Positions 1 through 46,410 of a DNA stretch of 46,410 nucleotides are shown piece after piece (positions within the stretch are counted from its first letter, which is position 1; each line of letters starts with the position of its first letter). The notes beneath the pieces are model-generated. The model worked only from the letters and a program-made list of their open reading frames with translations, was not told where the DNA came from and did no database searches. Where the stretch lies: contig CAJWSW010000014.1 of NCBI GenBank assembly GCA_913046035.1, positions 1 through 46,410 on the forward strand, written 5' to 3'. A program made the position numbers and the translations under genes. The DNA comes from an uncultured Alphaproteobacteria bacterium (lineage in GTDB: Bacteria; Pseudomonadota; Alphaproteobacteria; MPNO01; UBA830).

Positions 1-324
1 ATAGGTAGTGTTGGAGAAGAAAAACCAGCAATCATAGATAGTGAAAACAATTACCTAGATTTGTCATCGATTATTAATGATTTAAACCTGTACTTCCGAA
101 GAAGAAGAACCAAAAGAATACTTGCAATCAACAAAAAAATGTGTGGTAGCAATCTGGCAAACATCCAAGAGGTTCCAAAATTCAAAAAGAAAAGCTCAAA
201 AACGATGTTTTATGGAATATCAACAGTCGCAATAATTTATATTGCAGCGCACATTACCGATCCGTCTCTCTTGCGGCAAGGAAATCCCTCGCGTCGAAAT
301 ATCGCAGTCACCATCATGCACTAA
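1..324 (+). pseudogene. Possible decayed, left-truncated FAH-family gene start
   Basis: The frame is open from the first base of the window, so any start lies outside. Its first residues read EEKPAIIDSENNYLDLSSI (about codons 6-24). This resembles the N-terminal strand of fumarylacetoacetate-hydrolase family proteins, which typically read EKPgllD...irDLSsvv. After about 60 codons the resemblance fades into a lysine- and arginine-rich stretch, and the conserved GLNY and metal-binding parts never appear before the stop at 322-324. The DNA to about base 240 is visibly richer in A than what follows. I read it as a broken remnant, or as a real gene cut by a rearrangement or misassembly. The family assignment rests on one short motif and is weak. 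Confidence 0.3.
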
Positions 325-413
325 ACATCTCTATTTACCAGCAAGTTTGTGTCAATGCGCCTCCTTCTGCTCCGCCTTGCGACGCATTAGCCACGCACGG
401 CATACTGTCTGTT

Positions 414-1157
414 ATGATTGTTCTATTCACAGATTTTGGTGAAGTCGGACCATATGTCGGACAGGTCAAAGCCGTATTGATGAGAGAGGCTCCTGGGATC
501 CCCGTCATCGACCTCCTGCACAATGCACCTATGTACCAGTCATGCGCATCCTCGTATCTTCTGGCGTCACTTGTCGATATTTTTCCAACCGATGTCGTAT
601 TTCTCTGCGTCGTAGACCCAGGGGTTGGCGGCAATCGAGCTCCGGTGGTGGTTGAAGCAGATGGCAAGTACTTTGTCGGGCCGGATAATGGTTTGTTTGA
701 AATCATTTTACGCCGTACCAAACAAAAATCCGTAAGAGCCATCACCTGGGAGCCAGAATACCTATCGGCAACCTTTCACGGTCGCGATCTCTTTTCACCG
801 GTTGCCGCGCGACTCGCGAAGGGCGACCCCGTGCCATCAAAGGCTCTACCGGTCGGGTCTGCCCGGCGTCTTCATTGGCCAGATGATCTAAAAGAAATTA
901 TCTACCTTGATAATTTTGGGAACGCGATGACTGGTGTACGCGCAAAAACAATACCCACTGACGCCCAAATACTCGTCAAAAATCACCGCCTCGCGCAGTC
1001 AAGAACGTTTTCAGACAACCCGGAAGGAACTGCATTTTGGTACGAAAATTCTTCGGGATTGATAGAATTTGCCGTCAACAAAGGAGATGCCGCGTCAAAA
1101 CTTGGCATTGAGATTGGTACTACGTTTAAAATCTGTACAGCTGCCACAGGCAAATAG
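414..1157 (+). CDS. SAM hydroxide adenosyltransferase (DUF62 family SAM hydrolase)
   Basis: This 247-residue protein belongs to the family of fluorinase, chlorinase and the archaeal-bacterial DUF62 enzymes. Those using water split S-adenosylmethionine into adenosine and methionine. Family signatures are present: TDFG (residues 6-9), DPGVGG (68-73), PDNG (90-93), HGRDLFSPVAA (122-132) and DNFGN near 168. The triad known for the hydroxide-using branch, Asp-Arg-His (D68, R75, H122), is visible, which argues against a halogenase. No signal peptide is seen, so it should be cytoplasmic. The ATG at 414 has no clear ribosome site, but the motif positions fit the family's usual N-terminus. The downstream TauE gene starts 53 bases later on the same strand. 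The physiological role of this family is unclear. Confidence 0.9.
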   Translation: MIVLFTDFGEVGPYVGQVKAVLMREAPGIPVIDLLHNAPMYQSCASSYLLASLVDIFPTDVVFLCVVDPGVGGNRAPVVVEADGKYFVGPDNGLFEIILRRTKQKSVRAITWEPEYLSATFHGRDLFSPVAARLAKGDPVPSKALPVGSARRLHWPDDLKEIIYLDNFGNAMTGVRAKTIPTDAQILVKNHRLAQSRTFSDNPEGTAFWYENSSGLIEFAVNKGDAASKLGIEIGTTFKICTAATGK

Positions 1158-1210
1158 ATCATTATCAGCACATTTTCTTTGACCAATAGACTAAAGACCT
1201 TGGCTGCCCA

Positions 1211-1975
1211 ATGAACCAACTCATAAACGACCCGTATTTCGCCTTTTTCGCCATTGGAGCTGTTTTACTTGCAGGTTTGTCGAAGGGTGGATTTGGTGGC
1301 GGTCTCGGCTTCATAGGTGTCTTGGCGCTTGCGCAGATATCTTCTCCTGCCCAAGCGGTAGCGGTCATGTTACCGATCCTGTGTGTTATGGACCTGATAG
1401 GTGTTTGGGCATACCGCGAAAACTGGCACCGACCAAGTATGCGGATTCTTGGGGTGGGTTGTCTTATTGGGACAGTGATTGGAATGCTCACATTTAAGTG
1501 GATGGATGAACAGGCAGTTCGCTTGATAGTCGGCGTAATTGCTGTTGCGTTTTTTGTCGACTTTTTCCGCGCCGGAGGGGAGAAGGCCGTCGCGCGGACT
1601 TTTTCTGATCCGGTCGGATATACTCTTGGCACGATTTCGGGCTTTACAAGTTTTGTAATTCACGCGGGTCTCCCGCCGGTGGCGATGTATCTATTACCGC
1701 AGCGACTGGATAAACGCGTTCACGTTGGCACCATCGTGGTGCTTTTTTTCCTTATAAACTATGCCAAAATTATACCTTACTGGTGGCTGGGCCTTTTAAC
1801 TATACAGAACCTCTCAATTTCGCTTGTCCTATTACCTCTCGCACCTATCGGCATGTTTATCGGTATCAAGTTTAACCACTTTATACCGCAGAAATGGTTT
1901 ATGCGCGCCAGCTACACCATCTTGTTATTGCTGGGTATTCGGCTTCTTTATGAGGGCTTGGTACCTATTATCTGA
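1211..1975 (+). CDS. TauE/SafE family membrane exporter
   Basis: A 254-residue polytopic membrane protein with about eight hydrophobic segments. The first half contains the glycine-rich stretch LSKGGFGGGLGF (residues 23-34), characteristic of the first TauE/SafE repeat. The second repeat begins near GTISGFTSFVIHAGLPP (about 144-160). Members export sulfite, sulfoacetate or other small organic anions, or are simply annotated as sulfite exporters. The substrate cannot be told from sequence. It is one of three members in this window (the others end at 10113 and 10958). It follows the SAM hydrolase gene closely and converges on the channel gene, leaving 9 bases between the two stops. Confidence 0.85.
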   Translation: MNQLINDPYFAFFAIGAVLLAGLSKGGFGGGLGFIGVLALAQISSPAQAVAVMLPILCVMDLIGVWAYRENWHRPSMRILGVGCLIGTVIGMLTFKWMDEQAVRLIVGVIAVAFFVDFFRAGGEKAVARTFSDPVGYTLGTISGFTSFVIHAGLPPVAMYLLPQRLDKRVHVGTIVVLFFLINYAKIIPYWWLGLLTIQNLSISLVLLPLAPIGMFIGIKFNHFIPQKWFMRASYTILLLLGIRLLYEGLVPII

Positions 1976-1984
1976 TGACAGAGA

Positions 1985-2830
1985 TCAGCGCTGCCGTTCC
2001 TTCAAAAGATTTTTGATCTCCCCCATTTCGCGTTTTAGCTCCTCAAATTCTGCGGCGCGGTCCAGGTGTTCGTTTTGTACGAATTCATTTACGTCTGAGA
2101 CGGTTTCCTGTTTTTCAGTATCGTGAAGGGTCTGCATAGAATCGATAATAATTGCGATAAACAAATTAAGTACTGTGAAACTGGAAAGCACGATAAATGC
2201 CACAAACACAATCCATGCCCATGAGTAACCCTCCATCACAGGACGGACAATTCCCATTGACCAACTCTCCAACGTCATAACCTGAAATAGTGTGAACATG
2301 GAATCGCCGATGGTACCGAACCAATCGGGAAAAGCAGCTCCGAATAGTTTGGTCGTAATGACTGCAAATACGTAGAATACCAGAAGGAGTAGCGCGACGA
2401 TTGCTCCAACTCCGGGAACTGCGAGCAGGAGAGCGCTGACGATTCGCCGCAGACGCGGCACCGCAGAGACTAGTCTCAACACGCGTAACACACGCAATGA
2501 ACGAAGCACTGACAGGGAATCGTTTGACGGGGTCAGAGTAATTGCAACGACGATAAAGTCGAAAATGCCCCATGGGTCACGGAAAAATGCTGGGCCGTGC
2601 GCATAAATTCGCAAAACAATTTCGACACAGAATATCGCGATTACTATCTTGTCGAAGACCTGAAGCGCCGGCCCGATATATCCCATAATTGTGGGCGAGG
2701 TTTCGAAACCCAGTGTAACCGCATTGATAACGATCAGCGTCATAATCGTCTTCTGGAATGTAGGATGATCGACAAGCTTTCGGACACGTTGTCGGATTTT
2801 TGGTTGAGCGGCGGGATCGGTCGACGTCAC
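1985..2830 (-). CDS. Bacterial voltage-gated sodium channel (NaVBac/NaChBac type)
   Basis: A 281-residue single-domain six-helix channel that would assemble as a tetramer in the inner membrane. S1 lies near residues 25-45. The voltage sensor S4 has arginines every third residue (R110, R113, R116, R119). The pore helix leads into the filter TLESWS (186-191), the NaChBac-type sodium filter, and S6 follows (205-232). The C-terminal tail (250-281) is charged with heptad spacing, matching the coiled-coil that holds NaVBac tetramers together. The start is GTG at 2830, supported by GAGGGAG upstream. In other bacteria these channels link sodium influx to motility, chemotaxis or pH control; which applies here is unknown. 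It is divergent from imuA. Confidence 0.92.
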   Translation of the reverse strand: MTSTDPAAQPKIRQRVRKLVDHPTFQKTIMTLIVINAVTLGFETSPTIMGYIGPALQVFDKIVIAIFCVEIVLRIYAHGPAFFRDPWGIFDFIVVAITLTPSNDSLSVLRSLRVLRVLRLVSAVPRLRRIVSALLLAVPGVGAIVALLLLVFYVFAVITTKLFGAAFPDWFGTIGDSMFTLFQVMTLESWSMGIVRPVMEGYSWAWIVFVAFIVLSSFTVLNLFIAIIIDSMQTLHDTEKQETVSDVNEFVQNEHLDRAAEFEELKREMGEIKNLLKERQR

Positions 2831-2932
2831 GAATTTTCTCCCTCATTAGACGCTTTGTGATTATCGGATTTACGTACTGGATGACAATAGATATTGGACC
2901 TATGACAACATCCAGCAAAGGCAAAATCATAC

Positions 2933-2987
2933 TTGACGGCGTTATTATCTGATATTAGAACAAAACAAGAACATTTGTTCTAATATC
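2933..2987 (+). promoter_or_regulatory. SOS promoter and LexA operator of imuA-imuB
   Basis: A direct repeat GAAC-N7-GAAC (2958-2972) is, read on the other strand, the alphaproteobacterial LexA box GTTC-N7-GTTC. A plausible promoter overlaps it: TTGACG (2933-2938), 17 bases, then TAGAAC (2956-2961). The operator sits in a perfect 14-base inverted repeat, GATATTAGAACAAA (2951-2964) matched by 2974-2987, with a 9-base centre. This offers a third half-site, GTTC at 2977-2980. The imuA start is 16 bases downstream, with AGAGGAAA as ribosome site. LexA should repress imuA-imuB until DNA damage. Confidence 0.85.
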
Positions 2988-3003
2988 AACAAAGAGGAAA
3001 CCC

Positions 3004-3864
3004 ATGCCGGGGCTCTCCAGAAGCGCCAGGAACCATCCCTCTCCCTCTCAAAAATGGGAAAGCTGCCGGAGTCCGGCAGGACTGAAAAAATTAAAAGCCC
3101 ATATTCGACGGCTTGAAGGCTTTGGCGATACCTTGGCAGAGGCGAATAAACAAGTACTGCCGTTCGGCATTGATGAGATCGACGACCACCTGCCCGGCGG
3201 GGGATTAATAAAAGGCGCTTTGCACGAAGTCTTTGCCGCTGATGCCGGCATCGCTACCGCTTTTTGCGCCCTCTTGGCAGGGCGGTTAGTCAAAGATTCA
3301 GAAAAAGCTTCAATCTTATGGTGTGAACGGCCGTGGACGTTGGATGCCGGCGCGCTCTACGGCCCGGCATTGCTACAATTTGGTATTGACCCAATGCGAT
3401 TAATTCTGGTGCGCACTCGGCGGGACAGTGACGCGCTGTGGGCAATGGAGGAGGGTTTGCGTTGCAGCCAGATTGCAGCCGTTGTCGGGGAATTAGGCGA
3501 CATTTCGCTCACCGCCAGCCGACGGCTACAACTCGCCGCAGAAGAAACAGGCGTTACAGCCATGTTGCTTCGGTCAAAGGAAAACACACCAGCGCCTAGC
3601 GCGGCGGCGACCCGCTGGCGATTGGATGCAGTCACACACGAAAAAGAATGCCGCCAAACTAACGATAATAAGGATCTTTCTTGGATGCCCCCGACTTCGT
3701 CGGGGCTAGGCGCAGCGCGATGGCGGGCAGAAATGTTCCGCTGCCGCGGCGGTGGCGCCTTTAACTGGACAATGGAGTGGAACGATGAAACGGGTGATCT
3801 CTCTGTGGCTACCAACATTCGCAACCGATCGCCTTTGCAGGCTACGGCAAGACTGGTTGGATAG
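3004..3864 (+). CDS. imuA: ImuA, RecA-like accessory protein of SOS mutagenesis
   Basis: A 286-residue protein with the ImuA layout. The family entry motif LPFGIDEIDDHLPGGGL lies at about residues 52-68. A RecA-like core follows, including the segment ILWCERPW, and the tail is rich in Arg and Trp (RWRLDAV, RWRAEMFRCRGG). ImuA works with ImuB and DnaE2 in damage-induced translesion synthesis, probably in the cytoplasm at stalled forks, and does not itself make DNA. The ATG at 3004 follows AGAGGAAA and lies just downstream of a LexA operator. Its 3' end overlaps imuB by about 80 bases, so translation is likely coupled. The first 25 or so residues are not conserved and could be trimmed. Confidence 0.88.
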   Translation: MPGLSRSARNHPSPSQKWESCRSPAGLKKLKAHIRRLEGFGDTLAEANKQVLPFGIDEIDDHLPGGGLIKGALHEVFAADAGIATAFCALLAGRLVKDSEKASILWCERPWTLDAGALYGPALLQFGIDPMRLILVRTRRDSDALWAMEEGLRCSQIAAVVGELGDISLTASRRLQLAAEETGVTAMLLRSKENTPAPSAAATRWRLDAVTHEKECRQTNDNKDLSWMPPTSSGLGAARWRAEMFRCRGGGAFNWTMEWNDETGDLSVATNIRNRSPLQATARLVG

Positions 3865-5422
3865 TCCACTTGGAATAGTTGACGAAACCAGACAACAGTT
3901 GGTTCTGCACGCCGTCAATCATGCGGCCCAAAAAACTGGCATCCGCGCTGGCATGACGCTTGCAGACGCCCGTGCGATCCTACCTAGTTTAAAAACTAGC
4001 GAAGCCGATATACAGGCAGAGACAAAAGCACTCTCTCGTCTTGCGGACTGGTGCGGACGCTATACCCCTTGGACAGCTCCAGACGAAGAAGGATCGGGCG
4101 CGGCATTTGCGGGCGGCGGATCAGTCTGGCTAGACATAACCGGTTGTGCTCACCTGTTCGGTGGCGAAGAAGCACTAATGCGCGATGTCATCGACCGTCT
4201 CAACTGCCTGGGGTTCACTTCTTATGCCGCTACCGCCGACACCTCGGGGGCGGCCTGGGCGGCTGCTCGTTACACCCACTACAAGCGCCGCCGCTGGACT
4301 TCAGTTCGCAAAGGCCAGGCGCAAAATGTTCTCGCACCTCTTCCAGTCGCCGGCCTACGACTAAAAAGCAACACTGTCTCCGGCCTTCAAGCTGTAGGTC
4401 TGCGCCGCATCGGCGATCTTATACCAATCCCTCGCGCCGCCCTTGCCGATCGTTTTGGCAGCGAAGTCGCAGACCGGCTTGATCAAGCTTTTGGAGATCG
4501 CCCAGAACCGATCTCTCCCATTGCGCCAGCCAGCCCTTGGCATGCACGTGTGAATTTCGCAGAGCCTATAGGACGATCAGAAGACATCAGCAATGCTGTA
4601 CACAAACTTTGTAACGAACTTGCTGACATGCTCGAAAATGAAGGTATCGGGGCTCGCCGCCTCACGCTGACTTTTTATCCCCCGGATGGTGTTGTCGAAC
4701 GACTTCAAGCAGGGACAAGCCAAGCCAACCGCAACGCTGATCACCTCGCCCGCTTGTTTTCTGAGAAACTCGATAGGATCACTGCCACATTTGGGATCGA
4801 CGCGATAACATTAACCGCTACCGCAAGCGAAAAACTTCCCCCATCACAGGCAACACTCGACCGACGCAGTGAAAAAAGAGAAACCAGTGTCGCCGAGCTT
4901 GCCGACCGGCTTAGCAACCGACTTGGAAACAAAAATGTCGTGCAACTGGCCCTGCATGAAAGTCACATCCCCGAACGTGCGATTTCATCGAACCCCGTCA
5001 CCACATGCTCCCACCCGATACCAGCTACCCCGTGGCGAATTAGTTCTTCACCTGAAAATCAGCCGTTTCGCCGCCCCCGCCCCCTTCGTCTCCTCCCACA
5101 CCCGGAAGAAGTAGAGGCCGTAGCGCCAGTGCCAGATGACCCTCCCGTAATGTTCCGATGGCGCAAACAGGTGTTCCGTATCGAACACGCTGACGGCCCT
5201 GAACGCATTGCACCAGAATGGTGGAACGACAGACTTGGGCTTTTGGAAACAGAACCAGAGAACGAAGAAAGTCGAACCACGCCCATCATACCGGTGCAGG
5301 AAAACATACGCGATTACTATCGCGTTGAGGACCGCCGAGGCCGGCGCTTCTGGGTCTATCGGGACGGCGTCTACAACCCAGGCACAAAACCCAGTTGGTA
5401 CGTTCACGGTGTATTTGGATAA
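3785..5422 (+). CDS. imuB: ImuB, Y-family polymerase-like protein
   Basis: ImuB is a catalytically inactive Y-family polymerase relative that bridges DnaE2 to the beta clamp. The protein begins MKRVISLWLPTFATDRL, where active Y-family enzymes carry their first metal-binding Asp; here that position is not acidic, as expected for ImuB. The second block reads VWLDITGCAHLFGGEE, and the little-finger region follows. The C-terminus GRRFWVYRDGVY...WYVHGVFG is the family ending. The frame is open further upstream (GTG at 3752), but the ATG at 3785 with GGAG upstream gives the standard N-terminus, for 545 residues. It sits between imuA and dnaE2 on the same strand, under the LexA site at 2958. Confidence 0.9.
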   Translation: MKRVISLWLPTFATDRLCRLRQDWLDSPLGIVDETRQQLVLHAVNHAAQKTGIRAGMTLADARAILPSLKTSEADIQAETKALSRLADWCGRYTPWTAPDEEGSGAAFAGGGSVWLDITGCAHLFGGEEALMRDVIDRLNCLGFTSYAATADTSGAAWAAARYTHYKRRRWTSVRKGQAQNVLAPLPVAGLRLKSNTVSGLQAVGLRRIGDLIPIPRAALADRFGSEVADRLDQAFGDRPEPISPIAPASPWHARVNFAEPIGRSEDISNAVHKLCNELADMLENEGIGARRLTLTFYPPDGVVERLQAGTSQANRNADHLARLFSEKLDRITATFGIDAITLTATASEKLPPSQATLDRRSEKRETSVAELADRLSNRLGNKNVVQLALHESHIPERAISSNPVTTCSHPIPATPWRISSSPENQPFRRPRPLRLLPHPEEVEAVAPVPDDPPVMFRWRKQVFRIEHADGPERIAPEWWNDRLGLLETEPENEESRTTPIIPVQENIRDYYRVEDRRGRRFWVYRDGVYNPGTKPSWYVHGVFG

Positions 5423-5601
5423 GTCTAAATGACTGAAACGCAATGCATTTATACGACTGGAAATATTTGCTCTTACATAACGAAAGCGCAGCTCAACGCA
5501 ATCTTAATCAAGGAAAACGATTAGCTCTGAACTACAACGCTCAACACTAACTTCAATACACTGTCATCACGCTTTTAACTTGAGGGGCGTTTAATCACAT
5601 T

Positions 5602-8600
5602 ATGCTCCAATATGCCGAACTCGAAGTCACAACCAATTTCTCCTTTCTGCACAGCGCTTCGCATGCAGAGGAAATCATAAAAACAGCTGATGCGCTTGGC
5701 CTTTCGGCGATCGCAGTCACTGACTGCAACACACTTGCCGGTGTAGTACGCGCCTACCGTGCGGCAAAAGAAACCGGCATCCAACTGATCGTCGGATCCA
5801 AACTGGATATACAAGATGCGCCATCTCTACTCTGCTTTCCTACAGACCGGAACGCATATGCCCGGCTTTCACAACTAATCACCCTTGGCCGACGGCGCTC
5901 ACCGAAAGGAAAATGCGAAATCTATCTGGAAGACGTCTTCGCCTATTCCAAGGATCAGCTCTTTATTTCACTACCGTCAGACGCCCCTGGCCAAGATTAC
6001 ACAGCACATCTAAATCATTTACGGGAAGTCTTAGGCCGCGATGTCTGGCTTGCTGCACGTTGCCGTTATAATGGAAACGACGCTGAACGGCTTTGGCGAC
6101 TAGCACAGCTCTCGACAACCACCAATGTCCCTATGGTCGCAACTAATGATGTGCGTATGCACGTTCCAGAGCGAAAACCACTAATGGACGTAATCACCTG
6201 CATCCGCGAAAAATGCATCATCGACCATGCTGGCTTCCGTCTCGACGCCAATGCTGAATGCCACATAAAACCACCCGAAGAGATGGCCCGGCTATTTCGG
6301 CGCTATCCGAAGGCGATCATGCGGACCATAGAGATCGCAGATCGTTGCCGGTTTTCTCTCGACGAGCTACGCTACGAATATCCAGATCACGAGGCATCAC
6401 CAGACATCACCCCTCAGGAGCAACTGACCCGATTATCATGGTTGGGTGCCGAAGGCAGATACCCAAATGGCGTACCTGACAAGGTAGAACGACAGATTGC
6501 TTATGAACTTAAACTGATCGGCGAGCTAAACTATGCACCCTATTTTCTAACCGTTCACGACATCGTCCGCTTCGCTAAATCGGAGGGTATTATATGCCAA
6601 GGTCGTGGCTCAGCAGCAAATTCGGCCGTCTGCTACTGCCTGGGTATCACTGCAATCGACCCGGCACGCATCGATCTTCTATTTGAACGTTTCGTATCTG
6701 CCGAGCGAAATGAGCCGCCAGATATCGACGTGGATTTTGAGCATGAACGTCGCGAGGAAGTCATTCAGTACATATATAAAAAATATGGACGTGAGCGTGC
6801 GGGCCTAGCGGCAACGGTCATTCACTATCGCACCCGGATGGCCGTGCGCGAGGTCGGCAAGGTAATGGGCTTGTCAGAAGACACCGTCGAGAAACTTGTT
6901 TCTACTAACTGGATTTGGCACAAAGGACGCGTCAAAAGCGAGCATGTTCGCGAAGCCGGCCTTGACCCTGAAGATAAACGACTTTCCCTCGTCATGCGCC
7001 TTGCCTTTGAACTGACAGGTTTCCCGCGCCATCTATCGCAACATGTTGGTGGTTTCGTAATTACGCGCGGCCCCTTATCCAATCTAGTGCCTATAGCCAA
7101 CGCTGCGATGGATGGCCGAACAACGATCGAGTGGGACAAGGACGATCTCGATACACTTGGTATTTTAAAGATCGATGTGCTTGGTCTAGGAATGCTCAGT
7201 TGTATTCGCAGAGGCTTTGATCTTTTGAAACAGCATTACGGCAAGAAAATCGATCTTGCCACTGTGCCGGCAGAAGATCCCGTTGTATATGACATGCTGT
7301 GCCAAGCGGACTCTGTCGGCGTTTTTCAGGTCGAGAGCCGGGCTCAAATGACTATGTTGCCGCGCTTAAAACCACGGAATTTTTATGACTTGGTTATAGA
7401 AGTCGCAATCGTTCGCCCCGGACCGATCCAAGGGGATATGGTCCATCCTTATCTGCGCCGCCGAAACGGTGAAGAAAGAGTTGAGTACCCATCAGAAGAA
7501 CTACGCAAGGTTCTTGGCAAGACATATGGCGTACCGTTATTTCAAGAACAGGCAATGAAAATTGCTATTATCGCAGGCGGCTTCACCCCGTCTGAAGCGG
7601 ATCAGCTTCGCCGTGCTATGGCGACTTTCCGTCATACCGGTACGATCCATACATTCGAAGAAAAACTAATTAATGGAATGGTCGCCAATGGCTATGACCC
7701 AGATTTTGCGGAACGCTGCTTTAATCAGATCAAAGGATTCGGTAACTATGGTTTTCCGGAAAGCCACGCCGCCAGTTTCGCATTGCTTGTCTATGTCTCT
7801 TCCTGGCTGAAGAAGCACTATCCAGATGTATTTGCGGCGGCAATCCTGAACAGCCAGCCAATGGGTTTTTACGCACCGGCGCAACTGGTTAGAGATGCCA
7901 GCGCGCATGGCGTCGAAATCCGTCCCGCTGACGTTAATTTCAGCGAATGGGACAACACGTTGGAAAACAATGGCGATGGATATCGCGCCCTACGACTAGG
8001 CTTCCGGCAAATTAAAGGCCTTCAAAAAAACGAGGCGATGGCCCTTATCGCTGCGCGTGACAAGCCTTATAGCGATCCTTCCGACATCCAGCGCCGCACA
8101 CAACTCACCGACGCCTTACTTGAACGCCTGGCTAGAGCAGATGCATACGCATCTATGGGACTAAGAAGGCGAGACGCACTCTGGGCGGTACAAGCCTTAC
8201 CACCTGCACCACTCCCCCTATTCAAAGCAGGCGAACACCGCAAAGAACCTAATGTTTCATTACCTGCCATGGCAATTGGTGAAGAGATCACCTACGACTA
8301 CGCTACGACGCGTTTGTCTTTAAAAACCCACCCACTCGCCTTACTGCGCAAAGAATTTGCTACCGCACGCATTATACCCAACGAGCGACTTATGCACATT
8401 AAAGACGGGATACGCGTAACGATTGCAGGAATCACGCTAGTCAGGCAACGGCCGGGTACCGCCAGCGGCGTTGTTTTCATTACGTTAGAAGATGAAACAG
8501 GCGTTGCCAATCTCGTCATCTGGCCAAAAATATTTGAGAAGTTTCGCCGTATAGTTATGGGTGCACGTTTGATCCGAGTAACAGGAAAACTGCAACGTGA

Positions 8601-8817
8601 AGGTATCGTCATCCATGTTATCGTCGACCATATGGAAGATATGACAGATCGCCTGCATGCAATTAGTGGACCGGATTTCAAAGACTCAACACACTTAAAA
8701 AGCGCCGACTTAGCTTATGAAAACAATCTAGCCCGCGCCGACGAAATTAAGAGCCCGCTTAGGGATTCAAAAAGACCGACCACTAGAAATATATATCCCT
8801 CCCGGGATTTTCATTAA
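5602..8817 (+). CDS. dnaE2: Error-prone DNA polymerase DnaE2
   Basis: A 1071-residue C-family polymerase, the usual DnaE2 length. The N-terminal PHP domain begins ELEVTTNFSFLHSASHAEE. The catalytic aspartates lie in PDIDVDF (373-379), with a third Asp in LKIDVLGLGML (about D525). The helix-hairpin-helix and OB-fold parts follow; the OB-fold starts near residue 938 (VTIAGITLVRQRPGTASG). DnaE2 inserts nucleotides opposite damaged bases with ImuA and ImuB during the SOS response. It lies 179 bases after imuB. I found no second GTTC-N7-GTTC site in that gap, so it is likely read through from the imuA promoter or from a promoter I cannot see. The last 50 residues are poorly conserved. Confidence 0.95.
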   Translation: MLQYAELEVTTNFSFLHSASHAEEIIKTADALGLSAIAVTDCNTLAGVVRAYRAAKETGIQLIVGSKLDIQDAPSLLCFPTDRNAYARLSQLITLGRRRSPKGKCEIYLEDVFAYSKDQLFISLPSDAPGQDYTAHLNHLREVLGRDVWLAARCRYNGNDAERLWRLAQLSTTTNVPMVATNDVRMHVPERKPLMDVITCIREKCIIDHAGFRLDANAECHIKPPEEMARLFRRYPKAIMRTIEIADRCRFSLDELRYEYPDHEASPDITPQEQLTRLSWLGAEGRYPNGVPDKVERQIAYELKLIGELNYAPYFLTVHDIVRFAKSEGIICQGRGSAANSAVCYCLGITAIDPARIDLLFERFVSAERNEPPDIDVDFEHERREEVIQYIYKKYGRERAGLAATVIHYRTRMAVREVGKVMGLSEDTVEKLVSTNWIWHKGRVKSEHVREAGLDPEDKRLSLVMRLAFELTGFPRHLSQHVGGFVITRGPLSNLVPIANAAMDGRTTIEWDKDDLDTLGILKIDVLGLGMLSCIRRGFDLLKQHYGKKIDLATVPAEDPVVYDMLCQADSVGVFQVESRAQMTMLPRLKPRNFYDLVIEVAIVRPGPIQGDMVHPYLRRRNGEERVEYPSEELRKVLGKTYGVPLFQEQAMKIAIIAGGFTPSEADQLRRAMATFRHTGTIHTFEEKLINGMVANGYDPDFAERCFNQIKGFGNYGFPESHAASFALLVYVSSWLKKHYPDVFAAAILNSQPMGFYAPAQLVRDASAHGVEIRPADVNFSEWDNTLENNGDGYRALRLGFRQIKGLQKNEAMALIAARDKPYSDPSDIQRRTQLTDALLERLARADAYASMGLRRRDALWAVQALPPAPLPLFKAGEHRKEPNVSLPAMAIGEEITYDYATTRLSLKTHPLALLRKEFATARIIPNERLMHIKDGIRVTIAGITLVRQRPGTASGVVFITLEDETGVANLVIWPKIFEKFRRIVMGARLIRVTGKLQREGIVIHVIVDHMEDMTDRLHAISGPDFKDSTHLKSADLAYENNLARADEIKSPLRDSKRPTTRNIYPSRDFH

Positions 8818-8820
8818 AAA

Positions 8821-9264
8821 TCAGACACCCAGACCTTCTGCATCAACTGCCACAAAGTTTTCCCTTGTCACCCCTTCCGCTTTCGCCTCAAATGCTAGCT
8901 CGACCTGCACGCCGTTAGGATCAAGAAAAAATATCTGCACCAACTTACCACTACCAGCTAAACACTTGCGGTAAGTCACGCCATTTTGCATTAGCGTCTT
9001 TTCAAAACCGTTCAGATCACACGCCGATAGACCGATATGATCTAGCCCGTTACCACGCCCACTATGTATTGTCCGTGGATCTCCTTTGGGGTCACTGAGC
9101 GATAAGTGAACAATAGGAACATTACCGCAATACAACCAATAACCATCGGACGGAAAATCCGGGCGATATCCAATTTTCAAACCGACTACATCAACAAAGA
9201 AGTCTTTAGTTTTTTCCATCTTTGCGGTTCGAATATTTATGTGGTTCAGTTCTTTCACGGCCAT
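8821..9264 (-). CDS. VOC superfamily (glyoxalase-like) protein
   Basis: A 147-residue single-unit vicinal-oxygen-chelate protein. It opens with LNHINIRT (H8), has a second module at LDHIGLSACD (H76), and ends the fold with DPNGVQVELAFE (E122). This is the usual His-His-Glu metal arrangement of glyoxalase and ring-cleavage relatives. The short length fits lyases or isomerases that dimerise. ATG at 9264 is preceded by GGAGAG. It is divergent from the cysteine hydrolase gene and converges on dnaE2 with 3 bases between stops. The substrate cannot be assigned. Confidence 0.8.
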   Translation of the reverse strand: MAVKELNHINIRTAKMEKTKDFFVDVVGLKIGYRPDFPSDGYWLYCGNVPIVHLSLSDPKGDPRTIHSGRGNGLDHIGLSACDLNGFEKTLMQNGVTYRKCLAGSGKLVQIFFLDPNGVQVELAFEAKAEGVTRENFVAVDAEGLGV

Positions 9265-9362
9265 ATCAACTCTCCATATGCCTCCTGCACGAACTTGCGC
9301 AACATGCCTGCCTGCTCTAATTTTTTTGAATTCTTACAATTGCTGGCCAAGGAGGCAAGACA

Positions 9363-10106
9363 ATGGGCGAACGGGTTTGGGACGAATTTCTAACCGACCG
9401 GGACAAACAGGTTTTTGATGCTGCTGGCTACGCGCAACCAGCAGGCCTCGGCGAAAGGCCAGCGGTTATCGTAATCGATGTGAATTATCATTTCACAGGC
9501 GACAAAAACGAACCAATCTTGGAGTCGATCAAAAAGTGGCCTAATTCATGTGGAGAAGACGCCTGGATAGCATTGCCGCACATCAAACGACTATTAGATG
9601 CTGCTCGAACAAAGGGGCTTCCAGTCATTTACACAACTGCTGCGTATCGCGCTGATGGTTGGGACAGAGGTTCGTGGGATTGGAAAAATGCTCGGGTCGG
9701 AGACTGGGAGCCGGATGCGGAGATACGAAAGACGAACCTCGACGGAAACACAATCAATCACGAGATCGCTCCAATCCCAACAGACATCATTATTGAAAAG
9801 CTAAAACCAAGTGCTTTTCACGGCACGCCCTTGAGCTCGTTTCTGACAAACTTCAAAGCGGACTCAGTGATCGTTGTTGGAACTACGACATCAGGATGCG
9901 TCCGCGCAACCGTGCTTGATGCATTTAGCGAAAATTACCACGTCGCACTCCCGGAGGAAGGTTGTTTTGATCGGTCCCAGGCAAGCCATGCAATTAATCT
10001 TTGCGACATGAATGCTAAGTACGCTGATGTTGTAAGCACAGATAGCATCGTTGAATACATTGAAAAGCTTGAGGACGGGCTGTTCGACCTGCCAAAAGGC
10101 AAATAG
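9363..10106 (+). CDS. Isochorismatase-family cysteine hydrolase (N-carbamoylsarcosine amidase-like)
   Basis: A 247-residue cytoplasmic hydrolase with the family's catalytic triad: Asp39 in VIVIDVNYHFTG, Lys148 in KLKPSAFHGTPL and the nucleophile Cys179 in GTTTSGCVRATVLDA. The insertion of Trp-rich sequence before the Lys (GWDRGSWDWKN) and the overall length resemble N-carbamoylsarcosine amidohydrolase and maleamate amidase-like members rather than the shorter nicotinamidases. It would hydrolyse a carbamoyl or amide bond in a small compound. AAGGAGG precedes the ATG. Its neighbours (an ornithine-cyclodeaminase-like protein and two TauE exporters) suggest amino-compound turnover, but no specific substrate is supported. 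Confidence 0.82.
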   Translation: MGERVWDEFLTDRDKQVFDAAGYAQPAGLGERPAVIVIDVNYHFTGDKNEPILESIKKWPNSCGEDAWIALPHIKRLLDAARTKGLPVIYTTAAYRADGWDRGSWDWKNARVGDWEPDAEIRKTNLDGNTINHEIAPIPTDIIIEKLKPSAFHGTPLSSFLTNFKADSVIVVGTTTSGCVRATVLDAFSENYHVALPEEGCFDRSQASHAINLCDMNAKYADVVSTDSIVEYIEKLEDGLFDLPKGK

Positions 10107-10112
10107 GACACT

Positions 10113-10853
10113 TCAGACCACTGCAATAACGAGCGATAAAATCGCAATACCCCAAAGGGTATAGTTACGGAATTGGGTGTCTGACACCCTTATGAATAGG
10201 CGCATTCCTATCCAGCACGCCAGCGTAAAGGGTACGAAAAGAATACCCGCCATTAAAAGGATATCGAACGTAATCAAACCCGCAAACGCATATGATAAGA
10301 TCGCACCGATTTGAACCATAAGCCCAAATGCAAGAAAGTTCGCGCGTTGGGATGCCGCGCCTCCAGGTCCCGACATAAGATAGAGGAATACAGGGGGCCC
10401 GCCCATTGAGACGGAACCGGTCACAAGCCCCCCGAGGCCTCCGACACCGAGACGCACAGCAATCCCTCGAGGCCCACGGTAACGCCAACCAGAGAGAAGG
10501 ATTAGAGCGAGCATAATTGATGTTACGGCGACAAGTCGGCGCATCAATTCCTCCTCGATGGCGAAAAGTATCCACACACCCACTGGCGCCATAACAGATG
10601 CAGAGAGCCCAATCGGAAGCATACGTTTCCAGTCAGTGTTTGGTAGTGCGCTGGGCATTACTTGAATATTGCTTATCAGGTTTAGAAAAATGATGATTGG
10701 CACCGCCTCACGTGGTCCAATAAGAAACGCTAAAACCGGCGCGGTGATGAAATTGGCTCCCGCTCCACCATTAAATCCTCGAACTAACCCAGATGCCACA
10801 AACGCCAAGACAACTGCGGCGAATTCCCAGCCCGTAAGATTATGAAAAATCAT
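10113..10853 (-). CDS. TauE/SafE family membrane exporter
   Basis: A 246-residue polytopic protein with the TauE/SafE repeat signatures: LVRGFNGGAGANFITAP (about residues 23-39) in the first half and VTGSVSMGGPPVFLYLMSG (about 139-157) in the second. This copy and the next form a tandem pair, separated by about 100 bases; the motifs are shared but the sequences are clearly diverged. They may export the product of a nearby catabolic step, a role suggested only by position. The gene converges on the cysteine hydrolase with 6 bases between stops. Confidence 0.83.
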   Translation of the reverse strand: MIFHNLTGWEFAAVVLAFVASGLVRGFNGGAGANFITAPVLAFLIGPREAVPIIIFLNLISNIQVMPSALPNTDWKRMLPIGLSASVMAPVGVWILFAIEEELMRRLVAVTSIMLALILLSGWRYRGPRGIAVRLGVGGLGGLVTGSVSMGGPPVFLYLMSGPGGAASQRANFLAFGLMVQIGAILSYAFAGLITFDILLMAGILFVPFTLACWIGMRLFIRVSDTQFRNYTLWGIAILSLVIAVV

Positions 10854-10957
10854 AGCGCACTTTGCATATAGAAGACCGAACGTCCCATGACAGAAGAAAG
10901 ACCGTTTATAAAGGACAGATTGAATAGACTGTTTTCAGTGAGAAATACCGTCATCCA

Positions 10958-11707
10958 TTACGCAAAGAAAGTCGAAGAGCCGATCGCTAGGAGAAAAAAG
11001 AGCGCAATCCTTCGATAAATTGCTTCTGACGCCTTGCCGAACATCCTCTCACCGATCCATGTCCCCAAAACAATTGTCGGCAGCATGGGCAAGGCAACCC
11101 AAAAAACCTTCCACGTAATCAACCCGCCAACCCAATAAACAATAAGCGCAACAGCCTGTGTAAAGATAAAGTACAGAATAATCGCGGCCCGGTTGCGGGC
11201 GGAGCTCTCAGGCCCTGCAAGCAGAAAAAGGATAACTGCTGGACCACCCGCCGCCGCCACCCCCGAAATCAGGCCTCCCAACCAACCGGCGAAACCGCAT
11301 ATAAATGGCCGGATGCTGCCTCGATAACGCCATCCGGAGAGCATTATAATAGCGAAAAATATCACAACTCCGGAAATTGATCTCTTTACCAATTCTTGAT
11401 CCACCACGACCAACAACCAGCCGCCAATTATGATACCAAACACCCCGCCAACGGATAGCGGTATTACAGTGGGCCAGCTCACGTCCCGAAAAGCTTTTGG
11501 AGCCAGCTGCACGCTTGTCGCCATCATTAAGAAAAGAATAGCCGGGATTGCTGCCCTGGGTCCCACAATAACCGCAAGAATTGGAGCGATAGTTAGGGCC
11601 GCCCCAAAACCCGAAAACCCTCGCATTAAGCCGGCGACAAAGGCCGTACCGGCTACAAGAAGCGTGTGGGACGTCGAAAGTTCATAGTTTACCTGAAGCC
11701 ACTCCAC
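10958..11707 (-). CDS. TauE/SafE family membrane exporter, second of a tandem pair
   Basis: Polytopic membrane protein with LMRGFSGFGAALTIAP in the first repeat and ISGVAAAGGPAVILFLLAG in the second, the TauE/SafE pattern. The open frame runs back to 11791, but its first 28 residues are hydrophilic, overlap the upstream gene and lack family resemblance. I therefore place the start at the GTG at 11707, giving 249 residues. That GTG lies 2 bases after the stop of the ornithine-cyclodeaminase-like gene, which implies translational coupling and a shared operon. The transported anion is unknown. Confidence 0.82.
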   Translation of the reverse strand: MEWLQVNYELSTSHTLLVAGTAFVAGLMRGFSGFGAALTIAPILAVIVGPRAAIPAILFLMMATSVQLAPKAFRDVSWPTVIPLSVGGVFGIIIGGWLLVVVDQELVKRSISGVVIFFAIIMLSGWRYRGSIRPFICGFAGWLGGLISGVAAAGGPAVILFLLAGPESSARNRAAIILYFIFTQAVALIVYWVGGLITWKVFWVALPMLPTIVLGTWIGERMFGKASEAIYRRIALFFLLAIGSSTFFA

Positions 11708-11709
11708 GG

Positions 11710-12768
11710 TTAAGCGAGATCGATCTCGGTACCTCTGCCCTCCTCGACGGCGCGGCGATATGCCGTCATCGCCATCGCCATCTCGGAGCAACCTGTTCCA
11801 TTGTTATTTTTATGGTAGGTAATCTGGTCAGTTGAAGTTCTTCCAGGATGTTTGCCAGTAGAGAAATCGCCCAGTTCGAAAACCTCGTCGATACCGATAA
11901 GCCCCCGCTCTATAGGGCCAAACAAATCCCCCTGCTCCTCTGAAACCATGGACTCTTTTAGGTTAGTCACAATTACATCAGCTTTAACAGCGGTTGCATC
12001 ATCGATTTCTCGCCGTGCTTTTTTTAGAAACCCACCCTGAACTAATTGTTTATTACTGCCAATAATACCAGTCACATGCTGGCCGGGCACCAACCGAGTG
12101 CCATCGAATAGTTCGATGTTTGTGTTAGTAGCACAGATTACTACATCGACGCTGTCTAGCAGAGGTTCAGGTGTTTTGAGCGGTTCGATTTCAACGTCGA
12201 ATTTTTTTGAATAAGTATTGGCAAAATTTATACGATTTTCATCACTTCGACTGAAGACCTTAACGTGTTTGATATTAGGCCGCTCGGTAATTAATGCCAG
12301 AAGCTGGTTGGCTGCCTGCCCCCCGGATCCAAAGAGGCCTGCGGTTGAAGCGTCTTTACGCACAAGATGACGGAACCCTACACCACTAGTAGCCGCTGTT
12401 CGAAAAGCCATCAGACTTGAAGGACCTATCGATTTTTCGTCAATTTCTCCAAACATGACGGCAAGCAACCGCCCGGTCGTAGAGTCGTGCAAAACGTGAA
12501 CGGGTAACTCGCGATGATCGTAGTGCTGGTTGTCTCCATCCTGCACGACTAATTCCGCTCGGACCTGGGCTCCCATTACACCAAGTTGATGCACGCCACC
12601 GGGAAAATTTGAAACTCGAACCCCCGCAGGCGAATGAACTCGGCGCCGTGGGCCGTTTATAACTGGGTATTCGGTTGATTCCCTATAACCCTGCTCGACC
12701 GCATCTATCGCTTCTCGCATGGAGACCAAGCCTTGTAATTCTCTCGGCTTTAAAATTAACACACCCAT
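11710..12768 (-). CDS. Ornithine cyclodeaminase / mu-crystallin family protein
   Basis: A 352-residue NAD(P)-binding protein. The N-terminal domain contains MREAIDAVEQGYRE (about 18-31). The Rossmann motif reads GLFGSGGQAANQLLAL (about 144-159), followed by VFSRS and VVICATNT. The family includes ornithine cyclodeaminase, alanine dehydrogenase (archaeal type), ketimine reductase and lysine cyclodeaminase, so the reaction is probably amino/imino chemistry on a small substrate; which one is not visible. Its stop codon is 2 bases from the start of a TauE exporter, so an exporter-coupled role is plausible. The ATG follows an AGGAGG-like sequence. Confidence 0.85.
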   Translation of the reverse strand: MGVLILKPRELQGLVSMREAIDAVEQGYRESTEYPVINGPRRRVHSPAGVRVSNFPGGVHQLGVMGAQVRAELVVQDGDNQHYDHRELPVHVLHDSTTGRLLAVMFGEIDEKSIGPSSLMAFRTAATSGVGFRHLVRKDASTAGLFGSGGQAANQLLALITERPNIKHVKVFSRSDENRINFANTYSKKFDVEIEPLKTPEPLLDSVDVVICATNTNIELFDGTRLVPGQHVTGIIGSNKQLVQGGFLKKARREIDDATAVKADVIVTNLKESMVSEEQGDLFGPIERGLIGIDEVFELGDFSTGKHPGRTSTDQITYHKNNNGTGCSEMAMAMTAYRRAVEEGRGTEIDLA

Positions 12769-12874
12769 ATACCCCTCCTTATATTTGACAAATAATGGAT
12801 GGTAATCCGTCAGTGGTCCAATTTACAAAGCTACAATTGACTTGGGGGAATTGAAAATTGAAGTAAAGGGCTCC

Positions 12875-12889
12875 GATGGTCGTACCATC
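12875..12889 (-). terminator. Hairpin after the ABC operon (weak terminator candidate)
   Basis: GATGGT (12875-12880) and ACCATC (12884-12889) form a perfect 6-base stem with a 3-base loop, about 50 bases beyond the stop of the last gene of the ABC operon. No T-run follows in that direction, so intrinsic termination is uncertain. Confidence 0.25.
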
Positions 12890-12940
12890 CTATGATTCTG
12901 CCGAGTTAGGCTAGTCAGCGACGCTGCGTAGTGAGGACTC

Positions 12941-13993
12941 TTATTTTTTGGATTTGACGAGATACTCGTCAACAGGGAACGTCAATTTTTCTGAATCACC
13001 ATCAGTGAGCTTATAGCTCCAATTAGCCGTACGTTGATTTATTTCTTTGGCTATTTGAGATGCCGTGTTTTTCTTCGCCTCATCCGTCACCCCTTCGTCT
13101 ATTTTTGCCGAGAACCTACCCCAGAATTCTCCATCTACCTTTGCAGTCTGGATTGTTACTCTGACGCCACTCCAAGTGGAATAGTGAGCAGTCCATTGCT
13201 TGTCTGGCCACTTCTGTTGATCAGCTTTTTTTACGTCGTCAAACATCATTCGCCACATGACACCACCGAGAGGGTTTAACTCATCGGAATTCTTTAGCTT
13301 GCGGCCGACGGGTACACTATCAAGAACGAAATTTTTATCCGTCTCAGCCATTTTTGAGATTGAGAATGTGTGCCCATCGGGATGAGTGATCGTCGCTCTT
13401 TGCACCTTCTCTTGACCATAATCCACAATAGTCCGTGCCATCCAGTTGCTCGGCTCTTCTCCGAGATCCACCTTGCCACGGGCAAGCCACGTTTCTTTGT
13501 CTCCTGTTCGACGGATATAAGTGCCTGCACCGCCGGAGCCAAACAAGTTTGGGCTGAGTTTTCCAATGACCGCCGATGCAAGAATGCTGCCATCTTGTTT
13601 TTTCAGCACGACGAAGCGACCTTTAGACTCGGGGCTGTTTGGCATCGCTACTTCCAAGCGTTCGTAGCGTTCCGGGTCGCTGGTTTTCTGCTCAATCAAT
13701 TTGAACTGGGAAAGCGATACTATCGCAGATTTCACCTTCTCAAATTCGACCCTATAACCATCTTTTTGGTCCATCCCCCATTCATCTCCATCGCGTGAAA
13801 TAGAAAACGATCCTTTAGAATTTTTGAATTCTATTTTTGCGACGTCATTTACAGCCGCCAATAGTTTGGGGAATGCGGCCTCAGTTCCTGCCGTAAGAGA
13901 GATTTTATCGGATTGGGTAGACACCGCGAACACCGCTGCGACTACGGACGCCGCCGTTATGCCGGCAAATCCAAAAAATGTGCTAGGCTTCAT
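12941..13993 (-). CDS. DUF4340 domain protein of an ABC-type operon
   Basis: A 350-residue protein with a single N-terminal hydrophobic segment (about 7-24) followed by a soluble, mostly beta-strand region, so it is likely anchored with the bulk in the periplasm. The segments AKIEFKNSKGSFSISRDGDEWGM and YERLEVAMPNSPESKGRFVVLKK match the DUF4340 pattern of repeated short strand motifs. DUF4340 proteins accompany GldF/GldG-type ABC genes in many bacteria, as here. The gene starts 20 bases after the GldG-like stop. The molecular function is not established. Confidence 0.8.
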   Translation of the reverse strand: MKPSTFFGFAGITAASVVAAVFAVSTQSDKISLTAGTEAAFPKLLAAVNDVAKIEFKNSKGSFSISRDGDEWGMDQKDGYRVEFEKVKSAIVSLSQFKLIEQKTSDPERYERLEVAMPNSPESKGRFVVLKKQDGSILASAVIGKLSPNLFGSGGAGTYIRRTGDKETWLARGKVDLGEEPSNWMARTIVDYGQEKVQRATITHPDGHTFSISKMAETDKNFVLDSVPVGRKLKNSDELNPLGGVMWRMMFDDVKKADQQKWPDKQWTAHYSTWSGVRVTIQTAKVDGEFWGRFSAKIDEGVTDEAKKNTASQIAKEINQRTANWSYKLTDGDSEKLTFPVDEYLVKSKK

Positions 13994-14013
13994 TTATCGG
14001 TCCCTCTGCAAAT

Positions 14014-15939
14014 TCAACCTGCCGCGCGGCCGCGTTTCCTATTTCTTAAAACTAACGCCACAACTATTGCCACCAAGGTAACTCCAATAGGCATGGCAGC
14101 GATATTTATAAATTTAAGTTGTGAATCCAGGTTATCGATATCGCGTCGAAGATCGAGCTGCACCCGGCGAAGCTCGCGACGAATTTCCATAACACGGGCA
14201 CGGAACTTATCAATTTCCGCCTGCTGCTCAGGCGATAATACTGCTGCCCCTTTTGCGCGCTTGTTTGTTTGAAGTTCTTGTATTTTCTTCTCGACTTCTT
14301 CGAGCTCTCCGACCAGGCTGCGCTCCTTCGCCCTAAATTTATTTTCAGCCTCATTCTGGATTTTCTGAACCAGTTCAAACGGGCGAGCCGATAGGCCTCG
14401 GCTACGTAAGTTGATCAGGGAGCTCGTCCCCGAAAGATTATCCGCTGCGTTTACGATGAAGTCAGCGTTATTTGCGGTGGGCACAATTACCTTCTGCCCG
14501 AATAGGTCTTGCGTCTGCACCCAAAAAAGATCGGCCATAAAATCCGTATCGGCAACGACAATCACATTTAGCGGTTTTTCGGATTCGGAAAGGTGGGATT
14601 TTTTCTTTTCTGTTCCCTTTTTATCTTCTCGATCCTTTTCTTTTCCGCCTTTAGGCCTGCCGTTTGGAAAGGCGGTTTTTACATTGCCGCTTAAACGCGC
14701 TGCAAGAATATATCTCTGGTTCTTGGGTTTGAACTCCTTCAAGATCTCTGCTGGCTTAGGGTTACGACGCACCATCATGGCGTCAAAAGGGCCTGAGGCC
14801 TCCGTCGAGGTAATGAGTGGCTCAACCGTTATTGCAGCGCCTTTATTGACTTCAATAAATCCGGGTGTCCCGAAATTAACGAGGCGCAGTTGAGAGGTTG
14901 TCACGTCGGAAGAATTAATGTTTTCAGGACCATAAGAAGTCCACGCCACGTATCGCGTTATAATAGGGCGACCAAAGGGGTCTACCCCAGCCTGCACCCG
15001 TTGCCCTGCTTTTAAATCTCCCAATACCTTGTCTCGGTCAAATTTGATGCCCCACGACTTAAACAATCTTGGCATATGCGACCCTAAACCAGCCGGAAGG
15101 CGCAGTGCCTGATTGCTGCGTCCGCCCTCTTCAGCGTACGGATCAACGAAGACCATCAACTTTCCGCCGCGCAGCACATACTGATCGATCGCATATAGCG
15201 ACGCGTCGCTCAGACCGAAGGGGTGAACGATCATCAATAGGTCAATATCGTCAGTGATCTTTGGGGTTAGCCCTTGCGCTCGAACCTCGAAGAATTGTCG
15301 AAGCTGATCAATCAAAGCCCAAGGCTTGTATTGCTTTAGCGGATCAGAATCGATGGGAAGGCCGGAAACAAGCGCGATGACTTTTTTCTTTGGGTTCGCG
15401 AGATTGTTTATCATCCGCGTCAAATCGTACTCAAGAAACTGTTCACGCTGCGGCGTAAGAAAGGGTATCACGTCCTTATCATCAGTCGTATTCGTAGCTG
15501 CAACGCCAAAGTATCCAAGGTCTCCGGCTTCCGAAATCGGAACACCACTTAGCCCAAATCCCACGGCCCGATCTTCGTCCGGAGAAAATGGTTCCGGGTC
15601 TACAAGCTCAAGTTTAAGAACCCCTTTAGATAGAGAGACGTAGCGTTCCAACAGTTCTTGGACACGTTCGCCATAGGCAGTGAGACCAGGTGTGGTCTCA
15701 GTCAGCTGGCGTGTTGAAAAAAACCTAATGGTAATGGGCTCTTTTACCGCCTCAAGCGTCTCTTTTGTACCGTCGGATAGAGTGTACAGCGCCTTTTCGG
15801 TCAGATCGAACTGGACGCCCTTAATCACGGACTCGGATAAGACATTGATTGACAGGAATAATATTACCGCTAGTCCAAGGGAAGTAATGCCGAGCACGCG
15901 GCTGTCTTTGATCGGTGAAGTTTTGGGATTATCCGTCAT
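14014..15939 (-). CDS. GldG-like ABC transporter auxiliary protein
   Basis: A 641-residue protein of the COG3225 type (GldG-like). A transmembrane segment lies near residues 17-36, followed by the family start FDLTEKALYTLSDGTKETL. A large extracytoplasmic domain with ELVDPEPFS and MVFVDPYAEEGG follows. Residues about 545-612 form a long charged helix with heptad character, probably a coiled-coil. A second membrane segment lies at about 613-633, ending in RNRKRG. In Bacteroidetes GldG is needed for gliding; in proteobacteria the same gene set occurs without gliding and its substrate is unknown. It is 9 bases after the permease stop. Confidence 0.85.
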   Translation of the reverse strand: MTDNPKTSPIKDSRVLGITSLGLAVILFLSINVLSESVIKGVQFDLTEKALYTLSDGTKETLEAVKEPITIRFFSTRQLTETTPGLTAYGERVQELLERYVSLSKGVLKLELVDPEPFSPDEDRAVGFGLSGVPISEAGDLGYFGVAATNTTDDKDVIPFLTPQREQFLEYDLTRMINNLANPKKKVIALVSGLPIDSDPLKQYKPWALIDQLRQFFEVRAQGLTPKITDDIDLLMIVHPFGLSDASLYAIDQYVLRGGKLMVFVDPYAEEGGRSNQALRLPAGLGSHMPRLFKSWGIKFDRDKVLGDLKAGQRVQAGVDPFGRPIITRYVAWTSYGPENINSSDVTTSQLRLVNFGTPGFIEVNKGAAITVEPLITSTEASGPFDAMMVRRNPKPAEILKEFKPKNQRYILAARLSGNVKTAFPNGRPKGGKEKDREDKKGTEKKKSHLSESEKPLNVIVVADTDFMADLFWVQTQDLFGQKVIVPTANNADFIVNAADNLSGTSSLINLRSRGLSARPFELVQKIQNEAENKFRAKERSLVGELEEVEKKIQELQTNKRAKGAAVLSPEQQAEIDKFRARVMEIRRELRRVQLDLRRDIDNLDSQLKFINIAAMPIGVTLVAIVVALVLRNRKRGRAAG

Positions 15940-15948
15940 GACAATATT

Positions 15949-16683
15949 TCAAGACCCCTTCTTCAAATCTACAACGATGGCATTAGCAAATAAAAAGACA
16001 CATATGACTGATAACAGATAAATAAAATCCCTCAGATCGAAGACACCTTTGGTAATGGCATCGAAGTGGGTCAAGAAACTTAATGATGCGACGAGATCGA
16101 CAACAAATGGACTAGCCCAGCCCCTAAATGCGGATTGAACAGGCTCGAGGCCGCTCATCATGAATAAAAAACACGCGGCAGCTGCGATAACAAATGCGAT
16201 CACCTGATTTCGGGTAAGCGCCGAGACAAAACTCCCAATTGATAGAAAAGCGCCAGCCATCAGAAAGCTTCCAACATAACCGGCAAAAATTACGCCGTTA
16301 TCCGGCGAACCAAGGTAATTTACTGTAATCCAAATCGGAAACGTCAGAACCAACGCGATAGCTGTAAAGATCCAGGCTGCGAAGAACTTACCCAAAACAG
16401 CCTGAATTGTGGACACAGGAAGTGTCATCAATAGCTCTATAGTGCCAGACTTCCGTTCTTCCGCCCACAATCGCATGCCTACAGCGGGGATCAGAAAGAG
16501 GTAAAGCCAAGGATGGAAGGAAAAGAATGACGCCAAATCTGCCTGCCCACGCTGGAAAAAACCCCCAAAATAGAATGTTGTAGCACCCGCTAACGCCAAA
16601 AATATAACGATAAAAACGTAAGCTAAAGGTGTCGAAAAATAAGCATTCAGTTCACGCCTCGAGATTGCAAGAGTAGTGTTCAT
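15949..16683 (-). CDS. ABC-2 type permease (GldF-like)
   Basis: A 244-residue inner-membrane permease with about six hydrophobic segments. It begins with a cytoplasmic elbow helix (LAISRRELNAYFSTPLAYV), typical of ABC-2 and GldF permeases, and has the conserved WAEERKSGTIELLMTLPVS loop (about 68-86) that contacts the ATPase. The start overlaps the ATPase stop by 4 bases (ATGA), so the two subunits are translationally coupled. Length and neighbours match GldF. Confidence 0.87.
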   Translation of the reverse strand: MNTTLAISRRELNAYFSTPLAYVFIVIFLALAGATTFYFGGFFQRGQADLASFFSFHPWLYLFLIPAVGMRLWAEERKSGTIELLMTLPVSTIQAVLGKFFAAWIFTAIALVLTFPIWITVNYLGSPDNGVIFAGYVGSFLMAGAFLSIGSFVSALTRNQVIAFVIAAAACFLFMMSGLEPVQSAFRGWASPFVVDLVASLSFLTHFDAITKGVFDLRDFIYLLSVICVFLFANAIVVDLKKGS

Positions 16684-17633
16684 TGCGCATCCCCCTCGCT
16701 GGTTATCTGACGGAAAACATCATCTAATCGACCACGTTCAACATAGATCTGTTCTGCTGGAATATTGTTCTCCACAAGCTGCAGATTGACAGCCTCAACA
16801 ATTTCGGAACCATCCATCGGCACTACCAAAACCTGCGTCACGTCGTCTACAACGGGGCCTAGTTCAACTCCGGATACATGTTCTATTCGCTCAACAGCGC
16901 TCTTCAGCTGATCAACACGATCAGTCTTCAAATGGACAGAAACAGAATTGTAGTATCTTGAGCGACGTTCGAGATCAGCCGGCGTTCCATCAGCGACCTT
17001 CGCACCCCTCGCGATGACTACTGCCCGATTGCATACCGCATCGACTTCCTCCAATAGATGCGTAGAAATCACGATCGCTTTATCCTTCGACATTTCGCCG
17101 ATAAGTTCGCGCACTTGAAATTTCTGATTTGGGTCAAGCCCATCGGTGGGCTCGTCGAGGATCAAAACGTCTGGATCATGTAAAATTGCCTGTGCGAGAC
17201 CGACGCGTCGTTTAAATCCTTTAGACAACGTGCCGATTTGTTGATTGTAGACCTCATCAAGCTGCAGCTTGGCTACGGCGTTATCGATTGCCGAGCGCCG
17301 ATCCGAGCCGGCAAGCCCCCGGACATTTGCCACGAAACCAAGCAATCCTGCCGGCGTCATATCCTCATATAGCGGCGCTCCTTCGGGGAGATATCCAATG
17401 TGGCGTTTTACGGCAATAGGGTCACGAGTAACATCATCTCCGCAAACAACAGCAGTGCCCGAGGTTGGGGAGAGGAATCCGGTAACCATTTTCATTGTTG
17501 TAGACTTGCCCGCCCCGTTAGGGCCCAGAAAACCCAACACTTCGCCGCTTTCAACAGAGAAGCTTACATTATTTACTGCGATGAACTGACCAAACTGCCT
17601 AGTCAGGCCTTTAATTTCGAGCATCGTGCTCAT
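16680..17633 (-). CDS. ABC transporter ATPase (GldA-like)
   Basis: A 317-residue nucleotide-binding subunit. The Walker A motif GPNGAGKST is at residues 37-45, the signature LSKGFKRRVGLAQ at 136-148, Walker B VLILDEP at 156-162, and the D-loop and H-loop (STHLLEEVD) follow. The last 90 residues form the regulatory extension usual in GldA/CcmA-like ATPases. It is the first gene of a four-gene operon: ATPase, permease, GldG-like, DUF4340. No clear terminator separates it from the hsp20 gene about 230 bases upstream. Confidence 0.92.
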   Translation of the reverse strand: MSTMLEIKGLTRQFGQFIAVNNVSFSVESGEVLGFLGPNGAGKSTTMKMVTGFLSPTSGTAVVCGDDVTRDPIAVKRHIGYLPEGAPLYEDMTPAGLLGFVANVRGLAGSDRRSAIDNAVAKLQLDEVYNQQIGTLSKGFKRRVGLAQAILHDPDVLILDEPTDGLDPNQKFQVRELIGEMSKDKAIVISTHLLEEVDAVCNRAVVIARGAKVADGTPADLERRSRYYNSVSVHLKTDRVDQLKSAVERIEHVSGVELGPVVDDVTQVLVVPMDGSEIVEAVNLQLVENNIPAEQIYVERGRLDDVFRQITSEGDAQ

Positions 17634-17861
17634 AGTCGTTCAAACCTCCCGGATATACAGACGCTGTGGTTTTTAAGCATCGCCGAAAAAACATCTCTTT
17701 CTTAACGGTAAAAACCCAAACCGCGAGCGGTTAAAGCGTCACACGTATTTATTAAACCTCGGTTGTCGCCATTAAAATCCGATGGTCGTTTGACCAATAA
17801 ACCATAGACACGGTTGTACCGCGCGGCCCTGAAAAGGACCGAGCGATACATTGTCATTACT

Positions 17862-18320
17862 TTACGCCGCTCTGGACGTCTCACCCTCTATCACAGTTTT
17901 ACTTGACTGAATGCGGATCTTCCGTGGTTTCATAGCCTCTGGGATTTCGCGGATTAGATCGACCCGCAAAAGCCCGTCGGCCAGGTCGGCAGCCTTCACT
18001 TCGACATGATCGGCGAGCTGGAAACGGCGCTCAAAAGCGCGTCTCGCAATACCACGGTGAAGAAAATGATTATCTTGTTCCTCAGTGGTCCCCTTTCCAA
18101 CGATAAGCAGCTGGCCATCACGGACTTCAACATCGAGATCGGCGGAACTAAATCCCGCCACGGCAACGGTAATTTGGTACACGTCTTCGCCGATTTTTTC
18201 TATGTTGTAGGGTGGATAACTGTCTGCGCCGCCGTTTTTTTGGGCAGCATCTAAAACAGTCATGAGGCGGTCAAAGCCTACTGCGGAGCGGTAAAGCGGG
18301 GAAAAATCGAAAGTTCTCAT
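17862..18320 (-). CDS. Small heat shock protein, Hsp20 / IbpA type
   Basis: A 152-residue alpha-crystallin-type chaperone that would hold unfolding proteins in large oligomers in the cytoplasm. It opens with the IbpA-like MRTFDFSPLYRSAVGFDRL. The crystallin domain runs from about PPYNIEKIGEDVYQITVAVAGF to DGLLRVDLIREIPE, where IPE is the usual C-terminal pairing site. The N-terminal phenylalanine and arginine features match alphaproteobacterial class A proteins. The ribosome site AGGAGG lies 9 bases upstream of the ATG in a leader that may be temperature-sensitive. Confidence 0.92.
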   Translation of the reverse strand: MRTFDFSPLYRSAVGFDRLMTVLDAAQKNGGADSYPPYNIEKIGEDVYQITVAVAGFSSADLDVEVRDGQLLIVGKGTTEEQDNHFLHRGIARRAFERRFQLADHVEVKAADLADGLLRVDLIREIPEAMKPRKIRIQSSKTVIEGETSRAA

Positions 18321-18388
18321 TGCACATATCCTCCTTTGAGCAACATGTTAAAGGTCGCCAATCGGGCCGACCTGTGAATAAATGTCAA
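18321..18388 (-). promoter_or_regulatory. Candidate heat-responsive promoter and ROSE-like leader of hsp20
   Basis: The AGGAGG ribosome site (18330-18335) is preceded by TTGCT (18339-18343), 3 bases away. This is the U(U/C)GCU anti-ribosome-site word of ROSE RNA thermometers found before alphaproteobacterial hsp20 genes. A second stem is possible between 18353-18357 and 18368-18372 (5 pairs). Farther upstream TTGACA (18383-18388) and CCCGATT (about 18360-18366) resemble a promoter with a heat-sigma-like -10 element. If that promoter is used, the leader is too short to include the second stem. Confidence 0.4.
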
Positions 18389-18439
18389 ATCCCGGTTGGG
18401 CATTCGACACAACTTATGTAAGTGGAAGACTTCTATTTT

Positions 18440-18459
18440 CAAGGGGTGGTAACCCCTTG
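18440..18459 (-). terminator. Hairpin just after the L-2-hydroxyacid oxidase gene
   Basis: CAAGGGGT (18440-18447) and ACCCCTTG (18452-18459) form a perfect 8-base stem with a 4-base loop, 2 bases past the stop codon of the minus-strand oxidase. A TTTT run follows on the plus strand only. Read for the oxidase the hairpin is followed by an A-rich stretch, so it may act as an RNA end-stabilising stem more than a textbook terminator. Confidence 0.5.
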
Positions 18460-18461
18460 TT

Positions 18462-19562
18462 TTAAATAAGTTTAGACACGTAGTCTGCTATCGCAAGGGA
18501 GGACGTCACTCCTGGCGATTCAATTCCAAACAAATTTATAAGGCCGCTAACCCCGTGGTCCAAAGGGCCCTGAATAACGAAGTCTTCCGCCGGTTCGCCA
18601 GGCGCCTGAACTTTTGGTCTGATGCCAGAGTATCCCGGCAGGAGGGCGCCGTCATTCAAACCGGGATAATATTTCCGAACAGCGTTATAGAAATTCGTCG
18701 CCCTAGTTGGATCAACTGCATAGTCGATCTTTTCGACCCACTCGACATCTGGGCCGAAACGAACTTGTCCTCCTAGGTCTACGGTGGCGTGAACACCGAG
18801 CCCTGCATTTTCGGGTACCGGATATATTGGTCTGCTGAAAGGGGAACGCCCAGCCAATGTGTAGTAATTACCTTTACAGTAGTATGTAGGCGGTACACTT
18901 TCCGCAGGCACGCCTATTAAATGTGAGGCGACTGTTTGTGCCCAGAGCCCGGCGCAGTTGATCACGAGATCGGCGACAATCGACGTTGGCGTACCCGTGC
19001 CGCAATCAAGCCGAATGCCATAATCAAGAACCTCGCCGCCGATTACAGGTGTAATAAAAGCAAATAAGGCGCCCGCCTCTTCTGCATCACCTTGCAACGC
19101 AAGCATGTAAGCGTGGCTGTCCAGAATACCTGTGGACGGCGAGTAAAGCGCGCCTTCACAATGTACCGCCGGTTCCATTTCGCGGACCTGCTCCGGCGTC
19201 ATCCAAATTAGATCTGTAACCCCGTTTCCCGCCGCATTTTTCTTAAGCTTCTCAAGCTCGGTAAGCTGCCCCTTATCGGTAGCTACTATGAATTTTCCGC
19301 ATCGCTTATAGGACACGCCATGTTTATCGCAAAAATTATAAAGTTTCTGCTTACCGGTTACGCAGAAATCTGCTTTTAAACTTCCGTTAGGATAGTAAAT
19401 GCCCGCATGGATAACCTCGCTATGTCGGGAGCTTGTCTCTGTGCCAATAGTATTGGCCTTTTCTAAAACGAGCACATCTCTTCCAGCCCGTGCTAAAGCG
19501 CGAGCAACAGCGAGCCCCACGACACCTGCACCGATTACCACACAATCAACTTTCTCCATCAT
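18462..19562 (-). CDS. L-2-hydroxyglutarate oxidase-like FAD-dependent oxidoreductase
   Basis: A 366-residue DAO-family flavoprotein. The FAD-binding fold GAGVVGLAVA is at residues 11-20 and the adenine/ribose Glu in LVLEK follows. The family motif SSRHSEVIHAGIYYPNGSLKA (about 45-65) and the ending GIESPGVTSSLAIADYV match L-2-hydroxyglutarate and other L-2-hydroxyacid oxidases/dehydrogenases. The frame extends to 19634, but the paired ATG codons at 19562/19559 give the canonical N-terminus and have GGGGA upstream. Downstream of a DehI-like gene on the same strand, it could oxidise the hydroxyacid made by dehalogenation; that link is an inference. Confidence 0.85.
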   Translation of the reverse strand: MMEKVDCVVIGAGVVGLAVARALARAGRDVLVLEKANTIGTETSSRHSEVIHAGIYYPNGSLKADFCVTGKQKLYNFCDKHGVSYKRCGKFIVATDKGQLTELEKLKKNAAGNGVTDLIWMTPEQVREMEPAVHCEGALYSPSTGILDSHAYMLALQGDAEEAGALFAFITPVIGGEVLDYGIRLDCGTGTPTSIVADLVINCAGLWAQTVASHLIGVPAESVPPTYYCKGNYYTLAGRSPFSRPIYPVPENAGLGVHATVDLGGQVRFGPDVEWVEKIDYAVDPTRATNFYNAVRKYYPGLNDGALLPGYSGIRPKVQAPGEPAEDFVIQGPLDHGVSGLINLFGIESPGVTSSLAIADYVSKLI

Positions 19563-19646
19563 TCTATGTTTTTCCCCTAGCAGAACCACCAAAACTCCGT
19601 CCGCTAACCGGGAGTTTCGCAACAGAGATGTCAAAACGATCTTTAT

Positions 19647-20507
19647 TCACTTTTTAAGTCCGCCCTCAATAGAGTTGTTCAGCAATCCACCAATGATAAT
19701 CATGCTGGAAATAGCCGGCAGAAACTGCGTGATCGTGTTTGATAATACCAGACTTGTCGCTTCATCAGGCGCCCCGAGCGAACCTTCGCCAACATCAAGG
19801 GCTGCAAAAATCATTTGAGCCGCGCTATCTGCATTCAAAGATATCACTCGGGAATATTCTGAGAGGAGGCCATTTTCGTGTAACGGTTGCAACCAATCAC
19901 AAATTTCTGCCAAAAAATCTGGCCATGGAATGAAATGGCGAAACAGAGATGGAACGAGTTTTGATCCCTCGCCAGTTGTATATCGCGTGAGGCATGAGAT
20001 ATGGCGATATGTCTCACGGTCTAGATCTTGCAACCCGCTTATTGGCAGCAAGTCTATGGGGGTCGCGACCTCTGTGATCCGCGTCCTCACATCGGATGGC
20101 TGCAATTGAGCTGAAAGCGCTAAAGAGACTACGCGAAGGCTAAGCGCATTCATGGGATTTGCTCGGTTGTAAGCCGCTAGTGTTAACTTTATTGCATTCA
20201 TCTCGCGCAAGTTCAGACCGCATCTTTTCATCGAAATTTTGGATTGCACTGCAACGTTACTTAACAGTCGCTCAACATGTTGAATAAGTGTGCAGGACTG
20301 ATCACGATAAACGCCCTGTTGAAAGCCTGCGCCGACCACTGCCCATGCCCACTCCAATGCTCCAGGAAACGTAGCAAGGTGCCGATAGACAAGGTTTACA
20401 AGGCGAACGCCTAGCGCAGACTCTATAGACTGATATATCTCTAACGTTACGCCGGTAGCTTCATTTATAGGAATTTCTGGTAGGGCGTTAAACCCGAGGT
20501 TAGACAC
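19647..20507 (-). CDS. DehI-family 2-haloacid dehalogenase-like protein
   Basis: A 286-residue all-helical protein. Its N-terminal part (IYQSIESALGVRLVNLVYRHLATFPGALEWAW, split about residues 24-55) is the signature of the group I haloacid dehalogenase family, which removes halide from both D- and L-2-haloacids to give 2-hydroxyacids. The known enzymes contain two such repeats. The second half here is recognisable but looser, and I cannot confirm the water-activating Asp by eye. The gene is 84 bases upstream of an L-2-hydroxyacid oxidase in the same direction. It could also be a family member with another function. Confidence 0.68.
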   Translation of the reverse strand: MSNLGFNALPEIPINEATGVTLEIYQSIESALGVRLVNLVYRHLATFPGALEWAWAVVGAGFQQGVYRDQSCTLIQHVERLLSNVAVQSKISMKRCGLNLREMNAIKLTLAAYNRANPMNALSLRVVSLALSAQLQPSDVRTRITEVATPIDLLPISGLQDLDRETYRHISCLTRYTTGEGSKLVPSLFRHFIPWPDFLAEICDWLQPLHENGLLSEYSRVISLNADSAAQMIFAALDVGEGSLGAPDEATSLVLSNTITQFLPAISSMIIIGGLLNNSIEGGLKK

Positions 20508-20735
20508 GCTAGTTACTCTTCAAACGATAATTAAAGCTATATAAATTTCCCAAGCCGGTAAACTTAGGTATGCCATACATCCCAAGCATGCACTACAGCA
20601 GAAACGGCGTCGCAACGTCCCGCGACTATGCCAAAATTGAGAATTTTTTGGAATTAAACCCAATGCATTTGAGCACGGGGAGCTTGTCGGCAAACGCATA
20701 AACTGATTACTGTTTGGGCAAAAGGGGGAAACAGC

Positions 20736-21857
20736 ATGGCCAGTGCAAAAGGATTAAAGGGAGTAGGATATTTCGATTGCGCCGGAGGCGGACAAATCCG
20801 GGTCGACGGAACGACTGCTTATATAGGCCACATGGCGAACCCATTTGGCACAAGCATCGTGGATATCGCTGACCCAAAGAACCCGAAGTTGCTTTCGCAC
20901 ACAGGTATGCCTGAAGGCACTCATTCCCACAAAGTCCACGCCCAAGGCGATATTATGGTTCGAAACCATGAATTGATTGGGCCCGGTAAGCCCGACGAAT
21001 TCTCCACCGGGGTAGGTATCTATAATGTTTCTGACAAAAGTAATCCTCGGCTGATTTCGACATGGGACACGATCGGGCGTGGCGTACACCGCTTCGATTT
21101 TGATGGGCGTTATATGTACTTTTCTTCCACAATGGAGGGTTACCGCGGCCCCATTATGGTTGTTCTCGACCTTCAAGACCCGCAAAAACCGGTCGAAGTC
21201 TGCAAATGGTGGATCCCTGGTCAGTGGGAAGCAGGTGGCGAAGAGTATCCATGGGGCGACGGGCCGGAACCGCGTTGTCATCACCCACTCCGAATGGGAG
21301 ATCGATTATATATGAGCTACTGGCATCACGGCGCCTTCATCCTAGATATCGCAGATTTGCACAATCCAAAAATGGTCTCCAGCTTCAATACCGGTCCCAC
21401 CTTCCCTCATCCCACCCACACAGTACTGCCTATACCATTCGAAATAGCAGGGCACCGTCACATGATTGTAGCCGATGAGGACGTCGCCAAGCTCAGGCCT
21501 CATGCGCCGGCTTTTACTTGGATTTTTGATATTACAGACGAAACTAATCCAATTCCGATTGCATCGTGGCAAGTCGAAGGTCTGGATCTAGTTGGGGAAC
21601 CGCAGAGCGCCTTTACAGGGTGCCATCAACCCAGCGAAATAGTTACCGGTCCAATTATCCCGTTCGCCTGGTTTTCGAAAGGTATAAGAATGCTAGACAT
21701 CTCGAACCCACATATTCCGAAGGAAGTCGCGCACTTTGAACCTGACCCCCAGCCGGGCTGCGACCGGGTCTGCGCTAACGACATCACTGTAGACGATCGG
21801 GGACTAATCTACTTCATCGATCGACTTCGGGGTCTACACATTGTTGAACAGATCTAA
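20736..21857 (+). CDS. LVIVD-repeat beta-propeller protein
   Basis: A 373-residue protein with at least six repeats of the form (I/V/M)xD(I/V)xDxxxPxxxxx: residues 41-55, 95-109, 143-157, 202-216, 263-277 and 319-333. This is the LVIVD pattern of beta-propellers. No signal peptide is seen, so unlike many LVIVD proteins it should be cytoplasmic. Conserved histidines cluster in GTHSHKVH, CHHPLRM, WHHGA, HPTHT and GCHQPSE, suggesting a metal or ligand site at the propeller centre, somewhat like selenium-binding proteins. The function is unknown. A typical ribosome site (AAAGGGGGAAA) precedes the ATG. Confidence 0.8.
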   Translation: MASAKGLKGVGYFDCAGGGQIRVDGTTAYIGHMANPFGTSIVDIADPKNPKLLSHTGMPEGTHSHKVHAQGDIMVRNHELIGPGKPDEFSTGVGIYNVSDKSNPRLISTWDTIGRGVHRFDFDGRYMYFSSTMEGYRGPIMVVLDLQDPQKPVEVCKWWIPGQWEAGGEEYPWGDGPEPRCHHPLRMGDRLYMSYWHHGAFILDIADLHNPKMVSSFNTGPTFPHPTHTVLPIPFEIAGHRHMIVADEDVAKLRPHAPAFTWIFDITDETNPIPIASWQVEGLDLVGEPQSAFTGCHQPSEIVTGPIIPFAWFSKGIRMLDISNPHIPKEVAHFEPDPQPGCDRVCANDITVDDRGLIYFIDRLRGLHIVEQI

Positions 21858-21990
21858 GGTGCGGGGCAGTTAACAGCATCATCAACTGATGTAATTCAAC
21901 GTTGATGAGTAATATTACATGCTTCACCCGTGGCGGCTGTGTAGGGGGGGTTTCTGGACGGCCCGACGTCTATCTTATGCCACCGCAACA

Positions 21991-23058
21991 TTAGCTCCGT
22001 ATCGGTGAATGGAGTATACCCATTCTGCGCGCACCGCCAATTACCAGAACCGCATATACAGTTTGTAAAATCAAAAATGGCAGAAACACCAGAACCTGCT
22101 GTTGGGGCTCGCATCTGATAAGAAATAAAGTGCCGACACCTTGGGAGATTGTCATGAAAAAATGCAAAATGCTTACTCGGACATGGCTCCAGCCGATTTG
22201 ATTTAGTAACTGGTAAAGATGCCCCCGATGCGCCTGCGTGATATTTTCACCGTTAAAGAGACGACGACATAACGTGAACATTGTATCGAATATAAAATTA
22301 AAAAATAAGAGGGGGACCACAAGAAGAGATGTACGGGATGTGTCGATCTCGGCCGCAATTATCGCAATCGCGGCAAATGAGAAACCGAGAAACTGGCTTC
22401 CCACATCACCCATAAAAAGCCTCGGTCGGGGAAAGTTGTAAACTAGGAACCCCGCTGAGCTAGCGACCAAGATGTAACAGAGGATATAAACAAAAAATGA
22501 TCCCTCAAGATATGTCACCGCGCACAAAAACGCTGCGACAGCGACCGCAACACCCCCAGCAAGGCCGTTTAGACCATCCATAAAGTTAAATATATTGGTC
22601 ATAGCGACGAGCCAGATAACCGTCAGCGGATAACCCACCCAGCCAAGCTGAATTTGACCCACGAATGGAAGCGGAACTTGGCTGAAAACAATCCCCGATG
22701 CCAATAGGACCATCGCCGCCGCAATTTGGCCTAACAGCTTAATCTGAAATGTCTTAAGCTTCTTCAAATCGTCAAACAATCCGATCACGCTAATTACGCA
22801 GGCAGCTACTGCGAAGCCGATCAGGTTTTGTTTTGAAAGCCTCACTTCATCACCTACGAACCAAACAACTGTAAACCCGCAAGCGCATGTCGCAAATATC
22901 GCCATACCCCCGGTTGAGGGTGTAGGCCGATCATGGCTTGAACGTTGGTTAGGTTCGTCAAGAATTTTCAGTTTCAGAACCACAAACGTGGCGACAACAG
23001 AAAATGCGAATAACATAATCGCAAAAAGAATGTGAGTGCCTAGAACCGTCGTTGTCAT
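21991..23058 (-). CDS. WecA/MraY-family polyprenyl-phosphate sugar-1-phosphate transferase
   Basis: A 355-residue polytopic membrane enzyme with ten or so hydrophobic segments. The catalytic loops are present: DDLKKLK (96-102), NIFNFMDGLNGLAGG (155-169), FMGDVGS (215-221) and HRGH (277-280). The MDG and HRGH forms resemble WecA/WbpL-type initiators rather than MraY. It would transfer a HexNAc-1-phosphate from a UDP-sugar to undecaprenyl phosphate on the cytoplasmic face, starting a surface polysaccharide. No glycosyltransferase or O-antigen genes adjoin it, so it stands alone here. It is divergent from the extradiol dioxygenase gene. Confidence 0.87.
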   Translation of the reverse strand: MTTTVLGTHILFAIMLFAFSVVATFVVLKLKILDEPNQRSSHDRPTPSTGGMAIFATCACGFTVVWFVGDEVRLSKQNLIGFAVAACVISVIGLFDDLKKLKTFQIKLLGQIAAAMVLLASGIVFSQVPLPFVGQIQLGWVGYPLTVIWLVAMTNIFNFMDGLNGLAGGVAVAVAAFLCAVTYLEGSFFVYILCYILVASSAGFLVYNFPRPRLFMGDVGSQFLGFSFAAIAIIAAEIDTSRTSLLVVPLLFFNFIFDTMFTLCRRLFNGENITQAHRGHLYQLLNQIGWSHVRVSILHFFMTISQGVGTLFLIRCEPQQQVLVFLPFLILQTVYAVLVIGGARRMGILHSPIRS

Positions 23059-23260
23059 GTCGAGTCATCATAGTCGATGAACAACCCGAATCGCGAAAAA
23101 CGACGTCTGAAAACCCGAAAGTTTACCGATATAGTGCTTCGCATGAGCACCAATTGGGAAACCTCATCAAAAAGCCGATTTATCAAGCTTTATGGACTTG
23201 CGCGTCTCCTCAACACCGATATCATTGAAGTTTAAGAGGCGCCCTGTTAGGAGCATAACG

Positions 23261-24118
23261 ATGATAGAATTAGTGGATCTCAGATACGTGCATTTAGGTT
23301 CATCGAATGCGAAAGATGCATCGAAATGGGCGCAGGATATTTATGGCCTCGAGGAAGTATCTAGAGAAAACGGACGTATCTATCTTAGAGGCGACGACCG
23401 CGATCATAATATCTGTTACTTCGATGGTGACCCAAAAGACAACACGGTGGGCATTGAAGTCGCTGACTATAATGCGTTGGATCAAGCAGCAAATCTCCTC
23501 GAGGCAAACGGCGTCGAGTTCAAATGGGGTGACGTCGAGGGGGCTACAACGCGGCGGTGCATGAAATATCTTACATTTTACGATCCGACTGGTAACAAAT
23601 TTGATTTACTTGTGAGACCTTTTACCTCGGGTCGTCGTTACTTCCCGAGCCGCGATGCTGGAGTGCATTGGTTTAACCATATAGGCTTAAAAACCAAAGA
23701 CGCACCGAGGGATGAAAAATTCTGGTGCACACTATTTAACCTAAAGTCTAACGACTGGATCGGCGACGCAGCCCTAATGTCGTTCGACAAAGTGCACCAC
23801 CGTATCGCCCTATTCCCGACCAATGAGACCGGGGTACAACACATAAATTTTCAGGTTCGGGAGACCGACGACTTAATGCGTTCCTCCTATTTTCTGAAGG
23901 AAAGGCAGATCAGGATTGTGTTTGGCCCGGGTCGCCATGCTACGTCAGGTGCGAGATTTCTCTATTTCGAAGGACCCGACGGAATGGTCTACGAATATTC
24001 ATGCGGAGTAAAAATTATCGAACCCGAGGACCAGTGGCGCCCAAGACAGTTTCCCTTTACGCCCGAGTCCTTCTGCGTTTGGGGATCAAAACCTGACATT
24101 CCTGAGTTCCGAGACTAA
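23261..24118 (+). CDS. Type I extradiol ring-cleavage dioxygenase (BphC-like)
   Basis: A 285-residue two-domain VOC protein with the full type I extradiol layout. The iron ligands in the C-terminal domain are visible as H140 (HWFNHIGLK), H194 (GVQHINFQV) and E245 (GMVYEYSCG). The second-sphere His (H180 in VHHRIALF) is also in place. Such enzymes open catechol-like rings next to the hydroxyls. The frame begins at 23192, but ATG 23261 follows TAGGAG and starts the family pattern. The class II aldolase-like gene begins 5 bases after its stop, so the two are co-transcribed. Confidence 0.85.
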   Translation: MIELVDLRYVHLGSSNAKDASKWAQDIYGLEEVSRENGRIYLRGDDRDHNICYFDGDPKDNTVGIEVADYNALDQAANLLEANGVEFKWGDVEGATTRRCMKYLTFYDPTGNKFDLLVRPFTSGRRYFPSRDAGVHWFNHIGLKTKDAPRDEKFWCTLFNLKSNDWIGDAALMSFDKVHHRIALFPTNETGVQHINFQVRETDDLMRSSYFLKERQIRIVFGPGRHATSGARFLYFEGPDGMVYEYSCGVKIIEPEDQWRPRQFPFTPESFCVWGSKPDIPEFRD

Positions 24119-24123
24119 GCGGC

Positions 24124-24837
24124 ATGGAAAACACAGAATTCGGGTACCTAGGCGAAGACATCAGTGCTACCGAAGTCCGGGTCCGAATGGCCGCGAGGGC
24201 GCTAGGCTGCAACAATTTGGGGCACGCTTATGGACATGTGAGCGCTCGTTTGGATAGTGATACCTTTCTCGTTTGCGCACCGAAGCCTATGGGATTGATT
24301 ACAGCAGAGGACGAGGGGACCGTCGTGCCTATAGAGGGCCCGCTTCCCGATGGCGTTCTCGGTGAGGTTCGATGCCATCAACAGATTTACAAACGAAGGA
24401 ATGACGTCAATGGCATTGCGCGCACCTTCCTAAGAAACGTCATGACGCTTTCGACGTTTCAAAGAACCCCACGGCCACGCATTGGGTTTGCGAGTTATTT
24501 TGCGCCGGCGCCCCCGCTTTGGGACGACCCTTTGCTTTTGAGAGATGATGAGTCGACAAAAAAACTGGCTCATACCCTCGGCGACGCTCGAGCAATCGTT
24601 ATGCGCGGCAACGGCTGTATACTGACTGGTGCTACCGTCGAGGAGGCTATCGTAATGGCATTTTATCTAGAGGAAGCCGCAACAACCGAACTCGCCGTAA
24701 TGGCCTCAGGCCAAGAAGATCGTTCGCTGGTGTATTCCGACGAACAGGCCAAGTCACGCGCGGTATCATCGGGACAGATTTTCGAACGGATGTGGGATTT
24801 CCTTACACATGGAGATCCGGAAGGAAACAAGCGTTAA
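24124..24837 (+). CDS. Class II aldolase/adducin-like protein without zinc ligands
   Basis: A 237-residue protein with the class II aldolase fold signs: GHVSARL (37-43), the acidic position E81 in GEVRCHQQIYKRRNDV, and a C-terminal VEEAIVMAFYLEEAA helix (172-186). The metal site is gone: the usual His-Thr-His reads Arg-Thr-Phe (100-102) and the usual RGHG reads RGNG (161-164). It therefore probably does not use zinc, and may act on a different bond or bind a ligand without metal. Gene order ties it to the extradiol dioxygenase immediately upstream. The changes look like a subfamily trait, since the rest of the fold is well preserved. Confidence 0.8.
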   Translation: MENTEFGYLGEDISATEVRVRMAARALGCNNLGHAYGHVSARLDSDTFLVCAPKPMGLITAEDEGTVVPIEGPLPDGVLGEVRCHQQIYKRRNDVNGIARTFLRNVMTLSTFQRTPRPRIGFASYFAPAPPLWDDPLLLRDDESTKKLAHTLGDARAIVMRGNGCILTGATVEEAIVMAFYLEEAATTELAVMASGQEDRSLVYSDEQAKSRAVSSGQIFERMWDFLTHGDPEGNKR

Positions 24838-24976
24838 TCAAACCATATAACGGGTAAGGATATCAAGTTTCCTGTGGGCGCTCATCTAAAGCCTCATTGA
24901 CGAGGAAAATGAACACATTCGTCGAAGAATAAATTTTTTCAATGCTCATTGAGCCAGGGCCTGTGCTTTCTATTGG

Positions 24977-25912
24977 TCAAGCTAGTGTGTTGGTAAGTAC
25001 ACCAACGCCCTCTAGTTCAATCTCAATTGTATCGCCCGCGTGCATAAAAATGTGCGGGTCCCGGCCAATACCCACACCTGAGGGAGAGCCTGTCGTGACA
25101 ATGTCGCCAGGATGAAAGCGGTACCACTGCGAATAGTAAGCAATGATCTCTGGCAGTTTGAAGATCAGATCATCTGTTTTGGTATCTTGCATCACCTCAT
25201 CGTTGAGCCGGGTCTGCAGATGCAAATTATGAGGGTCTGCGACTTCATCCTTAGTCGTTAAAAACGGGCCGCAGGGGGTAAACCCAGGTAGATTTTTACC
25301 GAGAATATTTCGCTCCCAACCGTGTATGGGACCAAATGGCGGTTCTCCATTTTTAATATCAGGGATCCAATCTCTCGCCGAAACGTCATTCGCAATCGTG
25401 TAGCCCGCGACGTATTCCATTGCCTCTTCTTCCGACACTGCATGACACTCTCTACCAATGACGAAGCAAAGTTCACCCTCGTAATCGATTTGGTTCGGGC
25501 ATTGTGGCGGTATAGGAATGGCTTTACCGGAACCTAGAAGGGAATCTCGGGTCTTAATAAAGCCAGCAGGATTCTCTGGTGCCGGCGTATTGCTCATTTC
25601 TGAGAGATGCCGCCCGTAATTCATCCCAACCGAGAATATCAGCCACGGGTTGGGGATCGGTGCCAAATATTCTATTTCACTGAGATCAAATAACGAACTG
25701 GCACATTCTTCAAGATTGCTCTCCACAGCGCCAATTATCCGCCGTACAGCATCAAGTCCCGCCGAGTCTCGTTCTAGTATTTCTCGCACCGATGACGGAC
25801 GCCACTTTCCTTCCAAAACACTCTCCGGTGCTGTGGAAAGGTTAAGTACCTGACCATCACCTACTACGACACCCGGCTGTCCATTTTCCGCGTCAATTGT
25901 GAGCAGTTTCAT
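24977..25912 (-). CDS. Fumarylacetoacetate-hydrolase family protein
   Basis: A 311-residue FAH-fold hydrolase. The metal ligands appear as E145 and E147 (DYEGELCFVIG) and D176 (ANDVSARD). GMNYGRHLSEM (96-106) is the family's catalytic-lid entry, and the end TGSPSGVGIGRDP (about 275-287) is diagnostic. Members hydrolyse or hydrate ring-cleavage products such as 2-hydroxymuconates, acylpyruvates and fumarylacetoacetate. It closes a minus-strand run of three genes (PhyH, cupin, FAH) and lies near a ring-cleaving dioxygenase, which fits aromatic catabolism. ATG follows GGAG. Confidence 0.88.
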   Translation of the reverse strand: MKLLTIDAENGQPGVVVGDGQVLNLSTAPESVLEGKWRPSSVREILERDSAGLDAVRRIIGAVESNLEECASSLFDLSEIEYLAPIPNPWLIFSVGMNYGRHLSEMSNTPAPENPAGFIKTRDSLLGSGKAIPIPPQCPNQIDYEGELCFVIGRECHAVSEEEAMEYVAGYTIANDVSARDWIPDIKNGEPPFGPIHGWERNILGKNLPGFTPCGPFLTTKDEVADPHNLHLQTRLNDEVMQDTKTDDLIFKLPEIIAYYSQWYRFHPGDIVTTGSPSGVGIGRDPHIFMHAGDTIEIELEGVGVLTNTLA

Positions 25913-26016
25913 GCCCTTTTCTCCTGCCGATACTAGATTTCAATTGAAACAAGTAGCGAAAATTCACCCAGCAACAACCAAAGGATTTATGCGCAAATTA
26001 GACCGCATGCGCCTAC

Positions 26017-26607
26017 TTAGTCGAGATCGAAGGGGACTTGATTAGGGCCCGAAAACTTTACCTTCCCGCCATCATCGTAGTACCGGTACTGCTCGAAAGT
26101 ACCGGATTTCTGGCTTCGAACGATCACAGCCACCGTTTTTTCGTCACCAGCGTATTCTGAATGTATTTCCCAGGGCGGAACAATATCGACATCGCCAGGG
26201 CCACAATGCTCGGCAAAATCCTCCTCATAGAATGCTTCGCCGTCACTCTTCTTTGCCTCGACGTAACGCACGATCCGTTCAGCGCCTCTAAGCAATCCGT
26301 AAACAGTCCATGCCTTCCCGTGATCATGGATCATTGCTCGGCCACCAGGATTTTTTATTAAACCGTTAATGACGAAGTGATGGTCGGGATCTTCATAGAA
26401 CAGCAAGTTGTCAACCTTCTTGCCATCAAAGCCGCCGACCGGCCAGTTTTCCGCATGTGCCTGTAACGCCGGATCTTTCAGCAACTCCTTCAAAAGTTCA
26501 CGGCATTTATCCCAACGCTCGGTGTCATCTCGGCTCGTACCGAGACAAACTGCGCGCATCTTGTCGACAAACGTCTCAACAGCAGGGATCATTTTCTTAC
26601 GTGTCAT
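26017..26607 (-). CDS. Cysteine-dioxygenase-like cupin
   Basis: A 196-residue protein with a cupin core. The metal motif IHDHGKAWTVYGLLRGAE (93-110) supplies H94 and H96, and H149 in PPWEIHS completes a three-His site as in thiol dioxygenases. The spacing and the VYGLLRG block resemble predicted metal-dependent enzymes of the cysteine dioxygenase group, which oxidise thiols or related small acids with oxygen. The frame can be extended to a TTG at 26631, but ATG 26607 has AGAGG just upstream. It starts 25 bases after the PhyH stop and precedes the FAH gene. Confidence 0.78.
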   Translation of the reverse strand: MTRKKMIPAVETFVDKMRAVCLGTSRDDTERWDKCRELLKELLKDPALQAHAENWPVGGFDGKKVDNLLFYEDPDHHFVINGLIKNPGGRAMIHDHGKAWTVYGLLRGAERIVRYVEAKKSDGEAFYEEDFAEHCGPGDVDIVPPWEIHSEYAGDEKTVAVIVRSQKSGTFEQYRYYDDGGKVKFSGPNQVPFDLD

Positions 26608-26631
26608 CTTAACCTCTTCTAGATCGGGCAA

Positions 26632-27471
26632 TCAGGCGGGTGTTTCCGTCCCTTTGCGGCTGCGAGATAAAAATTCTCGCCGCAACGCAATAAGCTCTTC
26701 AAGCCGTTTAGGCTCAAAATCAGCAACCGCGAGCCTTTCATGTTCCCAGTGTCCGTATTCATCTTTGCCGCGAACTAGTGCAGCCTTTGGCATAGAATTA
26801 GGCTGGTTGTATTTCACCCGCCGCACATTGGTAGGGATATAGTGGATGGACAAACCGATGCGTCGGTCATTGGATTTGTTTGGACTCGAGCCATGAACAA
26901 CCGCCTCGTGATGCATAGAAAATTCACCCGGTCTCAGGACCATTGGTATGGCCGCATCTTCATCCACGTCGACAATAGTTTGACCCCGTGCAAGCAGGTT
27001 ATCTTTATGCTCAATATTATCAAACGCCAAAACCTTCCGGTTTCTATGGCTACCTGGAACCACACGAACACAGCCAGATTCAGAATTGCTGTGGGTGATT
27101 GAAAGCCAAACAGTAAGTGTTTCTGGCGGCTCAAGGCCATAATAGTAGGTGTCCTGGTGCCAGGACACAAAGCGCGGATCATTCGCATTCTTCTGAAAAA
27201 AGCTAGACCCCCAGCATAACAGGTTAGGGCCCAATATATCTTCCACTGCATCTAAGATAATTGGGTTTGTAATTACATCAGACAGCCAGCTGAATGGCAG
27301 GTGGGCCTTAAACGCCAACGTCTGCTGTGCCTCACAAGCTTGTGCTTTCTCGAAAGCCTCAATCCGATTCCGTAGTGCACCTGCGCTTGATTCACTAAGA
27401 GCACGTAAAGGACAGACGAAACCCTCACGGTCATATTGCTCTATCTGTTCAGGCGTAAGTACCTTAGCCAT
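26632..27471 (-). CDS. Phytanoyl-CoA dioxygenase (PhyH) family oxygenase
   Basis: A 279-residue Fe(II)/2-oxoglutarate oxygenase. The iron triad is H105-x-D107 in SWHQDTYYYG and H193 in HEAVVHGSSPNKS; the 2-oxoglutarate-binding Arg is R203 or R204 in NDRRIGLS. The CVRVVPGSH strand between them is the PhyH hallmark. Members hydroxylate fatty acyl-CoA, ectoine, halogenated or phosphonate compounds, so the substrate stays open. It is the first gene of the minus-strand trio PhyH-cupin-FAH. Confidence 0.88.
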   Translation of the reverse strand: MAKVLTPEQIEQYDREGFVCPLRALSESSAGALRNRIEAFEKAQACEAQQTLAFKAHLPFSWLSDVITNPIILDAVEDILGPNLLCWGSSFFQKNANDPRFVSWHQDTYYYGLEPPETLTVWLSITHSNSESGCVRVVPGSHRNRKVLAFDNIEHKDNLLARGQTIVDVDEDAAIPMVLRPGEFSMHHEAVVHGSSPNKSNDRRIGLSIHYIPTNVRRVKYNQPNSMPKAALVRGKDEYGHWEHERLAVADFEPKRLEELIALRREFLSRSRKGTETPA

Positions 27472-27642
27472 TAAAAAATCTCAGCGCCGTTAGCCCATAA
27501 TGTCAACAGTACAAACTCAGTGGTCTTAACTCTTAGCTTGCTCGCGTTGTGCGTCAAACACAAACCGTGGATAAATACTGATATAATGCTGTGATCACCC
27601 ACTTGTTTGCTGGAAAAACTTTTTTTAAACGAACTAATAGAA

Positions 27643-27663
27643 CCGCTATTTTTATAGTAGCGG
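27643..27663 (+). other. Leader hairpin before the epimerase gene
   Basis: CCGCTA at one end and TAGCGG at the other form a 6-base stem around a T-rich loop. It is about 57 bases before the start of the epimerase-like gene, in a 248-base gene-free divergent region. A TATAAT at 27582-27587 may be a -10 element for this gene, though no convincing -35 partner is visible. The role is uncertain. Confidence 0.25.
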
Positions 27664-27719
27664 ACAATGCTCTTTAGCTAGCCCTGTATCTTTCATTACA
27701 ATAAGGGGAATTTAGAACG

Positions 27720-28667
27720 ATGACTACGCTTATCACCGGTGCCGGACTTATTGGTACGGCCTATGCAAAAGAAGCGGCAAAACGCGGCGAGAGGACCATT
27801 TTCATCGATCCTTATCCCCGTGATGACTACCTTTCCATGCGGCTGGGAGACGTAAAATACGAGTTGATACGTGACGATGTCCGTAGTCTTCCTGCGCTCA
27901 TCCACGCAATCAACAAACACAGACCTGAGACACTTCTTCATACGGCGGGACTTATAGGTAAACGCGTGGCCGATCCGATGCATACCGGATACGATTTAAA
28001 CGTCGGCGGCATGCTGTCCGTGGTGGAAGCAGTGCGGTTGACAGGAATTAAACGTCTGGTCCTGCTTTCGACCTTCGGGGTCTACGACTGGCGGCTAGGC
28101 GACCATGAGACCAAAATCTCAGAAACCTTCCCTCGAGGTAGCGGTGCTGCTTATTCCAATTCAAAAGCAGCGCAGGAGCTGATCGTCGAAGCATATCGCA
28201 TTCAATACGGATTTGAAGCTGTAATTCTACGTCCTGGCAATGTATTCGGAATGGGCCATTTCTGGGGTGGCTCCGGCGGCGGCGAGAAAGTACATTCGCT
28301 TATCAAAGCGGGCGTCCTTGGCACAAAAGCCGTAATCCCCGAAGAACAAACTATGGCGTTTGAATACGTCTACGCCGACGACATGGGCCGCGCCGTAGAT
28401 ATGGCGATCACTAAACAAGGGCTGCCAGCCGATGCGGCATATAACCTTTCATGGGGCCGGGCCATTACCTTCGATGAATTAGTCCAAGCCGTTAGAACAT
28501 CGTTGCCTGAACTAACCCTGGAAATAAAACCTGGTACACCGCCGATTTCGCGTATGACAGCACTCGATACACGACGCGCTAAGGAGGAGCTAAGTTGGGA
28601 GCCGACCTATACGCTCGAGGAATCCTTAGCCGCTTATGCGAGCGAATTCCGCAGGTTTATTAGTTAA
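27720..28667 (+). CDS. NAD-dependent epimerase/dehydratase family protein (extended SDR)
   Basis: A 315-residue extended short-chain dehydrogenase. The nucleotide-binding motif GAGLIG is at 7-12 and the acidic end of the second strand (IFIDPY) favours NAD. The catalytic residues are S117/T118 in LLSTFG and the Y145-x3-K149 pair in AAYSNSK. Family members act on nucleotide sugars, lactones or similar. The local context is catabolic rather than polysaccharide synthesis, so a non-sugar role is possible. AAGGGGA precedes the ATG. It converges on the enoyl-CoA hydratase with 17 bases between the stops. Confidence 0.83.
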   Translation: MTTLITGAGLIGTAYAKEAAKRGERTIFIDPYPRDDYLSMRLGDVKYELIRDDVRSLPALIHAINKHRPETLLHTAGLIGKRVADPMHTGYDLNVGGMLSVVEAVRLTGIKRLVLLSTFGVYDWRLGDHETKISETFPRGSGAAYSNSKAAQELIVEAYRIQYGFEAVILRPGNVFGMGHFWGGSGGGEKVHSLIKAGVLGTKAVIPEEQTMAFEYVYADDMGRAVDMAITKQGLPADAAYNLSWGRAITFDELVQAVRTSLPELTLEIKPGTPPISRMTALDTRRAKEELSWEPTYTLEESLAAYASEFRRFIS

Positions 28668-28684
28668 TAGGCTTTTAACTTCTA

Positions 28685-29410
28685 CTATTTTTTCATTGCA
28701 GCGGCCGTATTGACCATAGAGTGAATGCTACGGGCATAATCAATGGCACCTTGCTCGTCCATGCGCGGAGCACTGTGGAGGTATTCTTTTAAACCTAGGA
28801 TTGCCGGCCGCGGCCGACTGGTTAGCAGACCACAAAACCGATCCACCTCAGCGTCCAATTCCTTGGCATCAACAACGTTGCTAACTAAACCGTAATTCAG
28901 CGCGCGATCGGCATCTATAAAGTCTGTAGAGTAAGCCATCCAGAGAATAGCATTCCGGTTCATCCGGTCATAAAGTGCCGACATTACCATGGTGGGCATT
29001 ACATTATGCCCAACCTCTGGAATGTTGAAGGTGGCAGTGCTGCTGGCGAACGAAATGTCACTGACGGCAGTCACTGCGGTGCCAAAGCCCATGCACCGCC
29101 CCTCAATAACGGTCATTACCGGTACCTGAGCATCTTTAATAGATCGATAACAACCAAATATTGCGTCATATTCTGGGCGGCGACTATAAGCCTCAGGCGA
29201 GGGTGGTCCAGCGCTGTCATCGCGGATACGTCCGGTGCAGAAATCCGGACCTGTGCTTCTCAGCAAAACCATGTCTGAATTCTCATGCGCAGACAAAATA
29301 GCCTCTGAGAACTGCCTCGCCATACTGTCCGAGACACCATTATCAGGCGTTCGGTTAAATGTGGCTCTGAGGATGCGTCCGTCTTGTTCCAGCAGAATAT
29401 CATCGCTCAT
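28685..29410 (-). CDS. Enoyl-CoA hydratase/isomerase family protein
   Basis: A 241-residue crotonase-fold protein. The oxyanion-hole segments appear as FCTGRI and GRCMGFGTAV. One catalytic Glu is visible in NIPEVGHNVMP, while the position of the second Glu of true enoyl-CoA hydratases is not acidic (RNAILWM). That leaves isomerase, hydrolase or decarboxylase activity equally likely. ATG 29410 has GAGGGAG upstream; a longer frame to a TTG at 29425 is less likely. It is the last gene of the minus-strand block with the molybdenum hydroxylase subunits, 30 bases after the first large subunit. Confidence 0.82.
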   Translation of the reverse strand: MSDDILLEQDGRILRATFNRTPDNGVSDSMARQFSEAILSAHENSDMVLLRSTGPDFCTGRIRDDSAGPPSPEAYSRRPEYDAIFGCYRSIKDAQVPVMTVIEGRCMGFGTAVTAVSDISFASSTATFNIPEVGHNVMPTMVMSALYDRMNRNAILWMAYSTDFIDADRALNYGLVSNVVDAKELDAEVDRFCGLLTSRPRPAILGLKEYLHSAPRMDEQGAIDYARSIHSMVNTAAAMKK

Positions 29411-29440
29411 CGTTTTCTCCCTCAAAGAATATTAGTTTCA

Positions 29441-31840
29441 TTATTTGGATTTTTCGTAAAGCGCAGTCTCAATGTCGCGGGCCCGGATCGGAAGCTCGTT
29501 GATTTCAATATCGAGAGGGCGGAGCGCATCATTTACCGCTGATGCCACTGCGGCTGGAGCTCCAAGATATCCTCCTTCACCCGATCCCTTTTGTCCGAGC
29601 GAGGTCAATGGCGAAGGGGTGCAGTGTTCTACATCAGTCACCGTTGGAATTTCATGAGAAGATGGTAAAAGATAGTCGACGAAGGTTCCCGCCAAAAGCT
29701 GGCCGTCTGGATCATATTCAAATTTCTCGTATAACGCCGCGCCAATACCGTGCGCAACGCCGCCAATGATCATGCCTCGCACGATATCGGGATTTATCGC
29801 GGTACCGCAATCATGTGCGATGTAGTAATCATGTAGTTTTACCTTACCGGTATCACGATCAATTTCGACAAGCGGAACGTGTGCCTGAAAGGAGAAACAC
29901 GGGTATAGCGGGACCTCATTTTTTTCATTTGGCAACTGCCCCGCGCCGGGCACTTGTTGCACCGAATAAGCCTGCAGACCAAGTTCTTGACCCGGCGGCA
30001 TTCGATGGAATTGCTTGTGTGCGATGTGGCAGACCTCTTCCCAAGACAACTTTTTTTCTGGCTCGCCGCGCATGCTAAACTCGCCGTCGGCGTATTCGAT
30101 TTGCTCCTTCTCTACCCCGATATCGTAAGCTGCGATAGTTATCATCTTATCTTTGATTTCCCGCGCCGCGTTGGAGGTCGCAGTTCCCAACACTATAGTC
30201 ATTCTGCTCGCTACCGGGCTCCGCGTTGGAAGCGCCTCAAGTGAGTCACCATGTACAACACGTATCGTATCTGGGTCGCGCTCAAGCTCCTCGCCAGCGA
30301 TAGTAGAAACCATTGTTTCGTGCCCTTGTCCCGAAGTGGTAGTGCACATGACTGCGGTGATCGCGCCACTGGGTTCAACCTTTATCAGAACAGATTCTAC
30401 AAACGTCGTGATTTCTAGCTTGGGATTGAATAGATATTCGAAGATATTATTGCCACCGCCAGGTTCGAGACAGGTTGCAATGCCGACACCTGCTAGCTTT
30501 CCTTCCGCACGCAATGCATCACGCCGGCTAATTAGTTCCTGCCAGTCGGATGTCTTAATGGCACTATCGAGTACAGCATGAAAATCCCCGGAGTCGTAAA
30601 GAGATCCTGGAGGTATTTTCCAGGGGAATTCATCCTTACGAACGAGATTTCGGGCGCGCACCTCGACCCTATCGAGTCCCAAAAATTTAGCCACTCTCTC
30701 CAGTCCGGTCTCGACCGCAAAATTGGTTGGTGCCTGTCCAAACCCTCGCACTGGCACCTGTCCAGTCTTGTTTGAGGTTACCGAAATCGCTTCATATTCG
30801 ATTGAGTTTACGCGATAGGGACCGCACAACGCCGTCATAGGTTTCCCGAGTTGAAGAGGTGCGCGGCCGGGATAGGCTCCAACATCATCCAATGCACGCA
30901 TTTTCATCGACTTTATGACACCGTCGTCGTCAAACGCCATAGTAACATCAAAGATCCGGTCGGGCCCGTGAGCATCACCACCCGACATATTATCCAATCG
31001 ATCCTCAATAAAGCGAACTGGCACGCCGAGACGCTTTGCGAGATAACACACAAGCACCGTGTGCTTGATCCCACGTTTTACACCATAGGAACCACCGACA
31101 TCGACATCGTTATGAACACGAACATTATTCATAGGCATGCGCAAAACCGCAGCGATTTGATCTTGGTATTGCGGCATCTGGATTGAGGCCCAAACATCCA
31201 TAACTTCTGTGGTCTCGTCCCACTTAGCGACCACACCAAACGTTTCGATAGGTACAGTCGATGAGCGACCCCAGCGCGCCCTGTAGCTAATTGTGTGCGG
31301 CATACTGGCGAAGTCATCCGCTACAGGACCCCATTCCCAGGTTTTTCGAAATAGAATGTTGCTACCGTGTTCCGGATGGACCAATGGCTGATCTTCATCA
31401 ATCATCTTTTCCGTGTCTACAGCAGCCGGCAGAGACTCGTATTCGACTTCAATCAATTCGGCAGCATCTTCTGCTATATATCTTGTATCAGCGACGACAG
31501 CGGCGACCCACTCACCTGCATAACGGGTCATACCGACAGCAAGCGGATGCCACTTAACATTGGGAAGGTCTAAACCATGAAAAAGTGAGCTTGTCTCCCT
31601 AGCCAATTCATCACCAGTCAAAACATAATGCACGCCTGACATTGACATTGCGGCACTGGTATCAATTTTGAGGATGTTGGCACGGGGGTGTGGGCTAGGA
31701 AGCACAGCCACGTGTTTCATCCCAGGGACCTCGACATCGGCAACAAACTTGCCGCGCCCAGTAATAAAGCGCCGATCTTCCTTCGTACGCCGCTTCCGTG
31801 AAACGTAACGGTAATTTGAAAGCGTGGTGGTCTGGCCCAT
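29441..31840 (-). CDS. Molybdenum hydroxylase large subunit (CoxL/XdhB-like)
   Basis: A 799-residue molybdopterin-cytosine-dinucleotide-type large subunit. It begins with RKEDRRFITGRGKFVADV-like sequence and contains DVDVGGSYGVKRG and the late GQKGSGEGGYLGAP, whose Glu is the base that activates the Mo-bound water. The active-site loop reads VPVRGFGQAP (about 375-384). This is neither the AYxCSFR of form I CO dehydrogenase nor the AYRGAGR of typical form II, so CO is unlikely to be the substrate. More likely it hydroxylates a (hetero)aromatic or aldehyde carbon. It overlaps the 2Fe-2S gene by one base (TAATG) and is followed by the enoyl-CoA hydratase. Confidence 0.9.
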   Translation of the reverse strand: MGQTTTLSNYRYVSRKRRTKEDRRFITGRGKFVADVEVPGMKHVAVLPSPHPRANILKIDTSAAMSMSGVHYVLTGDELARETSSLFHGLDLPNVKWHPLAVGMTRYAGEWVAAVVADTRYIAEDAAELIEVEYESLPAAVDTEKMIDEDQPLVHPEHGSNILFRKTWEWGPVADDFASMPHTISYRARWGRSSTVPIETFGVVAKWDETTEVMDVWASIQMPQYQDQIAAVLRMPMNNVRVHNDVDVGGSYGVKRGIKHTVLVCYLAKRLGVPVRFIEDRLDNMSGGDAHGPDRIFDVTMAFDDDGVIKSMKMRALDDVGAYPGRAPLQLGKPMTALCGPYRVNSIEYEAISVTSNKTGQVPVRGFGQAPTNFAVETGLERVAKFLGLDRVEVRARNLVRKDEFPWKIPPGSLYDSGDFHAVLDSAIKTSDWQELISRRDALRAEGKLAGVGIATCLEPGGGNNIFEYLFNPKLEITTFVESVLIKVEPSGAITAVMCTTTSGQGHETMVSTIAGEELERDPDTIRVVHGDSLEALPTRSPVASRMTIVLGTATSNAAREIKDKMITIAAYDIGVEKEQIEYADGEFSMRGEPEKKLSWEEVCHIAHKQFHRMPPGQELGLQAYSVQQVPGAGQLPNEKNEVPLYPCFSFQAHVPLVEIDRDTGKVKLHDYYIAHDCGTAINPDIVRGMIIGGVAHGIGAALYEKFEYDPDGQLLAGTFVDYLLPSSHEIPTVTDVEHCTPSPLTSLGQKGSGEGGYLGAPAAVASAVNDALRPLDIEINELPIRARDIETALYEKSK

Positions 31841-32322
31841 TATAGACCCTCCTGCCGGCGTTCAGCCGCCATCTTTACCGCTTCGACAATCTGCTGATAG
31901 CCTGTACAACGGCATAAATTACCGCTGATTGCCTCTCGTATATCGTGATCGTCCGGACTCGGGTTTTCCATCAATAGAGCATGACTTGAAATAAGCATCC
32001 CAGGTGTACAATAGCCACACTGCATCGCATGGCATTCCCAAAAGGAATCTTGCAGATCGCTAATCTCACCGTCTTCGCCAACCAGCCCTTCGACAGTCGT
32101 TATTTCATGACCCTCAGCCTGAACAGCAAACATCAAACAAGACCGAACGGGCTCCCCGTCAAACATTACTGAACAAGCGCCGCAAACACCGTGCTCGCAA
32201 CCCACATGGGTCCCAGTAAGCCGCAAAATATCCCGCAGACAATCAACTAGCGTCATCCGAGGCGCAACATTCACAGTGTGAACACGTTTGTTTACCGTCA
32301 GAGTAACCTCAATCTCTTTCAT
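31840..32322 (-). CDS. Molybdenum hydroxylase 2Fe-2S subunit (CoxS-like)
   Basis: A 160-residue iron-sulfur subunit carrying both clusters. The plant-ferredoxin type site is CEHGVCGAC with a later Cys in VRSCLMF, and the second is CGYCTPGM with CRCTGYQ. It passes electrons from the molybdenum site to the FAD subunit. The open frame runs to 32349, but ATG 32322 follows GGAGG and gives the family start KEIEVTLTVN. It overlaps the medium-subunit gene by 14 bases and the large-subunit gene by 1, a tight M-S-L operon. Confidence 0.93.
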   Translation of the reverse strand: MKEIEVTLTVNKRVHTVNVAPRMTLVDCLRDILRLTGTHVGCEHGVCGACSVMFDGEPVRSCLMFAVQAEGHEITTVEGLVGEDGEISDLQDSFWECHAMQCGYCTPGMLISSHALLMENPSPDDHDIREAISGNLCRCTGYQQIVEAVKMAAERRQEGL

Positions 32323-33187
32323 TTTTTGCCTCCGAAACCGCGTCCTCAATAGCCCTCGTAATTAACCGCCTCGCAACACGTGAACGATAGCCGGCGGTCG
32401 CGTGCACATCTGTGTCGGGATCAATTTCTTCATCCAAACCATCAAGAGCTGAACTTAATTCAGCCGGTTTGGATCCCTTCAAAGCAAGTTCAACACCGCG
32501 CAGTTTTAGAGGGCATGGCGCGACACCGCCCGCACTAACCGCCGCTTTAACGATTGTCCCGTCGGCGGCGAGCTCTATCTGCGCCATCGCCGATACGATA
32601 GCGTAATCACTTTCTCGGCTAGCAGTTTCGTAAAAACCTGTCCCTATGGAAGCTCCCTCCCACACAGGTATTCGAACCTCCGTCAAAATCTGATCGGGTT
32701 CGATGTTCGTTACCATCGCTGCTTCAAAGAAGCCATCCAACGGGACCTCTTTCTCCTCAGAAACACTGCGCAGCAACACCGATGCTTCTAGCGCCAGTGC
32801 CGCCATTGAAATTTCGGCTGTCGGATCTCCATGCACTATGCTACCACCGATCGTGCCCCGATTTCGCGTCTGGATGTGACCAACCTTTCGGATAGCTTTA
32901 GCCAACAAAGGTAGGCGTTTAGATATAATTTCGGATCTCTCCAATGCGCGCTGACGCGTACATCCGCCAATGACCAAGTGGTCGCCCTTGTCCTCAATCT
33001 CCGAGAGACCGTTGACGTCATTTATATCTATGAGCATATCCGGCCGAGACATTCGCATGGCCATCAGAGGTACAAGCGTTTGTCCTCCTGCAATGATTTT
33101 ACGTTCCATCTCACCTGCGTCGGCCAAAAGGCGACAGACCTCGTCAACACTTGCGGGGCGTACATAATCAAACGTTGCGGCTTTCAT
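32309..33187 (-). CDS. Molybdenum hydroxylase FAD subunit (CoxM-like)
   Basis: A 292-residue FAD-binding medium subunit. Its two FAD motifs are AGGQTLVPLMAMR (about 34-46) and TIGGSIVHGDPTAE (about 111-124), as in CoxM. It begins with the usual FDYVRPASVDEV. It would receive electrons from the CoxS-like subunit and hand them to an acceptor. The following gene overlaps its end. Only one copy is present for two large-subunit genes, so it may serve both. Confidence 0.93.
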   Translation of the reverse strand: MKAATFDYVRPASVDEVCRLLADAGEMERKIIAGGQTLVPLMAMRMSRPDMLIDINDVNGLSEIEDKGDHLVIGGCTRQRALERSEIISKRLPLLAKAIRKVGHIQTRNRGTIGGSIVHGDPTAEISMAALALEASVLLRSVSEEKEVPLDGFFEAAMVTNIEPDQILTEVRIPVWEGASIGTGFYETASRESDYAIVSAMAQIELAADGTIVKAAVSAGGVAPCPLKLRGVELALKGSKPAELSSALDGLDEEIDPDTDVHATAGYRSRVARRLITRAIEDAVSEAKNERD

Positions 33188-33291
33188 AAAAAATATATTC
33201 CTATGTTTTCGATATTCGGAGCATAACAGTCAATCACCGTCCAACTAGATGTTTAAAGATATGATTAAACAGAAAAGGATGGTAGCCCAAG

Positions 33292-33306
33292 GCGCCAAAT
33301 TGGCGC
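33292..33306 (-). terminator. Hairpin downstream of the second large-subunit gene
   Basis: GCGCCAA (33292-33298) and TTGGCGC (33300-33306) are perfectly complementary around one base. It lies 6 bases past the stop of the second large-subunit gene. No T-run follows in either direction, so it may be a weak terminator or a processing stem in a longer transcript. Confidence 0.3.
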
Positions 33307-33312
33307 ATACAG

Positions 33313-35637
33313 CTAAGAGCCAGCCTTTATCAATTCCCAGACCTTTCTCGGCGTAACCGGCATTTGTATATCACGCACACCAAACGGTCTGAGCGCATCT
33401 ACAAAACCATTAACCAGTACGGCTAACGCAGGCGTCGTGCCACCCTCACCGCCCGCCTTCACGCCCAACGGGTTCGTTGGTGATGGCACTTCATTTAGCT
33501 CAGTTTTAAATGAGGGATATTCGTCTGCCCGTGGCATGTGATAATCCATAAATGAGCCGGCTAGCGGCTGTCCTGACTCCGGATCCATCGCGCAGAGTTC
33601 CCCAAGGGCTTCCCCCGCCCCCTGAACGATGCCCCCATGAGTTTGACCATCGACAATGAGTGGGTTGATTGCACGTCCAACATCGTCAACTGTCGTGTAG
33701 CGAGCAATTTTATACGCGCCTGATACAGGGTCGATTTCGATCTCGCATATGTGACAGCCATTGGGAAAAACTGGCGTCTCCATGACATTATCTTCAATTA
33801 CCGACAATTTCTCAGGCAAATCTGAGCGGCGTCCAACTACTTCCGCCAATGCGTAAAGGGAAATCTCTCGGTCGGTACCGACGACTTGAAACTTACCGTC
33901 GTGAAATTCAAGATCAGTTTCCGCGGCCTCAAGCACCACGGCTGCAAGTTTCTTACTCTTCTCGATAAGTTCGTCGGCCGCCTTCACGATCACGGTACCA
34001 GCCATACGCATTGAACGCCCGCTGTGAGACCCACCGCCAACCTTCACAAGATCTGTATCCCCGACGATCACTGAAATCGTATTAACAGGTACTCCTAACC
34101 ACTCGGCAGCAACCTGAGCGAAGCTGGTTTCATGGCCCTGTCCACTCGGTTGCGTGCCAATAACAAGGTCTATATGACCGTCAGCCCGCACGTGGATTTC
34201 CGCTTGTTCGCGCGGTGTACCGATCGAGGACTCCACATAATTTGCAAATCCCCGACCTAATAACATTCCTCGGCTTTCAGCTTCTTTTTTACGCGTCTCG
34301 AAACCGCGCCAGTCAGCCAGGTCCATACACATATCCATGCTTTTAGCGTATTCGCCGCTGTCATAAGTCATACCCACAGCATTTGGATAAGGCATCTGTT
34401 CGGATGATACGAGGTTCTTGCGCCTCAATTCGATGGGGTCGTAACCAAGTTCCGCCGCTGCAGTCTCTACCAGTCGCTCAATTGCGAACGTCACCTCAGG
34501 TCGCCCGGAACTCCGATATGCGTTGGTTGGAGCAGTATTGCTGAAAACCGCACGGGACCGAAGATACGCAACCGGGATATCGTACGAGCCCGTGATAAGT
34601 CCAGATCCCTTACTCAAAGGCGAAAGCGAAACCATACGCGATCCGACGTTTGATAGGTTATCTGCGCGCATAGCGAGAAACTGTCCCGCGTCATCAAGAG
34701 CAAGCGAAACCCGCGTTACAAGATCACGACCCTGATAATCACTTAAAAATGACTCGCCCCGGTCACAGGTCCATTTGACTGGGCGCCCAATCTTGCGAGA
34801 GGCCCATCCGACCAGAGGGAATTCCACATAAAGACGGTTACGAGTTCCAAAGTTGCCTCCAACGTCTTTGGAGACCACACGGACTGTGTCGCCCTCAACT
34901 CCGAGCACCTCAGCAATTTCGCGCTTTTGTCGCACCGAGCCTCCCGACCCTGCATATATAGTGTACCGACCCGTGTCTAAATTGTAGTCACCGAGTGCCG
35001 CCCTCGGCTCCATCGGGACACCAGTAACTCGATCGATAACGATGTCCATTTCGACAACATCCTGCGCTGCCGCGAAAGCAGCATCGGTGCGCTCTTTATC
35101 ACCAAAGAACGTCTCGACACATATGTTATCCGGCACTTCGTCCCAAATTGTCGGCGCACCGTTTTCCGCTGCCTTTGCCGTATCAGTTACAGCCGGTAGC
35201 GGATCATAATTGACCGACACTACCTCTGCCGCATCTTCCGCTTGAGCGAGTGTTTCCGCAACGACGATCGCAATTGCCTCACCGACGTAACGCACTTTAT
35301 CTGTTGGCAACAGTGTGTGATCACCTATGAAAACTTCGGATCCATTTGGCCCCTCAAGTTTCATATCGTGTTTCGTTGACGGTAATGGGCTGTGGGGAAT
35401 TGGCGCTAAATTGTCCAAACGAGCGTCATCACCCGTCAAAATCGTCAACACCCCTGGCATTGAGCGCGCAACCTCAACGTCAATGCCCAAGATAAACGCG
35501 TGGGCATAAGTAGACCGCACCACTGCCATGTATGTCTGACCGTCGACTGACCAGTCGTCGCTGAAGCGACCTTGTCCTTTTAGGAGCCTCGCATCTTCCC
35601 GACGGCGAACCGGTTGACCAATTTTCTGATATTTCAT
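33313..35637 (-). CDS. Second molybdenum hydroxylase large subunit (CoxL-like)
   Basis: A 774-residue large subunit starting YQKIGQPVRRREDARLLKGQGRFSDD, the standard CoxL-family entry. The loop NAYRSSGRPE (about 372-381) is of the form II type rather than the CO dehydrogenase form I, and GVKAGGEGGTTPA near the end holds the catalytic Glu. It is clearly diverged from the large subunit at 29441. No partner 2Fe-2S or FAD gene lies upstream, so it may share the M and S subunits encoded downstream. It is separated from them by 125 bases with one hairpin. Confidence 0.9.
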   Translation of the reverse strand: MKYQKIGQPVRRREDARLLKGQGRFSDDWSVDGQTYMAVVRSTYAHAFILGIDVEVARSMPGVLTILTGDDARLDNLAPIPHSPLPSTKHDMKLEGPNGSEVFIGDHTLLPTDKVRYVGEAIAIVVAETLAQAEDAAEVVSVNYDPLPAVTDTAKAAENGAPTIWDEVPDNICVETFFGDKERTDAAFAAAQDVVEMDIVIDRVTGVPMEPRAALGDYNLDTGRYTIYAGSGGSVRQKREIAEVLGVEGDTVRVVSKDVGGNFGTRNRLYVEFPLVGWASRKIGRPVKWTCDRGESFLSDYQGRDLVTRVSLALDDAGQFLAMRADNLSNVGSRMVSLSPLSKGSGLITGSYDIPVAYLRSRAVFSNTAPTNAYRSSGRPEVTFAIERLVETAAAELGYDPIELRRKNLVSSEQMPYPNAVGMTYDSGEYAKSMDMCMDLADWRGFETRKKEAESRGMLLGRGFANYVESSIGTPREQAEIHVRADGHIDLVIGTQPSGQGHETSFAQVAAEWLGVPVNTISVIVGDTDLVKVGGGSHSGRSMRMAGTVIVKAADELIEKSKKLAAVVLEAAETDLEFHDGKFQVVGTDREISLYALAEVVGRRSDLPEKLSVIEDNVMETPVFPNGCHICEIEIDPVSGAYKIARYTTVDDVGRAINPLIVDGQTHGGIVQGAGEALGELCAMDPESGQPLAGSFMDYHMPRADEYPSFKTELNEVPSPTNPLGVKAGGEGGTTPALAVLVNGFVDALRPFGVRDIQMPVTPRKVWELIKAGS

Positions 35638-35732
35638 TTCGTACGAGCGTTATCCATCTTGGAATTTGTTTATATACTTATCCCCATACGCCACCGTATG
35701 GTGTTGGTCAAGGTTTTGGCCGGGAGGAAACG

Positions 35733-36236
35733 TCAATTTGCAAACCGACGCTGCAGGTGAGGCACCAACCCGCCGTCCACCATCATCGCTAAGAGATGTT
35801 TAGGCATTGGTTCGCATGAATATTGCACTCCAGTTTCTTGTATACAAACGCTACCAGCCGTCGCGTCGATTGATATGTGTTGTCCCGCGGTAATTTGCTT
35901 TGCATTGGGGCATATTAGTGTCATGAGCCCATGATTTATCGCATTACGATAAAATATCCCACCAAACGAAGGAGCCAGCACAGCGGCTACGCCGTGATAA
36001 ACCAGTGATTGCGCCGCCTGTTCACGAGATGAGCCTATCCCAAAACTCTTACCTGCGCAGATCACATCGCCCTTATTAACATTTTTTACAAAATCGGGTT
36101 CGACAGTTTCAAGACAATGAGAAGCAATGACCTCGGTTGAGCTCTTCATATACAGTCCGGGTGCCAAGACATCGGTATCGATATAGTCACCAAAGGCCCA
36201 AACTTTAGCGCCTTTTATAAGCCCATGGGTGTTCAT
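35733..36236 (-). CDS. Aconitase-family small subunit (LeuD-like hydro-lyase)
   Basis: A 167-residue swivelling domain. It has GDYIDTDVLAPG (about 16-27) and the substrate-binding KSFGIGSSREQAAQ (about 63-76), where SSR is diagnostic. The short size and loop sequence match the archaeal-type small subunit that pairs with the 420-residue large subunit. Together these proteins hydrate or dehydrate 3-isopropylmalate, homocitrate, maleate (D-malate forming) or 2,3-dimethylmalate. Catabolic neighbours make a degradative role more likely than leucine synthesis. Its start overlaps the large-subunit stop by 4 bases. Confidence 0.88.
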   Translation of the reverse strand: MNTHGLIKGAKVWAFGDYIDTDVLAPGLYMKSSTEVIASHCLETVEPDFVKNVNKGDVICAGKSFGIGSSREQAAQSLVYHGVAAVLAPSFGGIFYRNAINHGLMTLICPNAKQITAGQHISIDATAGSVCIQETGVQYSCEPMPKHLLAMMVDGGLVPHLQRRFAN

Positions 36237-37498
36237 CGGAGGAACTCCCGGGGGTCTTTGATCTCGCCCGCTACCGCTGCGGCTGCAACTGTATATGGAT
36301 TGCCAAGATAAACCTGTGAGTTTGTCGCCCCCATACGCCCCTTAAAGTTTCGCGCGGTCGACGCAATACACACCTCGTGTTCAGCCAATACCCCCGCCCC
36401 GTACCCAGCGCACGCTCCACAGCCGGAAGGCATCATAATCGCTCCAGCTGCTGTCAGCGTCGCTAAAGTGCCATCTGCCGCTGCCACCGCCGTGTCTTTC
36501 TGAGAAGCTGGTGCAATCAAAAGTCTCGCGCCCTTTGCCACGTCACGCCCCTCGAGTATTTCGGCCGCCATTCGCAGATCGATTAGCTTTGCGCCTGTGC
36601 ATGCTCCAATGTATGCCTGATCGATTTTGACACCCTCGACTTCTGCTACTGGCGCCGAATTGGCGGGGCTATGAGGAGCCGCGACTTGCGGTCCAAGGGC
36701 CGCAATATCGATTTGATGCGTTGACCGCACCAATGCCTGCGGGTCGGTCAGCCATCGTCCGAAATCGCTGGGCTCAGCTCCTGCGTTTCGAATAAATTCA
36801 GCGGTTGTTTTATCTCCCGCTATAATCCCAGTCTGAGCACCTAGCTCCGCCGCCATGTTGCAGAGTGTCATTCTTTCTGACATTGGGAGGGTGGAAATGG
36901 TATCTCCTGTGTATTCAATAACCTGGTAGTCCGCTCCATCCATTCCTAGTCTTGCGCAAAGCGCAAGCATGACATCCTTCGCACTCACGCCTTTAGGCAT
37001 TCCACCCGTAACCTCGACCCGGACAGTCTCCGGCACTCGCACCCAAGTCTCCCCTGTCGCAAGCACGCCGGCCATATCCGTCGCGCCAATGCCAAACATA
37101 AAGCAGCCGAATGCGCCGCCAGTTGGCGAATGGCTATCCCCACCAACGACAAACATGCCTGGTTTTAGATGGCCGCGTTCGGCCAGCACCACATGGCATA
37201 TACCCTGCATATCGTAAAAGTGTGGCAAGCCCTGCTCCGTGGCGAATTTTCTAGTTACATCTAAGATCTGGGCACTCTCAGCATCTACAGCAGGTACATA
37301 ATGATCTGAAATCAAAACGACCTTGTCAGGGTCCCAGACCCCCACACCCAGTTTTTCAAGGATAGGCCTTACCCGGCGCGGACCCCCAGAGTCGTGGATC
37401 ATTGCGAGGTCAACGGAGCATGTCACGATTTCTCCAGGCACAACTTTATCCAGACCCGCCGCATGAGCGATGATTTTCTGTGCCGACGTCTCAGCCAA
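36233..37498 (-). CDS. Aconitase-family large subunit (LeuC-like hydro-lyase)
   Basis: A 421-residue 4Fe-4S hydro-lyase subunit of the LeuC type. The cluster cysteines are C300 (IGACTGAK), C360 and C363 (SGCGACAGYG). The substrate-binding stretch DSHSPTGGAFG (121-131) is intact. I place the start at the TTG at 37498: GGAGG lies at 37506-37510, and the codon begins 3 bases after the TAA of the flavoprotein gene. This makes the two genes translationally coupled. The longer frame to 37558 overlaps that gene without family resemblance. Possible activities are those given for the small subunit. Confidence 0.87.
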   Translation of the reverse strand: MAETSAQKIIAHAAGLDKVVPGEIVTCSVDLAMIHDSGGPRRVRPILEKLGVGVWDPDKVVLISDHYVPAVDAESAQILDVTRKFATEQGLPHFYDMQGICHVVLAERGHLKPGMFVVGGDSHSPTGGAFGCFMFGIGATDMAGVLATGETWVRVPETVRVEVTGGMPKGVSAKDVMLALCARLGMDGADYQVIEYTGDTISTLPMSERMTLCNMAAELGAQTGIIAGDKTTAEFIRNAGAEPSDFGRWLTDPQALVRSTHQIDIAALGPQVAAPHSPANSAPVAEVEGVKIDQAYIGACTGAKLIDLRMAAEILEGRDVAKGARLLIAPASQKDTAVAAADGTLATLTAAGAIMMPSGCGACAGYGAGVLAEHEVCIASTARNFKGRMGATNSQVYLGNPYTVAAAAVAGEIKDPREFLR

Positions 37499-37500
37499 AA

Positions 37501-39216
37501 TTATGCCTCCGCTTTCTGATCGCTTAAAAGACCTGCTGCGTGCATTGCGACGCGCCATCCGAAGACGACGGCTGGGCCAAGGGTCGTGCCGGGTCCGGGA
37601 TAGGATCCCGACATCAAAGACCCCATGTCGTTGCCAACGGCGTAAAGCCCAGTTATGGGCTGATGTTGAGCATCAAGCACACGACCAGAGGGGTCCGTTG
37701 ATAATCCCACACTGCAGGCGATTTCTGCCGGCCACACCGCTATAGCCACAAACGGACTTTTTTCGATTAACCCCAAACATGGATTAGGCGCATGCAATGG
37801 ATCCCCGTTAAAGCGGTTCAGCTCCATGTCTCCTTTGCCAAAGTCTTCATCAGTGCCCGTCCGCGCGAAATCATTATTACGGGCTACGGTGTCCAGCAGA
37901 CCGTTAGGATCGACGCCAATTTTTGATGCCAGCTCTTCGAGATTCTCAGCCAGCGTTACATAACTGTTAGCAATGTGTTTCGATAAATCCCTCGTTTCAG
38001 GATGTATAGCGCCCAATCCATATTTGGTCACAAAAGCCCGTTCGCAGACTAACCAAGCGGGGAGAGTTGAGGCGGTCTGATGGGACCTGTACATCGCTTC
38101 AACAAAATCGTGATACGAAACGGCTTCGTTTACGAAACGCCGACCCTCAGCGTTTACGGCAATGAGGCCGGGTTTTGCTCGGTCCATGGCAAGATGTGGA
38201 AAGAGACCCTTTGTACCATCGGCTCGAGTAGTCACTGAGACTGGCGACCATAAACCGCCGCCTTGTCCCGACGTATCAATCCCTGCGCCAGCAGCATCGG
38301 CTAATACAAATCCATCACCTGTATTGGAAACGGGTGCCATAGAGTGGGGAGGCGTAGGATGGGGCATAAAGGCTTTGCGGTATTCTGTATTATGCGCAAA
38401 CCCGCCTGTCGCTAATACAACACCCTTTCGAGCGCGCACACGCTTGTCTCCGTTGGTGGTCTCCAACACGGCCCCAACAACCACCCCGCCTTCACGAATG
38501 AAATCTTTTATAGGGCTCTGAAACATTACAGAAACATTGCGCTTTTTAAGACTGTAAAATAGCCTCGCTATAAGTGCATTTCCCATTACGAGACGTGTTC
38601 CCCTGCGAAAACGCAAACGATCTGAAAGGTAGCGCAACACTAACGAAGCCGATCGCCGAAAAGCCGCAAAAGATTTATAGCGACCGAGTAAATTCACGAT
38701 ATCTGTCTTCCCAACCATCATGCCTCCCATTAGCATAAATTCGGGAATTGGAGGCCGAACGCGTTCAAAATCTTTACCAAGAAGCCGTCCGTCAAAAACA
38801 TCAGGAATTATCGCGCGGCCAGCAAGCCCGGCACCGCTAAGATTGTTCCGATAATCGGGATGCATCCCGCAAGGAAGAAACTTCACGTCGGTTTTATTTT
38901 CCAAATAATCAATAACGCGTGGTCCATCTTGCAAGTATATTCGCCTGTGTTCAGATGCTCGGTCATCGCCGATAAGCTGATCGAGGTAAGTAGCCGCGTC
39001 TTCGGGGGAATCCTCGAAGCCTGCCTTTCGGCTTTGCGAATTTCCGGGGATCCATAAGGTGCCCGCAGATGTTGCCCCCGTACCACCAACCTGCCTAGTT
39101 TTCTCACAGACAATCGCAGTTAACCCTTCGATCGATGCTACAAGCGCCACCGTCATACCTGCAGGGCCAGCTCCAGCAATCAGCAAATCAGTCTCGATAT
39201 CCCAAGTCGGCTCCAT
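37501..39216 (-). CDS. FAD-dependent oxidoreductase of the fumarate reductase / ketosteroid dehydrogenase family
   Basis: A 571-residue flavoprotein. The FAD motif GAGPAGMTVA is at 14-23, and GGTGATSAGTLWIPGN (44-59) follows the acidic ribose binder. The second FAD segment GVVLATGGFAHN (about 280-291) and the C-terminal GSYPGPGTTLGPAVVFGWRVA complete the family pattern. Relatives reduce or introduce C=C bonds next to carbonyl or carboxyl groups (fumarate, urocanate, 3-ketosteroids). No export signal or haem motif is visible, so it is cytoplasmic and needs an outside electron partner. It sits between a cupin and the coupled LeuC/LeuD-like genes. Confidence 0.88.
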   Translation of the reverse strand: MEPTWDIETDLLIAGAGPAGMTVALVASIEGLTAIVCEKTRQVGGTGATSAGTLWIPGNSQSRKAGFEDSPEDAATYLDQLIGDDRASEHRRIYLQDGPRVIDYLENKTDVKFLPCGMHPDYRNNLSGAGLAGRAIIPDVFDGRLLGKDFERVRPPIPEFMLMGGMMVGKTDIVNLLGRYKSFAAFRRSASLVLRYLSDRLRFRRGTRLVMGNALIARLFYSLKKRNVSVMFQSPIKDFIREGGVVVGAVLETTNGDKRVRARKGVVLATGGFAHNTEYRKAFMPHPTPPHSMAPVSNTGDGFVLADAAGAGIDTSGQGGGLWSPVSVTTRADGTKGLFPHLAMDRAKPGLIAVNAEGRRFVNEAVSYHDFVEAMYRSHQTASTLPAWLVCERAFVTKYGLGAIHPETRDLSKHIANSYVTLAENLEELASKIGVDPNGLLDTVARNNDFARTGTDEDFGKGDMELNRFNGDPLHAPNPCLGLIEKSPFVAIAVWPAEIACSVGLSTDPSGRVLDAQHQPITGLYAVGNDMGSLMSGSYPGPGTTLGPAVVFGWRVAMHAAGLLSDQKAEA

Positions 39217-39293
39217 TATGGCGCCTCTCCGATCCCTTCGCCCGCTCCATTGACCAACGCACGCTTTTCAAAGAATTGTAGCTCCATGGTGGA

Positions 39294-39668
39294 TCAGAGC
39301 TCGTTGGTGTCAAAATCGGCAGGCATTATGATTTCTAGTAATTCGCAGTCGTCAGAATATCCGAGTACAGTGTGTTTGATATTAGGTGGCTGCAACCAAC
39401 TTGAACCTTCACGCATTGTAACCACCTCCCCGTCATATTCGCCTTTCATCCAACCCTTGAGGCAATAGAGGAATTGAAACTCGATATCATGAGTGTGGCG
39501 TTTCGATACCTCTTTTTCGACAAAAGGAGGAACAAGTTTGATTACATGTGCACGAACCAAACCATTAGTAGCCTCAACCAAGCCGAGGTCTCGATACTTA
39601 GCGTACGCGCGAAGGCCCTCTTTAAAAGAACTAGTTGTCAAATGATTGAAAAAAAACTTTTGCGTCAA
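39294..39668 (-). CDS. Small cupin-domain protein
   Basis: A 124-residue single-domain cupin. The first motif is KRHTHDIEFQFLYCLKGWMKGEYDG (starting near residue 56), and the second LQPPNIKHTV (about 92-101) supplies another His. It could be an isomerase, a dioxygenase or a small-molecule sensor; there is no DNA-binding domain. The start is TTG at 39668 with GAGGGAAG directly upstream. It lies 77 bases before the flavoprotein gene on the same strand. Confidence 0.75.
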   Translation of the reverse strand: MTQKFFFNHLTTSSFKEGLRAYAKYRDLGLVEATNGLVRAHVIKLVPPFVEKEVSKRHTHDIEFQFLYCLKGWMKGEYDGEVVTMREGSSWLQPPNIKHTVLGYSDDCELLEIIMPADFDTNEL

Positions 39669-39707
39669 TTAACTTCCCTCGCCCACCAAAATATACACAC
39701 CCGCTTT

Positions 39708-40433
39708 TTAAGAGGCCGCCCCTCGCGGGCGTAATTCAATCAAGTCATTGGCGCAATTATCACTTGATAGCAGCGCAAAGGTGACCGCCCTTGCCACCTC
39801 TTCGGGTGTTAGCGGCTCAAATTTGCGAGCGCTTAAGGCGGCAATTACATCGGGGTGATCGCTGCTTTCGCGTATGTCAGTGTCAACCATCCCAGGCGCG
39901 ATTTCACTGACTTTTACACCTTTGGCTTGTAACTCTATTCGAAGAGCATTAGCAAACGCAGACAAAGCATGCTTTGTCGCGCAGTAGATTGATCCAAGTG
40001 GGTACACTTCTCGTGCCGCTGTCGAGGTCATCACGATAATGTGCCCGCGACCACGCTCAACCATTGCTTTGGCAATCTCATGCGTTATACGGAAAGTACC
40101 CAACACGTTCGTGTGAACCATTTCCTCGATATCGTCGTAAGTCAAATCAAGTATAGGCGCGTACTTCAGAACGCCCGCATTACTCACTAAAATGTCTACG
40201 TGGCTCGCGCTCGCTACAAGCTCGGCAACGAATTCACCATCATTCAAGTCGCCTGCAATCCCGGCTACACGATCTGTCCCGTATTTGGAGACTAATGCAT
40301 CAAGTGCTGCCTCTCGACGCCCTGTCGCTATTACGTTCAAGCCATGATCGACTAGATTTTTGACTATCGCTTTTCCAATACCAGCACTCGCGCCGGTCAC
40401 AAGTGCTGTTTTTCCCGAGAGATTTCTTGCCAT
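39708..40433 (-). CDS. Classical short-chain dehydrogenase/reductase
   Basis: A 241-residue SDR of the classical kind. The cofactor motif is TGASAGIG (about 13-20), NAG follows in LVSNAGVL, and the catalytic Ser-Tyr-Lys is seen in MTSTAAREVYPLGSIYCATK. An Arg after the second strand (ATGRREAAL) suggests NADP(H). The frame extends to 40484, but the ATG at 40433 gives the normal N-terminus. It is the first gene of the minus-strand catabolic block and would oxidise or reduce a hydroxyl/carbonyl in the pathway. Confidence 0.86.
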   Translation of the reverse strand: MARNLSGKTALVTGASAGIGKAIVKNLVDHGLNVIATGRREAALDALVSKYGTDRVAGIAGDLNDGEFVAELVASASHVDILVSNAGVLKYAPILDLTYDDIEEMVHTNVLGTFRITHEIAKAMVERGRGHIIVMTSTAAREVYPLGSIYCATKHALSAFANALRIELQAKGVKVSEIAPGMVDTDIRESSDHPDVIAALSARKFEPLTPEEVARAVTFALLSSDNCANDLIELRPRGAAS

Positions 40434-40786
40434 TTTGAAGCCGCCGCTTACTACAGAAATGCTAGAATTTAATTCCACGGACAACGGTGCCGGAGTCTCA
40501 GGAAATGTTCAACCCCATAACGTAAACAGCGATCTCGTAGCTAAAAATTTGTAATCAACAATATAATCGAGGCAACCAACGTATTTTCCAAACTAACGAG
40601 CGCTGCACGCCTTTGAAAATTTGTATCCTGCAAACGACGTAGTGCTCTCTGTCGAACATTAGCTGCGAGTATTATCAGCGTTGCTTCGGAATAATAGACC
40701 TGTGGTTTATCTGGGAGAATTTGGCCGATGGTTTGGCATTTATACCTTCTATATCCATCCAAATCTCTTTTTGGCGCCTAAAAACT
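40434..40786. other. Gene-free stretch before the catabolic block
   Basis: I see no convincing gene in these 353 bases. A 73-codon minus-strand frame (40541-40762) begins with TTG, has no ribosome site and no recognisable similarity. The region should hold the promoter of the SDR-led block, but I could not pick out a clear -35/-10 pair. Confidence 0.5.
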
Positions 40787-41107
40787 CTATGTTCCAGCGT
40801 CAAAAGTTGGGTTTATTCGGGCGGATTTGAACACTTTTTTTGTGGCACCCGAAAATGCTGCCGCTAAATCTTGTCCTGGATGGGTTTCAACACCCAACAT
40901 TTCCATCAGGAGCGTAAATTCGACTTTGTCAGAACCCAAGAAGGCTAACGGAACAGTAAACTCCGGCACGAATGCATCGGCTAAATCTTGGCCCGCATGG
41001 GTCGCCGTTGCCGCTGTCGGCCCAGCCTTTTCAGCATAAGCGGCGCTTCCAAAAGAAAACATAGTCAAGAAGGCCATTATAACGACAAACGATTTTGAAA
41101 ACGACAT
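40787..41107 (-). CDS. Small predicted secreted protein with a duplicated motif
   Basis: A 106-residue protein with a clear signal peptide: Lys at 5, a hydrophobic core at 7-20 and a probable cut after AYA (23-25). The mature part of about 80 residues contains the same 11-residue unit twice, THAGQDLADAF (36-46) and THPGQDLAAAF (75-85). The underlying DNA repeats too (from about 40863 and 40980). The ATG at 41107 has GGAG 5 bases upstream; a GTG two codons earlier is also possible. I do not recognise the family. It stands alone between the catabolic block and rodA. Confidence 0.7.
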   Translation of the reverse strand: MSFSKSFVVIMAFLTMFSFGSAAYAEKAGPTAATATHAGQDLADAFVPEFTVPLAFLGSDKVEFTLLMEMLGVETHPGQDLAAAFSGATKKVFKSARINPTFDAGT

Positions 41108-41293
41108 ATTCACTCCAATACCTTATTGATATTTTGGAATACGACGCAAAAGGCTCCTTAGATCTCTTGACCGAGCGTCACTCAAATAATCCAAAAAACG
41201 GTAATTTCGCTAATGACCATTTTGGGCGCTATTAAGTTTAGTCTTGATGGATAAAGATTTTAACAAGAACACAAAACAAGCTGCGCTTACTTG

Positions 41294-42439
41294 TTAATTA
41301 GCCATGCTGCCGCCTGTTCGGGACATATACAGATCCCTATGCACATTGACATTAATAAGAAAACCGATCCCCACCATCTGTGTCAGCATAGCCGTGCCGC
41401 CATAAGAAATAAGCGGTAGCGGCACACCCACAACCGGGATTAATCCCATGACCATAGCGATATTGATAAAAACGTACAGGAACATCATCGCCGTAAGCCC
41501 CAATGCCAACAAACGTCCGAAATGTGACTGTGAACGCATCGATATAGCGAAACCGTAGACCAAAATGAGAGAATATAAACCAAGTAAGGTGAGACCGCCC
41601 ATCATACCAAATTCCTCAGCCATCATTGTAAAAATGAAGTCAGTTTGCTTCTCAGGGAGAAAGTTTAAATGGCTTTGGGAACCTTGCATAAAGCCCTTGC
41701 CAAAAACGCCACCAGATCCCAATGCAATTTTTGATTGAAGTATGTGATAGCCCGCACCTAGTGGATCAATCTCAGGGTTGAAGAAGGTTAGAATGCGCTT
41801 TTGCTGATAAGTACGCAGCATGCTCCAGACGATGGGTATCGCGACCCCAGTAGCTGCGAGGGCCAACACAAACTTCCAGATCCGAACCCCAGCGATAAAA
41901 AAAACTGTCACACCGATCAAAACTAAAAAAAGCGCCGTGCCAAGATCGGGTTGCTTGAGCACAAGTATTGATGGGAGAGCAACTAAAAGTAATGGTATTA
42001 AGAGATAAGGAATGCGGCGAACATTTTCCATCGATACTCCATGGAAATACCGAGCCAATGCTAATATGAGCCCAATCTTCATAAGCTCGGAGGGCTGCAA
42101 CTTGATCACACCTAAATTAATCCACCGCTGGGCGCCCATACCAGTAGAACCCGCTACCTCTACGGCTAAAAGGAGCGCTAGAAGAATGGCAAAAAGTAGA
42201 TATGCATATCGCCACCAGAAACGGAGGTCGACCAACGCGATAGTGACCAAGATCACCAGACCAACAGTAAAACGAGTTATTTGACGCGCAGCCCATGGAT
42301 CCCACGAACCATCTGCTGCAGAATACAGCATAGCAACTCCAATCGTTGCAGCCGCTACCACGATAAGGATCAAAACCCAGTTGATTTGGCGAATTTTCTG
42401 ACTGAGGGCCAATTGCCGAGAAGAGGAAAATCGGCTCAT
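41294..42439 (-). CDS. rodA: Rod-shape peptidoglycan polymerase RodA
   Basis: A 381-residue SEDS-family glycosyltransferase with about ten membrane segments. It polymerises lipid II for side-wall growth, working with PBP2. Typical SEDS stretches are present: GAQRWINLGVIKLQPSELMKIG (from about 97), LVLKQPDLGTALFL, EKQTDFIFTMMAEEFG and, near the end, GVPLPLISYGGTAMLTQMVGIG. It begins 5 bases after the PBP2 stop, so the pair is translated together. It is the last gene of the mre operon in this window. Confidence 0.95.
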   Translation of the reverse strand: MSRFSSSRQLALSQKIRQINWVLILIVVAAATIGVAMLYSAADGSWDPWAARQITRFTVGLVILVTIALVDLRFWWRYAYLLFAILLALLLAVEVAGSTGMGAQRWINLGVIKLQPSELMKIGLILALARYFHGVSMENVRRIPYLLIPLLLVALPSILVLKQPDLGTALFLVLIGVTVFFIAGVRIWKFVLALAATGVAIPIVWSMLRTYQQKRILTFFNPEIDPLGAGYHILQSKIALGSGGVFGKGFMQGSQSHLNFLPEKQTDFIFTMMAEEFGMMGGLTLLGLYSLILVYGFAISMRSQSHFGRLLALGLTAMMFLYVFINIAMVMGLIPVVGVPLPLISYGGTAMLTQMVGIGFLINVNVHRDLYMSRTGGSMAN

Positions 42440-42444
42440 GAGCT

Positions 42445-44320
42445 TTAAACCTGCTTGCCTTTGTGTCTGGAAAGGTTGTCTGGCGGGTTTTTAATACTGG
42501 AATGAACCTGCTTCTGCGCGGCTAGTAGAAGGTCTCGGGCAATCGGCGCCGCGACTTTTGAGGCATCACCCCCATGTTCAACCACCACAGTAACAGCATA
42601 ACGCGGGTTGTTTGATGGCGCATAGCCTACAAATAATGCGTGGTCCCGCTCTTGCCACGCCAATTCATGATTCTTTAATACGCGTGTCTCACGCTCCGCC
42701 TTGCTGATCCTTCGAACTTGGACGGTGCCGGTCTTTCCCGCCATTTCCAAACCCTCATCGACGATACGCGCGCGATAGGCCGTTCCACCTGTTTCGTTAG
42801 TTACCTTGTTCATACCTGCGCAAACAATATTTAAGGACCGGCGGGAAATACCAACCGATTTAAACTTCGGTCTATCCTCCGCTCCCTCTTTACCACTTGC
42901 TCGCACAAGCCGCGGCGTTACTGCAAATCCACCATTCGCCAATCTGGCCGTCATAACGGCTAGCTGCAAAGGCGTGGTTAGAATGTACCCTTGGCCGATC
43001 CCAGAAATCAGGGTTTCACCCTTCTGCCATGCTGAACCTATCAATGCCTTTTTCCACGCCCGGGTCGGTATCAAACCGCTCTTTTCAGAAATAAGGGTAA
43101 CGCCAGTCTTATCCCCCAATCCGAACCTCCTCGCCATCGCCGCAATCCGATCGATCCCTAAGCGCTTCGCCACGTCATAAAAATACACATCACACGAATT
43201 CTTAAGTGCGTCGTAAATATCTTGCGAACCGTGCCCTTTTTTTTTTCCAACAATGGAACCGAGCCTCACCCAATTCAGTATAACCGCGGCAAGTAACCTT
43301 GCTTTTCGGACTTATTATATTCGCCTCAAGCGCGGCTAGCGCCACGATCATCTTAAACGTGGAGCCAGGTGCATAAAGACCGGATATCGCTTTGTTTATT
43401 AGGGGTGTGTAGGGATCATTGGTGAGTTTCCGCCATGACGCTGACGACAGCCCGTTTACGAATTCATTGGGATCAAAACCCGGGACGGACGACAGAGCCA
43501 AGATGTCGCCATTGTGAATATCCATTACTATAGCGGCAGCGCTCTTCTCCTTCTTAAGCAGACTAGCTGATAGTTTTTGCAAGTCGCCATCTAAGGTGAG
43601 AAGAAGATCTTCTCCCGGCTCCCCTTCCTGACGCGAGAGCTCTCGAATGACCCGTCCAACGGCGCTCACCTCAACCTGACTATTTCCTGCCTTGCCACGA
43701 AGTTTGAGATCAAAGACCCGCTCGACACCATTTCTACCGATTTTGAAACCGGGAACTCCAAGAAGTGGATCGCCATTTACCTCTTTTTCAGAGACCGCGG
43801 CAACGTATCCGAGAACATGCGAGAAATCATGTGCAAACGGATACCGCCTGTTTTGTCCGACCTCGATCAACAAACCAGGTAAATCAGGCGCATTGACCTC
43901 AAGTCTCGATACGTCTTCCCACTTAACGTTTTCTCGGATCATCACGGGAACGAAACCCCGCCGACGCTGGGTCTGTTTTAGGATTCTCTTTCGTTCACTA
44001 TCACCAATCGCAAATATGTGCGACAAAGAATCAAGCAACGCGTTAATGTCTCGCACTTGCTCGGCGACCAGCGAAACCCGGTAATTTTCCTGGTTGACAG
44101 CTAGCGCTCGCCCAAAGCGATCTAAAATTCTTCCTCGCAGTGGTGTTAGCAAACGCAGTTTGATGCGGTTTTCTTCGGCTAGTGTTTTATACTTATCTGA
44201 ATCTAGAACCTGAAGTTGGTACATGCGTCCGGCAAGAAGGCCTAGTAATGCAAGCTGTCCGCCGCCAAGAACCGCAGCTCTGCGGGAAAAAACCTTATAG
44301 CGCCCAGTGTCCCTATACAT
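42445..44320 (-). pseudogene. mrdA: Penicillin-binding protein 2, split by a +1 frameshift
   Basis: PBP2 cross-links side-wall peptidoglycan with RodA and MreBCD. The first frame (44320 to 43202) carries the membrane anchor, the dimerisation domain and the catalytic Ser in PGSTFKM. The second (entered at about 43246, ending 42445) carries NSCD and AGKTGTVQV, the other two transpeptidase motifs. The break is in a run of ten A (coding strand). With nine A the sequence reads WKKKGHGSQDIYDALKNSC without interruption and gives one 624-residue protein, close to the usual PBP2 length. No other base change is needed and both halves are well conserved, so the gene is either read by slippage, freshly mutated or miscalled. 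Confidence 0.88.
43237..43246 (-). repeat. A10 homopolymer at the PBP2 frame break
   Basis: Ten T on the plus strand (ten A in the mrdA coding strand) lie exactly between the Trp codon of HCW and the GGGCAC of the downstream frame. Deleting one A rejoins the two frames. Such runs are known sites of polymerase slippage and of sequencing error. Confidence 0.9.
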
Positions 44321-44840
44321 CTGTTCCTATTGGATGGAGTACCGCTTTCTGCAAGCGGGCGAGAAACCATACCATGAATGGAAATGCCCCAATCGTCAGT
44401 ATAGCCTGGAATAAAACTGCAAGCGGATTGATAAATGCAAAGTTAAGCAAACAGACGACGAACCATGATAACAAGGCGGCGACCAAGGCGACAACAGAAA
44501 AACACCACCACACAACAATAAACGATTTTCCTTGGAAAAAATTGCGTTGTGACATTATTGCCCAGTTTGCCAAAAGCAAAACAAGGGCGTGAAGACCCAA
44601 CGGCGAGCCGACCAGAATATCTTGCCACAGCCCAAGCGCTAACGCGGCGATGGACGGAAATAGATCGGGTCGATAAATGGACCAATAAAAGACTGAAACC
44701 AGCCCCACTTCGATTACGATTTGACCATACCCCGGCATGTAAAGGGGCAGTGCCGAGATCATAATGAGAATGAAGCTTGTTAAGAACGGGGAAAATGACC
44801 TTGCCGAACGATCCAGGTGCTCTAGCGCGTCGTTGATCAT
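44313..44840 (-). CDS. mreD: Rod-shape protein MreD
   Basis: A 175-residue membrane protein with about five hydrophobic segments and the MreD stretches RPDLFPSIAALALGLWQDILVGSPLGLHAL (from about 58). It is a small inner-membrane partner of MreC and PBP2 in the elongasome. The start overlaps the mreC stop by 4 bases (ATGA), and its end overlaps the mrdA start by 8 bases, so the cluster is tightly coupled. Confidence 0.9.
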   Translation of the reverse strand: MINDALEHLDRSARSFSPFLTSFILIMISALPLYMPGYGQIVIEVGLVSVFYWSIYRPDLFPSIAALALGLWQDILVGSPLGLHALVLLLANWAIMSQRNFFQGKSFIVVWWCFSVVALVAALLSWFVVCLLNFAFINPLAVLFQAILTIGAFPFMVWFLARLQKAVLHPIGTDV

Positions 44841-45721
44841 TTTACCTGTAATGTCCTAACGGTCGACGGAACAATTCGACCATTAATCTCGCCGGGAAAA
44901 TGAGTAATGATCCTGACATATTCCAAACGATCAAAATTTACAAATGGCACAACTCGGATATCACCTTCCTCAATGCTAGAAATTGTTCCAACTGGAAACC
45001 CTGCAGGAAAAACGTGTCCGTGCCCCGATGTCACGATCCGATCGCCCAACTCCAAGCCATTGTCAGTGGGCAGAAACGCTAATCTAGGAGCCGAGCTGTT
45101 ATCACCAAAAAGTATACCCCGCACCCGATTTTTTTCGGAAACAACAGGAATTCGCGAGTTAAAATCGGTTATCAGTAGAACACGAGCCGATTTGCGCCCT
45201 GCTTCAGCAACTCGACCGACGAGCCCTCGGTCACTGACAACAGCATCGCCACGTTCGACCGCAGCCGCCACGCCTGCATTAATCAAAACAGACTGTGCAA
45301 ACACACCTCCGGAATCACCGATCACCCTCGCGGCTGCAGTCTCCGTGCCTTTCTCCGGAACAAAGTTAAGCATTTGACGCAAAGTCGAATTTTCAGCAGT
45401 CAATGCCAGCGCTTTGTTTTGCCACTTTAAGAGACGGGAGTTCTGTTCGCGAAGACGTTGATTTTCATCATAAACACTAAAAAAGTCTTCTAGCCTTTGA
45501 ACCCCAGAAGATGCGGTCGCGATTGGCCGCGAAAACCCATCTAGGACTGGTGCGACCGTGTCAATTACACCCGCACGAACCCGATCTATTGCTTCCATTT
45601 CTACTTTTTCTAAAAACATTATCGCAAGCGCTGAGAGAACAAGTAATAACATCGCAAAGCGATTTAAAAGCGCCCTAAAGGGCGCTGTTAATCTAGCAAC
45701 TGATGCAACACGTTGTCTCAC
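44837..45721 (-). CDS. mreC: Rod-shape protein MreC
   Basis: A 294-residue protein with one N-terminal membrane helix (about 22-38), a periplasmic coiled-coil (about 75-115, ENQRLREQNSRLLKWQNKALAL) and the beta-barrel region with VISDRGLVGRV-like and SGHGHVFPAGFPVGTI motifs. MreC scaffolds PBP2 in the periplasm. The start appears to be GTG at 45721. mreB ends 80 bases upstream on the same strand. Confidence 0.93.
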   Translation of the reverse strand: MRQRVASVARLTAPFRALLNRFAMLLLVLSALAIMFLEKVEMEAIDRVRAGVIDTVAPVLDGFSRPIATASSGVQRLEDFFSVYDENQRLREQNSRLLKWQNKALALTAENSTLRQMLNFVPEKGTETAAARVIGDSGGVFAQSVLINAGVAAAVERGDAVVSDRGLVGRVAEAGRKSARVLLITDFNSRIPVVSEKNRVRGILFGDNSSAPRLAFLPTDNGLELGDRIVTSGHGHVFPAGFPVGTISSIEEGDIRVVPFVNFDRLEYVRIITHFPGEINGRIVPSTVRTLQVK

Positions 45722-45801
45722 TCAAATACCCCGTAGTCCTTGCCTTTTTCTTTTACAACCACCGCGCCTTTTAAAGAAAGGATGCGGATTAAGGTTATTG
45801 A

Positions 45802-46410
<609 letters not shown>

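Follow-up and report, generated by a model that had tools for sequence, protein, structure and literature searches.

What does a protein of the class II aldolase fold do once the three histidines of its metal site have been replaced, and what connects it with the ring-cleaving dioxygenase encoded directly before it? These questions are raised by a gene in a contig from an uncultured member of the Alphaproteobacteria (GenBank assembly GCA_913046035.1, contig CAJWSW010000014.1, positions 1 to 46,410); this whole stretch of 46,410 nucleotides is referred to as the window. A preliminary description had proposed a metal-free subfamily with a new role, perhaps acting on or binding the ring-cleavage product. 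The protein of the open reading frame at 24124–24837 is here called P0001, and the family of R100/N163 aldolase-fold proteins that includes it is called cII. We abbreviate 2-hydroxymuconic semialdehyde as HMS, 3-carboxy-2-hydroxymuconate semialdehyde as CHMS, acetaldehyde dehydrogenase as AcDH and 4-oxalocrotonate tautomerase as 4-OT.

The gene pair and the ligand positions

The relevant features of the window are:

23192–24118, plus strand: type I (VOC) extradiol dioxygenase (TIGR03211, 81 bits, below cut-off; Glyoxalase, PF00903)
24124–24837, plus strand: P0001, class II aldolase/adducin fold, R100/N163 subfamily (237 residues; PF00596, E 3e-14)
24364–24366, plus strand: codon 81, Glu, in the place of the class II aldolase catalytic acid/base Glu (E81 in 81/81)
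24421–24429, plus strand: codons 100–102, R-T-F, replacing the metal-binding H-x-H (R100 in 81/81 of the family; His in 30/30 of the outgroup)
24604–24615, plus strand: codons 161–164, RGNG, N163 replacing the third metal histidine (N163 in 81/81 of the family; His in 30/30 of the outgroup)
24977–25912, minus strand: fumarylacetoacetate-hydrolase family protein, a possible associated gene (PF01557, E 2e-65)

The last base of the dioxygenase stop codon is 24118 and P0001 begins with an ATG at 24124, which leaves the 5-base spacing first noted. Within the 237-residue frame E81, R100-T101-F102 and R161-G162-N163-G164 all read exactly as originally described. P0001 thus carries R100, F102 and N163 where the metal-dependent class II aldolases of the FucA and AraD type have the HxH motif and a third histidine. 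In HMMER alignments the PDB chains and two paralogues from the same genome have histidine at all three places (HAH, HTH, HNH or HFH, and xHG). E81 stands where FucA has Glu73, its catalytic acid/base. The match to Pfam Aldolase_II (PF00596, 53.8 bits, cut-off 22.2) makes P0001 a member of the superfamily, and no NCBIfam model reached its cut-off with P0001 as query. The best of these was NF053537 (PhtC), at 50.6 bits (cut-off 200); the scores for the fucA model TIGR01086 (18.6 bits, cut-off 400) and the L-ribulose-5-phosphate epimerase model (32.7 bits, cut-off 251) likewise fell short of the curated thresholds.

The dioxygenase is complete, as had been claimed: its iron ligands H163, H217 and E268 are in place together with H203 and Y258, and each of the 95 distinct close homologues that were read has the same H/H/H/Y/E set. 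Translation of the dioxygenase probably begins at Met24 of the called frame (23261), giving 285 residues.

A conserved family without the metal histidines

Searches of sampled genomes, GTDB genomes (80 loci) and plasmids yielded homologues with 35–83% identity. In an alignment of 81 sequences R100 and N163 are invariant. The residue at 102 varies among M, F, Q, L, T and I but is never His, and none of the 81 has a histidine at 100, 102 or 163. The outgroup of 30 class II aldolases has His at 100 and 163 throughout, with the full HxH in every member. The pocket residues E81, H85, R100, Y125, R140 and N163 are invariant in cII; besides R100 and N163, the residues conserved in the family include R21, R83, Y125, R140 and R212. 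H38 is invariant alongside E81 and H85. In the HxH outgroup H38 is present in 28/30 and H85 in 30/30. In a tree one branch, supported at 100/100, divides all the sampled R/N sequences from the rest, which is most simply explained by one change of the metal-ligand positions where the family originated. Scores in the class-wide sample also separate the family, with intact members at 236.9 bits or above and the next class II aldolase at 72. Selection was expressed as pN and pS, dS being saturated and a dN/dS ratio hence not given; among close relatives of the P0001 gene pN is 0.12–0.20 and pS 0.77–0.81, indicating purifying selection. The homologue search proposed in the preliminary description returned R/x/N residues kept throughout and no close homologue with an intact motif, and its metal-site-free subfamily is, judged by sequence, borne out.

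A broken cII copy occurs in one genome of the class-wide sample (198 bits); the copy at G667:C1:3762173–3762867 is in two pieces with an internal stop and adjoins an intact dioxygenase. We also note a gene of Streptomyces sp. NBC_01454 (L092, 8260–9657) that, as annotated, opens with a TetR-like DNA-binding region before the R/N aldolase-fold domain; it is possibly a fusion, and adjoins a LigB-type dioxygenase. No relatives of the family turned up in phage records or, with a query alignment that also contained two distant paralogues, in IMG/VR.

Predicted structure

An AlphaFold model of P0001 was obtained with a mean pLDDT of 94.4 and a pTM of 0.92. The input comprised 75 family sequences, the plasmid-collection rows of the 81-row alignment being excluded; with five sequences only, the model was unusable (pLDDT 52.8). 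The top solved match in Foldseek is 2z7b (TM 0.81), which together with the PF00596 match upholds the claim that the fold is kept. Next in rank are pyruvic oxime dioxygenase, NovR, TqaM and fuculose-phosphate aldolases, and structures of the spectrin–actin junctional complex are also among the matches. The 2z7b entry is Mlr6791, 3-hydroxy-2-methylpyridine-4,5-dicarboxylate decarboxylase, which acts on an ortho-hydroxy acid and in this resembles the role proposed below for P0001. Unlike P0001, Mlr6791 retains the metal histidines (LHTH, RHG), and the two share 23% identity.

Dioxygenase partners

Among 385 genomes sampled without bias from the class, ten have cII, and in all ten the dioxygenase gene lies directly beside it (in G520 on the opposite strand); four further cII genomes in a phylum sample agree in having this partner. 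Among 84 cII loci from genome collections, 73 have a VOC dioxygenase; about 11 have none in the DNA fetched, and one of these has LigB. An unrelated, LigB-type extradiol dioxygenase is found near or next to cII in three loci (L070, L092 and L095), so that cII seems to follow the ring-cleavage product and not one particular dioxygenase.

Many loci carry a second VOC paralogue, about 32–40% identical to the active dioxygenase and mostly directly upstream of it (L007, L008, L022, L025, L028, L033, L038, L042, L045, L047, L049, L051, L053, L055, L058, L062, L073, L075, L081, L102, L115–L120 and others). Its iron ligands are lost (for example A/S/G at 163, A/S/G/E at 217 and S/G at 268) while His203 is kept; its sequence suggests a type I extradiol dioxygenase of two components in which this paralogue is a pseudo-enzyme subunit.

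Operon logic and the ACMSD alternative

A frequent operon order is dioxygenase, cII, HMS dehydrogenase, DmpE-type hydratase, DmpH-type decarboxylase, 4-OT and AcDH (L029, L030, L054, L059, L068, L071, L079, L084 and L090), and most of these operons end in DmpG. The cII gene sits between the genes for ring cleavage and HMS dehydrogenase. Since all the other genes have established steps, the step left over is the conversion of a carboxylated ring-cleavage product to HMS. A 4-OT gene lies beside cII in 19 genome loci.

Four related clusters with the dioxygenase and pathway genes (L101, L102, that of G636 in L137 and L144, and that of G547 in L138 and L143) contain an ACMSD-family decarboxylase and no cII. 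The L102 protein scores 188 bits to human ACMSD and the others are 49–65% identical to it. In L094 and L096 a similar Rieske–VOC–SDR–hydrolase set occurs with cII, and L050 has cII together with a weak amidohydrolase match (26%). Some other dioxygenase clusters (L103, L131–L134 and L136) lack both cII and ACMSD in their surroundings. Where one or the other is present, two unrelated probable decarboxylases fill what looks like one pathway slot.

Both have a counterpart in PMC6362003. In strain PTH10 the CHMS step is performed by OpaD, an ACMSD-type amidohydrolase, and the same source names DhbB of Pseudomonas reinekei MT1, a "class II aldolase", as decarboxylating CHMS. Its Table 1 gives DhbA as the dioxygenase, DhbD as the hydratase, DhbF as the tautomerase and DhbH as the aldolase; to the extent that these names and accessions reveal the order, the cII operons match the lettering of the dhb genes.

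The window and its genome

The window pair is not linked to lower-pathway genes. These lie on contig C10 of the same genome, which encodes HMS dehydrogenase (59%), hydratase, AcDH, DmpG (67%) and a DmpH-type decarboxylase, as well as a Rieske oxygenase and a PdxA-type dehydrogenase; neither an extradiol dioxygenase nor cII was found in the C10 stretch read. The window dioxygenase and P0001 could supply the two steps absent from that stretch. The genome may hold a further dioxygenase, since it has two VOC matches in other places, both weak or partial. A fumarylacetoacetate-hydrolase homologue follows the dioxygenase–cII pair on the same strand in L016–L021 and L023.

Of the other genes, an LVIVD-repeat protein (20736–21857) and a MraY/WecA-like glycosyltransferase (21991–23058) flank the pair; they keep the same order in the near relatives L011–L013 and L018 and have no obvious link to ring cleavage. 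Further along (29441–39216) are two molybdopterin hydroxylase large subunits with 2Fe–2S and FAD subunits, adjoining a split aconitase-family protein and an FAD-binding-2 oxidoreductase; this is likely another catabolic cluster.

Proposed function and mechanism

From the sequences we infer that P0001 is, with good probability, an aldolase-fold decarboxylase that works without the usual three-histidine metal site, and without bound metal, to convert CHMS to HMS after the dioxygenase. The neighbouring enzyme would open a carboxylated catechol of the 2,3-dihydroxybenzoate type, and P0001 would strip the carboxylate from the resulting carboxy-hydroxymuconic semialdehyde; the HMS so formed would then enter the ordinary lower meta pathway. 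CHMS is a beta-keto acid when in the keto form. The metal-using relatives polarise the carbonyl with their cation; in cII the guanidinium of R100 is predicted to occupy that position. R100, N163 and other conserved arginines may bind the 2-oxo/carboxylate group and stabilise the enolate in the metal's stead, with E81 or a nearby residue handling the proton as acid/base.

Several lines of evidence point this way. Every other canonical operon step is assigned, which suggests that the gene between ring cleavage and HMS dehydrogenase performs the remaining one. The agreement with the dhb gene order and the activity given for DhbB in PMC6362003 argue by analogy for the same reaction. An ACMSD-type decarboxylase is present where cII is absent, LigB-type enzymes also serve as partners, the best fold match is to a decarboxylase, and the lower pathway is encoded in the same genome. 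Against the assignment stand the approximately 11 of 84 loci without a VOC dioxygenase, the dioxygenase clusters without cII and ACMSD, and the separation of the window pair from the pathway genes. The wider reading is that cII is a metal-independent decarboxylase family on a metal-dependent fold, with the invariant arginine as electron sink, a single origin, a spread over Pseudomonadota and Streptomyces, and the ACMSD/OpaD type as its alternative; this we favour, though by a small degree.

The loss of all three ligands would fit a class II aldolase of the usual kind that has decayed in this one genome. The 81 homologues with the same replacements, their monophyly at 100/100 and the low pN relative to pS nevertheless refute this reading, to which we attach virtually no probability. 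Replacement ligands at a shifted site, for example E81, H85 and H38, would instead leave P0001 metal-dependent. All three residues are invariant in cII, and a few fold relatives (NovR and pyruvic oxime dioxygenase) bind iron and do other chemistry. However, H38 and H85 are conserved in the HxH outgroup too and are thus not newly gained ligands, and an arginine kept invariably where the first ligand would be speaks against a cation at that place; we consider a shifted metal site unlikely.

The fold can also serve without catalysis, since the adducin head domain has the class II aldolase fold and is not an enzyme. P0001 might accordingly be an adducin-like partner whose task is to bind or protect the ring-cleavage product or to stabilise the dioxygenase, and the lost ligands and very tight genetic linkage to the dioxygenase would fit. 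We think this improbable, given the invariant charged and polar pocket (E81, H85, R100, Y125, R140 and N163), the two unrelated dioxygenase families as neighbours, the ACMSD decarboxylase found in cII's place and operons that would otherwise have no enzyme for the decarboxylation step. The LigB partners in particular disfavour a structural partner of the VOC dioxygenase alone. Of the two roles first suggested, pure binding thus loses ground, and action on the ring-cleavage product is supported by the operon logic. Another step on that product, such as enol–keto tautomerisation, is a distinctly doubtful assignment. A metal-free acid/base reaction would suit the metal-less pocket, and cII adjoins HMS dehydrogenase, but 4-OT is encoded alongside cII, genes for the dehydrogenase, hydratase, DmpH decarboxylase and aldolase are present as well, and the ACMSD-type replacement points to decarboxylation.

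Comparison with known systems

Decarboxylation of CHMS by P0001 would be no new reaction: the activity of cII is probably that already reported for DhbB (PMC6362003), and the "new role" that had been supposed is not supported. A class II aldolase fold whose gene accompanies that of a type I extradiol dioxygenase within an operon for meta-cleavage marks the DhbB type, and the window pair and the cII homologues agree with this; the window pair stands apart from the lower-pathway genes. The likeness of P0001 to DhbB is one of description and operon order. CmtD of the p-cumate pathway is placed beside DhbB among the closest known systems. PhtC, the 3,4-dihydroxyphthalate decarboxylase of NF053537, shares the fold and is a decarboxylase of aromatic catabolism, but the score of P0001 places it outside the PhtC family. 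The ACMSD-family decarboxylases (OpaD, NbaD and PraH), which have an amidohydrolase fold with a zinc site (PMC6362003), likely catalyse the same step as cII on an unrelated fold, a non-homologous replacement. Adducin is a eukaryotic cytoskeletal protein, in contrast to the bacterial, operon-bound cII with its invariant charged pocket. Two other comparisons were dropped: the flavonoid (fde/ifc) pathway, whose FdeD is a Rieske protein and to which no link emerged, and PraH as a precedent for cII, since PraH, like OpaD, is of the ACMSD type. Our literature search, which reached few subscription papers, found no statement that the cII family lacks the metal site. What is new is then mechanistic, apparently a decarboxylase without a metal site on the fold of a metal enzyme.

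Conclusions

Enzymes of the class II aldolase fold are defined by their three-histidine metal site, and the cII family has dismantled it. If the proposal is true, the family would be a clean case of a cation replaced by a guanidinium, with arginine and asparagine fixed in the place of the metal site, and would test how the decarboxylation of a beta-keto acid manages without a metal. It would add to the ACMSD type a second, unrelated decarboxylase for seemingly one slot of the same pathway. A likely step is thereby assigned to a gene that, in many degraders of aromatic compounds, currently bears no annotation beyond "class II aldolase/adducin family protein".

Follow-up and report, generated by a model that had tools for sequence, protein, structure and literature searches.

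A Conserved Eight-Gene Block in an Uncultured Alphaproteobacterium Probably Encodes Breakdown of a Ring-Shaped Organic Acid

We identified a tight one-strand block of eight genes in an uncultured, marine-type alphaproteobacterium, in the order flavoprotein–LeuC–LeuD–MoL2–MoM–MoS–MoL1–crotonase, whose products probably break down a ring-shaped organic acid, the putative substrate class. The enzyme families are known; their combination matches no pathway that we found. A preliminary description of the window (the whole 46,410-nucleotide stretch of DNA analyzed) had proposed a ten-gene minus-strand block. Profile searches confirmed ten long minus-strand ORFs at 28685–40433 and their families, but the single unit resolved into the eight genes and a separate SDR-cupin unit.

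Results

All eight genes have syntenic homologues in the same order in the same-genus genome G001, at 72–95% identity, which argues against chance. A rodA-like gene (by eye) lies upstream of the flavoprotein gene at the G001 block. Synteny also runs past the previously drawn left border, through a convergent plus-strand NAD-dependent epimerase/dehydratase (27720–28667; PF01370) conserved with the block in G001, G003, and G005 (74, 62, and 63%). Beyond it, on the minus strand, lie a PhyH-type oxygenase (26632–27471; PF05721; 73% in G001), a cupin-like protein recognized by eye and with no Pfam match (26017–26631; 84% in G001, 68% in G005), and a fumarylacetoacetate-hydrolase family protein (24977–25912; PF01557; 79% in G001).

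Several gene overlaps had been reported. Those of LeuD/LeuC (4 bases) and MoL1/MoS (1 base) stand, but those of LeuC/flavoprotein and MoS/MoM look like ORF-calling artifacts. The longest LeuC ORF reaches 37558 and overlaps the flavoprotein by 58 bases; a TTG start at 37498, which is preceded by a GGAG box and immediately follows the stop codon of the flavoprotein gene, removes this overlap, and the best LeuC family profile begins at residue 24. Similarly, the longest MoS ORF reaches 32349, overlapping MoM by 41 bases, and an ATG at 32322 behind GGAGG shrinks the overlap. Neither promoter-like sites (13 versus 16.8) nor terminator-like sites (19 versus 16.8) were in excess over shuffles, so the single transcript is putative. 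The eight-gene block lacks genes for a lyase, a CoA ligase, a transporter, a regulator, and UbiD.

The two genes adjoining the block on the minus strand encode a cupin (39294–39668; PF07883) and an SDR (39708–40433; PF00106). Neither gene had a match in the 40 kb around the G001 block; their orthologues sit together elsewhere in that genome, at G001:C4 (cupin 81%, SDR 76%), and again at G003:C312 (cupin 84%; SDR 86%, cut by the contig end). At both loci another SDR adjoins the pair, and no Mo-subunit match was found nearby, in 17.0 kb at G001:C4 and 8.1 kb at G003:C312. With orthologues paired elsewhere in two sister genomes, the SDR and cupin were removed from the block to which they had been assigned.

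The Mo hydroxylase genes, all on the minus strand, give a xanthine-oxidase-family make-up: hammerhead and two MoCo-binding domains, an FAD subunit, and a [2Fe-2S] subunit. MoL1 (29441–31840; 92% in G001) is quinoline-2-oxidoreductase-like, with 1t3q as its best solved relative (6e-117), and reads VRGFGQ at the CO-dehydrogenase motif site. MoL2 (33313–35637; PF01315, PF02738, and PF20256; 84% in G001), a large subunit without small- and medium-subunit genes of its own, has CoxL as its best solved relative (7e-144); the active-site Glu is kept, and the motif is AYRSSGR versus AYACSFR in CoxL. The block holds one FAD-binding medium subunit, MoM (32309–33187; PF00941 and PF03450; 75% in G001), and one [2Fe-2S] small subunit, MoS (31840–32322; PF01799 and PF00111; 81% in G001), for the two large subunits, each of which is one unsplit chain (799 and 774 aa). 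Form I CO dehydrogenase was rejected as their identity: the Cys of AYxCSFR, which we take to be the motif of that enzyme, is absent in both, and NCBIfam scores reach 508.6 of 950 and 469.8 of 991. Nicotinate dehydrogenase (3hrd), which is split into chains A and B and matches weakly (8e-27 to 4e-30), was rejected as well. The Mo-dependent ring hydroxylation that had been proposed for the set is supported.

The first gene of the block encodes an FAD flavoprotein of the 3-ketosteroid-Δ1-dehydrogenase (KstD) type (37501–39216, minus strand; PF00890), which is syntenic and 79% identical in G001. It falls below the cut-offs of NCBIfam PRK12843 (731 bits; cut-off 758), PRK12844 (458.7 of 789), and the 4-oxocyclohex-2-ene-1-carboxylate 5-dehydrogenase model (434 of 900). 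Its best solved relatives are 3-oxosteroid dehydrogenases, and alignment places all four of Tyr119, Tyr318, Tyr487, and Gly491, presumably the catalytic positions of KstD, in the flavoprotein motifs HPDY, VSYH, and GSYPGPG. We predict α,β-desaturation beside a ring carbonyl; a flavoprotein acting next to a carbonyl is supported as a member of the catabolic set.

LeuC (36233–37498, minus strand; PF00330; 83% in G001) is the large subunit of an aconitase-family hydro-lyase. It exceeds the NCBIfam cut-offs for hacA_fam, IPMI_arch, and PRK00402 and keeps the three Fe–S Cys positions of 4kp1. The small subunit, LeuD (35733–36236, minus strand; PF00694), scores 161.7 bits against LEUD_arch (cut-off 108.95); the pair is above the family cut-offs of NF001614, TIGR01343, TIGR02086, and TIGR02087, the last of which covers LeuD and DmdB jointly. 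Homoaconitase equivalog cut-offs are not reached (HacA_Meth, 427.9 of 550; HacB2_Meth, 144 of 230). The best solved match of LeuD is the homoaconitase small subunit 2pkp, with YMKS of the substrate loop PGLYMKSS aligned to YLRT; in homoaconitase, the loop arginine reads the distal carboxylate. Among 78 relatives, a basic residue occupies this position in 65 (54 K, 8 R, 3 H) and other residues do so in 13. Because the source genome has other LeuC/aconitase-like genes (on C9 and C6), we do not regard the block LeuCD as the housekeeping enzyme, and the hydro-lyase keeps the place in a catabolic set that it had been given. In the LeuC tree, the source, G001, and G004 sequences form a group (support 100) inside a lyase/HyuBA-linked clade.

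The last gene encodes a crotonase-fold (ECH) protein (28685–29410, minus strand, start taken as ATG 29410; PF00378). An AlphaFold model (pLDDT 85) best matches crotonase 3myb (Z 28.1, 237 residues, rmsd 2.3). At what we take to be the two catalytic Glu sites, the first is Ala and the second Glu; among 15 aligned sequences none has Glu at the first site, and all 15 keep the second Glu and His135. An enoyl-CoA hydratase proper was rejected, as Glu is missing at the first of these sites. Only the crotonase favors the CoA-linked steps suggested previously; the block lacks a CoA ligase.

We examined the distribution of these pieces in relatives. A crotonase orthologue at ≥65% identity occurs in 16 of 27 genomes of the order, and MoL1 adjoins it at all 16 loci; MoL1–MoS–MoM–crotonase is an order-wide module. 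G003 contains MoL2(cut)–MoM–MoS–MoL1–crotonase–epimerase, and G005 contains MoL1(cut)–crotonase–epimerase; no LeuC of the block's subfamily was found in either genome (90 and 86% complete). Conversely, LeuCD adjoins HyuBA in G002 and G004 (83% complete), as LeuC–LeuD–HyuB–HyuA in the same-family G004, and no close crotonase orthologue was found in these two. Within family f1, LeuCD is linked to Mo genes in only two genomes of one genus, which reduces the support for one pathway. In family f2, a UbiD gene, whose closest solved entry is 6h6x (presumably furandicarboxylate decarboxylase) at low similarity, follows in 10 of 12 Mo-crotonase loci (one lacks it, one is cut by the contig end). LeuCD of another clade occurs in 10 of 13 f2 genomes, with MoLb, UbiD, and crotonase at nine of the 10 loci (the tenth is cut) and with a PrpB-like lyase at nine of 10. 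Homologues therefore do co-occur with a Mo hydroxylase, and the earlier idea is not refuted.

MoL2 orthologues (58–62%) adjoin UbiD in G033 and G138; around the two closest relatives in the class sample, G010:C15 (67%) and G007:C18 (64%), no UbiD, LeuCD, or crotonase match was found within 20 kb. A Xanthobacteraceae locus (L109) combines LeuCD and lyase with UbiD-, Mo-large-subunit-, and crotonase-like genes (34, 35, and 27% to the queries) and an acyl-CoA-ligase-like gene (by eye). Any Mo-hydroxylase subunit match is found in 8 of 80 LeuCD loci, roughly chance level given the many Mo genes per genome (an estimate made without a control). Frequent partners at the 80 loci are a PrpB-like lyase (65), a caprolactamase-like HyuB (51), HyuA (45), and a RutB/biuret-hydrolase-like amidase (45). 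LeuCD comes from this widespread operon, of which we found no published description, and the block is a mosaic that includes the order-wide Mo-crotonase module and LeuCD from the HyuBA operon. The source genome encodes four lyase-family proteins 29–42% like the usual LeuCD partner, one of them beside a methylcitrate-synthase-like gene.

Discussion

The gene set, its conservation, the domain identities, and the active-site motifs are established directly. From these we infer one transcript, one pathway, a step order, and a substrate, and we give about even chances to an eight-gene catabolic operon whose substrate would be a carboxylic acid with an aromatic and, most likely, heteroaromatic ring. 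MoL1 with MoM and MoS would hydroxylate the ring at the position adjacent to its heteroatom, and MoL2, using the same single M/S set, would perform a second oxidation. The twice-oxidized ring, imide-, lactone-, or anhydride-like, could then open to a substituted maleate-type diacid, with the KstD-type flavoprotein introducing or removing a double bond beside a carbonyl. LeuCD, with its small-subunit loop lysine at the homoaconitase arginine position, would hydrate the diacid to a substituted malate, which an unlinked PrpB-type lyase may split, giving one further acid plus either pyruvate or glyoxylate. For the crotonase, the proposed substrate is a side product or a CoA ester.

Alternatively, the Mo-crotonase module, a lone MoL2, and a flavoprotein–LeuCD pair freed from a HyuBA operon could be stacked by coincidence, sharing a strand, and perhaps a promoter, across two or three routes. 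Mo-crotonase genes without such a LeuC in G003/G005, LeuCD–HyuBA without a close crotonase orthologue in G004, and the SDR-cupin pair located elsewhere in relatives all favor this reading; with 37 Mo large-subunit domain matches in a 2.78 Mb genome, adjacency to a large subunit is not very improbable. However, the tight spacing and short LeuD/LeuC and MoL1/MoS overlaps, the order kept in G001, and the f2 grouping of Mo, crotonase, and other-clade LeuCD speak against coincidence, which we consider possible but doubtful. We deem unlikely a more specific route in which a furan or pyrrole acid (e.g., from furan fatty acids or tetrapyrroles) undergoes two Mo oxidations to a substituted maleate with an extra carboxylate, handled by LeuCD as methyl-homoaconitate, the HyuBA operon feeding the same diacid from cyclic imides. 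The homoaconitase-like, mostly basic LeuD loop, LeuCD partners that fit an imide–half-amide–diacid–hydration–cleavage series, and the f2 UbiD closest to 6h6x are consistent with it, but that similarity is low, the basic residue is missing in f2 LeuD and 13 of 78 relatives, and the block lacks a lyase. It would be a long shot to view HyuBA-linked operons and the block as alternative entry points into a single undescribed catabolic trunk, in which cyclic imides (via HyuBA and amidase) or furan/pyrrole acids (via two Mo oxidations) yield a maleate that bears an alkyl group and a third carboxylate and that homoaconitase-like LeuCD would hydrate before the PrpB-like lyase cleaves it, the natural substrates being oxidative debris of tetrapyrroles (e.g., hematinic acid) or furan fatty acids.

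The nicotinate fermentation of Eubacterium barkeri proceeds through dimethylmaleate hydratase, with a reductase, an enamidase, a B12 mutase, and an isomerase among its enzymes. The block shares a Mo hydroxylase and a LeuD/DmdB-family hydro-lyase (TIGR02087 above cut-off) with it, but neither large subunit is split, both resemble quinoline oxidoreductase and CoxL much more than nicotinate dehydrogenase, and the remaining steps, including enamidase- and B12-mutase-type families, are not seen among the ten genes; such a route is very improbable, and the earlier view that the block is not simply that pathway is supported. An aerobic CO dehydrogenase with accessory genes is scarcely credible: CoxL is the best solved relative of MoL2, but the motif Cys is absent and scores lie far under the cut-offs.

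Compared with quinoline 2-oxidoreductase (QorLMS) and related N-heterocycle hydroxylases, to which the block is alike in MoL1 and three-subunit make-up, it differs in having two large subunits for a single M/S set and an attached crotonase. Archaeal homoaconitase and isopropylmalate-citramalate isomerase share the LeuC/LeuD family and Fe–S cysteines, and homoaconitase also the basic loop residue, but the block LeuCD falls under equivalog cut-offs and lies in a catabolic neighborhood. The HyuBA–LeuCD–PrpB-like–isochorismatase operon of Alphaproteobacteria and others has LeuCD of the same clade; in the block, Mo hydroxylases replace its neighbors. Elsewhere in the taxonomic order, clusters that combine UbiD, a Mo large subunit, and crotonase have orthologous MoL1, crotonase, MoS, and MoM and a related MoL2, whereas the block has the flavoprotein and LeuCD without UbiD or a transporter. 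The furoate (Hmf) pathway uses furoyl-CoA synthetase and an HmfABC-type dehydrogenase, and no CoA ligase is encoded among the ten genes.

The source lineage is unusually rich in UbiD and Mo-hydroxylase enzymes, with 28 UbiD domain matches in the source genome in addition to the 37 for Mo large subunits. The marine lineage SAR202 has many CO/xanthine-dehydrogenase-type paralogues proposed to oxidize refractory matter (PMC5395668); the expansion here is alike in Mo-hydroxylase-type paralogues but is alphaproteobacterial and adds ∼28 UbiD paralogues, and "UbiD" is absent from the text of that study. Since named Nisaea, Stappia, Roseibium, and Hoeflea strains carry the LeuCD/HyuBA operon, the central idea is testable without cultivating the source organism. 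If right, it names enzymes and test substrates for ring-shaped organic acids for which we found no degradation route described, and it highlights an order of Alphaproteobacteria in whose small genomes enzymes for ring hydroxylation and ring decarboxylation abound.

An Eight-Gene Block Conserved within the Genus

The ORF reading of the window gives ten long minus-strand ORFs at 28685–40484. By increasing coordinate, they encode a crotonase, a Mo hydroxylase large subunit (MoL1), a [2Fe-2S] and an FAD subunit (MoS and MoM), a second large subunit (MoL2), LeuD, LeuC, an FAD_binding_2 flavoprotein, a cupin, and an SDR. Pfam and NCBIfam concur with the family names that the preliminary description had given to all ten genes. 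Gaps between the ORFs range from −58 to +125 bases, and the two largest overlaps become smaller once better-supported starts are chosen. For LeuC, this start is the TTG at 37498, immediately past the flavoprotein stop and with GGAG ahead of it; for MoS, it is the ATG at 32322, preceded by GGAGG. A sequence scan for consensus promoters and terminators gave no excess over shuffles and was dropped as evidence for an operon for that reason.

The proposal that the ten genes form a single unit, to be checked by gene order in other genomes, held for eight of them but not for the SDR and the cupin. A genome of the same genus (G001) keeps the order flavoprotein–LeuC–LeuD–MoL2–MoM–MoS–MoL1–crotonase, with respective identities of 79, 83, 72, 84, 75, 81, 92, and 95%. 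Beyond the crotonase, G001 and the window are alike in carrying an epimerase gene on the opposite strand, PhyH, a cupin-like gene, and FAH. No SDR or cupin matches were found in the 40 kb covered around the G001 block. Their orthologues sit elsewhere, together and next to a second SDR, at G001:C4 and at G003:C312, in a genome of the same family. We therefore rejected both as block members and describe an eight-gene block with a foreign SDR–cupin pair. The source genome (2.78 Mb, 127 contigs), in which the window is C14:1–46410, is 91% complete.

Several other features were observed. By eye, positions 3004–8817 hold an imuA–imuB–dnaE2 type mutagenesis cassette. The small VOC protein at 8821–9264 has weak FosA-type matches, scoring 30 bits where the cut-off is 180, and a resistance call was rejected. 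On the plus strand at 23192–24837, an extradiol-dioxygenase-like VOC protein is followed by a class II aldolase/3,4-dihydroxyphthalate-decarboxylase-like protein; with weak family scores, these are possibly another ring-cleavage pair adjoining the block. Elsewhere in the genome, contig C13 begins (1–1412, locus L228) with lysine- and asparagine-rich proteins unlike the remainder of that stretch, similar by eye to those encoded by nadD and proA in an AT-rich genome, and this start is possibly an assembly chimera.

Active Sites of the Encoded Enzymes

LeuC keeps all three Fe–S site cysteines. The best solved relative of LeuD is the homoaconitase small subunit 2pkp, in which the loop YLRT aligns to YMKS of LeuD; the Arg of this loop in homoaconitase presumably reads the distal carboxylate. 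Across 78 LeuD relatives, the loop residue is Lys in 54, Arg in 8, Gln in 7, Ala in 4, His in 3, and Ser in 2, and the LeuD of another family of the order (f2) has no basic residue there. A role as leucine-pathway enzyme was set aside for LeuCD, as other LeuC/aconitase-like genes lie on contigs C9 and C6 of the genome.

All four catalytic positions of KstD, placed by what we take to be the KstD residue numbering, are kept in the flavoprotein. MoL1 is nearest to quinoline 2-oxidoreductase and MoL2 to CoxL, without the CoxL Cys; both keep the active-site Glu. On profile scores and large-subunit alignments, we rejected an identity as nicotinate dehydrogenase or as CO dehydrogenase of form I. At what we assume to be the two catalytic Glu sites of the crotonase, all 15 aligned sequences lack Glu at the first and carry it at the second. 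The predicted model, with a pLDDT of 85, has an ordinary crotonase structure and matches many CoA-type crotonases about equally, which does not settle CoA use; non-CoA crotonases are not prominent among the 50 model matches listed, which excludes nothing.

A Mo Hydroxylase–Crotonase Module across the Order

Part of the block extends beyond the genus. Contig fragments from two genomes of another genus of the family carry MoL2(cut)–MoM–MoS–MoL1–crotonase–epimerase (G003) and MoL1(cut)–crotonase–epimerase (G005). LeuC of the window's subfamily was not found in these genomes, which are 90% and 86% complete (best matches 2e-13 and 8e-35, respectively). Crotonase matches at E ≤ 1e-30 occur in 25 of 27 genomes of the order, and 16, including the window's own, have an orthologue at ≥65% (in two pieces in G018). 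With all surroundings read, MoL1 adjoins the crotonase in 16/16 orthologous loci; MoS and MoM are present in 14, and the remaining two end at contig ends.

Twelve of these 16 loci belong to f2. In ten of the 12, a divergent UbiD gene lies beside MoM (G016 is without it and G024 is cut), and TRAP transporter matches lie further out, likewise in ten (G022 and G024 are cut). In two further families, f3 and f4, a different pair, MoL2-like (55–56%) and crotonase (45–56%), has a UbiD-like gene (28–40%) no more than about 10 kb away at six of the seven loci read; at the seventh (G017), a contig of 4.9 kb, the crotonase alone is present.

MoL1 is uncommon in the class, reaching E ≤ 1e-150 in 10 of 289 sampled genomes, its own counted (best three candidates scored per genome, as for MoL2). 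Among the four closest MoL2 relatives in the class sample, those of G033 (62%) and G138 (58%) adjoin UbiD; those of G010 (67%) and G007 (64%) have no UbiD, LeuCD, or crotonase match in the 20 kb read. In G010, G007, and G138, the gene after the MoL2 orthologue encodes a ~310-aa protein that is similar by eye to binding proteins of the NMT1/SsuA type and has no obvious signal peptide (L154 8731–9663, L155 7528–8463, and L157 7920–8843); none follows MoL2 in the window. Relatives of the flavoprotein at E ≤ 1e-100 occur in 9/190 class genomes (best seven candidates scored per genome), the nearest being 47% identical, and G007 has none.

Relatives and Probable Origin of LeuCD

A LeuC scan of named genomes gave at least 586 relatives, of which we read the loci of the best 80, one being the contig of G004 (same family as the window). 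As lower bounds, since many stretches are short, LeuD is present in 78/80, a PrpB/isocitrate-lyase-type protein in 65, the caprolactamase-like pair HyuB and HyuA in 51 and 45, an isochorismatase-type hydrolase in 45, a GntR regulator in 37, and a further flavoprotein in 34. A Mo subunit match occurs in just eight of these best 80, which speaks against a general link between this LeuCD subfamily and Mo hydroxylases. The widespread set (L035, L038, L040, L064, L072, L084, and others) includes GntR, a LivHMGF-type ABC or TRAP transporter, the PrpB-like lyase, HyuB, HyuA, the isochorismatase-like hydrolase, and the flavoprotein. Profile calls on example genes, all under equivalog cut-offs, are caprolactamase-like for HyuBA, PrpB-like for the lyase, and RutB/biuret-hydrolase-like for the hydrolase. 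The set has the appearance of a route for cyclic imides or lactams; its function was not found in the literature searched.

Within the window's family, G004 carries LeuC(cut)–LeuD–HyuB–HyuA(cut), with a LeuC 82% identical to that of the window, and G002 likewise has the lyase and HyuBA. A HyuBA pair on contig C13 of the source genome is only 31–35% like the query. A LeuC tree of 99 rows, built by a quick method with SH-aLRT alone as support and with a long-branch warning outside the window's clade, places the window, G001, and G004 in one clade (SH-aLRT 100) inside the lyase/HyuBA-linked group. Given this placement and the LeuCD–HyuBA arrangement of G004, the window's genus appears to have shifted LeuCD from the HyuBA setting to the Mo hydroxylases.

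The LeuC of f2 falls into a separate clade of this tree. This different LeuCD was found in 10/13 f2 genomes (not in G007, G022, or G025) and is grouped with the Mo large subunit MoLb, UbiD, and the crotonase in nine of ten loci, the tenth being cut. Nine of the ten also hold a PrpB-like lyase, and all ten have a cupin gene and one for a PcaD-like hydrolase. A Xanthobacteraceae locus (L109) has a similar grouping at low similarity, with a gene between its Mo and crotonase genes that is acyl-CoA-ligase-like by eye.

Abundance of Mo Hydroxylases and UbiD

Matches to MoCoBD_1 and Fer2_2, for Mo large and [2Fe-2S] small subunits, number 37 versus 16 in the source genome, 37:18 in G001, 37:14 in G004, 22:8 in G007, 36:12 in G010, 42 versus 14 in G012, and 53:21 in G015. 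With this two- to threefold surplus, many large subunits seem to be without a small-subunit partner of their own. UbiD-family domain matches number 28 in the source genome and, in other genomes of the order, 28 in G001, 22 in G004, 28 in G007, 36 in G010, and 37 in G012. Of 142 genomes sampled from the class (up to 20 candidates scored per genome), 78 have none, 62 have ≤11 (49 of these have one), and the source genome and G007 have at least 20 each.

Among the matches listed for G012 (20/42 Mo and 31/37 UbiD), UbiD and Mo large-subunit genes show no clear excess of proximity: 2 lie within 5 kb where 1.3 are expected (a count reached in a fraction 0.37 of rotations), and the 10-kb limit gives 5 where 2.4 are expected (0.09). 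When three further Mo genes, already known from clusters and so a biased choice, are included, the figures become 4 versus 1.5 and 8 versus 2.8, respectively. Five SAR202 single-cell genomes hold 28 proteins of one CO/xanthine-dehydrogenase-type family, interpreted there as part of complex-substrate oxidation (PMC5395668), and alphaproteobacterial clades of the Arctic Ocean are described as enriched in aromatic-compound genes (PMC9789639). The names of the present enzymes do not occur in the term-searched text of PMC6946804, and the literature searched, mostly open-access, gave no account of the UbiD expansion.

A Candidate Pathway

In the route that we propose, the Mo hydroxylase would hydroxylate a ring adjacent to its heteroatom, the flavoprotein would desaturate beside a carbonyl, and the ring would open to a cis-dicarboxylate; LeuCD would hydrate this product, and an unlinked lyase would cleave the result. 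From the gene set, we infer a single M/S set shared by MoL1 and MoL2, in agreement with the genome-wide surplus of MoCoBD_1 over Fer2_2 in the source genome and G012. Genes for a lyase, a CoA ligase, a transporter, or a regulator are absent from the block. The source genome has four PEP-mutase-family genes, whose identities to the lyase that usually accompanies LeuCD are 29, 35, 41, and 42%; the last of them adjoins a methylcitrate-synthase-like gene (by eye). The heteroaromatic-acid reading, offered as a possibility in the preliminary description, is testable but unproven.

No described pathway or account with this gene set was found in the literature searched, which was mostly open-access. 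The block is a real, conserved, and catabolic one, in which known enzyme families stand in a combination without a matched described pathway, and it is partly built from modules with differing histories.
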